From Ruminococcus sp. (GTDB lineage Bacteria > Bacillota > Clostridia > Oscillospirales > Ruminococcaceae), in contig JAFWTA010000010.1 in NCBI GenBank assembly GCA_017519145.1, positions 1 through 63,593 on the forward strand: a stretch of DNA of 63,593 bases. Direction: 5' to 3'. Shown piece after piece: positions 1 through 63,593 of the stretch. The notes beneath the pieces are model-generated. The model was not told where the DNA came from. It saw only the letters and a list, made by a program, of their open reading frames with translations, and searched no databases. Every line of letters starts with the position of its first letter. Position 1 is the first letter of the stretch. Both the position numbers and the translations under genes were made by a program.

Positions 1-233
1 CGAGAGGACCGGGATGGACGCACCGCTGGTGCACCAGTTGTCATGCCAATGGCACAGCTGGGCAGCTAAGTGCGGAACGGATAAACGCTGAAGGCATCTA
101 AGCGTGAAGCCGGCCTTAAGATAAGATATCCCTTCGTAAGAGTAAGACCTCTCATAGACTATGAGTTTGATAGGCCTAAAGTGTAAGCGTGGTGACACGT
201 TCAGCTTGCAGGTACTAATCGGTCGAGGGCTTT
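1..233 (+). rRNA. 23S ribosomal RNA, 3' end (partial)
   Basis: The window opens inside the last domain of a 23S rRNA. The conserved 3' terminal stretch ending in GGTACTAATCGGTCGAGGGC is present around 210-230, followed by a T-rich spacer. The 5' part lies outside the window. The order 23S, 5S, tRNA-Asn is a normal Firmicutes rRNA operon tail. The exact 3' end is approximate. Confidence 0.93.
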
Positions 234-301
234 TCCTTTTTACTTCTTTCCTTTGTTCCTGCCTCGCATTACGCTTTATTCTTTTCAATTCTTCAATATT
301 C

Positions 302-419
<118 letters not shown>

Positions 420-426
420 TTTATAT

Positions 427-502
427 TCCTCCTTAGCTCAGTCGGTAGAGCACTCGGCTGTTAACCGAGTTGTCGCCCGTTCGAGCCGGGCAGGGGGAGC
501 CA
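427..502 (+). tRNA. tRNA-Asn (GTT)
   Basis: A 76-nt cloverleaf. The acceptor 5' strand TCCTCCT (427-433) pairs with AGGGGGA (492-498), with one T-G wobble, and the CCA end is encoded at 500-502. The anticodon loop CTGTTAA gives anticodon GTT, which reads Asn codons. The T-arm GCCCG-TTCGAGC-CGGGC is perfect. It is probably co-transcribed with the rRNA genes. Confidence 0.95.
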
Positions 503-536
503 AAAAAGCGTCTGCAATAGCGGGCGCTTTTGTTTT
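503..536 (+). terminator. Possible terminator after rRNA-tRNA operon
   Basis: A run of A and AGCG at 504-510 can pair with CGCTTTT at 525-531, followed by TGTTTTT. The stem is short, and the better terminator is the next hairpin at 548-577. Confidence 0.45.
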
Positions 537-547
537 TGATATATAAA

Positions 548-577
548 AGGCAGCTTCAGAGTGCTGCCTGTTTTATT
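548..577. terminator. Bidirectional terminator
   Basis: The stem AGGCAGC...GCTGCCT (548-569) is followed by a T-rich stretch on the plus strand and by TTTATAT on the minus strand. It sits between the plus-strand rRNA/tRNA genes and the stop codon of the minus-strand zinc-ribbon gene, so it can serve both. Confidence 0.75.
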
Positions 578-1001
578 ATTCAAATTTACCCATTGTTACC
601 AGTCTTGCGGTGAACATTTTGCACTTGGGGCAGAATGTGATGGAGCCTCTTGTTTTTCGCAGCATAGAGGAGTGGCAGGAGGGGCACTCGTGGCGGAACT
701 CCACTGACATGGTAAATTCCTTCCTGTTCATGAACATCTCCTTGGCGATCTGCACGGAGAACTGCCTGCAATCCATGCACTGGTATAGCTCTGTGTCGCA
801 GTTGATGTATATTTTATCCCTCTCGTTTCTGACGAGCTGGCGTATGCTTTCGCCGTATTTACCGTAGAGAGCGGCGCTTCTGAGCTCTTCTTCTGCTTCT
901 TCGGTACGTTTTTTGTAGTCCTTGGTCATTAGCCTGCCGCCTACGAAGTATTCTTCCTCAAAGCCGCATTCATCGCATTTATACTTATATGATGTACCCA
1001 T
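576..1001 (-). CDS. Zinc-ribbon hypothetical protein
   Basis: A 141-residue soluble protein with no signal peptide. It carries three Cys pairs: CDEC at residues 9-12, CMDC in the middle, and CPSC plus CPKC near the C-terminus, so two zinc ribbons are likely. Between the first and second pair is a charged, probably helical segment. A GTG lies 9 nt further upstream, but it abuts the ribosome site, whereas the ATG at 1001 has GGAG 8 nt before it, so I chose the ATG. A sigma-A promoter is visible at 1030-1058. I do not recognise the family. The pattern suggests a nucleic-acid- or protein-binding scaffold rather than an enzyme, but this is only inference. Confidence 0.75.
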   Translation of the reverse strand: MGTSYKYKCDECGFEEEYFVGGRLMTKDYKKRTEEAEEELRSAALYGKYGESIRQLVRNERDKIYINCDTELYQCMDCRQFSVQIAKEMFMNRKEFTMSVEFRHECPSCHSSMLRKTRGSITFCPKCKMFTARLVTMGKFE

Positions 1002-1029
1002 AGTCACCACTCCTTTCGTGTATTCTTTT

Positions 1030-1058
1030 ATATTAACACAGTCTCAGAAAAAAATCAA
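1030..1058 (-). promoter_or_regulatory. Sigma-A promoter for zinc-ribbon gene
   Basis: On the minus strand, -35 TTGATT (1053-1058), a 17-nt spacer and -10 TAATAT (1030-1035). The start codon is at 1001, giving a short leader. Confidence 0.65.
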
Positions 1059-1128
1059 GTATAATATGTTTACTTTCATGACAAAATATGTTGTAATTAT
1101 TTATTCCCTGTATTATTTTAAGAAGCAG

Positions 1129-1157
1129 TTGATTTTTATGTTTCTTGGTGATATAAT
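1129..1157 (+). promoter_or_regulatory. Sigma-A promoter for GNAT gene
   Basis: -35 TTGATT (1129-1134), a 17-nt spacer and -10 TATAAT (1152-1157), about 40 nt before the acetyltransferase start. The region is strongly AT-rich and lies between two divergent promoters. Confidence 0.75.
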
Positions 1158-1197
1158 ATATATAATATCTTATATAAAAAATTAATGAGGTGATGGG

Positions 1198-1689
1198 ATG
1201 GAGATAAGACACATTAACGAAAACGATAACTATCAGGATATAAGAGATATTTACGAAAAGAGCTGGCAGTTCGCGTATAAGGGCATTATACCGCAGGATT
1301 ACCTTGATAATATACCAAAGTCCAAATGGGGCGGAAATATACTTAAAAACGGCAGAACGGAGATAGCTGCCTTTGATAACGGCAGGGCTGTTGGTACTGC
1401 AAGCTTTTGCTCGTCACGTTGGGAGAAGTTTGCCAGCTGCGGCGAGATCGTTACCATCTATCTGCTTCCCGAGTATATGGGCAAGGGGATTGGGGCAATG
1501 CTTCTGAAAGAGTGCATCGATGAGCTTGAGCTGCTGGGCTTTACAACTATACTTATATGGGTCCTCGAGGACAACTTCAGAGCCCGCAGATTTTACGAGA
1601 AGCATGGCTTTATAAAGACCGAAGAGTATATGAACGACGTTATCGGGGGCAAGGAGCTCCGTGAAGTCATGTATCTGAGGAGAAAGTGA
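1198..1689 (+). CDS. GNAT family N-acetyltransferase
   Basis: A 163-residue cytosolic GNAT-fold protein that would transfer an acetyl group from acetyl-CoA to an amine. The acetyl-CoA binding motif A is visible as YMGKGIG at residues 93-99, preceded by a beta-strand with TIYLLP. It is followed by motif B around NFRARRFYEKHGF, typical of this superfamily. The length is normal. The start ATG is preceded by TGAGGTG. It is monocistronic, with its own promoter at 1129-1157 and a long gap downstream. The substrate cannot be told from sequence; small-molecule or antibiotic-type acetylation are both possible. Confidence 0.88.
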   Translation: MEIRHINENDNYQDIRDIYEKSWQFAYKGIIPQDYLDNIPKSKWGGNILKNGRTEIAAFDNGRAVGTASFCSSRWEKFASCGEIVTIYLLPEYMGKGIGAMLLKECIDELELLGFTTILIWVLEDNFRARRFYEKHGFIKTEEYMNDVIGGKELREVMYLRRK

Positions 1690-1786
1690 CGGTATTTTTT
1701 ACCTCAGGTGTGTCGGTATTATGTGAATAAAATATGAACAAATCCGTGCATTTCACGCTTAAAAACTACATTTCATGCACTTACTA

Positions 1787-1815
1787 TTGCATTTTCTTTG
1801 ATAATATATTATCAT
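1787..1815 (+). promoter_or_regulatory. Candidate promoter for small RNA
   Basis: TTGCAT (1787-1792), a 17-nt spacer and TATCAT (1810-1815). It precedes a non-coding stretch that ends in two hairpin terminators. The AT richness of the area means chance matches are possible. Confidence 0.4.
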
Positions 1816-1821
1816 ATTATA

Positions 1822-2024
1822 CGTTGCTTGTGATGAGCAGCAAAAGAAAATACTTTAGTTGTACCCCCTTAATAAAAAATCTCAGAAATAAAAAACAGTA
1901 ACATCCTAACCAATCTATCCCCTTGTATGACTATTGTATTTTCTGCTTCCACAGAGGAGACTCCTCTCCTTTGTGTTTCCTCACTTGAAAACAGACTCTG
2001 CCGCGGGTCTGTTTTTTCCTTTTT
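1822..2024 (+). ncRNA. Candidate small RNA of about 200 nt
   Basis: This non-coding stretch lies between a promoter-like sequence and a Rho-independent terminator. A 9-bp long-range helix is visible: AGAAAATAC (1845-1853) can pair exactly with GTATTTTCT (1936-1944), closing a rod-like fold. I do not recognise a known RNA family. Size and rod shape would fit several regulatory RNAs, but nothing here is diagnostic. Confidence 0.35.
1988..2024 (+). terminator. Rho-independent terminator, first of tandem pair
   Basis: The stem AAACAGAC (1989-1996) pairs with GTCTGTTT (2007-2014), followed by a T run. The nearest upstream plus-strand gene ends 300 nt earlier, which is why a non-coding transcript is suspected. 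Confidence 0.7.
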
Positions 2025-2041
2025 GTACAATACCCTGCAAT

Positions 2042-2085
2042 GCGCTTCCGTGAACTCAAATGCTCGCGGGAGCGCTTTTGTATTT
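2042..2085 (+). terminator. Rho-independent terminator, second of tandem pair
   Basis: GCGCTTCCG (2042-2050) pairs with CGGGAGCGC (2066-2074) with one wobble, followed by TTTTGTATTTT. It backs up the terminator 50 nt before it. Confidence 0.65.
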
Positions 2086-2154
2086 TAGCTTCTGATAAAA
2101 TTGCACAGGGGAAACAGTGTTCCACAAATTTTCCATAAGGGAAAAAGAGGAGAA

Positions 2155-2212
2155 AATGGTAATTGTGCGACTTTCATAAACCTGAGTGCCCAAGGTTGTA
2201 CAAAAGGTAATT
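2155..2212. promoter_or_regulatory. AATGGTAATT motif pair upstream of SipW operon 1
   Basis: AATGGTAATT is at 2155-2164 and a variant AAAGGTAATT at 2203-2212, shortly upstream of the promoter at 2238. The exact 10-mer recurs twice at 28025-28065, between the second SipW operon and the CotH-dockerin gene. A shared regulator-binding site is inferred. Confidence 0.45.
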
Positions 2213-2237
2213 CTTTGTTCTGAATGCCCTTTTTCCC

Positions 2238-2266
2238 TTGATTACAGCGAAAAAAAGTGTTATACT
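2238..2266 (+). promoter_or_regulatory. Sigma-A promoter of SipW/SpaA surface operon
   Basis: -35 TTGATT (2238-2243), a 17-nt spacer and -10 TATACT (2261-2266). The first gene starts at 2323 behind AGGAGGAGG. This is the only convincing promoter before the five-gene operon. Confidence 0.75.
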
Positions 2267-2322
2267 ATTATTGGATGATTATACCCTTTTGAGTTTTTCC
2301 GTACACAGAAAGGAGGAGGAAA

Positions 2323-3039
2323 ATGACGCCGAAAAAACGAATACTTCTTATAATATCCGCTGGCGTTCTGCTGCTTATAGCGGCTATGTCCGCAATGCTT
2401 TCCTCGTCCGATGATGTTACCAACCGTTTTCAGTCGGGAAAGTTCGATATTGTTCTGGAGGAGCCTCACTGGACCCACGATCATGACAGCGTGGTACCCA
2501 ATGAGGAGATCCCGAAGGATCCGCAGGTCAGGAACAGCGGTGAAGTGGATGCCTTCATTTTTGTTGAGGTCAAGGTGCCGTATTACGACGAGCTTGTCAC
2601 CGAGGAACTTGACGGCACAGGCGCAGCAAAGAGGTCGCTTCCTGTGGTGAAGTTCGTTTGCAGCGGCAAGGAGCCCGCTTATGACAGCACAGCCACAGCT
2701 GCACAGACAGTCAATGACGGCTGGCTGGAACTCAGCGAAAGTCCCGTTAAGGACGAGACTGCAAAGACCTTCACTTATACATATGCCTATGTGGGCGCAG
2801 ACCCTGCCTCCATGGAGGCAGTCACTCCCGAAGCCGTTACAGGTCAGCTGTTTGACAGCATAAAGTTCTGCAACGCACGGGAGAGCGAGGCGGACACCGA
2901 GCCCTTTATTGAAAACAAGACCGTTAATGTCAGGGTCTCTGCTAAGGGCATACAGACCGAATATCTGAAGTCTGCTTCCGAGACCGAGACCGATCCCGAA
3001 AGGGTATGGCAGGTGCTCAAGGGACTCGGCGAGGGCTGA
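2323..3039 (+). CDS. SipW-dependent surface protein (TasA/camelysin-like) A
   Basis: A 238-residue secreted protein. A basic N-terminus and hydrophobic stretch (residues 6-25) run into SSDDVTNRFQSGKFDIVLEE. This is the pattern of SipW-type signal peptides, in which the mature protein starts with a short polar segment and a beta-strand. The following DPQVRNSGEVDAFIFVEV resembles the conserved beta-sandwich core of TasA/camelysin relatives. It is first in an operon with its presumed signal peptidase, whose start codon overlaps this stop (TGATG), so the two are translationally coupled. By analogy with TasA it could be a fibre subunit; that role is inferred. Confidence 0.8.
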   Translation: MTPKKRILLIISAGVLLLIAAMSAMLSSSDDVTNRFQSGKFDIVLEEPHWTHDHDSVVPNEEIPKDPQVRNSGEVDAFIFVEVKVPYYDELVTEELDGTGAAKRSLPVVKFVCSGKEPAYDSTATAAQTVNDGWLELSESPVKDETAKTFTYTYAYVGADPASMEAVTPEAVTGQLFDSIKFCNARESEADTEPFIENKTVNVRVSAKGIQTEYLKSASETETDPERVWQVLKGLGEG

Positions 3040-3551
3040 TGATGGAGGAAAAACAGAAGAAGTCTTCCCTTATGAGCATCATAAGGCGGATATACGATAT
3101 TATCGCCACCTTGCTCATAGCTCTTGCGGCAGTAGTCGCAGTGCTCTGGATAGCAGGGATACGTCCCTACGCCGTGGTGTCGGGCTCTATGGAACCGGCT
3201 GTTCATGTGGGCAGTGTATGCATCGTTGATCAGCACGCTTCCTACAAAAAGGTGGCTAAGAACGACATAATCGCCTTCAGGGTCGGCACCGATACCCTTG
3301 TGACCCACAGGGCTGTAAGGATAACCGCAGACGGCATAATCACCAAGGGAGATGCCAATAACGCTGAGGATGCCGAGCCCGTTACCAAGGATGATTTTGT
3401 GGGGAGAACATTGTTCTCCATACCAAAGATAGGATATTTCATAGGATTTGTCCACACACGCCGCGGTCTTATAGCTTCGGCGGCAGTACTGGCGGCATTC
3501 ATACTTTTCGGAGCTGCTGTCTCCGAGAAGAAAGAGAAAAAGAAAGAATAA
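3039..3551 (+). CDS. sipW: ER-type signal peptidase I, SipW-like
   Basis: A 170-residue membrane-bound signal peptidase that would cleave the secretion signals of the neighbouring TasA-like proteins. One N-terminal membrane segment (about 18-40) is followed by the catalytic SGSMEP with Ser50. The general-base position is His90 (VTHRA), not Lys, which defines the ER/SipW class. The GDANNAED motif (about 104-111) supplies the conserved Asp. A second membrane segment lies near the C-terminus, followed by a Lys-rich tail. The start ATG at 3039 overlaps the previous stop codon; an ATG at 3042 is equally possible. A second peptidase of this type is at 27184-27798. Confidence 0.9.
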   Translation: MMEEKQKKSSLMSIIRRIYDIIATLLIALAAVVAVLWIAGIRPYAVVSGSMEPAVHVGSVCIVDQHASYKKVAKNDIIAFRVGTDTLVTHRAVRITADGIITKGDANNAEDAEPVTKDDFVGRTLFSIPKIGYFIGFVHTRRGLIASAAVLAAFILFGAAVSEKKEKKKE

Positions 3552-3569
3552 CAGGAGGTGAACAGGCAT

Positions 3570-4265
3570 ATGGATAAGAAAAAACTCATAGCTGCGGCTG
3601 CGGCAGGCGGTCTGCTGCTTCTGTGCAGTCTTGCCGTTGCCTACTTCACCGATCATGATACGAAGAACAACGTTTTCACCGTTGGAAATGTTGCACTGGA
3701 GCTCAATGAGGAGCACTTCATAGACGGGCAGCTTGCAAGGGCTGACATAAGGATTGACAAGGATCCCACCGTAAAGAACACGGGGAAAAATGACGAGTTC
3801 GTCTTCCTTGAGGTGAAGGTGCCTAAGGGTGAGATCACTCTGCTGGGCAGTGACGGCAAGCCTGCGGCGCCTAAATCATCGCAGGAGCTTTTCAGCTTCT
3901 TCGGCGGAAGCGGCGCACAGACCGTCAGCGGCAGCGATAACTTTGCTTACAACAGCAGTACTTCATCTGCTGACGGCTGGGTCTTTCTGGAAAAGACTGC
4001 GGCTGCGGATGAGGACACCTACGTTTTCGGATACAGCACCGCCATCTCCACGGGTGAGGAGACTGTGAGTCTTTTCGATAAGTTCGCTCTCAGGAAGTTC
4101 ATCGAGGAGGAAGTTGCAGGCGGCACCAAGCTGACGGTCCCCGTAAATGCTTACGGCATACAGGCAAGCAGCCTCGACGGTGTAAGCGGGCTCCCGGAAA
4201 GCGGCAGCCTTTCGGTACAGAACCTGAAGGACATATTTGAGATATGCAGAAACAAACAGAACTGA
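3570..4265 (+). CDS. SipW-dependent surface protein B
   Basis: A 231-residue secreted protein. The signal peptide (Lys-rich, then Ala/Leu-rich) ends in AYFTDHDTKNNVFTVGNV, a classic SipW-substrate junction. The strand VALELNEEHF and the later DPTVKNTGKNDEFVFLEVKV match protein A at equivalent places, so A and B are paralogues. A GTG lies 12 nt upstream but sits inside the AGGAGG ribosome site, so I chose the ATG at 3570, 11 nt after it. The gene follows the peptidase by 18 nt. Confidence 0.8.
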   Translation: MDKKKLIAAAAAGGLLLLCSLAVAYFTDHDTKNNVFTVGNVALELNEEHFIDGQLARADIRIDKDPTVKNTGKNDEFVFLEVKVPKGEITLLGSDGKPAAPKSSQELFSFFGGSGAQTVSGSDNFAYNSSTSSADGWVFLEKTAAADEDTYVFGYSTAISTGEETVSLFDKFALRKFIEEEVAGGTKLTVPVNAYGIQASSLDGVSGLPESGSLSVQNLKDIFEICRNKQN

Positions 4266-4278
4266 GCGGAGGCATGAT

Positions 4279-4947
4279 ATGAAAAAAAGAAAAGTCTTTA
4301 CAGGCTCGGCTGTTCTGCTCGCCGTGCTTGCGGCAGCAGGAGGTATAATGGCATATCTCGGAGCCGCCGATGACGCTGAGAACACCGTGGAGGTGGCTCA
4401 CGACAAGATAACGGTCACGGAGAACTTTCCCAAGCCCTCCGACCTGTCAAGCAATTCCAACAATTACTATACCAAGGAGGTCGCCGTTGCCAATACGGGC
4501 AATGTTGACTGCTATGTGAGAGTTTATGCGGACTTTCCCGACTCACGCACAGCAGCAGAGTCATATTACTCCGCAGACGGCGTGAACTATTACAGCGCCG
4601 TAAGGGATGCGGAGCGTTCAGGGGATACGGAGACCGACGACAACGGCAGAACGCTGCACACACAGAGCTTTGTGAATATGCTCAACAGTCAGGACGGGAA
4701 ATGGATATTTGTTCCCGACGACAGCAGCAGCGAAAAGCTCAGAGGGTATTTCTACTATAAGGACCCCGTTAAGGTGGGGGAGAGTACTCCCGACCTTTTC
4801 AGAAGCGTGATGATAAAAACAGGCGATGCCCCCGAGTCCCTTGACCTTGTGGTCTATGCGGAATCGGTGGACTGTGTATATGAGGATAACGGACAGGCAA
4901 AGACCTATGCGGACTACGCTTCCGCATGGAATGCCTTTCTGAACTGA
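4279..4947 (+). CDS. SipW-dependent surface protein C
   Basis: A 222-residue secreted protein. A basic KKRK start and a hydrophobic Ala/Leu stretch lead to AYLGAADDAENTVEVAHDKI, again a SipW-type junction. After it comes a conserved-looking VTENFPKPSDL and AVANTGNVDCYVRVY, which resemble the SipW substrate at 25989-27152 (VSAVNTGNIDAYVRL) more than proteins A and B. The first in-frame ATG is at 4237, inside gene B; the ATG at 4279 has GGAGG 6 nt before it and begins with the signal peptide, so I chose it. Confidence 0.78.
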   Translation: MKKRKVFTGSAVLLAVLAAAGGIMAYLGAADDAENTVEVAHDKITVTENFPKPSDLSSNSNNYYTKEVAVANTGNVDCYVRVYADFPDSRTAAESYYSADGVNYYSAVRDAERSGDTETDDNGRTLHTQSFVNMLNSQDGKWIFVPDDSSSEKLRGYFYYKDPVKVGESTPDLFRSVMIKTGDAPESLDLVVYAESVDCVYEDNGQAKTYADYASAWNAFLN

Positions 4948-4980
4948 ATGTGAAATATCTCTCGGAAGGGGGGGAGAAGA

Positions 4981-7900
4981 TTGACTGCAAAAAGAAAAAA
5001 TGTATTTTTAAGATTTATTGCGATGATCCTGTGCCTTGGAGTGATGCTGGGAAGCAGTCCCGTAATGGAGACTGTCAGCGCTTTCGCAGAGGCAATGACC
5101 GATGAGTCGGAGAAGTATTCCGCCTCCATCACATGGCGTAAGAGCGACAACTCGGGAAATGCCGAGAACCCTTATTCTGTCTATGATGAGGACAGCAAGC
5201 GCGATTACATATATCTGGGAATAAATATAAAGAACGCTACGAATTATGTTCTTATGCCCGGTGAATTCACACTGAATATCACCAGTCTTGCAGACCTCAA
5301 GCGAAACGGCAGACTGTTCCTTGTGGACGATGACCCTGTATTCGCAGAGAACTGGGAAGTCATCAGCACGGGCACTGACGGCAGCAGCTACGTTCTCAGA
5401 AATAAGAAGCCCATAACAAAGCAGGTGCTCTCGACTCTCCACTGGGAGATAAATTCCCGTGACGCCGTGGCTCTGGAGGAGGGCGAGGACGAGACCTTAC
5501 AGCACTTCATGAGGACGATCAGCGCCACATATGAGATAAACAGATACAGCAGGAACAGTGACGGCGAGCTCCTCGACGAGGACGGCAATGTCATAGATGA
5601 GGACGGCTATCTCAGGGACGCAAGCGGAAGATACGCGGTCAAGGACGAGAACGGCGTGCTTCTGGGAATAATTCCCGATAATGACAGCGACCCAAAATAC
5701 GGTCTCCTTATTGACAGCGAAGGTTATTACCGCGACAGCAGCGGCAACAGGCTTTTCAAGACCGCTGACGGTGATTACATAAGAGTTGACGAAAACGGCG
5801 AGCCTCTGGAGGGACCCGTTACAGGCACACCTGCTGCCGGCTCTGCACAGACGGGCACTCCCGTGCTGGAATACGACGGCGAGCCCGTTGAGACAAATAC
5901 TCTCGACTTCGAGTACTTCTCAAAGCGCGACGAAGTCAACATAAATGTAACAGGCAGAGAGGCAACAGCCCTTGAGGCTGAGGATCTCAACAACAAGTAC
6001 TCATGGTACAGCTTCGATGTAAAGCTCCAGCAGGAGAAAAACGCAAGAGGCGTACATGACTCAGACCTGTTCATAGCTATCGACCTTCCCGAGGGAGTTA
6101 CTCCTTCCGATGTGTCCGTTCTGGACAGGAACGGCAACCCGGTCACCCTGACTACTCAGATCATCAACGGCGAGGAGCGCCTCGGCTTCTATGAATACAA
6201 GAACAGGAACGGCGATATAAACGGTTATTCCACAAACTATCGTGTAGGTGTGCTGAAGAGCAAGATAACCGATGAGCCCGAGGATAACGTCCTCAGGTTC
6301 ACAGGCGTATCAAGGGTCCTCTACAACGACGAAAAGGAGTCGGAGTACAAGGAGGATACTGCAAGGAACACATACGAGACCGGTGATATCGACGAGGGAA
6401 CAGTTATATCCGTTCCCGATTTCGGTGACCAGTTCTACGACCCGGGACTCATAAGCTTCAGCAAGTCCAACAACGCAAAATACGAGAAGTCCGACCACAC
6501 GGATCCGGGCACCGATACCTCCAAGAAGCTCCTTTCGGGAAACCTTTTCAGCGGTCAGACGATTGCCTTCGATCTGGGAGTCACTGTAAAGAAGACCACC
6601 GCAAGAAAGGGCGCTCCCGCAAGGATACTGACCACTGCCGATGTGGTAAGGGATGTGCTCAGCGGAGATATAGCCCCCGGCGGCGAGGCTGTTTCCGACG
6701 AAACAACATATGACCTTGTCGTGGGCGATGATACCCTCGGTCTGGTATTCGCTTCGGGCGAGGAGCCGAGAGTCCTCGAAAAAGGCGAGTACAACATACT
6801 CAATGTTGTTGTACCCGCAGGCATCTTCCACGCCAGCGATGATCCCGACGGCGCATACAGTGCAGGGGACGGCTATGACTTTGAGCTATACGTCAGCAAT
6901 GACGGCGGCGAGACCTTTACAAAGACTGCCGAGGGAGTCACCTCAAAGAGCAGTTCACAGACACTCAGCGTAAACGGCGACGCATTCTACCTTGTCATAA
7001 AGGACCTTGACAAGGTAGTGGACAACAAGAAGTTCAGAACGAATATAAAGTTCACTCTCGACCCCGAAAGGGAAGAGAACCAGATACTCCTCAGAAGCGA
7101 CAGCACATTTGAGGAGTCAGCTGCAAGGATAGTCAACTACGGCTATATGCAGATGATATACGAGAAGGACGGACAGCTCTATGATCTGGCAGCAGGTACG
7201 AACCGCTGCACCAACAGCGTAAACGGCAATTCTGTCATCGAGGATACCGTCAACAGCCGTACGGGCGACCTCGAAAGCGGCGCATACCTCCGCAGGAGCT
7301 ATTCCAACGTCTACCTTAGAACAGACGTTACAGAGCTGTCATCACGCACCGAGTTCACCTCTCCTCTCACAAGAGGAAGGCACTGGGACGCAGACACAGC
7401 AGGCAGTATGGACAGGTGGTACGGAACAGTTACCACAAAGGGCACTCTCATTTCCGAGAACCCCGGCACACTGAAAAAGTTTACCGTCAGCGCGACTCTG
7501 CCCAAGTACCTTGAGCTGAGAGACCCGTCTCTTACTGCGCTCAGGGACTCACTGGTGTTCTCAGCCAATGACTTCGGCAACAAGGCTCACTTCGATTCGA
7601 GCATACTCTCCAGCGAGAATACCGCATTCAGACTTATCGAGAATGCCGACGGCTCAAAAACCATTGAGATCGATTTCGACTTTACGGGAAATCCTCTCCT
7701 TGCCAGCGAGCTAACATCGGTGCAGTTCAGCTATGATGTGTATGTCGAGGACGACAACCCCTATATCAACAGGGAAAAGCCCTTCAGAGTGGAGTCACGC
7801 ACCGTACTGGGCGATCAGGGCAGAAAGGTCACGGTCGCATCGGGCTATAACAACGGCAGGCTCATCGACAGCAGAACGGTTTCCTCATCCGCTGATAATT

Positions 7901-10900
7901 CCATCGGCACTACCGATATCGTAATGCGCACAGAGCTTGATAAGAGAGTCCTCACCGAATTCAGCAACGGGTTATATACACACAGCTCTATGGTGCGCGG
8001 AAGCACAGAGGAGATCTTATCGGATTACACCTACAGGCTTGGCTTCAATATCTACGGAAGCGAGAACGGAGCACTGAAGGAGACCGTTCTTGTGGACAGG
8101 CTTGAGAACTATAAAAAGAACGATGACCCGAATTCCGGCTATAATACACAGTGGCACGGAAAGCTCAGATATGTGGATATCGGCGAGGCTTATGAGAAGA
8201 TGGGTATGCCCGAGGGTGCAAAGGTCTATTACGCCACAGATACAAACGCATATATCACCGACAGGTCCATGACCTCGGAGCAGGCATCGGATATGATCGC
8301 TCACCTTGACTCCGCCAACGGCTGGAAGCTCATGGAGAGCAGCGACAGCAGGGTATGGACAGTTCCGGACAGCGAGACAGAGAATGTCCGTGCCATAGCA
8401 GCTGTGCTCATAACTGCTGACGACACCAAGGCTTCAATGGACAGTGCAGGCGGCGGATATGTGTTCAATTCGGCTATATATGTCAATATGGAGGCGCCTG
8501 AGGCTAACGACGAAACTGTCAACCGTATGGCGGTAAACAACTTCTCGTCGCTGACTACTGTCGAAGCATTCAAGGACGGTACCTCTGACGATTACGGCTA
8601 TGACGACAGCAATGCGACATACATCACGCTCCTCAACGCTCTGAAGATAAAGAAGATCGACTATGATAACCGCAGCAAGGGACTCAGCGGCGCTAAATTT
8701 GAGGTGCTCACATTCAATGTTCCAAAGACTATGGCGGAGTACAACGCATCCAATGATAGCTTCGGGCTTGACGAGATAGGTCATGTGCAGTACACGGTGT
8801 TCAACGAGAATACCTTTACCTACAGCCGAAGAGAGCTTACATCACTTGAGGTGGATCCCAAGGGCATTATCGAGCTCAATATCCCTCCGGGATTTTACTT
8901 CATAAGAGAGATAGAAACTCCCAAGGGATACGACGGCGACTGCGAGCTCTACTACCTTATCTATTTTGACGATAAGGGAAGAGCAACACTGAAGAATACC
9001 TATGACATTACTGAGGGAGATGTTCTCAGGGAGTTCAGCAGCGGCGCTCAGCTCGTCGATGACGAGGACGGCGTTCAGGGACTCATCAGTGTAAGAAACA
9101 AGGCAAATACTTTCGGTATGGCGGAATTCACCAAGGCAGACGCAGACACAGGCAAGGTGCTTGAGGGCGCTGAGTTCAGGCTCATGCGCTATGATGACAG
9201 CGGCGAGTTTCAGCAGGTCGGCGTCGTATATGATAATTCCGATAAGTATTACCATTGCAGCGAAAGCGGAACAGATACCATAACCTCTGACGAGGATGGA
9301 AAATTCACCATAGCAGGTCTCTCTGTGGGTACATATGCCCTTGAGGAGACAAAGGTGCCCGAAGGCTATACGGCTCCCGCCCACCGCATCGAATTTCAGG
9401 TCAGACTTGGAAATATAGATGCAGACGGCATGGTGGACCTCACAGATGATGGTCAGGAAAAAGATGTATCCGTTATAAAGAACAGCGAGATACGCTCGGA
9501 GCTCAGACTTGTAAAGCACGATGAGAACGAAACAGATCAGGAGAAAAATCTTGCAGGCGCAAGATATTCGCTGTATCAGCTGAAGGACATTTCAGAGTTC
9601 AGCGACTTCACAGATGAGGAAGCTTTCCTCGCGGCGGCAAAGTCCGAGATCTACGGCTGGGACGGCAAAAAGGTGCTCACATACTGGACAAAGACCGACA
9701 AGGAGCTCATCACAGATGTTTCGGGCGCAGGCACTATCGACGATGTGCTCTTCGGCACATATTTCCTGTATGAGGAGCTCGCTCCCTCCGGATACAAGAG
9801 AAACAACAACAGAAACGGCTACATCAGCAGCGATGCCTATGTGGATGAGGGAATATTCACCGTCAACGCAGAGAGCGCCGCAAGCCACGCCAATGCAGCC
9901 GACAAGACCTTCTCGGTCACCCATAACGATGTCCGCAAGAAGGGCAAGGCACAGATACAGAAGCTCAGCGCAGCCGACGGAACTCCTCTTGCAGGAGCAA
10001 GGTTCGCACTGCTGAAAAAGCTGGGCAGCACACAGAATCCTCCTCCGCTGAGCAATTACGATCAGCTGGCGGATAAGGACAGCTATGACACAGTCATCTA
10101 TCACAGCGGTTCATACGATTTCTCCACCGACAGCGACGGCTGGACACAGGTCATTGACAATCTGGACTGGGGCACATATTACTTCAAGGAGATAAGCGCT
10201 CCCATAGGCTTTGAGCTCAGCAATGAGACCAGAGAGTTCAGGATAAGCGCCAAGACCTCAGGCTCGGTAAACCGCCTCTTTATGGACGACGATCCCAAGA
10301 GCGGCAGCGCTCTGCTGGAGAAGTACGAAAAGGACAGACCCGAGGTAAAGCTTGCAGGAGCAAAATTCGGACTGGTCCGGAAGTTTGCGGACGGCACCTC
10401 AAAGCGCTGCAGCGTCATACTCAGCGGCGGTGTTTACAGGATAGCCGACAGCACAGAGGCAGGAGCCGTTACGGAGCTTATCACAGACGCAGGCGGCAGG
10501 ATCAGCGTTGAGGGGCTTGAGTGGGGCACATATGAGTTCATCGAGACAGAGCCTCCTCAGGGCTATGCAGCAGCAGTTGTGGAGAGCTTCACAGTTGACA
10601 GGGACAGCTGCAGCACCCAGATATACCGCAAGTGCGAGGAGCCCAGAGCAAAGGCGAATATCCTCATAGACAAGGTGCTTCCCGAGGGTGTGGACTACTC
10701 CGATGCATTCGGTACTCCCACATTCATATTCAGGATAACCGAGATCAACAGTATGACAGATCATACTCCCAAGACGGACGGAATGACTTATACCGAGTTC
10801 ATGAGCTTTGCCGAAGGTGATACCGAGGGACATACATCGGTATCTGTTGCACAGGGCGTATATATGATCGAGGAGATAAGCGTTTCACGCTATGAGTTCA

Positions 10901-12744
10901 TGCAGCTCAGGACAGTGGACAGTGACACCAACATCAGCAGCTATTCACCTGCTGCGGGAACTGCTCAGACAGACTCAAAGGTCGCATACTGCGACCTGCG
11001 CGAGGAGCTCGGCAGCGATACTGTCCCGCAGTACAGAGCTGAATACAGCAACAAGATAGAGCGCTATGACACCCTCAGCCACGTTACAGCGGCACAGAAC
11101 CGCTTCCCTGCGGCAAACAGGTACATCACGGGACTGAGAGCTGTTTACGACGGATTTGTACCCGTTTCGGGCGCTGACTCATCAAAATACAGGATACCTC
11201 TTGACGATATCGTCATCAGCCGCACAGACAGCAAGGACGAGACAGAGATACTCACTGCGGCACAGAAGGCTGCCCTCACCTATACGGGCAATGACGGCTA
11301 CAGCGTTCAGCTGGTGAACGATGGCGGCACATATTACCTTGAGGTGCCAAACACCAAGGACTACAGCCTTGCAGGCAGGAGCGTTACGGTAACGGACACT
11401 GAAAGCGGCATCACAGCAGAGCTCCAGATACGTTATGAGGGCGCAAAGTCCGATATAAAGAAGTATGTGACTCTGAGACAGGACAGCGACAACTGCTCCG
11501 TATTCGGTGAGGATGAGACCTCAGCTGACGTTATATTCACAAAGAGCGCTGACACGGGAGATATCACAAGCAATATGTCCGATCCCGGGAACAAGCTGAA
11601 TATCATCGCTTCGGGATACAAGTTCATGTGCTGGCAGTACGAGGACGAGGACGGACAGCTCACCGACAAGACATTCACCTCCGAGCAGGAGATACAGGAC
11701 TTTATATTCAGCTCAGATAACGAGGGAGTATCAGCATTCACCTTTGTGGCTCAGCTGGAATACGTTCCGAGAACTATGGCAAAGTTCCTTGTAGGAAACA
11801 ATGATGGATTTGACGGTAAGAAAGCGACTCAGAACGGTGCAGATATAAAGAGCAGGATGAGCTGGCTCTGTGCAAGAGACGATGATTCTACTTATACTTC
11901 CAGTCTTAATCTTGAGCAGTCAGGTGTAAGAAATGGTTATGCTATAGACTGGCGCCTTGCTTCTATACAGCACTGCACTGAGAGCGATTATCAGAGAGAC
12001 CTTGCTAATGGTCTTATTTACAGAGAAGTATATCTGTCGCCTGCTGAGGGAGCGGCAGACTACGATCCCGAGTATCCTGTTCCAGTAAAGGGTTATACAG
12101 TACTTGATCCCGCAACGGATATGTATACACTGTATATCTTTACAGAAGGAATAGATTCAAAGATACTGTTGCCTTCAAATTGTTACAACATGTTCATAAA
12201 GGTAAGAAAGATCAAGGATCTTTCGGGACTTGAATACTGGGATACCTCACAGGTGACCAATATGAAGCAAATGTTCAAGGATTTGGCATTGTATTCAAAT
12301 ACTACGGCAGATACTCCTATAGATATGACTCCCATACAGAACTGGGATACTTCCAGCGTTACAGATATGGAAGGAATGTTCTATAACTCTAATAGCCAAA
12401 GAGTTTACTATACAGGGTTTGATCTGAGCAACTGGGATCTTTCAAATGTAACGAAAATGAATGATATGTTCAGAGGCAGTTACAATACACATCTTTCTGA
12501 GATCATGTTCGGCGGAGAGCTTACCAGTGTTACGACTATGCAAAATATATTTAATGGTGTTCAGGGGCAGGTCGATGCAGCTGCTCTCATAAGCACATGG
12601 AAACTTAAAGGTTCAAGTTTACTGACTAAGGGAAATGCCGCAAGGAGCACAGGTAAAACGGATATCGCAGGTACTTATACTACCGCAGACGGCGTTACGG
12701 TAACAATAAACAGCAGCGGTCAGATGAGTTTCAGCAATTACTGA
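4981..12744 (+). CDS. Giant SpaA/Cna-B repeat surface protein with BspA-like C-terminus
   Basis: A 2587-residue secreted protein. The start is TTG, with GGGGGAG just before it and no better ATG before the signal peptide (basic start, then FLRFIAMILCLGV). The N-terminal 1200 residues are beta-rich adhesin-like modules. At least five SpaA/Cna-B domains follow at about 1220-1320, 1378-1467, 1506-1607, 1654-1743 and 1773-1867. Each shows the hallmark Lys near the first strand, an LxGAxF core and a C-terminal GTYxLxE. Isopeptide crosslinks are therefore likely. Residues about 2411-2527 carry BspA-type repeats (NWDTSSVTDMEGMF). There is no LPXTG-like sorting signal, so anchoring is unexplained. The last 330 codons are clearly more AT-rich than the rest. 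Confidence 0.88.
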   Translation: MTAKRKNVFLRFIAMILCLGVMLGSSPVMETVSAFAEAMTDESEKYSASITWRKSDNSGNAENPYSVYDEDSKRDYIYLGINIKNATNYVLMPGEFTLNITSLADLKRNGRLFLVDDDPVFAENWEVISTGTDGSSYVLRNKKPITKQVLSTLHWEINSRDAVALEEGEDETLQHFMRTISATYEINRYSRNSDGELLDEDGNVIDEDGYLRDASGRYAVKDENGVLLGIIPDNDSDPKYGLLIDSEGYYRDSSGNRLFKTADGDYIRVDENGEPLEGPVTGTPAAGSAQTGTPVLEYDGEPVETNTLDFEYFSKRDEVNINVTGREATALEAEDLNNKYSWYSFDVKLQQEKNARGVHDSDLFIAIDLPEGVTPSDVSVLDRNGNPVTLTTQIINGEERLGFYEYKNRNGDINGYSTNYRVGVLKSKITDEPEDNVLRFTGVSRVLYNDEKESEYKEDTARNTYETGDIDEGTVISVPDFGDQFYDPGLISFSKSNNAKYEKSDHTDPGTDTSKKLLSGNLFSGQTIAFDLGVTVKKTTARKGAPARILTTADVVRDVLSGDIAPGGEAVSDETTYDLVVGDDTLGLVFASGEEPRVLEKGEYNILNVVVPAGIFHASDDPDGAYSAGDGYDFELYVSNDGGETFTKTAEGVTSKSSSQTLSVNGDAFYLVIKDLDKVVDNKKFRTNIKFTLDPEREENQILLRSDSTFEESAARIVNYGYMQMIYEKDGQLYDLAAGTNRCTNSVNGNSVIEDTVNSRTGDLESGAYLRRSYSNVYLRTDVTELSSRTEFTSPLTRGRHWDADTAGSMDRWYGTVTTKGTLISENPGTLKKFTVSATLPKYLELRDPSLTALRDSLVFSANDFGNKAHFDSSILSSENTAFRLIENADGSKTIEIDFDFTGNPLLASELTSVQFSYDVYVEDDNPYINREKPFRVESRTVLGDQGRKVTVASGYNNGRLIDSRTVSSSADNSIGTTDIVMRTELDKRVLTEFSNGLYTHSSMVRGSTEEILSDYTYRLGFNIYGSENGALKETVLVDRLENYKKNDDPNSGYNTQWHGKLRYVDIGEAYEKMGMPEGAKVYYATDTNAYITDRSMTSEQASDMIAHLDSANGWKLMESSDSRVWTVPDSETENVRAIAAVLITADDTKASMDSAGGGYVFNSAIYVNMEAPEANDETVNRMAVNNFSSLTTVEAFKDGTSDDYGYDDSNATYITLLNALKIKKIDYDNRSKGLSGAKFEVLTFNVPKTMAEYNASNDSFGLDEIGHVQYTVFNENTFTYSRRELTSLEVDPKGIIELNIPPGFYFIREIETPKGYDGDCELYYLIYFDDKGRATLKNTYDITEGDVLREFSSGAQLVDDEDGVQGLISVRNKANTFGMAEFTKADADTGKVLEGAEFRLMRYDDSGEFQQVGVVYDNSDKYYHCSESGTDTITSDEDGKFTIAGLSVGTYALEETKVPEGYTAPAHRIEFQVRLGNIDADGMVDLTDDGQEKDVSVIKNSEIRSELRLVKHDENETDQEKNLAGARYSLYQLKDISEFSDFTDEEAFLAAAKSEIYGWDGKKVLTYWTKTDKELITDVSGAGTIDDVLFGTYFLYEELAPSGYKRNNNRNGYISSDAYVDEGIFTVNAESAASHANAADKTFSVTHNDVRKKGKAQIQKLSAADGTPLAGARFALLKKLGSTQNPPPLSNYDQLADKDSYDTVIYHSGSYDFSTDSDGWTQVIDNLDWGTYYFKEISAPIGFELSNETREFRISAKTSGSVNRLFMDDDPKSGSALLEKYEKDRPEVKLAGAKFGLVRKFADGTSKRCSVILSGGVYRIADSTEAGAVTELITDAGGRISVEGLEWGTYEFIETEPPQGYAAAVVESFTVDRDSCSTQIYRKCEEPRAKANILIDKVLPEGVDYSDAFGTPTFIFRITEINSMTDHTPKTDGMTYTEFMSFAEGDTEGHTSVSVAQGVYMIEEISVSRYEFMQLRTVDSDTNISSYSPAAGTAQTDSKVAYCDLREELGSDTVPQYRAEYSNKIERYDTLSHVTAAQNRFPAANRYITGLRAVYDGFVPVSGADSSKYRIPLDDIVISRTDSKDETEILTAAQKAALTYTGNDGYSVQLVNDGGTYYLEVPNTKDYSLAGRSVTVTDTESGITAELQIRYEGAKSDIKKYVTLRQDSDNCSVFGEDETSADVIFTKSADTGDITSNMSDPGNKLNIIASGYKFMCWQYEDEDGQLTDKTFTSEQEIQDFIFSSDNEGVSAFTFVAQLEYVPRTMAKFLVGNNDGFDGKKATQNGADIKSRMSWLCARDDDSTYTSSLNLEQSGVRNGYAIDWRLASIQHCTESDYQRDLANGLIYREVYLSPAEGAADYDPEYPVPVKGYTVLDPATDMYTLYIFTEGIDSKILLPSNCYNMFIKVRKIKDLSGLEYWDTSQVTNMKQMFKDLALYSNTTADTPIDMTPIQNWDTSSVTDMEGMFYNSNSQRVYYTGFDLSNWDLSNVTKMNDMFRGSYNTHLSEIMFGGELTSVTTMQNIFNGVQGQVDAAALISTWKLKGSSLLTKGNAARSTGKTDIAGTYTTADGVTVTINSSGQMSFSNY

Positions 12745-12749
12745 TCACT

Positions 12750-12783
12750 TACCCCCTCGGGAAACCGAGGGGGTGTTTTTCTT
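12750..12783 (+). terminator. Strong terminator of SipW/SpaA operon
   Basis: CCCCCTCGG and CCGAGGGGG form a perfect stem around a GAAA loop (12752-12773), followed by TGTTTTT. It lies 6 nt after the adhesin stop. Confidence 0.92.
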
Positions 12784-12828
12784 TTGGCTTGATTTTTGCG
12801 AGGATATATATTATTATATAGGAGGAGG
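12784..12828 (+). promoter_or_regulatory. Weak promoter and RBS for phosphonate genes
   Basis: TTGATT (12789-12794), 17 nt and TATTAT (12812-12817) are readable, as is TTGGCT with TATATT one step earlier. Either would put the transcript start on or next to the ribosome site GGAGGAGG (12821-12828), so the leader would be almost absent. Read-through of the adhesin terminator is the alternative. Confidence 0.35.
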
Positions 12829-12836
12829 TAAAGGAT

Positions 12837-14858
12837 ATGAGAGCTATTATACTTAATTCCGGAAGAGGAAGCCGCATGGGCAGCCTTACTGCCGCACAGC
12901 CGAAATGCATGACGGAGATTTCTGACAGCGAGACTATACTCAGCCGTCAACTCGCACTGCTGGCGGAAGCAGGCATAACAGATGTGGTCATAACTACTGG
13001 CGCTTTCAGCGGCGAGCTGATCGGCTATTGCGAAAAGCTGGGGCTCCCTCTTGATATAAAATTCGTACATAACCCCGATTTTGCACAGACCAATTACATA
13101 TACTCCATCTTTCTTGCGGAGAAGCTTCTCCGCGGCGATGATGTCATACTTATGCACGGCGACCTTGTTTTCGAGAGAGCGGTTTTCGATGAGGTCATCT
13201 CTTACGGCGGAAGCTGCATGGCGGTGAGCCTGTCGGCACAGCTCCCCGAGAAAGATTTCAAGGCGGTCATATCTGACGGCAGAGTGAAAAAAGTGGGGAT
13301 CGAGTTCTTTGGCAAGGGAGCTGCAGCGGCGCAGCCGCTGTACAGGCTCACCGCCCGTGAGTGGGAACGGTGGCTTGACAGGATATGCGCCTACTGCCTG
13401 AGCGGTGACCCCGAAAAGCGCCGCTGCTACGCGGAAAATGCCCTTAACGAAATAGGCGTCAAGGACATAGCTCCCTTTGATACGGGAGAGCTGCTCTGTG
13501 CGGAGATAGATACTCCCGATGACCTTGCAGCCGTAAAGGAAGCGCTGCGAAAGGCAGAGGAGAGAACGGTCTATATGTGCTTTTCCACTGACATCATACA
13601 CAGCGCCCACATAGCTATGGTGAAGCGCGCATCAAGGCTGGGAAAGCTTACCGTTGGAGTGCTTTCCGATGAAGCTGTGGCAAGCTACAAGCGCTATCCG
13701 CTGCTGCCCTTTGAGGAGCGCAGGACCATGTTCGCAAATATAAAGGGCGTTGAACGGGCAGTGGAGCAGAAGCAGCTGAGCTACAGGGAGAATATACTGA
13801 AATACCGCCCCGATATAGTTGTCCACGGTGATGACTGGACAGAGGGCTTTCAGAAGCCCATACGCGACGAGGTTAAAAAGCTCCTTGACAGCTACGGCGG
13901 CAGACTGGTGGAGTATCCATACTCCGACGACAAGAAGTACAGAGAGCTTGACAGGAGAGCAAGGGCGGAGCTGTCTCTCCCCAACTTCCGACGGGGCAGA
14001 TTGAAAAAGCTCCTCGGCATGAAGAAGCCGGTCACAGCCATAGAAGCCCACAGCGGTCTTACGGGGCTTATCGCCGAGAATACAGTGGTATACCAGAATG
14101 GCGGAGCACGGCAGTTCGACGCCATGTGGATAAGCTCACTCTGCGACTCCACAGCCAAGGGAAAGCCCGATATAGAGCTTGTGGACATGACCAGCCGATA
14201 CAGGACCATCGACGATATAATGGAGGTCACTACCAAGCCAATCATCTTCGACGGGGACACGGGCGGACTTACGGAGCACTTTGTCTACACCGTAAGGACA
14301 CTTGAACGAATGGGCGTTTCCATGGTAATAATCGAGGACAAGACGGGACTGAAGAAAAACAGTCTCTTTGGCAACGAGGTGAAGCAGACACAGGCGGATA
14401 TACCGTCATTCTGCGAGAAGATAAGGGCAGGCAAGAAGGCGCAGAAGACTGCCGACCTGATGATATGCGCCAGAATAGAGAGCCTTATCCTTGAAAAAGG
14501 CATGGAGGATGCTCTTGAGCGGGCTTTTGCCTACAAGGAGGCAGGTGCCGATGCCATAATGATACACAGCCGCAGCAAAAGTCCCGGGGAGGTCATGGAG
14601 TTTGCCGAGCGGTTTCGTGAAAAGGACAGTGCCACGCCCCTTGTGGCGGTTCCCACATCATACAGCAGTGTCACCGAGGAGGAGCTGAGCGCCTGCGGAA
14701 TAAACGTGGTTATATACGCAAATCAGCTGACACGGTCGGGCTTCCCTGCGATGCAGAGGGCGGCTCAGCTCATACTGGAAAACCACCGCGCAAGGGAGTG
14801 TGACGATGTATGTATGCCTTTCCGCGAGATAATCAGGCTCATACCCGAGGAGGATTGA
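12837..14858 (+). CDS. pepM: Phosphoenolpyruvate mutase fused to two nucleotidylyltransferase domains
   Basis: A 673-residue three-domain enzyme. Residues 1-240 are a sugar-nucleotide-type NTP transferase with the GRGSRMG loop (11-17) and a Lys in QPKCM, plus a HGDL metal motif. Residues 242-390 are a cytidylyltransferase of the glycerol-3-phosphate type, with HSAH at about 253-256. Residues 395-673 are PEP mutase: EDKTGLKKNS (500-509) is the signature loop that separates the mutase from isocitrate-lyase relatives. The mutase converts PEP to phosphonopyruvate, the entry step to C-P compounds. The next gene takes the product. The two transferase domains suggest the phosphonate ends up CMP-activated, for decorating a glycan or lipid (inference). 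Confidence 0.9.
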   Translation: MRAIILNSGRGSRMGSLTAAQPKCMTEISDSETILSRQLALLAEAGITDVVITTGAFSGELIGYCEKLGLPLDIKFVHNPDFAQTNYIYSIFLAEKLLRGDDVILMHGDLVFERAVFDEVISYGGSCMAVSLSAQLPEKDFKAVISDGRVKKVGIEFFGKGAAAAQPLYRLTAREWERWLDRICAYCLSGDPEKRRCYAENALNEIGVKDIAPFDTGELLCAEIDTPDDLAAVKEALRKAEERTVYMCFSTDIIHSAHIAMVKRASRLGKLTVGVLSDEAVASYKRYPLLPFEERRTMFANIKGVERAVEQKQLSYRENILKYRPDIVVHGDDWTEGFQKPIRDEVKKLLDSYGGRLVEYPYSDDKKYRELDRRARAELSLPNFRRGRLKKLLGMKKPVTAIEAHSGLTGLIAENTVVYQNGGARQFDAMWISSLCDSTAKGKPDIELVDMTSRYRTIDDIMEVTTKPIIFDGDTGGLTEHFVYTVRTLERMGVSMVIIEDKTGLKKNSLFGNEVKQTQADIPSFCEKIRAGKKAQKTADLMICARIESLILEKGMEDALERAFAYKEAGADAIMIHSRSKSPGEVMEFAERFREKDSATPLVAVPTSYSSVTEEELSACGINVVIYANQLTRSGFPAMQRAAQLILENHRARECDDVCMPFREIIRLIPEED

Positions 14859-14859
14859 C

Positions 14860-15972
14860 ATGGACGCAAAAGAATTTATGGATATCATAGGCGCGGACTT
14901 CTATACGGGAGTCCCTGACAGCCTTTTAAAGCCCCTTTGCAGCTGCCTTGAGGACAGCTGGGGCAGTGACCCTCACCGCCACCTTATCGCGGCAAATGAG
15001 GGCTGCTGCGCGGCTCTGGCGGCAGGCTATCACCTTGCAACCGGAAAGGTGCCCGTGGTGTATATGCAGAATTCGGGAGAGGGCAACATGATAAACCCTG
15101 CGGCTTCGCTGCTGAGCAGGGAGGTCTGCGGCATCCCCGTGCTGTTCGTCATAGGATGGAGAGGAGAGCCCGGGATCCACGATGAGCCCCAGCACATATA
15201 TCAGGGCAGAGTCACCCTGAAGCTCCTTGAGGTCATGGATATAGACTATTTCGTCATGGACAGCTCCACCGCTGCTGAGGAGCTCAGTGCAGCTTTAGAG
15301 GGCTTCCGTGAGGTGTTCTCACAGGGCAGACAGGCAGCCATAGTGGTGCGTAAGGGCGCTCTTTCCTATGAGGGCGGAAAGAAGTACCGCAGAAAGGCTG
15401 CCATGCTCCGCGAGGAGGCTATACGCCGCATCATAGCAGTGTCGGGCGATGACCCCGTCATCTCCACCACAGGCAAGGCGAGCCGAGAACTGTTCGAGCT
15501 CCGCGAGGGCGCCCATCAGGGACATCACCGAGATTTCCTTACCGTAGGCTCCATGGGACACAGCTCTTCCATAGCTCTCGGAGCAGCCTTGCAGCAGCCC
15601 CATAAGCGTTTCTGGTGCATAGACGGCGACGGAGCCGCTCTTATGCACATGGGAGCGCTGGCGGTCATGGGCACCGCAGCTCCGCCAAATCTGGTTCATA
15701 TAGTCATAAACAACGGAGCCCACGAGTCCGTGGGCGGTATGCCAACTGCGGCGGCAAAGCTGAGGCTTGCGGATATAGCCGCCGCCTGCGGCTACCCATA
15801 CACCGTCACCGTGGACAGTCCCGAGGGGCTTGACAGAGAGCTTGCCGCCGCAAGGGAACGCGGACAGCTCAGCTTCATAGAGGTCATATGCGATGTGGGA
15901 GCCCGTCCGGAGCTGGGCAGACCTACCACCACCGCTATGGAAAATAAGCAGAGCTTCATGTCATATTTGTAA
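14860..15972 (+). CDS. ppd: Phosphonopyruvate decarboxylase
   Basis: A 370-residue ThDP enzyme converting phosphonopyruvate to phosphonoacetaldehyde, the irreversible step that pulls the mutase reaction forward. The N-terminal half has the pyrimidine-binding ANEGCCAALAAGY (catalytic Glu) and GIHDEPQH, both typical of this family. The C-terminal half has the ThDP motif GDGAALMHMGALA ending at INNGAHESVGG. Length matches the family. The start ATG lies one base after the previous stop, with GAGGAGG in the preceding gene, so expression is coupled. No aminotransferase, dehydrogenase or transferase follows: a terminator comes at once. Confidence 0.93.
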   Translation: MDAKEFMDIIGADFYTGVPDSLLKPLCSCLEDSWGSDPHRHLIAANEGCCAALAAGYHLATGKVPVVYMQNSGEGNMINPAASLLSREVCGIPVLFVIGWRGEPGIHDEPQHIYQGRVTLKLLEVMDIDYFVMDSSTAAEELSAALEGFREVFSQGRQAAIVVRKGALSYEGGKKYRRKAAMLREEAIRRIIAVSGDDPVISTTGKASRELFELREGAHQGHHRDFLTVGSMGHSSSIALGAALQQPHKRFWCIDGDGAALMHMGALAVMGTAAPPNLVHIVINNGAHESVGGMPTAAAKLRLADIAAACGYPYTVTVDSPEGLDRELAAARERGQLSFIEVICDVGARPELGRPTTTAMENKQSFMSYL

Positions 15973-15974
15973 AA

Positions 15975-16016
15975 AAAGGCGCTGCACCGCGGATTACCGC
16001 AGTGCAGCGCTTTATT
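15975..16016. terminator. Bidirectional terminator
   Basis: GCGCTGCAC (15979-15987) pairs with GTGCAGCGC (16002-16010), flanked by A and T runs. It sits between the convergent decarboxylase and U32-protein genes. Confidence 0.85.
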
Positions 16017-16033
16017 CGTATGTACATTTATTA

Positions 16034-17716
16034 TCAGGCGTCGTAGTAGATAGAGCCGTCTTCGAGGCTCTGGAGTACGGTCGCACAGAGCTCCTTCCAC
16101 TGTGCTACCTCAGCCTCATCGTAGGAGATGACCTTCTTAGCCCATGTGCTGCAGTGTGCGCAGGCATTGGGAGCGGTCTGACCCTCTTCGAGGATGTCGT
16201 TAACACAGAGTGAATTTGCACAGTTGTTGTTATTGATGAAGTGCTCAAGGAAGCCGTCCAGCTTCTTGTTGTCAACATAGAGCTTGGGCAGATGCATAGT
16301 TCTGCCGTATCTGATCATAGCCTCGGGCTTGAGCTTTTCCATCCATCTCATGATAGGAGCTCCGGGAGGAGGTCCTATAGGAGGCTCGCCGTTAGGACCG
16401 GGCTGTGCCCAAGGAGGAGGTCCGCCAGCACCTGTTGCCCAAGGGGGAGGTCCGCCTGCACCTGTTGCCCAAGGGGGAGGTCCGCCTGCACCTGTTGCCC
16501 AAGGAGGAGGTCCGCCTGCACCGGTTGCCCAAGGAGGAGGTCCGCCTGCACCTGTTGCCCAAGGAGGAGGTCCGCCTGCGCCGGTTGCCCAAGGAGGAGG
16601 TCCACCTGCGCCGGTTGCCCAAGGGGGAGGTCCGCCTGCACCGGTTGCCCAAGGGGGAGGTCCGCCTGCGCCTGTTGCCCAGGGAGGAGGTCCGCCAGCA
16701 TTCTCTGCTGCGGGAGCACTGCCTGCTGCAGGAGCACCCTCGGGAGCGCCGACAGGAGCACCTGCGGGTGCTGCGCCCTGTGCCATGGGATCCTTTTCGT
16801 CAGGTCTTGTAGCTATAGTCTTAGCCTGTGGCCAGTTTACGATATCGAGGAGGTTTCCGTCGTAAGACTCTTCCATGTAGCCCTTTACGACCTTGTGGAG
16901 GAAGTCTGTTGTTCTTGTTCTGTCGATGAGCTTTATGGAGAAGTGCTTGTTGCCTGTCTCCTCAGCCAGCTCTCTGTAGTAGTGAACGTCCTCGGGACGG
17001 ATGAACTCTGCTGTGAGGATAGCTGCGGGGTGAGTTACCTTCTTGTATGCGCAGTTTACCAGTGAGTAGTCCATGGAGAACTTCTCGGGATCAGAGTGAC
17101 CTACGAAGCATCCGTGAGCCAGTCTGAAAGGACATTCTCTCAGGCAGAGGTTGTTAGCGATGACGCGGAGGTGAAGATCTGTGTCCTTATACTGAGTAAG
17201 GAGCTTTCTGAGCAGATCAAATCTTCTGTTGAAGCCGTGGTCGAGAGTGATTTCGTCAACGCCCCAGTTGCGCCAGTACTCGATGTGCTGGATAGTTGTG
17301 GGGTAAGCGTAAAGACCAAGAGTAACGAAAACGTCCTTGAACTCTCTCTTTACATACTTGATGAGGATAGGGGAATTGAGAGTGAAAGCTCTGATACCCA
17401 TATCGTACATCTGGTGGATAAAGTCACGGATCTGCTTGCCGACAACGGGGTCGATCTCATTCTGATCCATTGACAGAGGATTTATCAGGTAGTTGAAAGT
17501 GATGTCGCGCTTCTTGCATTCGTTTACATAGTCAGCGAGCTGATCCAGTGTAAAGTCAGGAATGATAGAAGCAGTACGGCCTCCGGGGAGCCCGTCGCGC
17601 TTCAGCTTGCCGAAGAAGCTTGTGATCGCGTGCTTTTTGTCATACTGGTCTACGAAATCGAAGAGCTTGTAATCAAAATTGCAACCGAGATCAAATGAAA
17701 TTGAATCCTGATTCAT
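16034..17716 (-). CDS. U32-type TIM-barrel protein with internal Pro/Trp decapeptide repeats
   Basis: A cytosolic protein of 560 residues. The first 310 residues look like a U32 peptidase-family barrel. CLRECPF, a further Cys in AHGCF and one in VNCAYKK give four Cys in an arrangement like the Fe-S ligands of UbiU/UbiV. EFIRPEDVHYY is the typical late U32 motif. Then follows an Ala/Pro/Gly-rich linker and ten repeats of GGPPPWATGA, encoded at 16407-16706. The C-terminal 100 residues carry another Cys set (NNNNCANSLC and NACAHC). No signal peptide. An ATG at 17728 abuts the ribosome site, so the ATG at 17716 is preferred. Peptidase activity is not implied; many U32 members are hydroxylases or modify RNA. 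Confidence 0.72.
   Translation of the reverse strand: MNQDSISFDLGCNFDYKLFDFVDQYDKKHAITSFFGKLKRDGLPGGRTASIIPDFTLDQLADYVNECKKRDITFNYLINPLSMDQNEIDPVVGKQIRDFIHQMYDMGIRAFTLNSPILIKYVKREFKDVFVTLGLYAYPTTIQHIEYWRNWGVDEITLDHGFNRRFDLLRKLLTQYKDTDLHLRVIANNLCLRECPFRLAHGCFVGHSDPEKFSMDYSLVNCAYKKVTHPAAILTAEFIRPEDVHYYRELAEETGNKHFSIKLIDRTRTTDFLHKVVKGYMEESYDGNLLDIVNWPQAKTIATRPDEKDPMAQGAAPAGAPVGAPEGAPAAGSAPAAENAGGPPPWATGAGGPPPWATGAGGPPPWATGAGGPPPWATGAGGPPPWATGAGGPPPWATGAGGPPPWATGAGGPPPWATGAGGPPPWATGAGGPPPWAQPGPNGEPPIGPPPGAPIMRWMEKLKPEAMIRYGRTMHLPKLYVDNKKLDGFLEHFINNNNCANSLCVNDILEEGQTAPNACAHCSTWAKKVISYDEAEVAQWKELCATVLQSLEDGSIYYDA
16407..16706. repeat. Ten tandem 30-bp repeats inside U32 gene
   Basis: Ten units of exactly 30 bp, each starting GCCCARGG on the plus strand. 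They differ mainly at third codon positions (GGAGGA/GGGGGA, CACCTG/CGCCGG). On the minus strand each encodes GGPPPWATGA; the first-transcribed unit has Asn-Ala before it and the last runs into AQPGPNG. Synonymous drift with constant peptide argues for selection on the protein repeat. Confidence 0.95.
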
Positions 17717-17882
17717 GTGGTTACACATCTCCCTTAAAAATAAAGTAAGGACTTTTACACCTTGTAATATCTGATTGAGGGTATACGCTAAGAAAAAGCG
17801 GGTCGTGTCAATTCTGTTAGGTGAGTTTTGTGCGTAATATCGCGGAAATATGTATTTTTTACCGCGAAAGCCCCATATTAAA

Positions 17883-17911
17883 ATTATACCATTTTTGGGT
17901 CAAAGTGTCAA
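17883..17911 (-). promoter_or_regulatory. Consensus sigma-A promoter of U32 gene
   Basis: On the minus strand, a perfect TTGACA (17906-17911), a 17-nt spacer and a perfect TATAAT (17883-17888). The predicted leader is about 160 nt and can form a hairpin (CGCGG with CCGCG, about 17840-17866). This is one of the strongest promoters in the window, so the gene is probably well expressed. Confidence 0.88.
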
Positions 17912-18083
17912 TATAATCTTATGCAACTTATTGGAAGCGCAAAAGCGTTTATTTTTGTAGAAATCGCCCAATCACAGCACGATATTTTTGAGGATTACGC
18001 TGTGAAGGGGCGAGAGTCCCCTATATTTCGACGATAATACAGTCGGGATAATGAGAAGAAACATATTTTCTTTTTATAGGCTC
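17912..18083. other. Intergenic stretch between divergent promoters
   Basis: Together with the U32 leader this makes a 430-nt gap. It holds only a short palindrome, AGGGG (18006-18010) with CCCCT (18018-18022), reminiscent of the interspersed repeats elsewhere in the window. Nothing coding was seen. Confidence 0.6.
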
Positions 18084-18112
18084 TTGACAAGGAGAAAAAT
18101 AAGGTTTATAAT
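18084..18112 (+). promoter_or_regulatory. Consensus sigma-A promoter of Y-family polymerase
   Basis: TTGACA (18084-18089), a 17-nt spacer and TATAAT (18107-18112), all consensus. A strong promoter of this sort fits a gene held off by a repressor, and a LexA box overlaps the expected transcription start. Confidence 0.88.
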
Positions 18113-18117
18113 ATAAA

Positions 18118-18131
18118 AGAACAGATGTTCG
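18118..18131. promoter_or_regulatory. LexA/DinR box
   Basis: GAAC-AGAT-GTTC (18119-18130), followed by G, matches the Firmicutes LexA consensus CGAACNNNNGTTCG except at the first base. It sits 6 nt after the -10 box, where bound LexA would block transcription. With the Y-family polymerase downstream, SOS control is very likely. Confidence 0.8.
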
Positions 18132-18146
18132 GCAAGGAGGTGCGGC

Positions 18147-19649
18147 ATGGAAAAAACTTATATAGCTATCGACCTGAAGTCATTTTACGCTTCGGTGGAG
18201 TGCGTGGAACGGGGGCTTGACCCCCTCGATACAAATCTTGTGGTGGCGGACAAGAGCCGCACCGACAAGACCATATGCCTTGCGGTGTCGCCGTCCCTGA
18301 AAGCCTGCGGCATCCCGGGCAGACCCCGGCTTTTTGAGGTGGTGGCAAAGGCGGCGGACGTAAATGCCGCAAGACGTTACAAGGCACCGCGCAGGCGTTT
18401 CACGGGGCAGTCCCATCTGGCTTCGGAGCTTGCAAAGGATCTGTCACTGGAGCTGTCCTATATCGTGGCACCGCCCCGTATGGCGCACTACATCGCATAC
18501 AGCACAAGGATATATCAGATATACCTGAAGTATGTCGCTCCCGAGGATATCCATGTCTACTCCATAGACGAGGTGTTCATCGACGCTACGGCTTACCTCA
18601 GGACCTACGGCATGACCGCCCATGAGCTGACCATGGCGATGGTCAGGGACGTTCTGAAGACTACGGGCATAACCGCTACGGCAGGCATAGGCACCAATAT
18701 GTACCTGTGCAAGATCGCCATGGATATAGTGGCAAAGAAAATGCCTGCGGACAAGGACGGTGTCCGTATTGCTGAGCTTGACGAGATGTCCTATCGCAGG
18801 CTTATGTGGGATCACCGTCCCCTTACGGATTTCTGGCGCGTTGGCAGGGGCTACGCAAGCCGCCTTGAGCACAGCGGTATATTCACCATGGGGGATATCG
18901 CCCGTATGTCTACCACGGAGTTCGGGGAGAAGGCTCTCTACAAGATGTTCGGCGTCAATGCGGAGCTCCTTATCGACCACGCATGGGGCTGGGAGCCCAC
19001 CACTATTGCCGATATCAGGAGCTATCGCCCCGAGAACAACAGTCTCAGCTCGGGACAGGTGCTTCAGGAGGCTACGGAGAACGATACCGCCCGTCTTATA
19101 ACGTGGGAGATGGCGGACCTGCTGTCTCTTGACCTTGTGGGAAAGGGGCTTGTTACAGACCAGCTCACCCTCACCATAGGCTACGACGTCAACAACCTGC
19201 GGAGAGAGGACGTAATGCGAAGCTATGAGGGTAAAGTCACTCTCGACCACTACGGCAGGGCTGTGCCCGTACACTCCCACGGTACCATAAATCTCATCGC
19301 TCCCGTGTCCTCTTCAAAGGTCATAACCGAGGCGGCTGTGGAGCTTTTTGACCGTATCACCGACGGTATACTCTGGGTGCGCAGGATAACTATATGCGCC
19401 AACAGGGTGGTGCCTGCGGAGTCGGTGCAGGAGGAGTTCCGTCAGCTTGACTTCTTCACCGATCCCGAGGAGGATCAGCGCCGCAGAGAGGCGGAGGAGC
19501 GCGAGCTGCGGCGTGAGAGGTCGCTCCAGCTGGCAATGCTGGATATAAAGGAGCGCTACGGCAAGAACGCTCTGCTACGCGGTGCAAATTTCCGCGACGG
19601 AGCCACCGCCCGTATGCGCAATCAGCAGATAGGCGGACACAAGGCGTAG
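18147..19649 (+). CDS. Y-family DNA polymerase (UmuC/YqjW-like)
   Basis: A 500-residue translesion polymerase that would copy past damaged bases. IAIDLKSFYASVE (7-19) has the first catalytic Asp9 and the steric-gate aromatic residue. YSIDEVF supplies Asp141 and Glu142. The helix-hairpin-helix and little-finger regions follow, and the last 70 residues are highly charged. The length (longer than DinB) and the YolD-like gene 11 nt downstream place it with the UvrX/YqjW group rather than classic DinB. AAGGAGGTG precedes the ATG. A LexA box overlaps the promoter, so expression should rise on DNA damage. Confidence 0.9.
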   Translation: MEKTYIAIDLKSFYASVECVERGLDPLDTNLVVADKSRTDKTICLAVSPSLKACGIPGRPRLFEVVAKAADVNAARRYKAPRRRFTGQSHLASELAKDLSLELSYIVAPPRMAHYIAYSTRIYQIYLKYVAPEDIHVYSIDEVFIDATAYLRTYGMTAHELTMAMVRDVLKTTGITATAGIGTNMYLCKIAMDIVAKKMPADKDGVRIAELDEMSYRRLMWDHRPLTDFWRVGRGYASRLEHSGIFTMGDIARMSTTEFGEKALYKMFGVNAELLIDHAWGWEPTTIADIRSYRPENNSLSSGQVLQEATENDTARLITWEMADLLSLDLVGKGLVTDQLTLTIGYDVNNLRREDVMRSYEGKVTLDHYGRAVPVHSHGTINLIAPVSSSKVITEAAVELFDRITDGILWVRRITICANRVVPAESVQEEFRQLDFFTDPEEDQRRREAEERELRRERSLQLAMLDIKERYGKNALLRGANFRDGATARMRNQQIGGHKA

Positions 19650-19660
19650 GAGGGATAAAA

Positions 19661-20062
19661 ATGACAGACAGCTATAATGATATAATCGGTCTGCCCCACC
19701 ATGTTTCGCAGACCAGACCACAGATGTCACGCCGTAACCGCGCGGCGCAGTTCGCGCCATTTGCGGCTCTTACGGGATATGACGAGGCAGTCAGGGAGTC
19801 GGCTCGCCGTACCGGCAGCAGGGCGGAGCTCTGCGACGACGACGCTGCCGAGCTGAATAAAAAAATACAGCTCATAGGGGCGCGTATCGCCTCTGAGCCG
19901 TTCTGCGAAGTGACCTATTTCGTCCCCGACAAGCACAAGGCAGGCGGGGAGTATATAACGGTTTCGGGCAATGTCCGCTTCATAGAGGAAGCCACGCGGC
20001 AGATGGTATTCTGCGGCGGTCTGAGGATACCTCTTGACGATATAGCGGACATAGTCCTGTAA
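19661..20062 (+). CDS. YolD-like protein
   Basis: A 133-residue protein with the YolD-family core: MSRRNRAAQFAPFAALTGYDE (residues 23-43, arginine-rich then aromatic) and a C-terminal beta-rich part with FVPDKHKAGG and IPLDDIADI. YolD-like genes usually sit beside UvrX/UmuC-type polymerases and are thought to act as partners in SOS mutagenesis. Here it starts 11 nt after the polymerase stop with GGAGGG before the ATG, so the two share one SOS-controlled transcript. Confidence 0.85.
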   Translation: MTDSYNDIIGLPHHVSQTRPQMSRRNRAAQFAPFAALTGYDEAVRESARRTGSRAELCDDDAAELNKKIQLIGARIASEPFCEVTYFVPDKHKAGGEYITVSGNVRFIEEATRQMVFCGGLRIPLDDIADIVL

Positions 20063-20366
20063 AAAGAGCAACAGCCCTACCTCCGCCCAATCGGAGATAA
20101 GACTGTTCTGATCTGCCCTCTTACAAAAGGATGGATAGCAAAAAGGAATTACTTACAATATATCACAAAGACCGCCTATAGTCTTTGTAGAGTGTTCGCA
20201 ACGATCTCTGCGTGATACTGTATATACCCGTGGCTCCCGAGCTATCCTGTCGGAAACGGCGGGTACAGCAAACCCGAAAGCAGGTGGGGGAGTATAGTGC
20301 AGAGTCTCCCCGCCTGCGGGTCTGTTGACTGAGAGGTATTGCCGCCTTAGCGGCTTATATTTTCGG
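20063..20366. other. Hairpin-rich gap between convergent genes
   Basis: No protein frame is credible. On the plus strand several stems can be drawn: CACAAAGAC/GTCTTTGT (about 20164-20190), GTAGAG/CTCTGC, CTGTA..CCCG/CGGGTACAG, and the strong GCAGG..GGGGA/TCCCC..CCTGC (about 20280-20324). A GCCGC/GCGGC hairpin before TTATATTTT (20341-20363) could end transcription of the polymerase operon. It may be a structured RNA or a long 3' region. TGTTCGCAA near 20195 recalls 6S RNA, but the fold does not fit. Confidence 0.4.
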
Positions 20367-22415
20367 TCAGGATCTGTTATCGGGGAAGGCTGTGATCTTG
20401 CCGAGAATGTACTGCTGTATAAGTAATGTGTCCGTAATGTTGTATTCGCCGCTCATATCCACATCGGCAGCCAGTGAGGAGATATTGCTGCTGAATGTGC
20501 CGCTTATGAGTCCCCTTCTTGCTGCGATGACGTCGAAGGTGTCAACACTTCCGTCGCAGTTGATATCGCCGAGGACAAAGGTGACGGGAGAGGGGCCGTC
20601 TACCTTTGTGCCTGAAACAGCGCCTATTGCCTCGTCGATATAGAAGTTGCCCGTGCCCTCTGTGGTCTCAACATAGAGCAGAAGGTCGGAAGCTCCTTCA
20701 GGGATCTTGAAGTTTGTATTTGCCAGCTGCACATACTGACCCTTCAGGGCAGTTGCCTGTGCAATGTGGGCGAATTGGGTCTCTCCCGCAGAGTCTGCGT
20801 ACTGCAAAGAGAGCACAAATTCCTGTGTGGGGGTGCTGCCCTCAAGGTACTCGGCGCACACGCTGAAGCTGTACTCATTGCCGGGCTTGAAGACGTCGGT
20901 GCTGAGGGACTTCTGGAGACCGTTCCATGCCTTCTCACGGTTCTGTGAGAGGAGAGCCTCCTTATCCTTGTAGGGGGTACGGCCGCTGAGTGTAGCCTCT
21001 GCTGCGCCGTGACCCTCCCAGCTGAAGGTGTCGCCCTCAAAGGTGTCGCGGAAATAATAGCCGTTCTCATCAGGGTCTGTATTAATGGGAGGGGTAACAG
21101 GTTCACTCGGCTGATCATTTCCGCCGCCGCCCTCAAGAGTTACTACGAATGTGGAAACACTTCTTGCAGGGAGCTGAGCCCAGAAGGAGTCTCCGGTGTA
21201 TTCGAGGTTTTCCGTTTTTGCAAGGTTTTCGTTGCTTGTGGTCCTCCAGCGGTCGATATCCGAGATATTCTTTCCTACGGAGAACTGCTGTGCATAGCCT
21301 TCGTCGCTGTTGTTTACGGCAACGACGGTCACCTGATTCTTATTATTCTTGTAAGCCGAAACGAATACGTTTGCAGCGGGCTGCTCGGTAGCGTCAACGC
21401 GGACATCGCCGGGACGCACGAACTTGGAGTACTGCGCCATGCAGTAGCCGCGCTTGCTTATGGTGCCGTTTTCGTTCATGGGGCTGTAATTTCTTCTGAT
21501 ATACCACCATACATAGGCGTTGAGGTTGCCCACAACGAGACCGTTGTGGATATTCTCGGATACCTTTATGGCTTCGGGCCAGCGCTCGTTTGAGTTTGCC
21601 TCGCTGTTGGGGACGTATACCTCGGTCATCCAGATCTCCTTGCCGCTGTTTTCAAGAGCAGGGAAGTCCATCTGGCTGCGCTGAGTGCCGTAGAAATGAG
21701 TTCCGAAGAGGTCGGTGTTGTTGTAAGCCGCAGAGTTATTGAGGATAGCGTTATAGATATCCTTGCGGTACTGGAAGCTCTCGGGAGACATGAGCTTTGC
21801 CTTTGTGCCCGATGTTACCTGCTTGCCGTACTGTGCGATGAATGAGGCGAGGTCGCTTGCGCTCCAGTAGGTCCAGTCCGCAGCGTAGTCAGGCTCGTTC
21901 TGGACGGATACCGAATAGAGGTTGACGCCCTTGCTCTCCATAAATTTTACATAGCTGTTGAGGTGCTTTGCGTAGTCAGCCCACTTGTCCTTTCTGAGCT
22001 GATACTTACCGCCTGCAACGCCGCCGTTGACGGTGTTTCTCATAGAGGCGGGAGGGTTCCAAGGTGTGGCGAATACAGTTGCGCCCAGTTTCTGAGCAGC
22101 CAGTGCAGTGGGGACAGCTCTGCTCCATGAGTTGCTGTCGTCGCTGACATAGATACGGAGAATGGTGAGACCAAGCTCGTCATCGCCGTTTCCGAAAGCC
22201 TTCTGTACCTGAGCGGAGGACATATCCGAGCCCACCCATTCGGGAAGGTTGATACCGCCGAAGCCCCTGATGGTCTGATAGGTCTTGGACGTATTGATAG
22301 TACATAATGAGGCAGCATCCGCCGTAAAGCAGGGAGCTGCGGGAACAGAAGCGGCAATGATAAGTCCGCTGATAACAGCAGAGACTACCGCTTTTGCAGT
22401 TTTTACAATTTTCAA
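20367..22415 (-). CDS. GH30 glucuronoxylanase with carbohydrate-binding module and dockerin
   Basis: A 682-residue secreted xylanase. After the signal peptide comes a GH30 subfamily-8-like domain (to about 400). Its acid/base Glu lies in SVQNEPD (about 174) and its nucleophile Glu in WMTEVY (about 265). WWYIRRNYSPM and the KRGY element resemble the loop that reads the glucuronic acid side chain of glucuronoxylan. A Gly/Pro linker leads to a beta-sandwich module resembling CBM22 (about 445-600). A type I dockerin follows (about 615-682), with two Asp/Asn-rich loops DINCDGSVD and DVDMSGEYN. The dockerin implies attachment to a cellulosome scaffold. I chose a TTG start at 22415, 8 nt after GGAG; the GTG at 22424 overlaps the ribosome site. 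Confidence 0.9.
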   Translation of the reverse strand: MKIVKTAKAVVSAVISGLIIAASVPAAPCFTADAASLCTINTSKTYQTIRGFGGINLPEWVGSDMSSAQVQKAFGNGDDELGLTILRIYVSDDSNSWSRAVPTALAAQKLGATVFATPWNPPASMRNTVNGGVAGGKYQLRKDKWADYAKHLNSYVKFMESKGVNLYSVSVQNEPDYAADWTYWSASDLASFIAQYGKQVTSGTKAKLMSPESFQYRKDIYNAILNNSAAYNNTDLFGTHFYGTQRSQMDFPALENSGKEIWMTEVYVPNSEANSNERWPEAIKVSENIHNGLVVGNLNAYVWWYIRRNYSPMNENGTISKRGYCMAQYSKFVRPGDVRVDATEQPAANVFVSAYKNNKNQVTVVAVNNSDEGYAQQFSVGKNISDIDRWRTTSNENLAKTENLEYTGDSFWAQLPARSVSTFVVTLEGGGGNDQPSEPVTPPINTDPDENGYYFRDTFEGDTFSWEGHGAAEATLSGRTPYKDKEALLSQNREKAWNGLQKSLSTDVFKPGNEYSFSVCAEYLEGSTPTQEFVLSLQYADSAGETQFAHIAQATALKGQYVQLANTNFKIPEGASDLLLYVETTEGTGNFYIDEAIGAVSGTKVDGPSPVTFVLGDINCDGSVDTFDVIAARRGLISGTFSSNISSLAADVDMSGEYNITDTLLIQQYILGKITAFPDNRS

Positions 22416-22470
22416 TTTTATCACTCCAAATATATAATATCCCTTATAGCTTCTCTATTGCTATATGTTT

Positions 22471-22499
22471 ATTATAAATAAAATATGAATTGATAACAA
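22471..22499 (-). promoter_or_regulatory. Sigma-A promoter of GH30 gene
   Basis: On the minus strand, TTGTTA (22494-22499), a 17-nt spacer and TATAAT (22471-22476), about 55 nt before the start codon. Confidence 0.7.
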
Positions 22500-22547
22500 C
22501 CTATAAAATAAATATTTGGTGGACAAAATGAAGAACTTGCAAAAATT

Positions 22548-22588
22548 GCCCGTACTGACCGATTATTGCGGAAAGTACGGGCTTTTTT
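22548..22588. terminator. Terminator after sigma-factor operon
   Basis: GCCCGTACT (22548-22556) pairs with AGTACGGGC (22574-22582). T runs follow on both strands. It ends the minus-strand operon whose last stop codon is at 22592. Confidence 0.85.
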
Positions 22589-22591
22589 GAA

Positions 22592-23776
22592 CTATTGTGT
22601 CAGCTTCGGAGGCTGCGTTTTTGTGGTTTGAAATGTCTGTTTTTTGTCAGGCATTGTCAGATGACCTGATGACGCATCATACGCTTTCAGAGGTCTTTTC
22701 GGCGACGGCTTCGGCGTATCGGGAGGATACTCCGATGGTGTACAGAGATAGTAGTCATTGGTGCTGTCTATGTGTACTGCACACAGCTCGTCGGGAGAGT
22801 ATCCGTCATAGACGAACAGGTAGACATATATCGTTTCGCCTGTGTCGGCATCGGCATAGAAGCAGTCGATCAGCTCCGATACCCTGTTGAAGTCAGCGGT
22901 CTCACCTGTGAGTTCATAGTATGTATCCAAATGCGTAAAGGCTGCGGGAACTGTGGGATTGACAGGTGATACAGGTCTTTCGCCCGTGCCGACGGTAGTG
23001 CTGACAGGTGGGAGCGTAGCCACAGGCGGCAGGCTGGTCACGGGAACTGTTGAACCTGATGTTAAAAATTCGGTGGTGATAGCAGCTGTAGTCCTTACGG
23101 CTTCCTTCGTGGCGGAGGTGGTGGACTGTACCGCAGGCAGGGTGGATAATTGCTTTGAAGTTGTTACGACGGGTCTTGTAGTGGCGGAAGTGGTTTTGGT
23201 GGTGGTTCTGATGGTGGTGGCAGTTGTTTTTCTTGTTGAGGATGTAGTCGCGCGGCTGCCGGGAGCAGGCGGCTCCTGTGACTCGTGCTCATAGGGCATT
23301 GTAGTCCTTGAGGGAGAGGTTGTCTTTGTGTCCGATGTGGTGGTCCGTGACGGAGCGGAGGTTCCCGGTGTATCACTGCGGGCAGTGGTGTGAGCTGTGC
23401 TCACGGTGGAAGCAGCGGCGGAAGATGCCGCCGTGGCTGCGGAGGTGCCGCTTTCCTTTGAGGTGTCGGCGGCAGTGGTGGTCGTATCCGCATATGCGGT
23501 AGTCAGGGCAGAGGTGGTCTCTGCGGCAGTTTCCACGGTAGTTGCAGCAATAGTAGTGGTAGTCGCAGCTTCCGGTATCCTGAAGTCGTCGTCCTTGGGA
23601 GCTATCCTGCTCAGAAGGTCGGTCTTCCAGATACCTATGCCCAGCATTATCATTATACAGCAGCTCAGGGCAACGGAAGCGCTTTTTATGTACAGGGCTC
23701 GTTTTCTTTTCTTTTCTGCAAGGTATTCATCTCTGCGCCGAAAAACCCGATCTGCGATCTTATTATAGTCTCTCAT
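22592..23776 (-). CDS. Thr-rich single-pass membrane protein, putative anti-sigma partner
   Basis: 394 residues. The N-terminal 36 residues are charged and cytoplasmic. One membrane helix (SASVALSCCIMIMLGIGIW) follows. Then come about 220 residues dominated by Thr, Ser and Ala, like a cell-wall-spanning linker, and a C-terminal folded-looking region with many Tyr and Asp (YYELTGETADFNRV onward). The start at 23776 overlaps the sigma-factor stop by 14 nt and has AGGAGG 9 nt before it; an in-frame ATG 21 nt upstream lacks one. Coupling to an ECF sigma gene and this topology suggest an anti-sigma or signal-sensing role, but no ZAS or RsgI domain is recognisable, so this is inference. Confidence 0.65.
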   Translation of the reverse strand: MRDYNKIADRVFRRRDEYLAEKKRKRALYIKSASVALSCCIMIMLGIGIWKTDLLSRIAPKDDDFRIPEAATTTTIAATTVETAAETTSALTTAYADTTTTAADTSKESGTSAATAASSAAASTVSTAHTTARSDTPGTSAPSRTTTSDTKTTSPSRTTMPYEHESQEPPAPGSRATTSSTRKTTATTIRTTTKTTSATTRPVVTTSKQLSTLPAVQSTTSATKEAVRTTAAITTEFLTSGSTVPVTSLPPVATLPPVSTTVGTGERPVSPVNPTVPAAFTHLDTYYELTGETADFNRVSELIDCFYADADTGETIYVYLFVYDGYSPDELCAVHIDSTNDYYLCTPSEYPPDTPKPSPKRPLKAYDASSGHLTMPDKKQTFQTTKTQPPKLTQ

Positions 23777-24317
23777 ACTCAAAGCCCTCCTTTTCAAGCT
23801 TTGATCTCAGCGCAAGCTTTGCACGGTACAGGAGATTTTCTATCTGTCGGTTGCTTTTTCGCATTATAGCGGCAGCCTCGGAATTGCTCAGTTCCTCGAA
23901 GAAGGTGAGATAAAGCACCTGTCGGTAGTCTGAGTTCAGAGTCTCCATAGCTCTGTGCAGAGAGATCTTTTGTTCCTCGCGCAGGTAGTCCTGCTCGATA
24001 CTGCGCTCATCGGATATGTCATAGAGATCATCGACAGTCCTGTCCGAAATGTGCTTTTTCCTGCGCATACCGTCGATGGCGGCATTGCGTCCAATGGAAT
24101 AGAGCCATGTCTTAAAGGAGCTCTTTCCCGAAAATCTCGGTTTTTTTACAGCCAGCTTGAAGAATGTTTCTTCAGCAAGCTCCTCGGCAAGGCAGAAATT
24201 TCCTGTGATGCCGTTGAGATAAAGCACGAGACCGTCGTTATAATCTCGGATGATCTCGGTCAGTCCGTTGTCGTCACCGCTGAGGTAACGAGCGTAGCTT
24301 CCCGCACCGTTATCCAT
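23763..24317 (-). CDS. ECF-type RNA polymerase sigma factor
   Basis: 184 residues. Region 2 includes FCLAEELAEETFFKL and FKTWLYSIGRNAAIDGMRRKK (-10 recognition). Region 4 includes LNSDYRQVLYLTFFEELSNSEAAAIM plus a second helix ending QIENLLYRAK (-35 recognition). There is no region 3 beyond a short linker, so it belongs to the extracytoplasmic-function class. The frame continues 39 codons upstream, but only the ATG at 24317 has AAAGGAGG at the right distance. It follows the sortase gene by 64 nt and overlaps the membrane-protein gene, so it may control the surface genes of this block. Confidence 0.88.
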   Translation of the reverse strand: MDNGAGSYARYLSGDDNGLTEIIRDYNDGLVLYLNGITGNFCLAEELAEETFFKLAVKKPRFSGKSSFKTWLYSIGRNAAIDGMRRKKHISDRTVDDLYDISDERSIEQDYLREEQKISLHRAMETLNSDYRQVLYLTFFEELSNSEAAAIMRKSNRQIENLLYRAKLALRSKLEKEGFEYERL

Positions 24318-24381
24318 GAGCTCCTCCTTTCTTCGGGATAGTATCTCTCTGTAATTTAGACGAATGAGCGGTGTTTTTCTC

Positions 24382-25185
24382 TCAGTCAGAGAGAAAATAA
24401 CCTGCAAGGACACCTCTTGCCTCATCGTACTCAAAGGTACAGGTGGACAGGAGGACGAGCCTTTTCTGTGACAGCTCCTCCGCAGTTATATCGCTGTGAT
24501 AGGCTGCGGTGTGCAGCAGCAGCTCAGCGTATTCTCTGCGGTCCTTGTCTGTGATGAATACCGTGTTGTAAACAGGTGAGTCGGCGGGGACTGTGAGATA
24601 GGCGAAAAACTCTATCTCCTCCCTGCCCCTGTCGGTTATGATGCAGCCGCGCGGATGGCTGTCCATATAGGAGTTTTCCCTGAACAGTCCCACAGGCGCG
24701 AACATTGCCATATTTTCGTAATTATGGGCGTAGATGACCGAGTTATACCCCGAGAAGTCTCCTGCGCAGCGGTAGTCCAGCACTGGCAGCCCGAAAGGGT
24801 CGCTCTCTCCGTCGAGACCGTGGCTGAGGTAGAAGCTGTTGTCATCGCCCTGAGCGATGGGATAGTCAAGTCCCGTGTCGGGCACATACAGCCAGCCCAC
24901 AGCATCGGAGCAGACCTCCCTGACATCCTCCAGAGGGGAGGGGGGAGGAGCTTCGCCGCTCTCTGCATCGTTTGCCTCTGTGAGCGGAATATCGGGAGAT
25001 ATGGGCGCTGCGGCGGGAGTGCCGTCCACATCGGGACGTATTCGGTCAAAAAGCTTCTCCTGCTTTTCAAGAGCCTCGGATATACGTTTTTCAGGCAGAC
25101 AGACCTTCTGCCGATATCTGTATACCGCAAAAGCTCCCGAAAACAGGAGAAGCAGTATTATTGCTATAATAATTCTCTTTTTCAT
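24382..25185 (-). CDS. Class B sortase
   Basis: A 267-residue membrane-anchored transpeptidase. One N-terminal membrane helix (residues 4-22) is followed by a Pro/Ala-rich stalk (to about 85) and a catalytic domain. His154 is in VIYAHNYENM, Cys249 in LLSTCTFEY, and Arg257 follows in DEARG. The spacing and the extra helix before the Cys loop fit class B. The start overlaps the stop of the preceding gene (ATGA), whose product ends in a PPDTG sorting signal, so that protein is the likely substrate. The product may be attached to peptidoglycan or polymerised. Confidence 0.88.
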   Translation of the reverse strand: MKKRIIIAIILLLLFSGAFAVYRYRQKVCLPEKRISEALEKQEKLFDRIRPDVDGTPAAAPISPDIPLTEANDAESGEAPPPSPLEDVREVCSDAVGWLYVPDTGLDYPIAQGDDNSFYLSHGLDGESDPFGLPVLDYRCAGDFSGYNSVIYAHNYENMAMFAPVGLFRENSYMDSHPRGCIITDRGREEIEFFAYLTVPADSPVYNTVFITDKDRREYAELLLHTAAYHSDITAEELSQKRLVLLSTCTFEYDEARGVLAGYFLSD

Positions 25186-25943
25186 TGCTGTTCCTCTGAG
25201 CGCTTTCTGCGCTTTTTTAACAGCAGCAGGAGCAGCATAAGGAATATCAGACCTGCCATGCCTGCGATACTTATGGTCCAGAAGCTGTCCTTGGCGGAGA
25301 GAAATCCCGTATCGGGGGGATCGTACTCCTCGTCCACAGCTGCATAGAATATCCACTTGAAGATTATCTCGCCCTCTATATGGCGGTCGCCGTTCTTGTC
25401 GCGGACTATGGTTATGCCCTTGTCGGTGACTATACGGGAGCCCTCGTCGATATGGCGTGAATCCTCGCTGAGCCCCGACCACACCACGCTGCATGAGAGG
25501 GTATGGCTGTCACCGGGCTGATAATAGCCGAGATCCTGTATCTCCTGAGTGAGGTCGATATTGCCCTTGCCGTTGACATTTCCCTCAAAGAACTGCTCTC
25601 CGTCGAGGCTCATGGTGCAGTCCACTTCCTCCTCAAGGTCTATCTCGCCGTTTTTGGAGACAGGCTCCACATAGAAATAGATGTGATAAGCCTTGTCCTC
25701 GCGGAGGTTCATGAGCTGGACGTCCTTGGTATAGGTCTCGCCGTAGGTCATATCCTCAACGTGGAAGAAGTACTCGCCGGTGCTGCTGCTGACCACATTT
25801 CCTTCCGAATCCATAGCGGTCAGGTCTGAGGGGAGCCCCTTTACAGCTCCGTCGGGGAGCTGAACAGCTGCCGAAGCCTGTGCAGACGCAGAGAAAAGGA
25901 GGAAAGAGCTGCACAGAGCAGCAATAAATGCTTTTACTCTCAT
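25182..25943 (-). CDS. Surface protein with PPDTG sorting signal
   Basis: A 253-residue secreted protein. It has an Ala/Ser/Leu signal peptide (1-26) and a beta-rich middle (FYVEPVSKNGEIDLEEEVDC and onward). The C-terminus is a classic sorting signal: PPDTG (about 213-217), a hydrophobic helix (WTISIAGMAGLIFLMLLLLLL) and KKRRKR. The motif departs from LPXTG at the first position. It is coupled by a 4-nt overlap to the class B sortase. Function beyond surface anchoring is unknown; it could be the base or tip of the fibre made by the SipW substrate just upstream. Confidence 0.78.
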   Translation of the reverse strand: MRVKAFIAALCSSFLLFSASAQASAAVQLPDGAVKGLPSDLTAMDSEGNVVSSSTGEYFFHVEDMTYGETYTKDVQLMNLREDKAYHIYFYVEPVSKNGEIDLEEEVDCTMSLDGEQFFEGNVNGKGNIDLTQEIQDLGYYQPGDSHTLSCSVVWSGLSEDSRHIDEGSRIVTDKGITIVRDKNGDRHIEGEIIFKWIFYAAVDEEYDPPDTGFLSAKDSFWTISIAGMAGLIFLMLLLLLLKKRRKRSEEQQ

Positions 25944-25988
25944 GCTCTTTCCCCCTTCTGTTATGACTTATGCTGAAATGTCAGAGCC

Positions 25989-27152
25989 TTATGCTCGTGA
26001 CCATGTAGGATTGCCTGTGCTGCCGTCAACGGTCGCATTGGATACCCAAGGTGTTATGGACTTGTCCTCATATACACCTGCTTCTGTCTTTGTCATCTGA
26101 ACGCTGTCAAGACCAACGGTCAGATCGTATGTCAGGTCGAGATAAGCGCCCGCCTGTACGGAATTATCGAGTGTAGCAGCTGTGATCAAGTCGCCTGTGT
26201 TAGCACCTGCGGCGAGAAGCTCATTGTAGTAGAAATATCCGTCTACGTCAGTAGCGTCGCCTGTCAGATCCTGCTTGTATGTCCACTTGGACTTGTTTGC
26301 GGAGTCGAGCTCAAGAGCGATAACGATGTCATCGTCTGTGGAAGCTGCGTCCTCGCCTGCGTATGTAACAAGGATATGAGTAGCGTCGTCCCAGCCCGAA
26401 GCAGCTTCCCAAGCGCCTGTGGTACCGTTCTTCTTTGAGAGAACAGATGTGACATCGCCTGTTACCAGATCCTTTGTGTCCTGTATCTTCACGCCTGTAA
26501 CGCCTGTGAGCTTTCCGTCGTCCTTAGCGCCTGTATCCGTGGGAGCAGGAGCGGGAGTGAGAACAGCGTCAACAGTGAGATCGCCGTTGTCCAGCTTTGT
26601 GGTAACAAGAGCGTAGTACTTGCTTCCGTCAAAGTAATAGCCCGAGTAAGCAAAGCCGTCGGTTATCTGTCTGCGGAAGATATAGAGACCCTTTACAGTA
26701 GGAGTGAACGAATTGGAATTGTTGATGGGACCTGCTTCAACGCCTGTTGCGTCGGTATATGCGAGATAACCGCCTGCCTGAAGGAGTTTGCGCTCAGCAT
26801 CTGTGAGCTCAACAGCATTGTTCAGAGTGGGATTGCTGCTGTAAGCAATGCCGTCGCCAAGCTGAGTACCCTGCAGAGCGTGCTTGAGGTCCAGTCTTAC
26901 ATATGCGTCGATGTTTCCGGTGTTGACAGCGGAAACGTCCTTGTTGATCTCCTGTCCCGGGAGCCATTCCGTGGGAGGAGTAAATGTTTCGGTAATGGAA
27001 ACGCCGTAGTCGGCTGCTGCTGTCAGGCGGTTAGTTACTTCATCACTGGAAGTGAACCATGCAAAGGTGCTGCCTGCTGTGATAACAGCGGCTATCCCCA
27101 GCGCGCCTATCAGGACTTTTTTATCCTTCTTATTATCTTTCGTATTTTTCAT
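25989..27152 (-). CDS. SipW-dependent surface protein D
   Basis: A 387-residue secreted protein. A Lys/Asp-rich start and a hydrophobic stretch end in STFAWFTSSDEVTNRLTAAA, a SipW-type signal with the same SSDxVTNR motif as protein A at 2323. WLPGQEINKDVSAVNTGNIDAYVRLDL is the conserved core of the family. The middle is rich in Asp, Gly and Thr. The frame runs 24 codons upstream, but the ATG at 27152 has AGAGGTG before it. Its dedicated peptidase lies 31 nt upstream. It is probably the main fibre subunit of this second SipW locus. Confidence 0.82.
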   Translation of the reverse strand: MKNTKDNKKDKKVLIGALGIAAVITAGSTFAWFTSSDEVTNRLTAAADYGVSITETFTPPTEWLPGQEINKDVSAVNTGNIDAYVRLDLKHALQGTQLGDGIAYSSNPTLNNAVELTDAERKLLQAGGYLAYTDATGVEAGPINNSNSFTPTVKGLYIFRRQITDGFAYSGYYFDGSKYYALVTTKLDNGDLTVDAVLTPAPAPTDTGAKDDGKLTGVTGVKIQDTKDLVTGDVTSVLSKKNGTTGAWEAASGWDDATHILVTYAGEDAASTDDDIVIALELDSANKSKWTYKQDLTGDATDVDGYFYYNELLAAGANTGDLITAATLDNSVQAGAYLDLTYDLTVGLDSVQMTKTEAGVYEDKSITPWVSNATVDGSTGNPTWSRA

Positions 27153-27183
27153 AATCTGCACCTCTCTTAAAAAATTTTTATGT

Positions 27184-27798
27184 TCACTCCGTCTTTTCAG
27201 CAGTCTCGGGAGCTTGCGGAGCATTGTCCGTTTCTTCGCTCTTGGGAGCGAGATACATATTCAGCAGTCTGAAGAATATCCACAGCAGAATTATAAGTGC
27301 TGCTACGAAATACCATCTCAGCTGTACAAAGCGTACGATATATCCCAGCTTGGGGATACTGAACTTCACGCTTCCGATCACTCTGCTCTGATCTATGAGC
27401 ATGGCGTCCTCGGCATCGTTTGCATCACCCTTTGTTCTGAAGCAGGTAACCCCCGTACCATCGTAGTTTTCCAGTTTCTGGGTAACACGGTGGGTAAGGT
27501 AAGCGTCAGAACTGCTTGACGGATTGAAAGTTATCACGTCGCCCACATTGATATCCGAAGCGTTCTGCAGCTTTACGAATACCATATCGCCTGTCTTGTA
27601 GGTAGGACTCATAGAAGGAGTCAGTACGGTGTAATACCTGTAGCCGAATAAAGATTTCTGCGGGCTGTGATCTGCGGCGAACAAAACAGCCGCTATGATT
27701 ATCCCTATGGCGAGCAGATATATAAACAGCTTTTTCACAAAGCCGAACACCTTGTAGCCCGTACTCCGTGCGGGTACATTATTCGCTTTTTCGCTCAT
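27184..27798 (-). CDS. sipW: ER-type signal peptidase I, SipW-like (second copy)
   Basis: A 204-residue membrane peptidase. A membrane helix (about 23-42) is followed by LTPSMSPT with nucleophile Ser62. The base is His103 (YLTHRV), and GDANDAED (124-131) holds the Asp residues. A second membrane helix spans about 170-190, with a Glu/Pro-rich cytoplasmic or external tail. Ser/His chemistry marks it as the SipW/ER class. The start has AAGGGGAG before it; an upstream in-frame ATG at 27879 lies in promoter sequence. It heads a minus-strand block with one substrate, a sortase substrate and a sortase. Confidence 0.9.
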   Translation of the reverse strand: MSEKANNVPARSTGYKVFGFVKKLFIYLLAIGIIIAAVLFAADHSPQKSLFGYRYYTVLTPSMSPTYKTGDMVFVKLQNASDINVGDVITFNPSSSSDAYLTHRVTQKLENYDGTGVTCFRTKGDANDAEDAMLIDQSRVIGSVKFSIPKLGYIVRFVQLRWYFVAALIILLWIFFRLLNMYLAPKSEETDNAPQAPETAEKTE

Positions 27799-27869
27799 AG
27801 CACTCCCCTTCCGAGAATGATATAGTATGACTGTTATTAAAGAAAAATTATTATCTTTAGTGTAATAAT

Positions 27870-27898
27870 ATAATACCATATAATCATTATATAGTCAA
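27870..27898 (-). promoter_or_regulatory. Sigma-A promoter of SipW locus 2
   Basis: On the minus strand, TTGACT (27893-27898), a 17-nt spacer and TATTAT (27870-27875), about 65 nt before the signal peptidase start. Confidence 0.75.
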
Positions 27899-28024
27899 GT
27901 GAATTGCGCAAAATTTGACGGTTTGCACAGTAGAGAAAAATTATGCGGCTTTTTGTAGAAAATAACAGTTTTCACATGGTTTGAAAGGGGAAAAAAAGAA
28001 ATTTCAGTAGATTTTTGTGGAACA

Positions 28025-28065
28025 AATGGTAATTTCTATGTCTATTCGCAAGATTAATGGTAATT
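28025..28065. promoter_or_regulatory. Two AATGGTAATT motifs, 31 bp apart
   Basis: Exact 10-mers are at 28025-28034 and 28056-28065. The 31-bp spacing is close to three helical turns, so bound proteins would sit on the same face. They lie between the two divergent promoters and match the site at 2155-2164 upstream of SipW operon 1. Confidence 0.5.
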
Positions 28066-28129
28066 TTCTTAACTCAGAGTGTCAATTTTTGCTGACTTTT
28101 GATGTTTTGTTCAGTTTTTGCTGTTTTAG

Positions 28130-28158
28130 TTGACCGCCTTTGTGAAAAATGTTATACT
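28130..28158 (+). promoter_or_regulatory. Sigma-A promoter of CotH-dockerin gene
   Basis: TTGACC (28130-28135), a 17-nt spacer and TATACT (28153-28158). The -10 context GTTATACT matches that of the SipW operon 1 promoter. The leader would be about 170 nt. Confidence 0.7.
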
Positions 28159-28215
28159 GAAATTACGGAATATAGTCAAAAAATGAACTTCAAGTGAAAA
28201 AATCAATGGCGGGAT

Positions 28216-28259
28216 TTTAAGATTACTTTAAGACTATTTTAAGATTGCAAATTTATCAT
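28216..28259 (+). promoter_or_regulatory. Three 11-bp-spaced TTTAAGA repeats and a -10 box
   Basis: TTTAAGATT, TTTAAGACT and TTTAAGATT start at 28216, 28227 and 28238, an exact 11-bp period. TATCAT follows at 28254-28259. Direct repeats of TTHAAVA type with 11-bp spacing just before a -10 box are how PhoP/OmpR-family activators bind in Firmicutes. A second, activator-dependent promoter for the CotH gene is inferred. Confidence 0.45.
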
Positions 28260-28334
28260 AAAGACACGATATGAACGTAAAACGGGCAAAAACTCGGTTA
28301 AAAACATGAAAGATCACATATGGAGGGATATGAA

Positions 28335-31300
28335 ATGATCAAAAGAACAGCAAAAAGAACAGGCGCAGGCATAATGAGCCTTGCCCTCATCCTTGGTTCG
28401 GCAGGATTTTTACCTGCACCCAAGGCAGCGGCAGCAGGAGCAGTCACCATCAATGAGGTCTGCCCCAAGAACAGCACATACCCTGCCCCCGACGGCGGTT
28501 TATACGACTGGATCGAGCTCTACAACGGCTCGGGAAGCGCAGTTGATATCAGCGGCTGGGGCATCACAGACAAGGAGGATACTCCCTACCGCTTCACTAT
28601 ACCCTCGGGTACAGTGCTTCAGGCAGGAGAGAGAAAGATATTCTTCTGCGACGGAACAGCAGGCGAGACCAACAGCAGCATAGCTCCATTCGGTCTTTCC
28701 ACCAGCGGCGAGATACTCACTCTCACAGACGCTTCCGGCAATGTGGCTTCACAGATAACTTTCGGCGATATGGCTAAGGACACCTCCTATGGTCAGTATC
28801 CCGACGGCAGCGGAGATTACTTCGTTCTGGCTGCTACTCCCGGGGCAGCCAACAAAGCTCCCGAGGGCTCAAACGCAGTAAGGACACCTTCCTTCTCGGC
28901 TGAGAGCGGCTTCTATAACAGCGGTTTTTCACTTTCCATCGACGTTCCCGAGGGAACAACAGTTTACTATACGCTTGACGGCAGCGACCCCACATCATCA
29001 TCCGAGAGGTACACGGGCCCCATCAGCGTCAAGGATATGACCAGCGAGCCCAATAAGCTCAGTGCAAGAACAGATATCACAGCCTATACTGATATCCTCG
29101 CTCCCGAGGAGGGAGTCCTCAAGGCAGCCGTAGTACGCGCTGCGGCAGTTGACTCTCAGGGACGCACCAGCGATATCATCACAAAGACCTACTTTATCGG
29201 CTCAACAAATGTTGACAAGTATAAGAATATGAAGGTCATCTCACTCGTTACAGACCCCGATAACCTCTTCGACTATGAGAAAGGTATCTATGTAAAGGGT
29301 AAGGTATACGACGATCAGAACGGCGGAGGCGGCTGGACAATGCCCGGATGGGGCGGCCAGCAGAATCCCGGACAGCAGATCCCCGGACAGCAGGATCCCG
29401 GACAGCAGATCCCGGGACAGCAGGATCCCGGACAGCAGGATCCCGGACAGGGCTGGAATCCCGGCGCATGGGGTCAGCAGGACGGTCAGCAGCAGGGCTG
29501 GGGCAATTTTAATTTCGGCGGCGCAGGCGATCCCGTGGCTCTTGCAGATGAAGGCGGCCAGCAGCAAGGCGGCTGGGGCGGCTTCGATATGGGAGGCGGC
29601 GGCTTCGGCGGTGGCGGCTTCGGCATGGGCGATTTCGCATTCATGTCACAGGCTAACTACAACCAGAAGGGACCCGAGTGGGAGCGTCCCGCAAATATCG
29701 AGATATTCGAGAACGGTCAGAGCGTAGTTTCCCAGAACGTGGGCATCAGGACAAAGGGTGCTGCATCCCGTGCATGGGCACAGAAGAGCTTCAATGTCTT
29801 CTCCCGTATGGACTACGGCAAGGGCGAGGTGGAGTACGACCTCTTTGAGGGCAAGTCCACCAAGGAGAAGAACGGCAAGGTAATAGACAAGTTTGACGGC
29901 TTCACCATCAGAAACGGCGGAAACGACAACATGGCAGGTTATTTCCGTGACTCTGTGAATCAGGCTCTCGTATCCGACAGACACAATATGGCAACTCAGG
30001 CTACAAGCGAGTGCATCCTCTTTATCGACGGCGAGTTCTGGGGCATCTATCAGCTTACTGAGAAGTATAACTCCGACTACTTCAAGTCGCATTACGGCGT
30101 GAAGAAAAACGATGTCGCCTTTGTCAAGAACGGCAATCTGGAGGAGGGCAGCGATTCAGACCTCAGCGACTGGAACAACCTGCTCAACCAGATATCAAGC
30201 GCCGATATGACCAATGAGGCTACATACAGGCAGTTCTGCGAGAAGCTGGATATGCAGAGCTATATAGACTACTTTGCAGCTCAGATCTACTGGGCTAACC
30301 ACGACTGGCCCGGCAACAATACCGCTGCATGGCGCGCAAATACAGTCGATCCCGAAAATCCCTATGCAGACGGCAAGTGGCGTATGGTGCTCTTTGATAC
30401 CGAGTACAGCGCTAACCTTGCAGACAAGGTAAACGAGACAGGTCCTACCTATAACAGCTTCAGCCAGTTCGGCGGAGGCGGAGGCTTCGGCTTCGGAATG
30501 GGCGGAGGCGGACTCAGCGGCTCATTTACCTCACTGATGAAGAATGCAGAGTTCAAGAAGCAGTTCGAGCTGACATTCATGGACCTTGCAAACTATAACT
30601 TCGATACCAAGAAGACCACAGCTGCCATCAACTACTACAAGGGCTTCAAGCAGCAGATAGTTGATACCTATGCACGTTTCCCCTCATCGAAGAACATCCA
30701 CAATGCACAGACCTTCGATCAGGATTATCAGCTCCTCGAGACCTTCTACAACACCAGATTCGGCAATGTTACAAGCCAGATGAAGAACTATATGTCACTT
30801 CAGGGCGACCTTGCAACAGTTACCGTAAATAACGACGGCTCAAAGGGCTCTGTAAAGTTCAACACCATCAACCTTGACGACTCTCTCAGCACATGGAGCG
30901 GAAAGTACTACACAGACTATCCCGTTACCGCAAAGGCTGTGGCAAAGGAAGGCTATACCTTCGATCACTGGGAGGTAACAGGCGCAAATGTTTCCGATAC
31001 ACGTTCCGCCGAGATAACAGTTCCCGTAAGCGAGGGCGTTACCATCAAGGCTGTATATACAGCAGGTGCAGCTCAGCCCGTGACTACCACCACAACTACC
31101 ACTACTACCACAACAACAACGACCACAACGAGCACAGCTGTTCCTACAGGCATGATAAAGCTTGGCGACACAAACTGCGACGGCACCGTTGAGCTGGCTG
31201 ACGCTATCCTCATCATGCAGAGCCTTGCAAATCCCAATAAGTATACACTTACAGATCAGGGCAAGCGCAACGCAGACGTTGACAAGGCAACTGAGGGACT

Positions 31301-31364
31301 TACCTCAAATGACGCTCTGAAGATACAGGAGTTCCTCCTTGGAAAGATAAAGACACTTGACTGA
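28335..31364 (+). CDS. CotH-family dockerin protein with lamin-tail domain
   Basis: A 1009-residue secreted protein. After the signal peptide comes a lamin-tail domain (about 35-165, with YDWIELYNGSG) and a chitobiase-type C-terminal module (VYYTLDGSDPTSS). The CotH domain starts at about 299, is split by a Gly/Gln/Pro-rich insert (329-435), and resumes with GIRTKGAASRAWAQKSFNVF, NHDWPGNN and LFDTEYS, which correspond to the kinase-like core of CotH. A beta-domain, a Thr linker (about 917-935) and a type I dockerin (941-1009, DTNCDGTVE) follow. It thus carries a CotH kinase-type fold into a cellulosome. An ATG at 28320 lies in the ribosome site; the ATG at 28335 follows GGAGG by 8 nt. Confidence 0.88.
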   Translation: MIKRTAKRTGAGIMSLALILGSAGFLPAPKAAAAGAVTINEVCPKNSTYPAPDGGLYDWIELYNGSGSAVDISGWGITDKEDTPYRFTIPSGTVLQAGERKIFFCDGTAGETNSSIAPFGLSTSGEILTLTDASGNVASQITFGDMAKDTSYGQYPDGSGDYFVLAATPGAANKAPEGSNAVRTPSFSAESGFYNSGFSLSIDVPEGTTVYYTLDGSDPTSSSERYTGPISVKDMTSEPNKLSARTDITAYTDILAPEEGVLKAAVVRAAAVDSQGRTSDIITKTYFIGSTNVDKYKNMKVISLVTDPDNLFDYEKGIYVKGKVYDDQNGGGGWTMPGWGGQQNPGQQIPGQQDPGQQIPGQQDPGQQDPGQGWNPGAWGQQDGQQQGWGNFNFGGAGDPVALADEGGQQQGGWGGFDMGGGGFGGGGFGMGDFAFMSQANYNQKGPEWERPANIEIFENGQSVVSQNVGIRTKGAASRAWAQKSFNVFSRMDYGKGEVEYDLFEGKSTKEKNGKVIDKFDGFTIRNGGNDNMAGYFRDSVNQALVSDRHNMATQATSECILFIDGEFWGIYQLTEKYNSDYFKSHYGVKKNDVAFVKNGNLEEGSDSDLSDWNNLLNQISSADMTNEATYRQFCEKLDMQSYIDYFAAQIYWANHDWPGNNTAAWRANTVDPENPYADGKWRMVLFDTEYSANLADKVNETGPTYNSFSQFGGGGGFGFGMGGGGLSGSFTSLMKNAEFKKQFELTFMDLANYNFDTKKTTAAINYYKGFKQQIVDTYARFPSSKNIHNAQTFDQDYQLLETFYNTRFGNVTSQMKNYMSLQGDLATVTVNNDGSKGSVKFNTINLDDSLSTWSGKYYTDYPVTAKAVAKEGYTFDHWEVTGANVSDTRSAEITVPVSEGVTIKAVYTAGAAQPVTTTTTTTTTTTTTTTTSTAVPTGMIKLGDTNCDGTVELADAILIMQSLANPNKYTLTDQGKRNADVDKATEGLTSNDALKIQEFLLGKIKTLD
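29357..29455. repeat. Six PGQQ-type 15-bp repeats in CotH gene
   Basis: A run of 15-bp units alternates PGQQI and PGQQD within the insert that splits the CotH domain. It is followed by Gly-rich GGGFGGGG segments, one of which recurs at about 30470-30515. It is probably a flexible, slippage-prone spacer. Confidence 0.85.
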
Positions 31365-31394
31365 TAAAAAAGTGAAAAGAGAATAATAAACATA

Positions 31395-31432
31395 CCCCGA
31401 AGCGGCTGATGGGCTGCTTCGGGGGATTTTTT
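31395..31432 (+). terminator. Terminator of CotH-dockerin gene
   Basis: CCCCGAAGC pairs with GCTTCGGGG across a GCTGATGGG-type loop, followed by TTTTTT. Confidence 0.9.
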
Positions 31433-31475
31433 CGTATATTACATTCGTGACTCCGAGAACGGATTTCCCTGCAGC

Positions 31476-31520
31476 GGGCGGATAATATCCGCCCCTACAG
31501 GCTAATGGCTAAAGGCTGAA
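31476..31520. repeat. Interspersed palindromic repeat, copy 1
   Basis: GGGCGGAT-AAT-ATCCGCCC (31476-31494) is followed by CTACAGGCTAATGGC and AAAGGCTGAAAA. Related pieces appear at 32442-32490 and 42144-42167. It looks like a short non-coding dispersed element parked in intergenic sites next to terminators. Confidence 0.6.
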
Positions 31521-31548
31521 AAAGGAGACCGTAAGGTCTCCTTTTTTA
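31518..31548. terminator. Terminator of XRE regulator gene
   Basis: AAAAAGGAGACC, a GTAA loop and GGTCTCCTTTTTT form a near-perfect stem touching the stop codon of the minus-strand regulator. It can work in both directions. Confidence 0.85.
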
Positions 31549-31773
31549 TACATCAAATATATCATCATAGCTGACACCGAGCAGCTTTCTCAGCAGGATT
31601 ATCTCATCGGGATAAAGATGACGCTGTCCCACTTCTATCTTAGCAATGGCGCTCCGTGTTATATCGCAGCCGTTGACCTGCAAGCGTGCGGAGAGCTGTT
31701 CCTGCGTTATATCCGCTTTTTCGCGAAGCCGCCTGATATTTGCGCCAACCGCCTTTTCCACCTCTTTATTCAT
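31546..31773 (-). CDS. XRE-family helix-turn-helix regulator
   Basis: A 75-residue protein that is essentially one Cro/CI-type HTH domain. GANIRRLREKADITQEQLSARL forms helices 1 and 2, ITRSAIAKIEVGQRH the recognition helix and turn, and the end (DEIILLRKLLGVSYDDIF) the closing helix. The ATG at 31773 was chosen; a TTG three codons upstream is possible. It is divergent to two small genes, with a perfect inverted repeat between them, so it probably represses that pair and itself. Confidence 0.88.
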   Translation of the reverse strand: MNKEVEKAVGANIRRLREKADITQEQLSARLQVNGCDITRSAIAKIEVGQRHLYPDEIILLRKLLGVSYDDIFDV

Positions 31774-31824
31774 AATGAACAAATCCTCTCCCGATTTTTC
31801 TGCACTTGAACAAGCACAAAACTG

Positions 31825-31853
31825 TTGATTTTATTATATCCGTATGTTATAAT
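31825..31853 (+). promoter_or_regulatory. Sigma-A promoter of small-gene pair
   Basis: TTGATT (31825-31830), a 17-nt spacer and TATAAT (31848-31853). On the opposite strand the same stretch offers a -10-like TATAAT for the regulator, so the two promoters overlap. Confidence 0.75.
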
Positions 31854-31857
31854 AAAA

Positions 31858-31877
31858 TTGCACCCGAATAGGTGCAA
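31858..31877. promoter_or_regulatory. Operator-like inverted repeat
   Basis: TTGCACC and GGTGCAA, separated by 6 nt, form a perfect 7-bp inverted repeat 5 nt after the -10 box. Its place over the transcription start, next to a divergent XRE gene, makes it the likely binding site of that regulator. Confidence 0.6.
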
Positions 31878-31919
31878 AGAATGATTATACAACACATGAA
31901 TTCTTTAAGGGGGAAAACT

Positions 31920-32153
31920 ATGAGCAGATATAATATGTGTCCTGATTGCGGACGTCGACTTCATCGGAAACTGGATTGTTTTGGCAATTGGGACGGAGAA
32001 AGCTATTATTGCGAATATTGTTCTGATTTGTACGATGATGATGAGGGCATTAGCGTTTATGAAGCAGCTGATATTTGGGCTTCAAACGGAAAAGATGAGG
32101 ATTATATGTTTGGCTATTCTGAGGAAGAATTGGAAGATGCACTTAACAGTTAA
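31920..32153 (+). CDS. Small CxxC-pair protein
   Basis: 77 residues, cytosolic. CPDC (about 7-10) and CEYC (about 31-34) would hold one zinc, and the C-terminal half is very acidic with EEELEDAL. AAGGGGG sits 6 nt before the ATG. Codon use is more AT-rich than that of neighbours, and it pairs with the next small gene and a divergent XRE regulator, which looks like a recently gained cassette. I do not recognise the family. Confidence 0.65.
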   Translation: MSRYNMCPDCGRRLHRKLDCFGNWDGESYYCEYCSDLYDDDEGISVYEAADIWASNGKDEDYMFGYSEEELEDALNS

Positions 32154-32166
32154 AGCAGGTGATATA

Positions 32167-32370
32167 ATGAAACTATTTCCTAATATTTCAAAAGTCTTTA
32201 ATTTCTTATCAAAAGTTGATAAGTATGAAATTAAGACAACAGATACAGATAGAAAAGTTTTTAAAGCCGAAAAAGATGGTGAAAAGTTTTCTGCTGTAGA
32301 TTATCCATCGGGAAAAAGAGTAGTCACACATTCTTACTATCCTAAGAATGATGATAATGATGATTTTTGA
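32167..32370 (+). CDS. Small hypothetical protein
   Basis: 67 residues: basic and hydrophobic at first (MKLFPNISKVFNFLSKVDK), then a charged beta-rich part with TDRKVFKAEKDGEKF and an Asp/Asn tail. It starts 13 nt after the previous stop with AGGTGAT before the ATG. A longer frame begins at 31981 but overlaps the CxxC gene in a different frame and has no ribosome site. AT-rich like its partner. No family recognised; no membrane segment. Confidence 0.5.
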   Translation: MKLFPNISKVFNFLSKVDKYEIKTTDTDRKVFKAEKDGEKFSAVDYPSGKRVVTHSYYPKNDDNDDF

Positions 32371-32441
32371 GAATTATCTCCAATAAATCGTGCGCCTTTG
32401 CTATGCACTAAGCACTAATAAGAGGGTCGCGGCTCCTGTTG

Positions 32442-32490
32442 GGAGGCGTTCCCTACAAGCTGAAGGCTAATAGCTATGGGCTGACGGCTG
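32442..32490. repeat. Interspersed repeat, degenerate copy
   Basis: GGGAGGCGTTCCC is followed by TACAAGCTGAAGGCTAATAG and GGCTGACGGCTGAAAA. This shares the palindrome-then-CTACA-then-GGCTAATRGC order with the copy at 31476-31520. Confidence 0.45.
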
Positions 32491-32520
32491 AAAAAAGAGT
32501 ACCTTGCGGTACTCTTTTTT
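32491..32520. terminator. Terminator of spoIVA
   Basis: AAAAAAGAGTACC, a TTGC loop and GGTACTCTTTTTT give a perfect symmetric stem adjoining the spoIVA stop codon. It works in both directions. Confidence 0.9.
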
Positions 32521-33995
32521 CATAGTATGAAGCAGATAAGTCCCGAGCAGCCCTCGTTGATGACTCTTTCGAGAGTCTCCTGAAGCTTCATACGGGCGTC
32601 CACGGGCATCTTGAAAAGCTTGCTGTGAAGCCCCTCGTTGACCAGCTCGTGCAGGGACTTGCCGAAGATATTGCTCTCCCATATCTTCTTGGGGTCATCG
32701 TCAAAGCCGTCCAGCAGGTACATCACCAGCTCCTCGGACTGCCGCTCGGTGCCTACGATGGGACTTACGGTGGTGTTTATATTGGCTTTCATGAGATGTA
32801 TGGACGGGGCGGAAGCCTTGAGCTTGACGCCGTACTTGCCGCCCTGACGGATTATCTTGGGCTCCTCGAGGGACATCTCCTCAAGCTCGGGCATTACTAT
32901 GCCGTAGCCCGTTGCCTCCACCTCCGCAAGGGCAGGCTCTATGCGCTTGTACTTTCTGCGGATATCGTTGAGCTCCGTGAGCAGGGGCATCAGGTCGCTC
33001 TCGCTCTCTATGTCTATGCCTGTGGTCTCGCCCAGTATCTTGTAGAAAAGGCTGCTGTCCAGCTCCGCGGTGATGGTGACGGAGCCCTTTCCCAAGTCAA
33101 TGCTGCTGACCTCTGCTTTCATCACGTTGGGGCACTCTCCGATAGCTGCCGCAGCGTCCTCAGCCTCTCTTACAAGGCGTATATCCTTGGCAGCAGACCT
33201 TATGCAGTCCAGTATCTCCGACCTGAGCCAGTGTCCCTTTTCGAGTGAGTTTATCCATCTTGCGGTGCGGATATTTATCTCTCTTACAGGGAATGAGAAC
33301 AGTATCTCCCGTATTATTCCGCGGATATCCTCCTCGCTGAGCTCCAGACAGTTGACGGGGATGACCTTGGCGTCGTAGCGCTCTGTGAGCTGCGCTGCAA
33401 GAGCTTTTGACTCCGCCGACCCCGGAGCTATGGTATTGAGTATTACCACGAAGGGCTTTCCCAGCTCACGGAGCTCGCGGATGACTCTTTCTTCGCACTC
33501 CGCGTACTCCTCACGGGGGATATCCGTCACGGAGCCGTCTGTGGTGATAACAAGGCCGATGGTGGAGTGGTCGGTGATGACCTTCTGGGTGCCTATCTCC
33601 GCCGCCATATTGAAGGGTATCTCCTCATCGAACCACGAAGTCATGACCATACGGGGCTGTTGGTTTTCGATGTAGCCGAGAGAGCTTGGGACGATATAGC
33701 CCACGCAGTCGATGAGCCTTACATTGAAGGCGGCGCCGTCCCCGAGGTCTATGCGCACCGCCTCCTCGGGGATGAACTTGGGCTCGGTGGTCATGATGGT
33801 CTTGCCTGCGGCGGACTGAGGAAGCTCGTCGAGAGCTCTCTCTCGCATATATTCGCTGCTTATATTGGGTATCACCAGCGACTCCATGAATCGTTTTATG
33901 AATGTGGATTTGCCCGTGCGGACGGGTCCCACCACGCCTATGTAGATATCGCCTCCCGTGCGCTCGGCGATATTGCTGTATATATCTTTAGCCAT
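32520..33995 (-). CDS. spoIVA: Stage IV sporulation protein A
   Basis: A 491-residue ATPase that in spore formers polymerises on the forespore surface and forms the coat base. The N-terminal P-loop is GPVRTGKST (23-31), followed by switch-like DCVGYIVPSS and the long family-specific middle and C-terminal domains. The end is near GCSGLICFIL, as usual for the family. The length is standard. It starts 14 nt after a SipL-like gene whose product binds SpoIVA in Clostridioides, so the pair is a coat-assembly unit. Forespore or mother-cell timing would be set by the promoter upstream of sipL. Confidence 0.95.
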   Translation of the reverse strand: MAKDIYSNIAERTGGDIYIGVVGPVRTGKSTFIKRFMESLVIPNISSEYMRERALDELPQSAAGKTIMTTEPKFIPEEAVRIDLGDGAAFNVRLIDCVGYIVPSSLGYIENQQPRMVMTSWFDEEIPFNMAAEIGTQKVITDHSTIGLVITTDGSVTDIPREEYAECEERVIRELRELGKPFVVILNTIAPGSAESKALAAQLTERYDAKVIPVNCLELSEEDIRGIIREILFSFPVREINIRTARWINSLEKGHWLRSEILDCIRSAAKDIRLVREAEDAAAAIGECPNVMKAEVSSIDLGKGSVTITAELDSSLFYKILGETTGIDIESESDLMPLLTELNDIRRKYKRIEPALAEVEATGYGIVMPELEEMSLEEPKIIRQGGKYGVKLKASAPSIHLMKANINTTVSPIVGTERQSEELVMYLLDGFDDDPKKIWESNIFGKSLHELVNEGLHSKLFKMPVDARMKLQETLERVINEGCSGLICFIL

Positions 33996-34009
33996 ATAAA
34001 TACTCCTTT

Positions 34010-35542
34010 TTATGAAACTATGGGTATCAGCAGCATACCGCCATTTTCAAGCCGCTCTCCTGCAAGATCATTCTCCTCGATGATGGCGTCAACGCTGGTG
34101 CTGTACCGCTTGGCGATGTCCCAGACGTCCTCGTTCTCGATGCCGAAATAGAGCTTGATGGAATAGTCGCCGTCGCGCTCCTTTCTTGCGGAGTCGTCAA
34201 CGGTGATATCAGTCACAGCCTTTACGGAATCGGAGCTGTATACGGACAGCTTAACGCCGATATCGGCTTTTGCGGTGAGAACGCCTTCTGCGGAGATATC
34301 GTAGGAGGTCTCGCGGACCCTGACCTCGGCGGACACCGATGAACCGCTGATATTATCGGGGAGGGCAATGGTCTCCTCAAAAGCCTCATCGCGGTCGGGC
34401 ATGACTATCATTCCCGACCTGTCCTTTGCAGCCATGGAGTAAGTCAGCATACCGCTAATGACAACGGACCTGCCGTCGTCGCCGATACGGGTGTTGATGT
34501 TCTTTGCCTCGCTCCACATGGAGTATACAGTCTGTGGGACAGCATCTCCCTCGGCAAGCCGTGCGCTGTGGCGGAAGCTCTCATTGTATACCGCAGGTAT
34601 CTGCTCCGCCCTTATGTCGGAGAGCTCCACGGTGCAGGGATATACCGTGGAGAAGGCGTCCTCGGCTATCATGACGGAGGCTGTCTTTACGGCGCGGCAG
34701 CACAGTCTCAGCTCCGCCTCGCACCTGACTGCACGGTTATCGTCGGCGGCAGGGGAGATATCGCAGCTGACCACCTCTGCGGTGACGGTGCAGCCGAAGC
34801 TGTCGTCCAGACCCTCAACATCGATTATCTGGCTGTATCCCAGCGAGAAGTTCATGGTCTCCACGTTGCCGCCGCCTCTGTAAAGCAGCTCCACATCGGC
34901 TTCGCCCTTGGCGAGGAGCTTTCCCGAGATCAGCTTTACCTCGCACTCCTCAGCGGTGCAGCTGCACCGCAGTATGCCCGAGATATCCGGCTGAGCCGCA
35001 GAAAGCTCCATCTCCTCCTCGATTCGCACGTTTTTCTCCGCGCTGAGCCTGCTTGCGGCAAACTCCACATTCCGCCGCTTCAGCTGTATATTCATGCCCT
35101 CGGCGTCGGAGACCACCTGCTGCTCCTGCTGACCCGTTACGCTTATCTTTACCGAGACCGCTCCTCTCAGGTCAAGGCGGCGCTTGTTGACGGCGCGGTA
35201 GTTCACATGGTCGGTCTTGGGAGCGAGCCTTATCTGCGGAGACACGGGGCTCCGTCCCAGCTCCACGGTCTTGGTGAAGCTCCTGTGCTGGTCAACGGAC
35301 TGGACCTCGCTGCCGTCCTCGCCGCAGTAGAGGATATGGATATCACATCTCAGCTCATAGGTGAGCCTGTCGCCGCTTACGGACCACTCTGTGATGACGG
35401 GAGAAGTGTCGCAGCGGATAAGGCGGAAGATATCGGGACAGTAATCGGGGAGAATATAATCAAGTTCCACGGACTGCTCCTGAACACCGTCGAATATGAC
35501 CTCGGCGGCAGGGACAGTCTCTCTGTTGAGTTTTAATTCCAT
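34010..35542 (-). CDS. sipL: SipL-like spore coat morphogenetic protein (DUF3794 and LysM)
   Basis: 510 residues. The long N-terminal part is built of DUF3794-type repeats, each starting with a pattern such as VELDYILPDYCPDIFRLI (about 25-42) and containing Cys-rich strands. The last 50 residues form a LysM domain (FGIENEDVWDIAKRYSTS). In Clostridioides difficile SipL, the LysM domain binds SpoIVA and ties the coat to the forespore. Here the gene is directly upstream of spoIVA with a 14-nt gap. No signal peptide, as expected for a mother-cell protein. Confidence 0.87.
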   Translation of the reverse strand: MELKLNRETVPAAEVIFDGVQEQSVELDYILPDYCPDIFRLIRCDTSPVITEWSVSGDRLTYELRCDIHILYCGEDGSEVQSVDQHRSFTKTVELGRSPVSPQIRLAPKTDHVNYRAVNKRRLDLRGAVSVKISVTGQQEQQVVSDAEGMNIQLKRRNVEFAASRLSAEKNVRIEEEMELSAAQPDISGILRCSCTAEECEVKLISGKLLAKGEADVELLYRGGGNVETMNFSLGYSQIIDVEGLDDSFGCTVTAEVVSCDISPAADDNRAVRCEAELRLCCRAVKTASVMIAEDAFSTVYPCTVELSDIRAEQIPAVYNESFRHSARLAEGDAVPQTVYSMWSEAKNINTRIGDDGRSVVISGMLTYSMAAKDRSGMIVMPDRDEAFEETIALPDNISGSSVSAEVRVRETSYDISAEGVLTAKADIGVKLSVYSSDSVKAVTDITVDDSARKERDGDYSIKLYFGIENEDVWDIAKRYSTSVDAIIEENDLAGERLENGGMLLIPIVS

Positions 35543-35572
35543 AGTGGGACCTCCTTGAATTTTGCTTTGTGT

Positions 35573-35603
35573 AATTATATTCGCGGGAGAGCTCCGTTAT
35601 TCC
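35573..35603 (-). promoter_or_regulatory. Possible sigma-E-type promoter of sipL-spoIVA
   Basis: On the minus strand, GGAATAA (35597-35603), a 15-nt spacer and AATATAATT (35573-35581). This resembles sporulation sigma-E promoters (AATA-type -35, CATANNNT-type -10). There is no good sigma-A promoter on this strand, which supports the reading. Confidence 0.35.
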
Positions 35604-35611
35604 TGTCCGTA

Positions 35612-35640
35612 TTGACTTATGCCCCGTACTGTGCTATAAT
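35612..35640 (+). promoter_or_regulatory. Sigma-A promoter of hypothetical gene
   Basis: TTGACT (35612-35617), a 17-nt spacer and TATAAT (35635-35640), 35 nt before the start codon. Confidence 0.8.
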
Positions 35641-35675
35641 TCGGGTAAAGACCCATGTACGAAAGGAGATTTTTT

Positions 35676-36242
35676 ATGAGCGGACAGCAATTCCGGGGTT
35701 ACAAAGGATATATTCAGAAAAACGGCGGCGAGATACTGTATGACGCCGGCTCCTGCTGCATTGCCCATTACAGCTATCCCGAGGACACAAGATACTTTGT
35801 GCAGTGTGAATTCCCCGTAAAAACAGGTCTGAACGAGACAAGCAGCCCCGAGATATGGACAAGCAGAGAGTCTGAGGCAAAATACCTGCTGGACAATCCC
35901 GACAAGGTGGTGGACTGGCTCCGCAGACGCATAAAAGCAGACCCGAAGTTCAGCCGCTATGTGGATAAGCCTGTGATAGAGATGGATCACCGCCTGCCAA
36001 ATTACGGCGGAAACCCCCGGCTCCTGGCGAAAACTCCTCAATATATCATCTTCCGGTGCCACTGGGCTGCCAGAGAGAAATACGAACTGGCAGCAGAATG
36101 TAACCCACGCGGCAGCCATGACTCCACACCGATGTGGGCAGTGAACCTGTCAAAAAAAGAGGCGGACGCTCTTCTCGCCCACCCCGAAAGGATCGCGCCC
36201 TTTTTTCATGCTATGCAGGCTAAATACCCATACGGTGACTGA
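35676..36242 (+). CDS. Hypothetical protein
   Basis: 188 residues, cytosolic, no membrane segment. Two similar-looking halves can be seen: CCIAHYSYPEDTRYFVQCEFPV in the first and TPQYIIFRCHWAAREKYELAAECN in the second. Each is followed by a segment ending in EAxxLLxxPxxxxxF/W (KYLLDNPDKVVDW; DALLAHPERIAPFF). An internal duplication is therefore likely. The start ATG at 35676 follows GAAAGGAG. I do not recognise the family. Confidence 0.7.
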   Translation: MSGQQFRGYKGYIQKNGGEILYDAGSCCIAHYSYPEDTRYFVQCEFPVKTGLNETSSPEIWTSRESEAKYLLDNPDKVVDWLRRRIKADPKFSRYVDKPVIEMDHRLPNYGGNPRLLAKTPQYIIFRCHWAAREKYELAAECNPRGSHDSTPMWAVNLSKKEADALLAHPERIAPFFHAMQAKYPYGD

Positions 36243-36307
36243 TATTGCATAACCGCGGGCTGTTTCGCGGCTTAAATGAAAAAAACAGCAGTTTATTTCC
36301 GCGCCAC

Positions 36308-36336
36308 TTGCTATTTTTGTGATAATATGCTATAAT
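36308..36336 (+). promoter_or_regulatory. Sigma-A promoter of Nudix gene
   Basis: TTGCTA (36308-36313), a 17-nt spacer and TATAAT (36331-36336). The leader contains a small GCCCG/CGGGC hairpin (36404-36419) just before the ribosome site. Confidence 0.7.
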
Positions 36337-36433
36337 ATTTATGAACAACATAAATAAGCAGCACCTCACAGCCGCAGAAGCAGGGTGTCATGCTTATATT
36401 CTGCCCGTATTTTCGGGCAAGAAAGGATAGTCT

Positions 36434-36847
36434 ATGCTTCACGAGAAATCATGCGGCGCCATTGTCTACAGGAAATACCACGGCAATACGGAAATACTGC
36501 TGATAAAGCATATCAACAGCGGTCACTGGTCCTTTCCCAAGGGTCATGTAGAAAAGGGCGAGACCGAGGTCGAAACTGCTCGTCGTGAAATCAAGGAGGA
36601 GACCTCCATTGACGTTATTATTGATCCGACATTCAGGGAAACAGTTACCTATTCACCGAAAAAAGACACGGTAAAAGTCGTAGTTTACTTCCTTGCGAAG
36701 GCGAAGAATGTTGATTTTTCGCCGCAGGAGGGAGAGATCGCCGAGATACGCTGGGTCGATATCTCCTATGCCTCGAATATCCTGTCCTATGAGAATGACA
36801 GGACTATAGTCGCCAAGGCAAAAAGCGCTATCAAGGAAAATCACTGA
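36434..36847 (+). CDS. Nudix hydrolase
   Basis: A 137-residue pyrophosphohydrolase that cleaves a nucleoside diphosphate linked to another group. The Nudix box runs from GHVEKGE (37-43) to REIKEET (51-57), with the metal-binding Glu residues intact. The short size and the lead-in KSCGAIVYRK resemble the diadenosine tetraphosphate hydrolase group, but the substrate is not certain. AAAGGATAG precedes the ATG. A strong terminator follows at once. Confidence 0.9.
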   Translation: MLHEKSCGAIVYRKYHGNTEILLIKHINSGHWSFPKGHVEKGETEVETARREIKEETSIDVIIDPTFRETVTYSPKKDTVKVVVYFLAKAKNVDFSPQEGEIAEIRWVDISYASNILSYENDRTIVAKAKSAIKENH

Positions 36848-36852
36848 ACAGA

Positions 36853-36885
36853 AAAAAGCTCCCCCACAGAAGTGGGGGAGCTTTG
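36853..36885. terminator. Bidirectional terminator
   Basis: AAAGCTCCCCCAC pairs with GTGGGGGAGCTTT around an AGAA loop. It serves the Nudix gene and the convergent response-regulator gene. Confidence 0.9.
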
Positions 36886-36899
36886 CTTTATATGCGTTT

Positions 36900-37529
36900 T
36901 CAGTTGTTTCTGACCTCGGTGTAGTAGTATACCGCAAGCTGAGTCCTGTCGCGGAGCGCCAGCTTGTCCAGCAGGTTGCTGATATAGTTGCGGACAGTGC
37001 CCTCGCCGAGAAAGAGCTCCGCGGAGATCTCCTTGTTGCTGAGGCCCTTTGCCACCAGCTCCATTATCTCGCGCTCCTTGTCGCTTATGCCGTGGGCGGC
37101 AAAATCGAAGCTGCCCTTGGGCTTCATGAGCTCGGGGAGCTTGTTTATTATCTTGTCGCCGAATACGCTCTGACCGCCCATTACGGCTTCGAGAGCGGGG
37201 ACGATGCCGTCGAAATCCTGCTTGAGGATATAGCCCTTTGCGCCCATGCTGAGGGCTTTTACTATGTACTCGTCATCGGAGAAGGTGGTGAGATAGAGTA
37301 TCCTTGCCTCGGGGAACTCCTTCAGTATCAGCTCTCCTGCCTCCAGACCCGTCATGCCCTCCATACGGATATCCATGAGCATTACATCGGGCTTGTGGGT
37401 GCGGTACAGGTCGGATGCCTCAGAGCCGTCCGAGCCCATGGCTGCCACAGTGACCTTGCCTGTACTTTCGAGAATGGTTTTCAGTGACAGAGCAACCAGC
37501 TTGTCATCATCTATAACTACGATGTTCAT
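36900..37529 (-). CDS. NarL/LuxR-type response regulator
   Basis: 209 residues. Receiver domain: acidic DDD (7-9), phospho-acceptor Asp53 in VMLMDIRM, and the conserved Lys in GYILK. The C-terminal LuxR-type HTH has GISDKEREIMELVAKGLSNKEIS and GTVRNYISNLLDKL. It follows its kinase gene by 19 nt. Together they likely control the ABC exporter that starts on the other strand at 38852, next to inverted repeats at 38730-38764. Confidence 0.93.
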   Translation of the reverse strand: MNIVVIDDDKLVALSLKTILESTGKVTVAAMGSDGSEASDLYRTHKPDVMLMDIRMEGMTGLEAGELILKEFPEARILYLTTFSDDEYIVKALSMGAKGYILKQDFDGIVPALEAVMGGQSVFGDKIINKLPELMKPKGSFDFAAHGISDKEREIMELVAKGLSNKEISAELFLGEGTVRNYISNLLDKLALRDRTQLAVYYYTEVRNN

Positions 37530-37548
37530 AATATCTCCTCTCTGCTGT

Positions 37549-38610
37549 CTATGATTTGGGGATGGACATGAATATCCTGAAGCCCTCGGGTGAGGGTGTA
37601 AAGCTTATCCTGCCTCCCAGAGCTGCGGCGCGGTCACGCATATTCTTCAGACCTATGCCGCTCTCTCTTATCTCGGAGCAGCTTCCGTTGTCCTCCATTA
37701 CCAGCTGGCAGAAGGCGGGGTGTTCGCGGACTATGAGCTTTATGCTGTCTCCGTTGGAGTGCTTCACGGCGTTGGAGAGCCCCTCCTTTATGACGCCTAT
37801 GATACACAGCTTTATATTGCCTGACAGGTGCTCGCTGACGTCGCAGTCGAAAGTTACGTTAAATCTGTCCTCTACTGCTCTGAGGCTGTCCTCCACTACT
37901 TTTTTCAGGTCGATGGAGTCATCGTGGAGGTCGTGGACGCTCTCCCGTATGCTGGTCATAGCTGAGTCAAGGGTGCCGCGGAGGCTTTCCAGCGGCTCGC
38001 GGAGCTGCTCGTCCTTGTTGATGACGATGAGGGCTCCCGACTGGAGCAGGGAGCGCGTCAGCATATGACCCACATTGTCGTGTATCTCACGGGCGATGCG
38101 GTTTCGCTCTTTCAGTGTGGCGAGGTGTATCTCGTTGTCCTGAGCCTCGGCGAGGAGGAGATTCTGCTGAGCCAGCTGCTGATTCTTTCCTGCCACCTCG
38201 TCGCGGAGGTCCGTGAGCTTTGTGACGGTCTGCTCCAGACCCGACACTCTTATGTATATTATGACAGCCACCGCAGCAGCTGCAAGGGTTATCATTATCT
38301 GTCCTGCACTGAGACTGCCGAGCTTTATGAGAGCCAGAGCCGCAGGAGCCGTCAGCCACCATTTCTTCTCCCACAGTGCGTCATAGAGCAGCAGGGGCAT
38401 AGTGCAGATGGTGACGGGGAATACTCCGCACAGCAGCGAGAAGCCTGCAATGAGAACAGCTGCCGCCGCAGTGCCTGTCAGCAGCTGTACCGCAGTTGAG
38501 ACCGCCATGGCGGACAGTATTATTATGACGGGAGCCGTAAAGCTGTCGGTCATCATCAGGCTCATCAGACATATGAGCAGTATAGCCAGCTTGTCTATCA
38601 GTCTGTTCAA
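37549..38610 (-). CDS. Sensor histidine kinase, HisKA_3 (DesK/LiaS-like)
   Basis: 353 residues. About five closely packed membrane helices (residues 6-120) with almost no external domain suggest sensing within the membrane. Then a coiled coil leads to the phospho-acceptor in ERNRIAREIHDNVGHML (His177) and a HATPase domain with DNGSC and GIGLKNM. The start is TTG at 38610 with GGCGG 7 nt before it. The frame runs 28 codons further, but that stretch is the translation of a dispersed repeat, so it is not real protein. Confidence 0.88.
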   Translation of the reverse strand: MNRLIDKLAILLICLMSLMMTDSFTAPVIIILSAMAVSTAVQLLTGTAAAAVLIAGFSLLCGVFPVTICTMPLLLYDALWEKKWWLTAPAALALIKLGSLSAGQIMITLAAAAVAVIIYIRVSGLEQTVTKLTDLRDEVAGKNQQLAQQNLLLAEAQDNEIHLATLKERNRIAREIHDNVGHMLTRSLLQSGALIVINKDEQLREPLESLRGTLDSAMTSIRESVHDLHDDSIDLKKVVEDSLRAVEDRFNVTFDCDVSEHLSGNIKLCIIGVIKEGLSNAVKHSNGDSIKLIVREHPAFCQLVMEDNGSCSEIRESGIGLKNMRDRAAALGGRISFTPSPEGFRIFMSIPKS

Positions 38611-38632
38611 TCTCACACCGCCTTTATCCGTA

Positions 38633-38658
38633 GTTGAGAGTTGAGAGTTTAAAGTCAG
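38633..38658. repeat. Dispersed GTTGAGAGTTTAAAGTCAG element, copy 1
   Basis: Contains GTTGAGAGTTTAAAGTCAG. A related version is at 42110-42143 before the palindrome of the interspersed repeat. It lies between the kinase start and the exporter promoter region. Confidence 0.5.
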
Positions 38659-38729
38659 AACGTTCAACTCTCCACTTATTATAATTCTTTGCAAAAATAA
38701 TTATATCACGGCAGGGAAGTATTTGCAAG

Positions 38730-38764
38730 TGACATTTGCAAGGATGAAAATGTGACAAATGTCA
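38730..38764. promoter_or_regulatory. Inverted-repeat operator before ABC exporter
   Basis: TGACATTTG (38730-38738) and CAAATGTCA (38756-38764) are a perfect 9-bp inverted repeat. The right arm is also part of the smaller palindrome TGACA-AA-TGTCA. It lies about 45-80 nt upstream of the -10 TATAAT at 38812-38817, whose -35 is poor. This is the place for an activator, plausibly the response regulator of the adjacent divergent operon. Confidence 0.55.
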
Positions 38765-38851
38765 TCTCCGAAACTGACTGGGGACACTACAAAAGGGGAC
38801 TTTTCTGCGGTATAATAATGACAGTGAAAAACACAAAGGGAGGAATCCGAT

Positions 38852-39802
38852 ATGGAAAAGAACGTTGTTAAGATAAATGAACTGGTGAAGCGCTACGGCG
38901 ACCTCATCGCACTGGACCACTTCAGCCTTGAGATAAAGGAGGGTGAAGTCTTCGGACTTCTGGGACCCAACGGCTCCGGCAAGACCACTACCATAAACTG
39001 CCTGCTGTCGCTGCTTGCTTTCGACAAGGGCGATATCGAGATATTCGGAAAGAAGATGACGCCTGTCAGCTACGACATAAAGAAGGAGATAGGCGTCATC
39101 ATGCAGAATGTGGCAGTCTTTGAGGAGCTGACCGTATATGAGAACATCGACTACTTCTGCGGACTCTACATCACCGACAAGGCAAAGAGAAAGCAGTGCG
39201 TTGAGGAGGCAATAAAGTTCGTGGGACTGGAGGACTTCCGCAAGTTCTATCCCAAGAAGCTCTCAGGCGGACTTCTCCGCAGACTCAACATCGCCTGCGG
39301 CATCGCTCACAAGCCAAAGCTCATAATCCTTGACGAGCCCACAGTTGCCGTTGACCCACAGAGCCGAAACCGCATACTGGAGGGCATACAGGAGCTGAAC
39401 CGCAGCGGTGCCACGGTCATATACACCTCACACTACATGGAGGAGGTAGAGCAGATATGCACACGCATCGCCATCATGGACAAGGGCAGAAAGGTGGCAG
39501 AGGGCACCAAGGACGAGCTGAAGCGCATGATAAAGAACACCGAGACCATCACCATAGAGATACTTGAGCTTCCCGATGACGTCCGCAGAGAGATATCGGG
39601 ACTGCCCCACGTTTACGATGTGAGATTTGATGACAGCAAGCTCGTTATCGGCTGCTCGGGCGGCAAGCACAACCTTACAAGAGTGCTCGATGTGCTCCAG
39701 AAGCGCGAGCTCAGCTTCGGCAGAGTATACACAGAGCTCCCCACACTCAACGATGTGTTCCTTGAGATAACGGGCAAGGCTCTCAGAGACAAGGAGGATT
39801 GA
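38852..39802 (+). CDS. ABC transporter ATP-binding protein
   Basis: A 316-residue ATPase. Walker A is GPNGSGKTT (38-46), the signature LSGGLLRR, Walker B LIILDEPT, and the switch His is in YTSHYMEE. A C-terminal extension of about 90 residues is typical of ABC-2 exporters of the DrrA/NatA kind. GGGAGGAA precedes the ATG. It heads a three-gene operon with two permeases and lies opposite a two-component system. Substrate unknown; antimicrobial or lipid export is usual for this arrangement. Confidence 0.93.
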   Translation: MEKNVVKINELVKRYGDLIALDHFSLEIKEGEVFGLLGPNGSGKTTTINCLLSLLAFDKGDIEIFGKKMTPVSYDIKKEIGVIMQNVAVFEELTVYENIDYFCGLYITDKAKRKQCVEEAIKFVGLEDFRKFYPKKLSGGLLRRLNIACGIAHKPKLIILDEPTVAVDPQSRNRILEGIQELNRSGATVIYTSHYMEEVEQICTRIAIMDKGRKVAEGTKDELKRMIKNTETITIEILELPDDVRREISGLPHVYDVRFDDSKLVIGCSGGKHNLTRVLDVLQKRELSFGRVYTELPTLNDVFLEITGKALRDKED

Positions 39803-39804
39803 CA

Positions 39805-40938
39805 ATGTTTCTGCACATACTGAAATACGAGCTGAAAAACGGTGTCCGCACAAAGGACCTCATCATCTGGCTCATGGTCTTTCCCATAGTTCTCGGCACT
39901 TTCTTCAAGATAGCCTTCGGAAGCGTTTACAACAAGACCGAGAAGTTCAGTGCCATACCCGTTGCGGTGGTGGAGGAGACCGGGAACCCTGCATTCAGAC
40001 AGGTGCTTGATGGCATAGAGAGTGCCGATGAGCCATTCCTGAAGGTCACCTACGCCGACAGGGCAAAGGCGGAGGAGCTCCTTGACAGCGGCGATGTTGA
40101 GGGCATAATAAGCTCCGCCGACAAGCTGGGGCTGACGGTAAAGCAGAAGGGACTTGCCCAGACCATGCTGAAATCCTTCGTGGAGCAGTACACTCTCCGC
40201 GAGAAGATAGCAATGGATGCAATACAGACCTCTCCCGAAAAGGCACAGGAGATAATATCCTCACTTATGAGCGGCACGGTATCATCGTGCAGGGAGATAC
40301 CACTCACACAGGGCAATCCCGATATGTACATACAGTATTTCTACAACCTCATCGCCATGGTGGCAATGTTCGGCTGTATGACGGGAATGCACGTTACCAT
40401 GCAGAATCAGGCAAATCTCTCCGCTCTCGGAGCAAGGAACAACTGCTCGCCCGCGCCCAAGCTGGTGACCATTCTTGCCTGCCTTACGGGAAGCTTCATA
40501 TTGCAGACGGTATGTATGCTGCTGTGTGTCACATTTCTTGCGTTCGTGCTGAAGGTGGACTTCGGCGACAGACTGCCTCTTGTATATCCTGCGGCTATAC
40601 TGGGCGGCATAATGGGTGTATCCTTCGGCTTCTTCGTAGGCTCTGTGAGCCACATGAGCCAGAAGACAAAGACAGCGGTACTCATGTCGGCATCAATGCT
40701 GCTGTGCTTCCTCAGCGGACTCATGGTGGGCGACCTTAAAGGCACCATAGCTCAGAAGGCTCCATGGTTCAACGATATAAACCCTGCTGCGGTAGTTTCC
40801 GACAGCTTCTACTGCCTCAACATCGACGAGGACTACACACGCTTTATCACAAAGCTCATAACAATGGCAGTCATAACCGTTGTATTCATAATGCTCGGCT
40901 TTATCATATCAAGGAGGAAGAAGTATGCAAGTGTTTAA
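39805..40938 (+). CDS. ABC-2 type permease 1
   Basis: 377 residues. One N-terminal membrane helix, a large external domain (about 45-170), then five helices in the C-terminal half (ABC-2 membrane domain). The frame opens at a TTG 6 nt upstream, but the ATG at 39805 follows AAGGAGG by 7 nt. It begins 2 nt after the ATPase stop. It is clearly paralogous in layout to permease 2. Confidence 0.88.
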   Translation: MFLHILKYELKNGVRTKDLIIWLMVFPIVLGTFFKIAFGSVYNKTEKFSAIPVAVVEETGNPAFRQVLDGIESADEPFLKVTYADRAKAEELLDSGDVEGIISSADKLGLTVKQKGLAQTMLKSFVEQYTLREKIAMDAIQTSPEKAQEIISSLMSGTVSSCREIPLTQGNPDMYIQYFYNLIAMVAMFGCMTGMHVTMQNQANLSALGARNNCSPAPKLVTILACLTGSFILQTVCMLLCVTFLAFVLKVDFGDRLPLVYPAAILGGIMGVSFGFFVGSVSHMSQKTKTAVLMSASMLLCFLSGLMVGDLKGTIAQKAPWFNDINPAAVVSDSFYCLNIDEDYTRFITKLITMAVITVVFIMLGFIISRRKKYASV

Positions 40939-42106
40939 GACCATGTTCAGGGTAATGAGGAGCAGGCTCCCCTCAGCCATGATATACATAATCATATTCC
41001 TTGCAATATCCGCATTTGTCACCAGCCAGTCCACCAAGGACAACAAGTTCGAGATGAACAGGCTGAAGGTATGCGTATTCGACGAGGACGATACTCCCGA
41101 GAGCCGCGCACTTACGGAATTCATCGGAAAGCACAATGATATAGTTGAAATAGATAATAACAGGGACACCATCACCGATTCGCTGTACTACAAGACAGTG
41201 AACTACGCACTCATCATCAACAAGGGCTATGCAGAAAGGCTTGCCGCAGGGGAAACGGCTGAGCTTTTCGGCAGCTATCACATGGACGAGAGCTATTCCG
41301 TGGTCTATATGAGCAAGATGCTCGACGAGTACACAGGCTCCGTAAAGGCATACCTTGCCATGGGAAAGAGCTTTGAGGAAGCTGTCTCCGCCACAGAGGC
41401 GGCAATGTCTCAGGAGACAGAGGTAGAGATGCTGAGAGTTGACAAGGGGGGCGACTCTCACTTCAGCGTGGACTTCGCACAGTACTTCGAGTTCATGCCC
41501 TACATACTCATCTCCGTAATTATCAGCATAGTCAGTCTTGTTCTGGTGACCATGAACAAGAAGGACATACGCTACCGCACGAATTGCTCATGCCTGAAAA
41601 ACTCAAAGTACACCTTCCAGCTCTTTTTCGGAAGCTTCCTGTTCGTGCTGTTTATATGGCTCATATTCATGGTTGCGGGAACTGTCTTCAATAAGGAGAT
41701 GTACACAGGCAGAGCGTGGCTTGCAGTGCTCAACAGCTTCATATTCTCCATGGTCGTGGCAGCTCTTGCGGTATTTATAGCCAGCTTTGAGCCCAAGGAC
41801 AATATCCTCAACCTTATCACACAGGTTCTGGGACTGGGAATGAGCTTCTTATGCGGCGTATTCGTGCCCATGGAGATACTCAGCGACGGAGTCCTCTCAG
41901 CGGCGAGATTTCTTCCCGCATACTGGTACGTCAGGGCTAACCGCATGATAAGTGAGGAAGACGCATTCAGCTCCGAGGGCGTTATGAAGTGTATGCTGAT
42001 AGAGTGCCTGTTCATCGTGGTACTGGTACTCATGACGATTCTGGTGCGCAGACTGAGATACAGCAGCGCATCCATCGGTTCAGCTGTAAAAAAGGCAGCA
42101 GCCTGA
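40925..42106 (+). CDS. ABC-2 type permease 2
   Basis: 393 residues with the same plan: a first helix near IYIIIFLAISAF, an external domain to about 190, and five or six helices after it. It overlaps permease 1 by 14 nt, with AAGGAGGAAGAAGT just before the ATG, so translation is coupled. A heterodimeric membrane domain with one ATPase gene is likely. Confidence 0.88.
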   Translation: MQVFKTMFRVMRSRLPSAMIYIIIFLAISAFVTSQSTKDNKFEMNRLKVCVFDEDDTPESRALTEFIGKHNDIVEIDNNRDTITDSLYYKTVNYALIINKGYAERLAAGETAELFGSYHMDESYSVVYMSKMLDEYTGSVKAYLAMGKSFEEAVSATEAAMSQETEVEMLRVDKGGDSHFSVDFAQYFEFMPYILISVIISIVSLVLVTMNKKDIRYRTNCSCLKNSKYTFQLFFGSFLFVLFIWLIFMVAGTVFNKEMYTGRAWLAVLNSFIFSMVVAALAVFIASFEPKDNILNLITQVLGLGMSFLCGVFVPMEILSDGVLSAARFLPAYWYVRANRMISEEDAFSSEGVMKCMLIECLFIVVLVLMTILVRRLRYSSASIGSAVKKAAA

Positions 42107-42109
42107 CGT

Positions 42110-42167
42110 GAGTTGAGAGTTTACAGCTGAAAGTTTAAAGTCAGGGGCGGCTGAATGCCGCCCCTAC
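42110..42167. repeat. Composite dispersed repeat
   Basis: GTTGAGAGTTTACAGCTGAA and AAGTTTAAAGTCAG (compare 38633-38658) lead directly into GGGGCGG-CTGAATG-CCGCCCC-TACA (42144-42167; compare 31476-31500). Finding the two pieces joined here suggests they are parts of one mobile or slippage-derived element. Confidence 0.55.
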
Positions 42168-42200
42168 AAAAAAGAGCGCACAGTTGTGCGCTCTTTTTAT
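42168..42200. terminator. Bidirectional terminator
   Basis: AAAGAGCGCAC pairs with GTGCGCTCTTT around AGTT, with A and T runs outside. It ends both the exporter operon and the 13-gene acyl operon. Confidence 0.9.
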
Positions 42201-42219
42201 TCTGTTAACTGAGCACTTC

Positions 42220-42915
42220 TCAGAAGCCCAGCTTTTCTTTGATTATTCCGCAGACCTCTTCCTTGTGCTGCTGATAGTAGAAGTGACCGCCGGAGAATGG
42301 GTACACCTGACAGCTGCCGCTTGTGAACCTGCTCCAGCTGTTCATATCAACATTCTGCATAAGGGGATCCTCCTGACCGTAAAGCACGGTTATATCGCAG
42401 CCGAAGGTGACGTCCTCGGGGGAAGCGCTGTAGCGCTCAGCCATGCGGACATCGGTGCAGAGGATACGGTTGAGAGTCCTCATCAGCTCCTCGTCGGGGA
42501 CGGGAGCGGCTGTGGACAAGGAGTTTGCCGAGAAATATGAAACTATCTCGTCATCTGTGGCTTCATCGATGTTCTCGAAGCAGTGAACGTCCTCATCGGG
42601 AGGATTTTTTCCCGACAGGAAGATGTGCTTGGGAAGCGCCAGTCCCTTTTCCTTTGCCTGCCTTACCAGCTCTGTGACCAGTACCGTACCCATGCTGTGG
42701 CCGAAAAGCGCATAGTCCTCTCTGAGCAGCTCAGAATGCTTTTTAATGAGGTCCTCCGCGCAGCCCTGTACTGTATCGAGGAGGGGCTCGGAAGAGCGTG
42801 TAAAGCGTCCTGAGAGCTCCATAGGCACAACTGTCAGCTCTTTCGGGAGAAATCTCTTGAAGGAGCTGTAGCTTTTTGCGGAGCCCCCTGCATGGGGAAG
42901 AAAGAAAAGTATCAT
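42220..42915 (-). CDS. Type II thioesterase
   Basis: A 231-residue alpha/beta hydrolase of the GrsT/surfactin TEII type. It starts with FFLPHAGGSAKSY, has the nucleophile Ser74 in GHSMG, an Asp after VLYGQEDP and the catalytic His in FSGGHFYY. Such enzymes remove wrong or stalled acyl groups from carrier proteins, and sometimes release product. Last gene of the 13-gene operon, starting 1 nt after the carrier-protein stop. This gene is strong evidence that the cluster makes a natural product rather than ordinary fatty acids. Confidence 0.9.
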   Translation of the reverse strand: MILFFLPHAGGSAKSYSSFKRFLPKELTVVPMELSGRFTRSSEPLLDTVQGCAEDLIKKHSELLREDYALFGHSMGTVLVTELVRQAKEKGLALPKHIFLSGKNPPDEDVHCFENIDEATDDEIVSYFSANSLSTAAPVPDEELMRTLNRILCTDVRMAERYSASPEDVTFGCDITVLYGQEDPLMQNVDMNSWSRFTSGSCQVYPFSGGHFYYQQHKEEVCGIIKEKLGF

Positions 42916-42916
42916 A

Positions 42917-43168
42917 TCATTCCTCTGTGGGAGTGCCCTTTTCGTTGAGGAGGTCGAATATCTCGCCTACCTTGCTGATGGAAGCCACCAGTGAAAGGGG
43001 AACATTGAGCTTAAAAGTCTCTGTTATCTCGGAGCCGAGACCGAAAAGTCCCAGTGAATCGAGGAAAAGGTCGTCATAAACGTCTGTATCTCTTGTTATC
43101 TCCTCGGGGGCAACGCCTACATAATCGGAGATAGCCTGCTTGAATTCATCAAAATTAAGGTTATTCAT
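42917..43168 (-). CDS. Acyl/peptidyl carrier protein 2
   Basis: An 83-residue carrier protein. Ser38 in LFLDSLG is the phosphopantetheine site, and the predicted helices and acidic character fit the family. Its start overlaps the ligase stop by one base (TAATG). It probably receives the acyl-adenylate made by the ligase just upstream. No phosphopantetheinyl transferase is in the window, so the housekeeping enzyme or a distant gene must load it. Confidence 0.88.
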   Translation of the reverse strand: MNNLNFDEFKQAISDYVGVAPEEITRDTDVYDDLFLDSLGLFGLGSEITETFKLNVPLSLVASISKVGEIFDLLNEKGTPTEE

Positions 43169-44727
43169 TACTTATACTCCTTTTTTCTCAGGTATTTGAA
43201 CTGTATCTTGCCGATGTCCTTGGGTATCTCCTCAACGGGGACTACCTTGTCGGGCACCTTGTAAGCGGAGAGCTTTCCGTCGAAGTACTTGGCGATATCG
43301 CCTCTTGTTATCCTTGCATCGCCCTTGGGCTGGATATAGGCAACTATCTGCTGACCGATAACGGGGTGGGGCTCGTCTGTAACAGCTGCGGCAGCTATCA
43401 GAGGATGAGTGAGGAGACAAGCCTCTACTTCCTCAGCGTGAACGAGGTTTCCGCCGCGCTTGATGATACGCTTGCTTCTGCCTGCGAAACGTACTATGCC
43501 GTTGGGGAGCTTGTTTACAAGGTCGCCTGTACAGAACCAGCGGCGTCCCTGATCGTCTGTGAGTATCTTCTCTGCGGACAGCTCGGGATTGCCGAAGTAA
43601 TCTGTGATAACGCCGTCTGTGTATACGCAGAGCTCGCCGACCTCGCCCTCGGGAACATCGTTGTGCTTCTCGTCGATGACGCGGACGTCAGTGAAGCTGA
43701 GCTTGCGGAAGTCACTGGGGTCTGTGCCTGCGTCTCTTGCAGAGTCCCATACCACCATGGTGCAGGTCTCGGAGGAACCAATGACGTTTACCACACGGAT
43801 GTGGAGCTTCTCAACGAAGATATCGGCTATCTCCTTGGGGAGTACCTCTCCTGCGAAGTAGCAGATACGGACGCTTGAAAGGTCGTACTTGTCAAAATCG
43901 GGAGTTGAGAGCAGCACCTTTGCCAGAGTTGAGGTGAGCTGTATTATGTTTATCTTGTATTTCTGAACAGTTTCAAGGAAGGTGATGGGGTTGAACTGGG
44001 GCTGATACATAACAGTACCGCCCTTGAGCACCATCTGCTGACCCATACCGAAGCCGCCCTGATGATAGAGGGTCATGCCCAGCATCATTACATCGTCAGA
44101 CCTGAACTCGAGGTATGTGCCCATATCCTCCTGTGTGGACAGGAAGCCGCCCGAGGGAACGGACAGTATCTTGGGAGTACCCGTGCTGCCTGAGGTGCAG
44201 GCGAGAGACATGGTGTGGAGGTATTCGGGCTCATAGATATCGCACTCGCTGCTGCCGTACTCAGCCATGAACTTATCGGCGGAGATATAGCAGCTGTCCT
44301 GAGGGATAACGCTGTCATCGGCAAAGCAGATGACCTTGCTGAGAGCTATCTGTGAAGGAACGAGAGCGCTTACTGCGGCGATGATGTTGTTGTTCCTGTA
44401 CTTCTCTGTGATGAACATTACCTTTGATGTGGTAGCGGGAATGAGCTTTGAGAGCTCCATAGAGCCGCTCTGGGGGTCCATGGGAACAGGCTGGGCGCCT
44501 ATTCTTACAGCTGACCAGAATACCAGATACCACTCGATGCTGTTGGGCATACAGATGCCCACCTTGTCGTCCTCGCCGATGCCCATTTTCTTCAGAGCCG
44601 AGCCGAGAACGGCTGTCTTTTCCATGAACTGAGCGTATGTCAGCTCATTGTCGTCTATCCTCAGTACCACTTTGTCAGGAGTTTCCTGAGCAAAGCGGCT
44701 GTAGTAATCGAAAAACTTCTTTGACAT
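43168..44727 (-). CDS. AMP-dependent acyl ligase / adenylation enzyme
   Basis: A 519-residue member of the ANL superfamily, activating a carboxylic acid with ATP. The P-loop-like motif is CTSGSTGTPK, later motifs are GSSETCT and WFCTGDLV, and the closing Lys lies in KIQFKYLRK. Length fits free-standing acyl-CoA or acyl-ACP ligases. Its place next to a carrier protein suggests it loads a starter acid onto that carrier. The acid cannot be named from sequence. Confidence 0.92.
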   Translation of the reverse strand: MSKKFFDYYSRFAQETPDKVVLRIDDNELTYAQFMEKTAVLGSALKKMGIGEDDKVGICMPNSIEWYLVFWSAVRIGAQPVPMDPQSGSMELSKLIPATTSKVMFITEKYRNNNIIAAVSALVPSQIALSKVICFADDSVIPQDSCYISADKFMAEYGSSECDIYEPEYLHTMSLACTSGSTGTPKILSVPSGGFLSTQEDMGTYLEFRSDDVMMLGMTLYHQGGFGMGQQMVLKGGTVMYQPQFNPITFLETVQKYKINIIQLTSTLAKVLLSTPDFDKYDLSSVRICYFAGEVLPKEIADIFVEKLHIRVVNVIGSSETCTMVVWDSARDAGTDPSDFRKLSFTDVRVIDEKHNDVPEGEVGELCVYTDGVITDYFGNPELSAEKILTDDQGRRWFCTGDLVNKLPNGIVRFAGRSKRIIKRGGNLVHAEEVEACLLTHPLIAAAAVTDEPHPVIGQQIVAYIQPKGDARITRGDIAKYFDGKLSAYKVPDKVVPVEEIPKDIGKIQFKYLRKKEYK

Positions 44728-44729
44728 TC

Positions 44730-45851
44730 TTATTTTCCCCCATTAAGTCTTGCAGCTATGAAGTCTGCTGCGATGTGCTTTACCCAGTGGTACTGCTCGC
44801 CCACCGGCATAGCGTGCATGATGGTCTCCTCTGAGACATAAGCGGGCTTATCCTCTATGTGGATGCATTCCTTGTATCCCTTTGCCTTGTCAAGGAGCTT
44901 CTGTGAAGCCTCGGGAGTCATCCAGTTGTCGTCGCTGCTGTAAACCATGAGGAAGTCGGACTTGTGAGTGCCCTCCTCAAGCTTTCTCATACCCTCAAGG
45001 TAATCGTCGCTGTACTGGTAGGAGCTCCACTTGCCGCGCTTCATCCATACGGGGATGCTGTCCTGATCGGCGAAGTTCATAAGGAGCGGGAACAGGCTCA
45101 CGCATACCTTTGCGTTCTTGCGCTTTACAGTTGAGCGGAATGCATAGCCGCCGCCCATGCAGAGACCGAAGTTGCCCAGATCTGTGCTGCTGAGCTTGTC
45201 GGTGCTGTCGATGAACTTGTATATGCCCTCAAATGCAGCCTCTATCTGCTTGCCGCCGCACTTGATGCCGTTGTGTATGATAGCACCGCCTGCACCGGGC
45301 ATATCGGGAGTGATAACTGCGATGCCTCTCTCATTGAGGGGAGCAGCCAGCATTTCCAGCTCCTCCTTGCAGCTTCCGATGCCCGAGTAGGTGATAACTA
45401 CGGGATATTCCTTTTTTCTGCCCGAATCGGGATAGTGTATGTAAGCGGGGAGCTTGCCGAACTTTGTATCTATCTCCACATACTGTATCTTGTTTTTGCA
45501 GAGCCTGATATAGCGCTTGTAGCTCTCCTCGAGGCCGCTGTAGATCTCTCTCTTGTGTTCAACGTCTTCGATATTTATCATAAAGCAGGCATAATGGCAC
45601 TGTGCCACCATTCTTGCATATTCTCTTGCGGAGATCCTGTTGCCGGCTGCTTCAGCCTTGTCGCGGAGCTCGGCATAGCGGTCGATCTTTGCGTGCCATT
45701 CTTCGAGCCATACATTCTGTATCTGCTTGCCGCTCTTGACTTTTATACCATCTATCTTCTTGAGGATATACTCAAGATCGAAGGGGTCAGCGCCATAGAG
45801 TAAGGATCGTGTTGCCACGGGATTGAGAAGGTCTCTGATTGCCCATTTCAT
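44730..45851 (-). CDS. Alpha/beta hydrolase with Cys nucleophile
   Basis: 373 residues. An alpha-helical N-terminal half (to about 125) precedes an alpha/beta hydrolase domain. The nucleophile elbow reads GLCMGGG, with Cys231 where most relatives (FrsA, DUF1100) have Ser; the acid is likely Asp in YSSDDNW and the base a His near YHWVKH. Dienelactone-hydrolase-like enzymes use such a Cys. In this operon it could release or cyclise the carrier-bound product. It starts 24 nt after the MIF-like gene and ends 2 nt before the ligase start. Confidence 0.75.
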   Translation of the reverse strand: MKWAIRDLLNPVATRSLLYGADPFDLEYILKKIDGIKVKSGKQIQNVWLEEWHAKIDRYAELRDKAEAAGNRISAREYARMVAQCHYACFMINIEDVEHKREIYSGLEESYKRYIRLCKNKIQYVEIDTKFGKLPAYIHYPDSGRKKEYPVVITYSGIGSCKEELEMLAAPLNERGIAVITPDMPGAGGAIIHNGIKCGGKQIEAAFEGIYKFIDSTDKLSSTDLGNFGLCMGGGYAFRSTVKRKNAKVCVSLFPLLMNFADQDSIPVWMKRGKWSSYQYSDDYLEGMRKLEEGTHKSDFLMVYSSDDNWMTPEASQKLLDKAKGYKECIHIEDKPAYVSEETIMHAMPVGEQYHWVKHIAADFIAARLNGGK

Positions 45852-45875
45852 ATTTATCTTTTCCTTTCATTTATG

Positions 45876-46232
45876 TCAGCCTGTATAGCGCCATGCGCCC
45901 TCACGGGTCATTTCCGTGAACTGCATATATATGCGGTAAGGGTCGACTTTAGTATGCTTTTGTATGAGACTGAGCATCCTGTCAGCCAGTTCTTTAAGAA
46001 ATGCGGACTTGTCGTCGGCATATTCCTGAGGGAGGATGTATCTGAACTCTGCGAAGAATACAGTATCCTCCGAGCGGTTCATGTACATGGCGCAGTCATC
46101 CAGCATGACCATTATGGCGGGCAGGGGCTTTTTAAGTATATCAGCCAGCTCTGCCGCAGCCTCATCGAGGAAGCTTGTCTTTGCTGCAGGGGAGCTGAAC
46201 CTGAAATTTGTCTTCATCTGTGCTATCGGCAT
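45876..46232 (-). CDS. MIF-like tautomerase
   Basis: 118 residues, the usual size for macrophage migration inhibitory factor relatives. After Met comes Pro2, which would be the catalytic N-terminal proline after Met removal. KKPLPAIMVML matches the Lys-Pro-Pro segment that lines the MIF active site, and DPYRIYMQFTEM near the end matches the family's last conserved strand. These proteins interconvert keto and enol forms. Inside an operon with ketosynthase and carrier proteins, it may act on a beta-keto or enol intermediate. Confidence 0.75.
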   Translation of the reverse strand: MPIAQMKTNFRFSSPAAKTSFLDEAAAELADILKKPLPAIMVMLDDCAMYMNRSEDTVFFAEFRYILPQEYADDKSAFLKELADRMLSLIQKHTKVDPYRIYMQFTEMTREGAWRYTG

Positions 46233-46264
46233 GATAATTTATCCTTTCATCGGAGCTGAGCGAC

Positions 46265-47476
46265 TCAGCCCTCGTATCTCCTGAGTACCAGTGTGGCGTT
46301 GTGTCCGCCGAAGCCGAATGAGTTTGAGATAGCAACATCTACCTTGTGCTCCTGAGGCTTGTTGGGAACGTAGTTGAGGTCAAGCTCGGGGTCGGGCTCG
46401 TCATAGTGGATAGTGGGAGGAACGAGACCTGTCTCGATAGCCTTGATGCAGGCAATAGCCTCCAGAGCGCCGCCTGCGCCGAGGGTGTGACCTATTGAAG
46501 CCTTTACAGATGACATGGGGATATCGTAAGCCCTCTTGCCGAAGACCTCCTTTACCGCCATAGTCTCATAGAGGTCGTTGAGACCTGTTGATGTGCCGTG
46601 AGCGTTGATGTAGTCAACATCGTCGGGTGTGAGACCTGCATTGTCCAGAGCCATTCTCATGGACTCAGCCATGCCAACGCCGTCGGTCTTGGGAGCTGTC
46701 AGGTTATAAGCCTCGCCGCACATTGCAGCGCCTGCAAGCTCGCAGTATATCTTAGCGCCTCTTGCCTTTGCCGATTCCTCCGACTCAAGGATAACGGTGC
46801 CGCCGCCTTCGCCCATGATGAAGCCGTCACGGTTCTTTGTGAAGGGGCGTGCAGCTGTGTCGGGGTCGGGATTTACGGACATTGCGAGAAGCTGATTGAA
46901 TCCGCTTATTACAAGGTGAGTTACTGTATTCGAGATGCCTCCTGCGACCACCATATCGCAGAGACCCGATTCGATGAACTGCTTTCCGAGAGCGATGGCA
47001 TACGCGGATGAAGCGCAGGCTGTGCTCACATTGAAGGCAGGTCCTGTGAAACCATATCTTATTGAAACCAGTGCGGGGAGCTCATTGGGCATTTTCTTCA
47101 GCGTTATGTTGAGGGGCTTTTCAAGCTCATAGTCCTCATAGGAGTTATCTATAACACCGTAGATAACGCCGACCTTTCTGCCGTCATAGGTCTCTGTATC
47201 AACGCCGCAGTCAGCGATAGCCTCGCCTGCGGAAGCCAGACCCATTCTTGTTGTGGTAGTTGTAGCGTTGAGCTGGCGCTTTTTCCAGTACTTGCCTGCC
47301 TCTGCCTCGAAGGAGTCATCCACCTCGGCAGCAACAGTAGTATCATGATTATCAAGAGGGATACGGGTGATAGTTCTCATTCCGCATTTGCCGGAAATGA
47401 GCCCGTCCCAGTAATCTGCGGCAGTATTGCCCACAGAAGTCACGGCACCTATGCCTGTGATAACAACTTTTTTCAT
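46265..47476 (-). CDS. Beta-ketoacyl-ACP synthase (FabF-like ketosynthase)
   Basis: A 403-residue condensing enzyme. The full triad is present: Cys154 in STACASS, His293 in NAHGTSTGLND, and His330 with Lys325 in VKASIGHTLG. It should therefore both accept an acyl chain and condense it with malonyl-ACP, unlike decarboxylase-only variants with Ser or Gln. FabF-type motif GFGGHN is at the C-terminus. It lies in the middle of the 13-gene operon, and the only ketosynthase here implies an iterative or single-condensation pathway. Confidence 0.95.
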   Translation of the reverse strand: MKKVVITGIGAVTSVGNTAADYWDGLISGKCGMRTITRIPLDNHDTTVAAEVDDSFEAEAGKYWKKRQLNATTTTTRMGLASAGEAIADCGVDTETYDGRKVGVIYGVIDNSYEDYELEKPLNITLKKMPNELPALVSIRYGFTGPAFNVSTACASSAYAIALGKQFIESGLCDMVVAGGISNTVTHLVISGFNQLLAMSVNPDPDTAARPFTKNRDGFIMGEGGGTVILESEESAKARGAKIYCELAGAAMCGEAYNLTAPKTDGVGMAESMRMALDNAGLTPDDVDYINAHGTSTGLNDLYETMAVKEVFGKRAYDIPMSSVKASIGHTLGAGGALEAIACIKAIETGLVPPTIHYDEPDPELDLNYVPNKPQEHKVDVAISNSFGFGGHNATLVLRRYEG

Positions 47477-47504
47477 AACCTTACCTCATATCTCCTGAAA
47501 TGTG

Positions 47505-48626
47505 TTACTTGAAGAGCGCATCCCATGCACTCTTATCCATGTATGAATACGAGCCGAAGCCTGTCTTTGCGCTGAGCTCATCGAGAGCTGCGAAAAGTGC
47601 CTCTGCACCGTATTTATCATAGTAGAAGGCGGGAGCCTCGGCGAGTCCGAGAGTATCCTGCACCGCCTCTGTAAGAACAGCGGTATCGCCGCTGTAATCA
47701 TTTGCGGCATTGACTGTTTCATTGAGTATCAGAGCTGCCATATAAAGAGCAGCCTTTCCGCAGTCTGCGCCTGTTTCGCTCTCACGCTCAGCCATGAAGT
47801 CAAGGAAGCTGAGAGTTTCCTTGGGGCAGCCCTCTGCCAGCCAGCCGTTCATCTTTTCACAGCCGTAGCCGAGGAGACCCTTGTTGCGCTCTATGCGGAA
47901 GTTATCGGGGCTGCCTGCCATGAGTCCGAGACCCACGCTGTCCAGCACCTCGAAGGGGTCGGCAATTGAGAACATCTCTCCCAGAGCCTTTCTCACCTCG
48001 GGCACTGAAGCGCCGAAGCTCTCTCTCAGGTAGATAGCGTGAGAGACCATGCAGGCGAGTATCTGGTTGAGATAGATGTGGTATTCGCCCGAGAAGACTA
48101 TGGGCTTCTTGCCCGCAGCCTTTACCAGCTGTGCAGCCTTTTCCGCGGAAGTCTCCGATGTCTCGGGGAGCACATTGAGCTCCACGAAGCCTGTGAGCTT
48201 TACGGGGTAGAAGAAGTGCAGACCGAAGCAGCGCTCCTTGTGGGGAATATCCGCGAATACCGAGGGGATATCCAGCGATGATGTATTTGAAAGCAGCAGG
48301 CAGTCATCCGAGACAGCTGCGGCTGCTTTTGCAAACAGCTCCTTCTTGGCGTCCATGTTCTCGAAAACGGCTTCTATGACAACGTCACAGCCGCTTAGAG
48401 CAGAGATATCGTCAGTGAATACGAAGGAGTCCTTCTTGAATTCGTACTGCTCCTCGGTGAGCTTCCTGCGCTTCAGGCTCTTGCCGAGGGTCTTGAGAAC
48501 GGCTGCGGTATTCTCCTCAGCGCCGAAGAGGTCGATGACCACGAACTGCGCGTCGGGGAGCTTGTCAAAGAACAGGGAAAAGATATCCTTTCCCATTTTT
48601 CCGTAGCCCACTATTCCTATTTTCAT
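47505..48626 (-). CDS. 3-hydroxyacyl-CoA dehydrogenase-like protein
   Basis: 373 residues. Rossmann NAD-binding motif GYGKMG (7-12); SNTSSLDIPSV and GLHFFYPV with the catalytic His; then a C-terminal dimerisation domain (DPFEVLDSVGLGL). A further 90-residue extension recalls the doubled C-terminal domains of some family members. In beta-oxidation direction it makes beta-keto from beta-hydroxy; here it could reduce the ketosynthase product, taking the role a FabG-type reductase has in fatty-acid synthesis. It starts 2 nt after the crotonase stop. Confidence 0.92.
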   Translation of the reverse strand: MKIGIVGYGKMGKDIFSLFFDKLPDAQFVVIDLFGAEENTAAVLKTLGKSLKRRKLTEEQYEFKKDSFVFTDDISALSGCDVVIEAVFENMDAKKELFAKAAAAVSDDCLLLSNTSSLDIPSVFADIPHKERCFGLHFFYPVKLTGFVELNVLPETSETSAEKAAQLVKAAGKKPIVFSGEYHIYLNQILACMVSHAIYLRESFGASVPEVRKALGEMFSIADPFEVLDSVGLGLMAGSPDNFRIERNKGLLGYGCEKMNGWLAEGCPKETLSFLDFMAERESETGADCGKAALYMAALILNETVNAANDYSGDTAVLTEAVQDTLGLAEAPAFYYDKYGAEALFAALDELSAKTGFGSYSYMDKSAWDALFK

Positions 48627-48628
48627 AT

Positions 48629-49333
48629 TTATGCCTCCCTGCTTTTCTTGTAGGAGTCCATGTACTCCTTATAGCGTGAGGGGTCAAAGTCTCCGAAGTT
48701 TGCGGAGATATACTCAATAAGGCTTACAGCCTCGGGAACGCCCTGCTTCTTGTCGGCGAAGATATCAGCCCAGCCGAGAGCGAATGCATCATCTGCGGAT
48801 ACCAGCTCGCCCGACATAACGAGAGTATATGCGTTCTGAGTGCCGCATATCTCGATAGTTCTTGCAACGCCGCCGAGAGCGGGGAGAATGCCGAATGTGG
48901 ATTCGGGCTGACCTACTCTTGCGTTCTTCTCGATTATCCTGTAATGGCTGTTGACAGCTATCTCGCTGCCCGAACCGATACAGAAGCCCGTTACCACGCT
49001 TACCACGGGGAACGGGAGCTCTCTCAGGAATGTGAAGAAGTGCTTCTGTCTGATGTGTCCCTCGGGGAGCACTCCTGTTGAGTCGTCGTAGGTCTCGTTT
49101 GCGGAACGGTCGGCAAGAGCGTCAACATCGGCGCCAACGCTGAAGTGGCGGCCTGCGCCCTTGATTATAAGTCCCTTATATTTTCCGGCGGAAGCCTTAG
49201 CCTCGATGTCAGCCATGACTGCTTCGTATTCCTTGAAGAAATCGGCTGTCATAAGGTTATTGCCTGCCATATTCATGGAGAGTATCAGGATGCCGTCCTG
49301 CTCCTCCAGTATCATACCGTTATTTTCATTCAT
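48629..49333 (-). CDS. Enoyl-CoA hydratase/isomerase-family protein 1
   Basis: A 234-residue crotonase. Oxyanion-hole segments GRHFSVGADVDAL and FCIGSGSEIAV are present, and QPESTFGILPALGG keeps one catalytic Glu. The glycine of the usual GGG in the second segment is partly replaced (GSGS). It overlaps the degenerate crotonase gene upstream by 8 nt, with GGAGG before its ATG. It likely dehydrates a beta-hydroxyacyl or shifts a double bond on the carrier. Confidence 0.9.
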   Translation of the reverse strand: MNENNGMILEEQDGILILSMNMAGNNLMTADFFKEYEAVMADIEAKASAGKYKGLIIKGAGRHFSVGADVDALADRSANETYDDSTGVLPEGHIRQKHFFTFLRELPFPVVSVVTGFCIGSGSEIAVNSHYRIIEKNARVGQPESTFGILPALGGVARTIEICGTQNAYTLVMSGELVSADDAFALGWADIFADKKQGVPEAVSLIEYISANFGDFDPSRYKEYMDSYKKSREA

Positions 49334-49766
49334 TGGAGTTACCTCCGTTCTTGTCAGCCATCAGTCGGTAGAAGGCTCTCGACTCTGTGGCAAGTACCTC
49401 CTCCGCAGGAGCTGTACGCGCCTTGATGAAGCAGGCGTTTATCTCCTTTATCTGCTTTTTTGTCTTGTCCTTGAAAAGCTTTGCGGCGTATTCGTCGGCC
49501 TCATCGGCTCTCAGTACCAGATCGGCAGCGGAAGCCAGCTCATCGCTGATATCGCCCTCCGATACCACAGCCGTCATGAAGTCAGCCTCTGCAAGGAACC
49601 TTGCTGCCTCAGCCTTTTCGCTGTCGTCACTGCCGAGAACTGTCCCGTCCCCGACATACATGAGCAGCAAGCAAGGCTCGCCGAGCTGCTCTCTTTCCTG
49701 TGAGAGCTGATACAGCGAGCTTAACTGACAAACTTTTGTCACAATATCATCTGCGGTTATTGTCAT
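49326..49766 (-). CDS. Degenerate crotonase-fold protein
   Basis: 146 residues. Only traces of the enoyl-CoA hydratase fold remain. ADFMTAVVSEGDISDELASAADLVLRADE aligns by eye with the second oxyanion segment of crotonases but lacks the glycines, and the C-terminal INACFIKARTAPAEEVLATE matches the final crotonase helices. The region that binds CoA is shortened. It overlaps both flanking genes (20 nt upstream, 8 nt downstream), so it is translated with them and is not an accident of frame. A structural partner of the active crotonase beside it is plausible. Confidence 0.55.
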   Translation of the reverse strand: MTITADDIVTKVCQLSSLYQLSQEREQLGEPCLLLMYVGDGTVLGSDDSEKAEAARFLAEADFMTAVVSEGDISDELASAADLVLRADEADEYAAKLFKDKTKKQIKEINACFIKARTAPAEEVLATESRAFYRLMADKNGGNSNE

Positions 49767-50169
49767 TGTCTTCGTCTTCCCCCTCGAGACAAGCCCTTAC
49801 CGCCTCGGGGATATCGCAGATGATGCGTTCCTTGTTGACGTAGGCGAGCTTGCCTGTGACTCTGCATGAAACAAGACCCGTGCTCTTGTTTATGATGTTA
49901 TGCTTATAGCTGACTATGCCCCCCGAGCAGGAGACCTCAGTGTCTATCCTTACTTCATCGAGGAGCCTCAGCTCATGTATGTATCTCTGGGTGCTTTCCA
50001 TCACAACGGGAAAAAGCCCTTCTTCCACGATCACTGCCAGCAGGCCGTGTACCTTGAAGAAGTTCCACAGAGCTGTCTCTGCGTACTGAAGGTAAACGGA
50101 ATTGTTGACATGACCGAAAGAATCAAGTTCATATCCTCTTACAGTCAGTCTGTATGAGCTTCTTCTCAT
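49747..50169 (-). CDS. Hot-dog fold acyl thioesterase (4HBT family)
   Basis: 140 residues. The 4-hydroxybenzoyl-CoA thioesterase signature is clear: YELDSFGHVNNSVYLQYAE, with Asp16, His20 and Asn22-Asn23, then a helix and the beta-sheet core. It would hydrolyse an acyl-CoA or acyl-ACP. It overlaps the upstream crotonase by 4 nt (ATGA). With a type II thioesterase and an alpha/beta hydrolase, the operon has three possible release enzymes. Confidence 0.88.
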   Translation of the reverse strand: MRRSSYRLTVRGYELDSFGHVNNSVYLQYAETALWNFFKVHGLLAVIVEEGLFPVVMESTQRYIHELRLLDEVRIDTEVSCSGGIVSYKHNIINKSTGLVSCRVTGKLAYVNKERIICDIPEAVRACLEGEDEDNDNNRR

Positions 50170-50885
50170 TGTTTTGAAGCCTCCGCCAGAGCTGCTTCAA
50201 ATTTGCCCTTTGAGGGGTCTTCAGCGCCCTCTGAGGCAAGATTTATGGTATCGATTATAGCCCGTATCTGCGTAAGGTTCTTGCCGCTGAGCAGCTCCTT
50301 TACAAAGGCAACGGTCTCATCGAATGAATTCCTGTTCTCACTGAGCTTTGTGACGAGTCCCATCTCTGACGCTTCCTTAGCGCCTATCATCTCGCCGCAG
50401 AGTATCATGCTGAGCGCCTTTTCCCTGCCCAGCAGCCTGTACAGGCGCTCCATACCGCCCATACCGGGAACAACGCCGTGCATTATCTCGGGGAGCCCGA
50501 GAAAAGCAGAAGGTGAAGCTATCCTGAACTGACAGCTCAGTGCTATCTCAAGTCCGCCGCCGAAGCATCCGCCGTTGATGGCAGCTGCGGTTATCAGCGG
50601 GAGCTTCTCTATTGTACGCAGAAGCTCTCTTGCGTTTTCGAGCTTTGCCGAAAGGTCAGTGCCGCCTGCCTCGCCGAAAAGGGAAACATCGGCGCCGTGG
50701 GAGAAATGTCTGCCCTTGCCTGTAATGATAAGAGCTCCCACCTGAGGATTTTCGTCCAGCCAGCCGAGGAGCTCCTTACGGTCTATGAATTCGGGCTCGG
50801 AGAGAAGATTCTTCGGGCCGTTGTCAATGGTAAGTACAGCAATATTATCCTCGGCATGAAGCTCAGATAAATTTGACTTTAACAT
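50166..50885 (-). CDS. Enoyl-CoA hydratase/isomerase-family protein 2
   Basis: A 239-residue crotonase with well-kept motifs: GRHFSHGADVSLF, GGCFGGGLEIALSC and LPEIMHGVVPGMGG with a catalytic Glu. More canonical than copy 1. It starts 9 nt after carrier protein 1. Pairs of crotonases with a free carrier protein and ketosynthase recall beta-branching cassettes of trans-AT polyketide systems, but the HMG-CoA-synthase enzyme those need is absent. Confidence 0.92.
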   Translation of the reverse strand: MLKSNLSELHAEDNIAVLTIDNGPKNLLSEPEFIDRKELLGWLDENPQVGALIITGKGRHFSHGADVSLFGEAGGTDLSAKLENARELLRTIEKLPLITAAAINGGCFGGGLEIALSCQFRIASPSAFLGLPEIMHGVVPGMGGMERLYRLLGREKALSMILCGEMIGAKEASEMGLVTKLSENRNSFDETVAFVKELLSGKNLTQIRAIIDTINLASEGAEDPSKGKFEAALAEASKQ

Positions 50886-50894
50886 TCAGACCTC

Positions 50895-51197
50895 TCACTG
50901 ATTGACGATGTCGTTGCCGTACTGATAGATCTTGCAGAACATCTCTACAACGTCGCTCATAGTGTCCATGGGAGCCTTGAGCATATACTTGCCGATGCTC
51001 TGGAGCTTGATGTCCATGTCATACTTGTCTGCTGTCATCTCTATAAGCTCAACGAACATGAGTGAATCGCTTCCCAGATCCTCCTGAGGATTGGTCTCCA
51101 TAGTGATCTCGCTCTTGTCTACTTCACATTCCTCTGCGTAGTAGTCGAAGATCATATCCTTGATTTCCTGTCTGATCTCATCTGTGATCTCTCTCAT
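50895..51197 (-). CDS. Acyl carrier protein 1
   Basis: 100 residues. Phosphopantetheine Ser45 is in DLGSDSLMFVEL, a normal ACP motif, with acidic helices around it. The ATG at 51197 has GGAGG 7 nt before it; an upstream in-frame start at 51233 does not. It follows the acyltransferase gene by 63 nt, so it is probably the malonyl or chain-carrying ACP, while carrier protein 2 beside the ligase takes the starter. Confidence 0.9.
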   Translation of the reverse strand: MREITDEIRQEIKDMIFDYYAEECEVDKSEITMETNPQEDLGSDSLMFVELIEMTADKYDMDIKLQSIGKYMLKAPMDTMSDVVEMFCKIYQYGNDIVNQ

Positions 51198-51260
51198 AAT
51201 AAAACCTCCATAATAATTGTCTTTCCCTTTCATTGGGTGTGCTTATATTTATCTGAAAAT

Positions 51261-52151
51261 TCACACATCTTCGAGAGTGTAAATTTTGCATTTTCTGCTT
51301 ACCCGTGAGAACTTGCTCACGGCGCCGTTTGCGCTGACGTCGAAGAATTCCCTGACGCCCAGCTCCTCCAGCTTCTGAACTGCCAGATCCCAGCGTATGG
51401 GGGTATACACGTTCAGCTGGTTTTCTCTCATCACCTGATCCCCCGTAGTCATGACCTCTCTGTCGAAGATGGAGAGTATGGGGTAGATGGGAGCCTTATA
51501 TACAGTAGAAGCGCAGAAATCGACATATTCCTGCGAATACTTCTTCATGATGGGGTGGTGGTAGGCAACGCCCGTACCGAAGCTGAAAGCCTTGATGGCG
51601 CCCTCGTTCTGACAGAGGAGAAGAGCCTTCTCAACGGCGTCTGCCTTGCCGCTTACCATGACATGGAACCTTGAGTTGCCGCTTCCGATGACCAGCTCGT
51701 CGGGAGAGAACTTACCCTCGAAGAGCTCCTCGATATCGCTGTATGAGAAGCCGATGACAACGCCCATATCCAGCTTTTCGTCGTGCTCCTCGAGACAGCG
51801 CATGGTAGCGCGGTTCATCATGATGATGTCATGTGCGAATTCATGGGGCACCGAGCCGAAACAGCCGCTTATGCTGACTATTCCCGAGCTGTATCCCGCG
51901 CCGATGTCGGGGATGATGCCCTTGTCTATGAAATGCTCAAAGACGACCCTGTCGCAGATGAGTGAGATTATCCACTCGGCGACTCTGCCGTCGTAAGCCT
52001 TGTTTTTTTCGAGATCCATGCTGAGCCCCAGCCTGCCGAAAGCCTCGCCGAGGTAGTGCTCATACCTGTCCATAAGTTCAGGCGGCAGCTTGACCAGAAG
52101 CTTTTCGGGCTTTGAGCCGATGCCGTTGAACAGGAATGCCCTATTGTACAT
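51261..52151 (-). CDS. FabD-like acyltransferase
   Basis: A 296-residue acyl-CoA:ACP transacylase. The nucleophile motif is GYSSG (86-90, Ser88) in place of the usual GHSxG, and the catalytic His is in AYHHP (about 198-199). FLFNGIGSK at the start is the usual QGxGSQ-like opening, though altered. The His-to-Tyr change next to the nucleophile may alter acyl choice. First gene of the operon, with AAGGAG before its ATG and a palindrome-containing promoter upstream. Confidence 0.82.
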   Translation of the reverse strand: MYNRAFLFNGIGSKPEKLLVKLPPELMDRYEHYLGEAFGRLGLSMDLEKNKAYDGRVAEWIISLICDRVVFEHFIDKGIIPDIGAGYSSGIVSISGCFGSVPHEFAHDIIMMNRATMRCLEEHDEKLDMGVVIGFSYSDIEELFEGKFSPDELVIGSGNSRFHVMVSGKADAVEKALLLCQNEGAIKAFSFGTGVAYHHPIMKKYSQEYVDFCASTVYKAPIYPILSIFDREVMTTGDQVMRENQLNVYTPIRWDLAVQKLEELGVREFFDVSANGAVSKFSRVSRKCKIYTLEDV

Positions 52152-52180
52152 TTATAATACTCCTTATAATTTATAAATAC

Positions 52181-52209
52181 ATATTAACACCTATTTAAGG
52201 TGCTGTCAA
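52181..52209 (-). promoter_or_regulatory. Promoter of acyl operon with palindrome in spacer
   Basis: On the minus strand, TTGACA (52204-52209), a 17-nt spacer and TAATAT (52181-52186). The spacer contains CACCT-N5-AGGTG (52188-52202), a perfect 5-bp inverted repeat. A dimeric repressor bound there would block RNA polymerase directly. Confidence 0.7.
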
Positions 52210-52487
52210 TAGAAAAAGGGAGTATAGCAGATTTTTTTGAGAAAAACGATAAAAAAATCACATACTCAGAATTGAATTTTATAAATTAGTGCAATTATAC
52301 CACAAGTAATATTTTGCCGAGGTGCTGTCGGAACAGATGGGACAGTGCCTTGAAATAACGGAATAAGTCGGAATAACCGCTGCATAAAGGGGGTCGGAGG
52401 AACTCCCTGAAATGCTGTGCGAACCGCTTTTTTCTTTCCGGAATGCCGGATTATACTTTGCGGCGATTTCTGTCTCGTCTGCAAGAC
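52210..52487. other. Gap between S-component gene and acyl operon
   Basis: With the promoter and terminator this makes a 379-nt gap. It holds no credible coding frame. An extended -10-like TGGTATAAT on the minus strand (52294-52302) may be a second upstream promoter for the acyl operon. Confidence 0.5.
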
Positions 52488-52526
52488 TGTAAAAAAGCCT
52501 TTTCCTTATTTGGGAAAAGGCTTTCT
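52488..52526 (-). terminator. Terminator of S-component gene
   Basis: AAAGCCTTTTCC pairs with GGAAAAGGCTTT around a TTATTT-type loop, with a T run following on the minus strand just after the stop codon at 52531. Confidence 0.88.
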
Positions 52527-52530
52527 GAAA

Positions 52531-53721
52531 TCATTCCTTGAGATTTTCGGGAGTCTTTATCAGTTTTGCCTTGAAAAGCGCAGTACCGATAAGGGTTGTG
52601 AATATTGTTGAGATGACCATTTCAAACAGTGCGTTTATGCCTACTGAGGTGATGAGGAAGAGCAATATGCTCTTGCCTGCTCTGAGTCTGTCGATGTAGT
52701 TGAATTTCTTGTATACCTTGAGTGTGTATTTGCCGTCGCTGAGACCGCTGAGGTCAGCGTGGGTGTCTTTGAATTTGAAAGTTGAGCTTTTGATCTCCTT
52801 GCCGTTAAAGACAGCGCCCTTGAGCTTGCCCGAGCTGAGAGTGAACTTTACAGCCTCCGAGCCTGCTGTAGAGGGGAGCGCCTCGTCGGTGCCTCCCAGT
52901 GTGAGAACGAAGTCCTCACCGAGAGCGAGCGCCTTTCCGTCGGCGGAGAATACCACGTCCTTGCCTGCGTTGTCCTTTACCTCGGAGATAACGCCGTTGG
53001 TAACGGTGATGGTGTACTTGTTGTCCATACCTGTAGCGGTGTGGTTGAACAGGAGCACCAGAGCGGACATGAAGAATATTGTATTGAGTATAGCTGCCGA
53101 GAAGCCTGAAACGGCGCAGGACTGCTGTACCTTTGAGAGATTTTTCTTGTTGATGAACCAGTATGCAAGAGCGAAGCCCACTGCGAACACCGCGATGAGC
53201 ACTGCTGCCAGCGGAAGTCCCGATGTCATGAACTTGTACATACCTGCGGACATCTTGTACTTTCCGTCCTCATCATAGCAAATAAGGAGCATTACCGACA
53301 GGAACAGACCTATGAGGACCGCACCTGCTACAGAGCCCGTTATTACAGAAAGAGCTTTTTTCGACTTTATCTTCGAGAGGCCTGCAAATATGAGACCTAC
53401 GAGGAGACCGTCCAGTGCACGGGAAACGACTCTCTGGATGAATGTGAGCGTCGGGCTTATCTCGAGGGTCATGGCACCCATTCCGCTGAGGACTCCGATA
53501 CCGAAGCACTGCATGAAGCTGAAGAGACCGAAGACGATACCCATGATAAGTCCGCCTGTTGGACCGAGCGCGATAGCGGCTATTGCGATGGGGATGATGT
53601 TGAGGGTTATCGACAGCGGACCGATGGGTATCGAGCCTATGGGCGTCAGTGAGAACAGAGCCACCACAGCCGTCAGAAGACCCAGCAGTACCAGTGAGCG
53701 TACGTTGAACTTCTCTTTCAT
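52531..53721 (-). CDS. ECF transporter S component with extracytoplasmic insertion
   Basis: 396 residues. The N-terminal part (SLVLLGLLTAVVALFSLTPIG and ALGPTGGLIMGIVFGLFSFMQ) is typical of vitamin-binding S components of energy-coupling-factor transporters, similar in style to pantothenate- or folate-type ones. Unusually, a soluble segment of about 120 residues (about 225-345, with VTNGVISEVKDNAGKDVVFS and a beta-rich SGLSDGKYTLKVY) is placed before the last membrane helix. The ATPase and T subunits are not in the window, so it probably uses shared ones. The start has AAGGAGG 9 nt upstream. No riboswitch was recognised in the leader. Confidence 0.75.
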   Translation of the reverse strand: MKEKFNVRSLVLLGLLTAVVALFSLTPIGSIPIGPLSITLNIIPIAIAAIALGPTGGLIMGIVFGLFSFMQCFGIGVLSGMGAMTLEISPTLTFIQRVVSRALDGLLVGLIFAGLSKIKSKKALSVITGSVAGAVLIGLFLSVMLLICYDEDGKYKMSAGMYKFMTSGLPLAAVLIAVFAVGFALAYWFINKKNLSKVQQSCAVSGFSAAILNTIFFMSALVLLFNHTATGMDNKYTITVTNGVISEVKDNAGKDVVFSADGKALALGEDFVLTLGGTDEALPSTAGSEAVKFTLSSGKLKGAVFNGKEIKSSTFKFKDTHADLSGLSDGKYTLKVYKKFNYIDRLRAGKSILLFLITSVGINALFEMVISTIFTTLIGTALFKAKLIKTPENLKE

Positions 53722-53776
53722 ATTAAATTTCCTCCTTGTTACTACTCCTCATATGAGGATATAATACAATAAATAT

Positions 53777-53805
53777 ATCATAACATTTTTTGAAAAGCTT
53801 GTAAA
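53777..53805 (-). promoter_or_regulatory. Promoter of S-component gene
   Basis: On the minus strand, TTTACA (53800-53805), a 17-nt spacer and TATGAT (53777-53782), about 55 nt before the start codon. Confidence 0.6.
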
Positions 53806-54095
53806 TAGCTCAATTTACAGAATAAAATCAACAACAGACAGGCTAATGATGTAATTTTAACAAATATAAAATATATATAAGGTTATATAACACATAAATA
53901 ATACTAAAAGTTAAATAGCCGAAAGTTAAATTTGAACAGTTTTTTACTAAATGTCATCTGAATTGGTTTAACCAGTTGACTGGGGTAGCTGTGTTTTGTG
54001 GAACTTGCTGTTGAACTTTAAAAAAAGCGAATTATCCGCAACATTTTGCACAAATATCATTCGTTTTTTTCTCATTTTTAGTTAGGGTTAAAATA

Positions 54096-54124
54096 TTGCA
54101 ATTTGTATACCAATATGTTATAAT
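54096..54124 (+). promoter_or_regulatory. Sigma-A promoter of giant adhesin 2
   Basis: TTGCAA (54096-54101), a 17-nt spacer and TATAAT (54119-54124). The leader to the start codon is about 95 nt. Confidence 0.75.
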
Positions 54125-54224
54125 TATATGTACAAAGAACTGTAATTTTTTTCGGCTGCGTACAAGCAGATTGAGGAGGGTTACGGGGGATTGTAAAAAA
54201 TAATAACGAAAGGATGGAATGACC

Positions 54225-57200
54225 ATGAAAAAATCTTTGGGGAAACGTTTGATTAGTGGCGTTACCTCAGGACTGCTGGCTGTGACATATGCGCTCCCGT
54301 CCGGACTGGTTCCTGTACGGGCTCTGGCGGCAGAGGATGGCGTTGCTTCAGACGGATTGCCGATTGTCAACACACCGTATGAAGAGTCGATGTGGTACAG
54401 AAACAACCCACTCGGCGTCGCAGGTGATTTCCACTTGTTCGGCTTTGAATCGGTCGAGTCGTGGAACCATGTAAACGGTAATATTGCTACACCTGTCTAC
54501 ACCATTTACAACGGCTACACAAGTCCCAACCAGAAGGTAGGCAGACTTCTGAACGTCGTTACCAAGGACATTTTCTGGAGAAAGCCGCCGAGAGAATCGG
54601 GCAACATCGTAAATGAACCTGATGAAGGCAAGATGTATGCACAGCTCGGACTGGCTCAGCTCTACGACTGGTTTGTGCCTGTCGGATACGAGGTATGGGG
54701 CAATGACCGCCCGGAATTAACTCAGCCAACGTATAATCAGGAAACGCAGCAGATGGAAGATGTTGTTATCCAGGAGGCAGATGACAGAGTAAAGGTAAGT
54801 TATCCTACTGTATTCTCGCCTACTACGGACAGCCGATACACCGGCGTAAACATTTTCCCGGGAAAGAAATCAGATTATCCCGCCATCGTGGCAGCCTACG
54901 CTGAATCTGAAGAGAGAAAGGCGTATGACGAGGGAGGCGACTTCGTCGGGCCTATGGCATATGTCATCGGAAGCAATGCTCCCGAGGGCACAGAGTGCTA
55001 TTTTGCTCACGCAGGTGATGAGTTTATCGACTTTGCCGCTCTGAAGACATATTATGAGAATATGTCCAATGAGTACGCCAGCAAGACTTCAAGAACTGCA
55101 AGCACCGGCAAGAACGGCATCGACTGGGACGGCGGCGACAGTACTTGGGATGACCCGCATCCGGGAAAGGGTACCCTTACACTTTACGACGAGGGCGAGA
55201 ACGTCCTCAACATCAAGGCAAGCGAGCTTTTCAAGTATCAGAATATCAGCGTTGAGAATATCAACTATGAGAACGGTCAGTACAAGGGCAACCAGACACT
55301 TATCGTCAATATCGATCTTGAAGGCCTCACCGATGTAAAGTGGAACCCCAACTGGACATACACTGCCAAGGACGGCACAACACTCAACGACGGTGATTTT
55401 AACGGCGAAAAGGCTGTTATACACGGCACCAATATTCTGTACAATTTCTACCACGGTGCTTCCGATAACGGAACAACTGTTGATGTAGCAGGATCACGTA
55501 TCCCTCTGGGCTGCGTTCTCGCTCCTGATACAGAGTTCGACGTTCAGCAGATCAATGGTAACATTATAGCCAACAAGATCAAGGCTAATAACGAGACCCA
55601 TATGGCTTACTTCCTCAACCCCTTCGATGAGTCAAAGACTACCATCGACATCTCGGTACAGAAGAGCTGGAGCGACGGAAACGCGAACCACGAAGGCGAT
55701 GAAGTAAATGTTACCCTCTACAGACTTACAAAGTCAGGAGTTACAGATCCGGCTGCTGAGATCAGCTTCGCAAACAACTATAAGGATCTCGTGGACTTCA
55801 TCACTGAGGGCGACCTCAGAAACTGCAGGTTCAGCATCGGCGGTCAGGAATATATGGCAGTTGCCGAAAGCGACGGCAGTGTTACCTATCACAAGAACGA
55901 CGAAGACATAAACTCCAGAACAGAGCTGTTCACACCTCAGGCTAACGGAGATGTGACCGCAAATCTTGAAGACGGAGAGTATGAGTTCACCAACCGTTCC
56001 AGATCTGCCACAGTAACTGTTGCAGGCGGCAAGATCACTTCCATTGCAGGAAATGCGCTGGCTACACAGGTGCTCGGCACAAAGACCATCAAGGGCACAA
56101 GCTGGAACGAAACATGGGACGGTCTTGAAAAGGCTTCGCCCACAGGCAACGTTTACTACTACTACGCAGTAGAGGAAAACGTAAAGTCAGGCTACACAGT
56201 TACCTATGAGGGCAACGGTGCAGCAGGCGGAAACAGGACCATCACAGTAAAGAATACAAGCAATGAAGCAGTCAACAAGCTGAAGTTCACAAAGTTTGCC
56301 GATGTTCTCACCATCAATGAGGAGAGCAGCGACAACGTCACCTTCAAGTCCGCCGAGCAGAAGCTCACGGGCGCAAAGCTCACGCTCACACTTGTATCCG
56401 CAAGCGACGCAGACGCTAAGCTCAGCAGCGGCGTAAGATCAAATCTTGACTCCAATGCAAAGGGCAAGCCTGCTTACAGCGACGACTCTATCACATGGAC
56501 CACCATCGACGAGGATATCGAATTCGAGAACCTCCCCGACGGCAGGTACAAGATCACTGAAGAAGCTCCCGAAGGCTATCAGCCCGTTCAGGAACTTGAA
56601 TTCAGAATAGACACAGGCGTTCCTTCTGCGATCACTGATGACGCAAGTCACTTCACATTCACAAAGAAGGACGACCACAACTACACAGCTTCTGTTACAG
56701 ATGATATCTACTCTATCTCACTGAGAAAGGTGGACGAGAACAATATCCCTGTTCCGGGAGCGCTTCTCAGACTGACAAGCACCAGCGGAGCTGATATGAC
56801 AAAGGTAAAGGCTCACGATACACAGTACTTTACCGCTAACGGCTACGGCTGGAATATGCCAAACAACAACATCTTCCCCTACAAGCTTGACCTCAGCAGG
56901 AATGAGATCAAGAATGTGGCAAGCGACAGCGCAGCAGCTTTCGAGTGGTACTCTATCGGTTCGGCTGTTGTATTCACAGGTCTCCCTGAGGGAACATACA
57001 GCCTCGAAGAGGTAAGCGCTCCCGCAGGCTACTCAAGAGACACAAAGGTAAGGACCTTCACCATCGAAAGAGATGCGGACGGTAAGCTTACCGCAAGCGG
57101 CGACACTTATAATGAGGACGGACTTGACAAGATCAAGGACATCGTCAACAAGAAGCAGACCATTTCTATAAGCAAGAACGACATGGACGCAACTGTCATT

Positions 57201-60200
57201 GACGGTGCAGAGTTCAGACTGACCAGAAAGGACGGCACAAAGCTCGGCAAGCTCACAAGAGAGATCGAGAATGCGCGCTACCTTTATTCAACAGGTATCG
57301 GACTCCTCAGCAACACCAAGACAGTTACCATCGAGGGAACTGCTGCAGGTATGGGATATACCCTCCGCGGCAATACATTTAATAATGTAGAGATCGACGG
57401 AACAGCAGTGAACGACACTGCAAAGCAGAATGTTTATGTGACAACAGGAACCGCTTCCGGCGATACCATCGAGATAACAGGTCTCCACGACGGTACTTAT
57501 GTACTTACTCTCGATAACGGAATGATCTACAACATCCGTGTTGATGATGGTATGAACGCTCCTGTCGTAAGCGTATCTGAGCTTTTACAGCTTTCAGCTG
57601 ACGACAAGGCATATGAGTTCACAGGCGGCTCGGCTTCCATGACAGGACTCGAAGACGGTGACTATGTTCTCGAAGAGACAGCTTCACCTAACGGCTATAC
57701 CAAGGTAGAGTCAAGATTCGAGTTCAATATCACAGACGGTAAGATCACAGTTACAGGCGCTTCCACAACAGGCGCTGTAAAGATCGATCCCGCAGATCCC
57801 GCACACCTTATCATTACAGATCAGGTCTCAGAGATAACTCTCTCAAAGGAATTCGGCGCATCAGGCAACACAAGACCTGATGGCTTTACCATGGGCGCAG
57901 AGATGAAGCTCACATTCGATGAGGCTTCAGAAAAGCCTATCGTTACAGGAATCATTGGAGCTGACACACTTGAAGTCGGAGGCTCTGTAACTTGGAATAC
58001 CAACAGAGAAAATCCCAAGGTATTCAGGGGACTTATGGACGGTAAGTATACTCTTGAAGAAACAAGAGAGCCCATGGGATACGAAAAAGCTGAACCCAAG
58101 ACCTTCATCGTAAAGGACGGCGTTATCGCCGAGGTCAACGAGGCAGGTCAGGTCATCAGCGAGAGAAGCTCAGAGTCGCTCCTCAACACAAGGAGAGGAA
58201 CAGTTACCCTTGACAAGACCGCTCTCGGCGGAAAGGTCATCGCTGCGGAAGCAGGACAGGCTGTATTCACTCTTGAGGCAGTAGGCGAGGGCAGTACTCT
58301 CGCAGGTCTGAGCATCAACGGCGGCGAGAGACTCGGAAGAGTTTCCAAGGCTGAGAATGTTTCATGCACAGACAACAACATCACATTCACAGGTCTCAGG
58401 CCCGGCACTTACAAGCTGACAGAAACTGCTGCTCCGGCAGGCTACTCAGTAGTAAGCTCCTTCACATTTGAAGTGGGCGCAGGCGGCAAGGTAACAAATG
58501 TCAGCGATGTAGGCACAACAGGCAAGGCTTATGTGGGAAACGACGGCCACATCAAGGTCGAGGATGCTCCTACGGTAGTGATCGATAAGGCTGCTCTCGG
58601 CGGCACTATCATCGAAGGCAGCGACGCAAAGTTCACACTGACTGCCAAGGATGAGGGACTTACACTCAAGGGCGTCAAGGTCAACAACACAGAGATCGGT
58701 GACGTTACATCTTATGAGTTCACTGGAAACAGCACCAAGTTCGAGTACCTCCAGAACGGTGTTTACTCACTGAAGGAAGAGGTAGCTCCCGACGGATATT
58801 CAACAGTTTCCGAATTCACATTCAAGGTTACTGACGGTCTCGTAACAGAGGTAAGCGCTGTTACAGACGGCGTTGTATCATTCGAGGACGGCGGAAGAGT
58901 TCTCAAGATCGAGGACAGACCCGTTATCAAGCTCGATAAGGTAGCACTCGGCGGAACACCTATCCCCGAGGATGCAGGCAAGGCTAAGTTCACATTAAAG
59001 GCTGAAGACGAGGGCAATACACTTGAGGGCGTTAAGCTCAACGGCGGCGAGGCACTCGGCGAAGGCGTTACAGAAGCAGAGTTCGACGGAAACAATGCTA
59101 CATTTGAATACCTCAAGGCAGGCAAGTACTCACTTGAGGAAACAGCAGCTCCCGACGGCTTCACAACAGTTACCAAGTTCACATTCGATGTGGATGAGAA
59201 CGGCAAGGTAACAAATGTGACCAAGACTACAAACGGCGACTCCTACAAGGGAGGAAACGGCGAGATCGTAGTCGAGGACAACCGCTCAACTGTAAGCATC
59301 AACAAGAAGGCTCTCGGCGGCGAGGAGATCCCCGCAGAGGCAGGAGAGGCTAAGTTCGTTCTCACAATTGAGGAGACAGGCAAGACTCTCGAGGGTGTGA
59401 CAGTAGGCAAGGGAGAAGGCACAGCAGCCGCAGCCGAAACTATCGGTGAAGGCAAGACTTCTTACGAATTCACAGGCAACAACATCACATTCACAGGTCT
59501 CAGAAACGGCACCTACAGCCTTGAGGAGACCGCAGCTCCCGACGGATACACAGTTGTTACAAAGTTCAGCTTTACTATTGCAAACGGTAAGGTAGCAAGC
59601 GTTGAGTCAACAACAAACGGCAGCTCACGCAGGATCAGCGACACAACTATCCAGGTGGAGGACAGAAAGTCAACAGTAACTCTCGACAAGATGGCTCTGG
59701 GCGGAACACCTATCCCCGCAGGAGCAGGCAAGGCTACATTCGTTCTCACAGCTGAGGGCGAGGGCAAGAACCTTGACGGCGTTGAGATAACTTTAGGCGC
59801 AGCTTCAACAGGCGAGACCATCAGCGATGGCAGAACATCCTACACATTTGAGGCTAACAACGCTAAGTTCACAGGTCTCAAGAAGGGTACATACTCACTT
59901 GAAGAAACAGCTGCTCCCGACGGCTTCACAACAGTAACAAAGTTCACATTCGATATAGACGAAAAGGGTCAGGTAACAAACGTAAGCACAGTTACCGACG
60001 GCAAGGCTTATATCAGTGAAGAAACAGGCCACCTTGTTGTTGAGGATACCAAGACAAAGACTATCATCGACAAGAAGGCACTCGGCGGCAAGGAGATCCC
60101 CGCAGAGGCAGGCAAGGCTAAGTTCACACTTACAGCCAACGACGAGGGACTCAACCTCAACGGTGTAGTCATCGGCGAAGGCGAAGGTGCAATAGCAGTC

Positions 60201-63200
60201 GAGGACGGAAAGAAGTCCGTTGACTTCGACGGCAACACAGCAATATTCAACGGTCTCAAGAAGGGTAATTACACTCTCACAGAGACAACAGCTCCCGACG
60301 GATTTGTAACAGTTACAGACTTTACATTCGACATTGACGAAAACGGAAATGTTTCAAATGTAAGCACAGTTACAGACGGCAAGGCATATGTTGACGACAA
60401 CGGTCACCTCGTGGTAGAGGACGCTAAGTCAACAATGACACTTGACAAGAAGGCTCTCGGCGGCAAGGAGATCCCCGCAGAGGCAGGCAAGGCAACATTC
60501 ATCCTCACAGTTGAGGAAGAAGGCAAGACACTCGACGGTGTTACTATCAGCATGGGCGAAGGCGAGGAAGCTGCTTCCGTAACATTCGAAAATGGTGAGA
60601 CATCTTACGAGTTCTCAGGCAATAACGTAAACTTCACAGGTCTCAGGAACGGTACTTACAGCCTCACAGAGACAGCTGCTCCCGGCGGCTTCACAACAGT
60701 TACAAAGTTCACTTTCGATATCGTTAACGGCAAGGTCGACAATGTAGGAACAACTACAAACGGCAAGGCTTATATCGATGAAGAGACAGGACACCTTGTT
60801 GTTGAGGACGGTCAGAACAGCGTGACTATCGACAAGAAGGCTCTTGGCGGCGAGGAGATCCCCGCTGAAGCAGGAAGTGCAACATTCATTTTCAAGGCTG
60901 AGGATGAGGGCGCTAACTTCAAGGGCGTAACAGTATCTCAGGGCACAGGCGAGGAAGCTACTTCCGAGACTATCGCTGCTGAGGACAACATCTACAGCTT
61001 CACAGGCAACAGCATCAGCTTCACAGGTCTCAGACCCGGTGTATACTCACTTGAAGAAACTGCTGCTCCAAGCGGATTCGTAACAGTGACAAAGTTCACA
61101 TTCAGCGTAGACAAGGACGGAAAGGTAACTGTAATTGATACAGTAACAGACGGCGACGTTTATGTTGACAAGAACGGTCACCTGGTTGTTGAGGACGACA
61201 AGACAACAGTAGTCATCGACAAGAAGGCTCTTGGCGGAGCTCCTATCGACGAAGCTGCAGGCAAGGCTAAGTTCACACTCACTGCTAAGACAGAGGGCTT
61301 AAACTTCAACGGCGTAACAGTCGGAGAGGGCGAAGGTGCTGTAGCAGTCGAGGACGGAAAGACATCCGTTGACTTCGATGGCAACACAGCAGTATTAAAG
61401 GGCCTCAAGAAGGGTACATACACTCTCAAGGAGACAACAGCTCCCGACGGATTCATAACTGTAACAGAGTTCACATTCGACGTTGACGAAAAAGGTTACG
61501 TTTCAAATGTAAGCACAGTTACAGACGGCAACGCTTATGTTGACGAAAACGATCACCTCGTAGTTGAGGACGATAAGTCAACTATCACACTTGACAAGAA
61601 GGCTCTCGGCGGTACAGAGATACCTGCTGAGGCAGGCAGTGCAACATTTGTCCTCACAGTTGAGGAAAAGGGCAAGACACTCGATGGTGTTACTATCAGC
61701 ATGGGCGAAGGTGAGGAAGCAACTTCCGTAACATTCGAAAATGGTGAGACATCATATGAGTTCACAGGCAACAACGTAAACTTCACAGGTCTCAAGGACG
61801 GCAAGTACAGCCTCGAAGAGACAGCTGCTCCTAACGGCTACTCAGTAGTTACCAAGTTCAGCTTTACTATCGAAAACGGCGTTGTTAAGGACGTTGATAC
61901 CGTAACAAGCGGCAAGGTAGAAAAGAAGAACGACGGCAAGACTATCGAGGTTCAGGACGAGCTCGAGTCGACAGTTACTATCGACAAGAAGGCTCTCGGC
62001 GCCAAGGAGATCACTGCTGACGCAGGAAACGCTGTATTCACACTCACATCAAACGATGAGGGCGTAACATTCAAGGGCGTTAAGATCAACGGCGGCGAGG
62101 CTCTCGGCGAGATCACAGAGACTGAGTTCCCCGGCAACTCTGCTAAGTTCACAGGACTCAAGGACGGTCACTACACTCTCGTAGAGAAGACTGCTCCCGA
62201 CGGATACGAAGTAGTATCTACCTTTACATTCTTCCTTGACAAGGGCGAGGTAAAGGACGTATCAGCAACAACAAACGGCAAGGCTTATGTGGACGAAGAG
62301 ACAGGACACCTCGTTATCGAGGACGCTCCCAACGAGTTCACAGTAGGCAAGTATGATATCACAGGCGATAAGGAAGTTAAGAATGCTCAGCTCGAGATCA
62401 CTAACTCCGACATTGACTGGACATCTATCACAGACGCTAACAAGGACGATAAGGACTTCACAAGCGTAGTTGACAGCGAAGGCAAGGTTATCGGTATCCA
62501 GTGGATCTCAGGTGATACTGCAAAGGTCATCAGAGCTCTCAAGGACGGCGATTACACACTCAAGGAGACAGGTGATGACTTCACCGATGGTAAGGTAACA
62601 TACACAGTTATCACTTCTGAGCTGAACTTCTCTATCAGAGCAAACAAGATCGTAGATGCAACAGGTGACGACCTGAAGGAAGAGGCAGATGCAGATTCCA
62701 AGACAGGTTACTACACAGTAGATAAGGATAAGGGTGTTATCAAGGTGAACGATGCTCAGGCTACGACCACATCGACATCTACAACAACCACAACATCCAC
62801 AACTACAACTACATCGACAACATCTACATCTACAACAACAAGCACAACGACAACAACAACATCGACGACAACAACTACAACAACAACCACCACTACTACT
62901 ACAACCACAACCACTACAACCACAACTACAACCACTACAACTACTACAACTACTACAACTACAACAACCACCACAACAACAACAACTACTACTACCACAA
63001 CTACAACGTCTACATCGACGACAACAACAACGTCGACTACGACAACAACTACAACCACAACCTCGAAGCCCACAACGACTTCGACAACAACGACTACCAC
63101 AACCACCACGACTACAACTGCTCCTGCTGTAACTACTGCAAAGGTAAACATCAGCAAGCAGGATAATCTCAATGGCAAGGAAGTCAAGGATGCTAAGCTT

Positions 63201-63593
63201 ACCCTCACAGGTAAGGACGGCAAGGGTCAGCCCATCGTCTTCAAGGACGGACAGCTCACAATAGGTGAGGGCGGCACTGAGATCAACAGCGTCGGCACAT
63301 CACTGGTATGGCTGTCAGGCACAGAGAAGACTATCGTAACTGTTGAGGACGGTACCTACACTCTTGAAGAGCTGGCAGCACCTAACGGATACGAAAAGGC
63401 AAGCTCAATAACATTCACAGTTGAAGGCGGTAAGGTCACAACCATCGATGGCAAGCCTGCAAGTGAGAACACAGTAGTAATGATCGATGAGCGTATAGTT
63501 ACAACAACAACTACTACGACAACAACAACGACCACAACTACTACAACCACCACAAGCACAACTACCACGACAACATCGACCACTACCACAACA
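54225..63593 (+). CDS. Giant SpaA-repeat adhesin, at least 3123 residues, open at window end
   Basis: A single frame is open from the ATG at 54225 (AAAGGA upstream; an in-frame ATG at 54219 is possible) to the last base. A signal peptide is followed by a domain (about 35-280) opening with LGVAGDFHLFGFESVESWNH, like choice-of-anchor-A adhesin domains. Several varied SpaA/Cna-B modules follow. Then come eleven near-identical modules of 123-130 residues (about 1331-2705), each opening DKKALGGxEIPAEAGxAxF and containing LKETAAPDGF-type ends. After another module are a Thr tract (about 2844-2966), one more SpaA module and a second Thr tract. Isopeptide-crosslinked, rod-like surface structure is inferred. 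The C-terminus and any anchor lie outside the window. Confidence 0.9.
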   Translation, partial: MKKSLGKRLISGVTSGLLAVTYALPSGLVPVRALAAEDGVASDGLPIVNTPYEESMWYRNNPLGVAGDFHLFGFESVESWNHVNGNIATPVYTIYNGYTSPNQKVGRLLNVVTKDIFWRKPPRESGNIVNEPDEGKMYAQLGLAQLYDWFVPVGYEVWGNDRPELTQPTYNQETQQMEDVVIQEADDRVKVSYPTVFSPTTDSRYTGVNIFPGKKSDYPAIVAAYAESEERKAYDEGGDFVGPMAYVIGSNAPEGTECYFAHAGDEFIDFAALKTYYENMSNEYASKTSRTASTGKNGIDWDGGDSTWDDPHPGKGTLTLYDEGENVLNIKASELFKYQNISVENINYENGQYKGNQTLIVNIDLEGLTDVKWNPNWTYTAKDGTTLNDGDFNGEKAVIHGTNILYNFYHGASDNGTTVDVAGSRIPLGCVLAPDTEFDVQQINGNIIANKIKANNETHMAYFLNPFDESKTTIDISVQKSWSDGNANHEGDEVNVTLYRLTKSGVTDPAAEISFANNYKDLVDFITEGDLRNCRFSIGGQEYMAVAESDGSVTYHKNDEDINSRTELFTPQANGDVTANLEDGEYEFTNRSRSATVTVAGGKITSIAGNALATQVLGTKTIKGTSWNETWDGLEKASPTGNVYYYYAVEENVKSGYTVTYEGNGAAGGNRTITVKNTSNEAVNKLKFTKFADVLTINEESSDNVTFKSAEQKLTGAKLTLTLVSASDADAKLSSGVRSNLDSNAKGKPAYSDDSITWTTIDEDIEFENLPDGRYKITEEAPEGYQPVQELEFRIDTGVPSAITDDASHFTFTKKDDHNYTASVTDDIYSISLRKVDENNIPVPGALLRLTSTSGADMTKVKAHDTQYFTANGYGWNMPNNNIFPYKLDLSRNEIKNVASDSAAAFEWYSIGSAVVFTGLPEGTYSLEEVSAPAGYSRDTKVRTFTIERDADGKLTASGDTYNEDGLDKIKDIVNKKQTISISKNDMDATVIDGAEFRLTRKDGTKLGKLTREIENARYLYSTGIGLLSNTKTVTIEGTAAGMGYTLRGNTFNNVEIDGTAVNDTAKQNVYVTTGTASGDTIEITGLHDGTYVLTLDNGMIYNIRVDDGMNAPVVSVSELLQLSADDKAYEFTGGSASMTGLEDGDYVLEETASPNGYTKVESRFEFNITDGKITVTGASTTGAVKIDPADPAHLIITDQVSEITLSKEFGASGNTRPDGFTMGAEMKLTFDEASEKPIVTGIIGADTLEVGGSVTWNTNRENPKVFRGLMDGKYTLEETREPMGYEKAEPKTFIVKDGVIAEVNEAGQVISERSSESLLNTRRGTVTLDKTALGGKVIAAEAGQAVFTLEAVGEGSTLAGLSINGGERLGRVSKAENVSCTDNNITFTGLRPGTYKLTETAAPAGYSVVSSFTFEVGAGGKVTNVSDVGTTGKAYVGNDGHIKVEDAPTVVIDKAALGGTIIEGSDAKFTLTAKDEGLTLKGVKVNNTEIGDVTSYEFTGNSTKFEYLQNGVYSLKEEVAPDGYSTVSEFTFKVTDGLVTEVSAVTDGVVSFEDGGRVLKIEDRPVIKLDKVALGGTPIPEDAGKAKFTLKAEDEGNTLEGVKLNGGEALGEGVTEAEFDGNNATFEYLKAGKYSLEETAAPDGFTTVTKFTFDVDENGKVTNVTKTTNGDSYKGGNGEIVVEDNRSTVSINKKALGGEEIPAEAGEAKFVLTIEETGKTLEGVTVGKGEGTAAAAETIGEGKTSYEFTGNNITFTGLRNGTYSLEETAAPDGYTVVTKFSFTIANGKVASVESTTNGSSRRISDTTIQVEDRKSTVTLDKMALGGTPIPAGAGKATFVLTAEGEGKNLDGVEITLGAASTGETISDGRTSYTFEANNAKFTGLKKGTYSLEETAAPDGFTTVTKFTFDIDEKGQVTNVSTVTDGKAYISEETGHLVVEDTKTKTIIDKKALGGKEIPAEAGKAKFTLTANDEGLNLNGVVIGEGEGAIAVEDGKKSVDFDGNTAIFNGLKKGNYTLTETTAPDGFVTVTDFTFDIDENGNVSNVSTVTDGKAYVDDNGHLVVEDAKSTMTLDKKALGGKEIPAEAGKATFILTVEEEGKTLDGVTISMGEGEEAASVTFENGETSYEFSGNNVNFTGLRNGTYSLTETAAPGGFTTVTKFTFDIVNGKVDNVGTTTNGKAYIDEETGHLVVEDGQNSVTIDKKALGGEEIPAEAGSATFIFKAEDEGANFKGVTVSQGTGEEATSETIAAEDNIYSFTGNSISFTGLRPGVYSLEETAAPSGFVTVTKFTFSVDKDGKVTVIDTVTDGDVYVDKNGHLVVEDDKTTVVIDKKALGGAPIDEAAGKAKFTLTAKTEGLNFNGVTVGEGEGAVAVEDGKTSVDFDGNTAVLKGLKKGTYTLKETTAPDGFITVTEFTFDVDEKGYVSNVSTVTDGNAYVDENDHLVVEDDKSTITLDKKALGGTEIPAEAGSATFVLTVEEKGKTLDGVTISMGEGEEATSVTFENGETSYEFTGNNVNFTGLKDGKYSLEETAAPNGYSVVTKFSFTIENGVVKDVDTVTSGKVEKKNDGKTIEVQDELESTVTIDKKALGAKEITADAGNAVFTLTSNDEGVTFKGVKINGGEALGEITETEFPGNSAKFTGLKDGHYTLVEKTAPDGYEVVSTFTFFLDKGEVKDVSATTNGKAYVDEETGHLVIEDAPNEFTVGKYDITGDKEVKNAQLEITNSDIDWTSITDANKDDKDFTSVVDSEGKVIGIQWISGDTAKVIRALKDGDYTLKETGDDFTDGKVTYTVITSELNFSIRANKIVDATGDDLKEEADADSKTGYYTVDKDKGVIKVNDAQATTTSTSTTTTTSTTTTTSTTSTSTTTSTTTTTTSTTTTTTTTTTTTTTTTTTTTTTTTTTTTTTTTTTTTTTTTTTTTTTTTSTSTTTTTSTTTTTTTTTSKPTTTSTTTTTTTTTTTTAPAVTTAKVNISKQDNLNGKEVKDAKLTLTGKDGKGQPIVFKDGQLTIGEGGTEINSVGTSLVWLSGTEKTIVTVEDGTYTLEELAAPNGYEKASSITFTVEGGKVTTIDGKPASENTVVMIDERIVTTTTTTTTTTTTTTTTTTSTTTTTTSTTTTT
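58204..62340. repeat. Eleven tandem SpaA modules of about 370-390 bp
   Basis: Units start near 58216, 58583, 58933, 59299, 59683, 60070, 60442, 60829, 61218, 61591 and 61981, each with a form of DKKALGG. Some alternate copies are closer to each other than to neighbours (for example 60442 with 61591, and 60070 with 61218). This points to duplication of a block of more than one unit. Confidence 0.9.
62756..63123. repeat. Threonine-codon tract 1
   Basis: About 120 codons, nearly all ACN with scattered TCG/TCT (Ser) and one Lys-Pro. Codons are mixed rather than a pure triplet run, so it is not a simple microsatellite. The product would be an extended, probably glycosylated linker. Confidence 0.93.
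63497..63593. repeat. Threonine-codon tract 2 (runs off window)
   Basis: A second ACN-rich tract, at least 32 codons, follows a further SpaA module and continues past the window end. Confidence 0.9.

Follow-up and report, generated by a model that had tools for sequence, protein, structure and literature searches.

The genome of a member of the Ruminococcus flavefaciens group carries a genuine 13-gene operon. We read it as encoding an acyl carrier protein (ACP)-bound, iterative type II route, polyketide or fatty acid-like, to a conjugated polyene. The likeliest product would be the yellow pigment of R. flavefaciens or the polyene core of that pigment, a reading to which we give a probability of about 0.4. 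Positions given below are those of the window, the whole stretch of 63,593 nucleotides (nt) that was analyzed.

Operon structure and conservation

In the list of open reading frames (ORFs), 13 ORFs of 83 to 519 amino acids (aa) follow one another in the same orientation on the minus strand (52151 to 42220). With start codons as re-chosen, overlaps between neighboring ORFs reach 20 nt and gaps do not exceed 32 nt. Thus, the compact minus-strand operon described in an earlier sequence-only reading stands; the gaps given there were 1 to 63 nt. A promoter-like site with an extended −10 (TTGACA-17-TAATAT; 52181..52209, minus strand) lies about 30 nt before gene 1 and matched 10/12 positions in a consensus scan that found 11 such sites across the region versus 9.3 in shuffles. 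A hairpin of 13 pairs (42169..42198), a possible terminator, lies between the end of the operon and converging transporter genes; the scan gave 16 terminator-like sites across the region versus 9.1 in shuffles. The converging neighbor, outside the operon core, is an ABC-2 exporter consisting of an ATPase and two permeases (38852..42106, plus strand). Of 56 loci (L026 to L081), 22 have exporter genes close to the operon; in the other 34, some of which are cut by contig ends, none were found beside it. In this genome, a two-component system also adjoins the operon, alongside the exporter. When three proteins were given to PADLOC as a check for a defense system, there were no matches.

All the genes except the fast-evolving gene 5 are present, in a single order, in 41 of 56 loci from GTDB genomes, and 14 of the other 15 loci touch a contig end; these counts rest on 56 of 67 loci, 11 other stretches, several plainly from the same contigs, having been left out. 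The gene set and order are kept even where the proteins share only 29 to 73% identity with those of the window (L076 and L077), which excludes a chance assembly. The tested catalytic residues are invariant, save for one gap, over 42 to 54 rows per gene (rows of 0.85 to 1.2 times the median length, without duplicates and with the window included).

Gene 10 was found in 51 of 125 genomes of the genus and not in the other 74. No ortholog of it outside the genus appeared in samples of 394 genomes from the order and 391 from the class; in the class sample, the best match besides the gene itself scored 51 bits versus 745. In the samples searched beyond the genus, the operon was represented by nothing more than weak matches of single genes. 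By tblastn, the other 12 core genes were all missing from five regions around high-ranking matches (two of them short contigs), which gave only two weak matches to the gene 10 protein and three general ABC-ATPase matches. The operon is thus apparently restricted to the genus. Within it, identities of the operon ketosynthase (KS) and of FabF were correlated (Spearman 0.62 over 20 genomes, the pairs not being independent). However, the presence of the operon needs nine changes, at least four of them by well-supported branches, on a quick FabF tree of 41 sequences (one row, G110, is an outlier), a pattern that may reflect gains as well as losses. A clade of 11 on this tree that holds this genome and ATCC 19208 consists entirely of operon carriers. 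A link to cellulolysis through GH48 was uninformative, since carriers and noncarriers alike have GH48 (112/125 genomes of the genus and 68/68 good genomes).

Enzymes encoded by the operon

Gene 8 (46265..47476, minus strand, as are all the genes below) encodes the KS, a stand-alone FabF-type enzyme of 403 aa (PDB 3o04, E = 5e-103). Its Cys154, His293, Lys325, and His330 are invariant in 52/52 rows; the intact triad noted in the sequence-only reading is therefore borne out, and the FabF-type KS with Cys-His-His of type II fatty acid synthesis (FASII) is present in the operon (52/52). Gene 7 (47505..48626) encodes a 3-hydroxyacyl dehydrogenase of the Hbd type that diverges in its C-terminal part (Pfam 3HCDH_N, E = 7e-38) and whose closest PDB relative is a 3-hydroxybutyryl-CoA dehydrogenase (4kue, E = 1e-22). 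Ser116, His137, Glu149, and Asn187 are invariant (53/53), and we propose that it acts as the ketoreductase.

Two crotonases retain both catalytic glutamates in 52/52 rows: ECHa (gene 3, 50166..50885; Pfam ECH_1, E = 7e-37; PDB 3pea, E = 2e-34) has Glu113 and Glu133, and ECHb (gene 6, 48629..49333; ECH_1, E = 1e-23) has Glu124 and Glu144. Two rows of the ECHa set (L050 and L073) in fact belong to ECHb, and one row of the ECHb set (L036) to ECHa; the Glu pair is common to both proteins. Gene 5 (49326..49766) is a degenerate, fast-evolving pseudo-crotonase. It has no meaningful Pfam match, but its family profile matched that of ECHa (hhalign probability 83.5, E = 8e-6), although not that of ECHb, and it is fused to ECHb in three MAG loci (L067, L071, and L079), findings that uphold the earlier description of a degenerate third crotonase. 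The L071 fusion gave a confident predicted model (pLDDT 91, pTM 0.90), for which the best Foldseek match was DspI (E = 1e-13), with ordinary crotonases close behind (E = 5e-13 to 2e-11) among the 50 matches listed. Gene 5 is a possible partner of ECHb.

The acyltransferase (AT; gene 1, 51261..52151) is a divergent FabD-like protein of uncertain specificity (PDB 1mla, E = 8e-13); against NCBIfam fabD it gave E = 1e-20, yet only 74 bits against a cutoff of 261. Ser88 and His198 are invariant (50/50). However, the alignment column that we take to be the malonyl-carboxylate-binding Arg of FabD holds Asn or His in 46/50 rows, and the adjoining Arg is lost in 8/50. Because this column is not conserved, malonyl loading by AT, and with it the earlier claim that the acyltransferase loads the extender, is doubtful.

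There are two carrier proteins, ACP1 (gene 2, 50895..51233; Pfam PP-binding, attachment Ser57 in 42/42) and ACP2 (gene 12, 42917..43168; PP-binding, E = 7e-9, Ser38 in 44/44). The genome has two PF01648 genes, both away from the operon, and no PPTase is among the 13. LIG (gene 11, 43168..44727; Pfam AMP-binding, E = 3e-60) is an AMP-forming acyl ligase and the proposed starter ligase; 52 rows show no variation at 209 of its 519 positions, a larger fraction than for any other of the 13 genes. Its PDB relatives were uninformative. This gene content favors the carrier-protein pathway with a ligase-supplied starter that had been suggested.

Gene 10 (44730..45851) encodes ABH, an AntI/Yg1/DHPON hydrolase-like lyase. 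Its alpha/beta hydrolase family matches in Pfam and NCBIfam are weak and below cutoffs, and its relatives by both sequence and fold are PDB 2jbw, AntI, and Yg1, with AbyA5 a weaker relative by fold; its model (pLDDT 82.8) matched 8qbh with a Foldseek E of 1.2e-16 and a TM of 0.70. AntI/Ayg1/Wdyg1 lyases and DHPON hydrolase resemble ABH in sequence and fold, and polyketide-trimming enzymes from pigment pathways are among its nearest folds. Whereas the AntI/Yg1 lyases have a Ser nucleophile (described as Ser245 in AntI), ABH has Cys231, invariant with Asp308 and His355 in 54/54 rows. The 373-aa protein, called a hydrolase before, hence belongs to a family that includes polyketide-trimming lyases and has an invariant Cys nucleophile.

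The MIF-like tautomerase seen previously is gene 9 (45876..46232), which just exceeds the Pfam MIF cutoff (22.6 bits versus 22). All 53 rows start with MP, and Pro2 (Pro1 after Met removal), Lys35, and Tyr102 are likewise invariant (53/53); in a sample of the phylum, gene 9 was found in its own genome only (1/398). Gene 4 (49747..50169) encodes a hot-dog 4HBT-type thioesterase (Pfam 4HBT_2, E = 3e-18; Asp16 and His20, 50/50), and gene 13 (42220..42915) encodes a type II thioesterase (Pfam Thioesterase, E = 3e-31; Ser74 and His211, 50/50). Among the Pfam and NCBIfam matches of the 13 genes, there was no SDR reductase, enoyl reductase, or HMG-CoA synthase, as had been noted. Nor did the 13 include an acyl-CoA dehydrogenase, a thiolase, or a KASIII; the KS alone gave weak thiolase and KASIII matches.

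Proposed pathway and its alternatives

We infer the reactions, their iteration, and the pigment product from this gene content. LIG would activate a carboxylic acid and transfer it to ACP2, and the AT-like protein may shuttle acyl groups between carriers; malonyl would be supplied by that protein or by the housekeeping FabD. The KS would perform the condensation, the Hbd-type enzyme would reduce the 3-keto group, with (S)-3-hydroxyacyl-ACP as the presumed product, and ECHa and ECHb/gene 5 would dehydrate it, a division of labor that the sequence-only reading had predicted and that the gene content supports. Because the operon has no enoyl reductase, double bonds would accumulate, giving a conjugated polyene. 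The MIF-fold enzyme may then tautomerize the last, unreduced beta-keto intermediate, which the Cys lyase ABH would release or trim, and the 4HBT and type II thioesterases would release or proofread. The short product first suggested is not borne out, since iteration of one KS, reductase, and dehydratase without an enoyl reductase would give a polyene, and a branched one has no support in the absence of an HMG-CoA synthase. Against the polyene, a housekeeping enzyme may carry out enoyl reduction. Moreover, neither ABH nor MIF is required to make a simple polyene.

An unlikely but substantial alternative is that the pathway stops after one to three cycles at an unsaturated acyl compound of short or medium length, which would serve as a diffusible signal or decorate a lipid rather than be a pigment, with a DspI/RpfF-like crotonase dehydrating and releasing the enoyl acid. 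The DspI match of the gene 5-ECHb model, the two free thioesterases, the two crotonases with a full Glu pair, and the two-component system and exporter beside the operon here would fit such a product. But DspI leads many ordinary crotonases by a narrow margin, drawing on FAS intermediates would leave no need for a dedicated KS and dehydrogenase, and just 22 of the 56 loci have the exporter nearby. Another alternative is an exported antibiotic-like polyketide (pyrone, tetronate, or furanone) whose ring would be shaped by ABH and MIF, with the converging exporter giving self-protection and color incidental or absent. The exporter ATPase is DrrA-like, although it scores below the DrrA family cutoff, ABH resembles AntI and Yg1 and, more weakly, AbyA5, and celluxanthenes are described as antibacterial (PMC12144888). 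With the exporter not found in 34 loci, some cut by contig ends, and only the weak KASIII match on the KS, we consider an exported antibiotic rather improbable. Catabolism, too, employs ligases, 3HCDH, crotonases, and thioesterases, so that a catabolic or salvage route using carrier proteins, for example, for plant phenylpropanoid degradation, was considered. It is very improbable: neither acyl-CoA dehydrogenase nor thiolase is encoded, apart from the weak thiolase matches on the KS, whereas the FabF-type KS has its catalytic residues in place and the two ACPs have invariant attachment serines.

Comparison with known systems

Literature searches turned up no described pathway matching the operon, in agreement with the sequence-only reading, whose author knew of none with this exact set. 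FASII uses FabG, FabZ, and an enoyl reductase, whereas the operon has none of the three and has 3HCDH and crotonases instead. Aryl polyene (APE) systems, which build a polyene on an aryl starter, comprise a ligase, two ACPs, a KS, a reductase, a dehydratase, and a thioesterase and share iterative type II logic with the operon; however, their ketoreductase is an SDR and their dehydratases are hot-dog proteins. The operon has neither, and its one hot-dog protein scores as a 4HBT thioesterase. In clostridial butyrate formation, Hbd and crotonase run in the reducing and dehydrating direction. Both folds, with residues intact, are in the operon (gene 7 and ECHa), but a KS replaces thiolase, ACPs are present, and there is no butyryl-CoA dehydrogenase.

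Beta-branching cassettes have an HMG-CoA synthase and a decarboxylating KS lacking Cys; the operon has no such synthase, and its KS Cys is intact. Such cassettes, for example haliangicin hli as described, do resemble the operon in having a free ACP and two crotonases, and hli also has a 3HCDH, which serves methoxymalonyl-ACP. The DSF synthases RpfF and DspI share the crotonase fold and both glutamates with ECHa and ECHb, a likeness that extends to ordinary crotonases and is unspecific.

The cex/faf genes for celluxanthene/flavoaffinin come from Clostridium thermocellum, likewise a cellulolytic anaerobe, and make a yellow cellulose-associated polyene (PMC12144888). As described there, cex/faf and the operon both have an AMP ligase, an ACP, and an alpha/beta hydrolase (operon genes 10 to 12, by family match). 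In contrast, cex/faf has an iterative type I polyketide synthase (CexF), whereas the operon's sole KS stands alone. The cex/faf cluster has two KASIII and a PPTase, neither of which is among the 13 genes, and the operon, unlike cex/faf, has the Hbd/crotonase loop and the MIF tautomerase.

Possible link to the yellow pigment

R. flavefaciens takes its name from a yellow pigment that is described as a characteristic trait of the species, seen especially on cellulose; rabbit cocci lacking the pigment were considered closer to R. albus. We found no genes for this pigment in the published literature, and R. flavefaciens DSM 25089 is reported to have no cex cluster and no celluxanthenes (PMC12144888, 2025). 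A carotenoid origin was rejected: PF00494 occurred in 0/125 genomes of the genus but in 7/14 controls. We infer that the operon, that of a cellulose-digesting rumen bacterium, is a good candidate. Exactly two KS matches, presumably FabF and the operon KS, were found in 33 of the 51 operon-bearing genomes, and exactly one in 62 of the 74 others. The named strains YAD2003, YL228, MA2007, Y1, and 007c have two KS each. A single carrier had one match, and 17 had three or more; ATCC 19208 has 3, ND2009 has 6, FD-1 has 7, and SAb67 has 21 (19 in another count), so another polyketide synthase could color those strains.

Several observations count against the link. R. albus KH2T6 carries the operon, and in one paper R. 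albus and R. flavefaciens isolates were both yellow on cellulose. Pigmentation is ascribed to many cellulolytic ruminococci, yet gene 10 was not found in 74 of 125 genomes. Nor is a role of the pigment in cellulose digestion a given, since deletion of the pigment genes of C. thermocellum is reported to leave growth and cellulose use unchanged (PMC12144888).

Implications

In its most specific form, our reading is that the yellow cellulose-linked pigment of R. flavefaciens is made by a type II polyketide line with a butyrate-type (S)-hydroxyacyl loop on carriers, a pseudo-crotonase partner, a Cys trimming lyase, and a MIF-fold tautomerase; we hold this tentatively, as somewhat unlikely to be right in every part. 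If it were true, yellow pigmentation would have arisen at least twice among cellulose degraders, each time from unrelated enzymes. Should the chemistry proceed as we read it, the operon would encode a polyketide line in which the Hbd and crotonase of butyrate fermentation replace FabG and FabZ, and it would place a MIF-fold enzyme in bacterial biosynthesis. With one conserved, intact candidate operon, the question of the R. flavefaciens pigment becomes testable.

Conservation of the operon and its distribution

The window is one of the 65 contigs (C15) of a 3.17-Mb genome and contains an operon of 13 ORFs running from 52151 down to 42220. Scanning GTDB genomes with gene 10 (ABH, an alpha/beta hydrolase) gave 56 named loci, titled Ruminococcus, Oscillospiraceae, or, in one case, Bacillota. 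Isolates among them are nine strains of R. flavefaciens (SAb67, ND2009, YAD2003, YL228, MA2007, Y1, FD-1, 007c, and ATCC 19208) and R. albus KH2T6; the remaining 46 come from MAGs or from uncultured-Ruminococcus assemblies. On the basis of these loci, the nearest of which is 99% identical across gene 10, the window is placed in the R. flavefaciens group.

Wherever the genes were found in the 56 loci, a single order was kept: AT-ACP1-ECHa-4HBT-gene 5-ECHb-3HCDH-KS-MIF-ABH-LIG-ACP2-TE2. It is this cross-locus comparison that defines the operon unit. Even the most distant loci (L076 and L077), whose proteins are 29 to 73% identical to those of the window, have the same gene order. Leaving gene 5 aside, the full set of 12 genes is present in 41 of the 56 loci, and 14 of the 15 incomplete loci reach a contig border. 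At L078, which lies away from a contig border, there was no match to the gene for 4HBT, a hot-dog thioesterase. Two contigs of one MAG, L036 and L050, have operon copies with internal gaps: in the comparison of the 56 loci, L036 had no true ECHb (a crotonase), and L050 had no ACP1, ECHa, 4HBT, 3HCDH, or MIF. The pair may be a reduced second copy or an assembly mosaic.

Gene 10 occurs in 51 of the 125 genus genomes, including 28 of the 68 good ones. No ortholog was found outside the genus in the order sample (394 genomes, including the window's own), which gave three weak matches of 25 to 28% identity, or in the class sample (391 genomes), in which the next best score was 51 bits versus 745 for the window's own gene. 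The MIF-fold gene was found in only 1 of 398 phylum genomes, the window's own.

Surroundings of the operon

About 30 nt upstream of gene 1 is a TTGACA-17-TAATAT site with an extended -10, and between the last gene and a converging transporter is a 13-pair hairpin; both came from scans that are weak evidence alone. Adjoining the operon, at 36900 to 42106, are a two-component system and a DrrA/SagH-like ABC-2 exporter that converges on it. Flanks vary among loci, and such an exporter is close to the operon in 22 of the 56.

The window also encodes two apparent giant surface proteins. An open frame (54219 to 63593, plus strand) that runs off the window end would encode at least 3,125 amino acids (aa); it has a signal-like start, long linkers of poly-Thr, and numerous similar repeats, and by its appearance it resembles a giant SpaA-type surface adhesin. 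The other, of 2,587 aa (4981 to 12744, plus strand), contains a DUF285 region as well as five stretches of the SpaA prealbumin-like kind. A 673-aa protein (12837 to 14858, plus strand) combines domains of nucleotidyltransferase, cytidylyltransferase, and PEP mutase, which suggests phosphonate decoration of a surface polymer. SpoIVA, with all three domains, adjoins a SipL/SPOCS-LysM protein at 32520 to 35542 (minus strand); these are spore-coat genes in a lineage that is not known to sporulate.

Catalytic residues and predicted chemistry

Residues were counted over deduplicated rows (42 to 54 per gene) after length outliers were dropped; their presumed roles were assigned from known families and PDB alignments. 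The attachment Ser is invariant in both carrier proteins (42/42 in ACP1, 44/44 in ACP2), as are Cys-His-Lys-His of the FabF-type ketosynthase KS (52/52), Ser-His-Glu-Asn of the dehydrogenase 3HCDH (53/53), both Glu of each crotonase (52/52), and Pro, Lys, and Tyr of the tautomerase MIF (53/53). The same holds for Cys-Asp-His of ABH (54/54), the hot-dog Asp of 4HBT (50/50), and Ser and His of both the type II thioesterase TE2 and the FabD-like acyltransferase AT (50/50 each). In the acyl ligase LIG, Lys186 is present in 52/52 rows and Lys507 in 51/52, with one gap. Judged by these residues, the enzymes of the operon look active.

The malonyl-binding Arg column of AT holds Asn in 37 rows, His in 9, and other residues in 4 (n = 50), and the adjacent Arg is retained in 42 of 50. 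Since the malonyl Arg is not kept, the extender may come from the housekeeping FabD, which is present in the same genome, and AT may instead transfer some other acyl group.

Gene 5 looks like a degenerate crotonase. In three MAG loci (L067, L071, and L079), it forms a single protein of 386 to 389 aa with ECHb, and the model of the L071 fusion is confident (pLDDT, 91; pTM, 0.90), which suggests that gene 5 is a partner subunit. The best 50 Foldseek matches listed for that model are crotonases aligned across 209 to 272 columns of 386 residues, and thus the fold of gene 5 itself had no separate match among them.

By PDB comparison, the reductase of the operon is of the Hbd kind and the dehydratases are of the crotonase kind. 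Clostridial Hbd and crotonase work together in the reducing direction on (S)-3-hydroxy substrates, in contrast to the (R)-route of FabG and FabZ.

We infer every step of the polyene mechanism that follows. LIG and ACP2 would supply a starter, KS would condense it with malonyl-ACP, the Hbd-type enzyme would reduce, and the crotonases would dehydrate. Because the operon has no enoyl reductase, each turn of this loop would add one more conjugated double bond. The fold of MIF suggests keto-enol tautomerization, which would act on a last unreduced keto group ahead of ABH.

The PDB relatives of ABH by sequence are 2,6-dihydroxypseudooxynicotine hydrolase, AntI, Yg1, and FrsA. When the predicted fold was compared, AntI ranked first (E = 1.2e-16; TM, 0.70), followed by the same set, with AbyA5 at rank 19. 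AntI is described in the available text of PMC11165489 as trimming and off-loading an ACP-bound polyketide, a retro-Claisen step included. Unlike AntI, ABH has Cys as its nucleophile, and thus C-C cleavage and an acyl-enzyme or transacylation step are equally likely.

The yellow pigment of R. flavefaciens

The predicted polyene is a candidate for the yellow pigment of R. flavefaciens. No carotenoid synthase was found in the 125 genus genomes. The operon is carried (as L072) by ATCC 19208, which we take to be DSM 25089. As far as the accessible text of PMC12144888 goes, the pigment of C. thermocellum was identified as celluxanthenes, and DSM 25089 has no cluster like that for celluxanthenes (cex) and no detectable celluxanthenes. 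Flavoaffinins are C. thermocellum compounds with the same formulae as celluxanthenes (PMC11839114, in part). Excerpts of two reviews single out a yellow pigment, seen especially on cellulose, as characteristic of R. flavefaciens (PMC8865330, PMC9653558), and a passage in PMC9785684 has many cellulolytic ruminococci yellow or orange, with an intensity that roughly tracks cellulolytic ability.

Exactly two KS matches were counted in 33 of the 51 genomes that carry gene 10, more than two in 17, and a single one in 1; of the 74 genomes lacking gene 10, 62 have a single match, 11 have more, and 1 has none. That two matches mean FabF plus the operon KS was checked in part: in the window's genome, in the named strains (by frame length and contig), and in a set of 20 genomes. 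A quick tree was built from 41 hand-chosen FabF proteins (21 from carriers and 20 from noncarriers); in it, the 11-member clade that holds the window's genome consists of carriers only. Two genomes, G058 and G134, have 19 scored KS matches each; most of the matches listed sit on a single contig, where the frames reach ∼3,100 aa, predicting a very large modular PKS in this rumen genus.

Other observations weigh against the link. One paper reports yellow growth for isolates of R. albus as well as R. flavefaciens (PMC11055587), and GH48 did not discriminate between carriers and noncarriers. Of the 9 named R. flavefaciens strains, 4 exceed two KS, whereas YAD2003, YL228, MA2007, Y1, and 007c have just two. 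In C. thermocellum, growth and cellulose use of the pigment mutant matched those of the wild type (PMC12144888). No chemistry for this operon was found in the literature.

Comparison with known families

In the accessible text of the open-license PMC literature, in which absence is not proof, neither this operon nor a polyene line using such a reductive loop was described. Each family tested has at least one defining feature not found here, except the MIF and DSF synthase families, for which the comparison concerns one gene only each. The parts of the operon are known folds, and it follows the scheme of iterative type II synthases.
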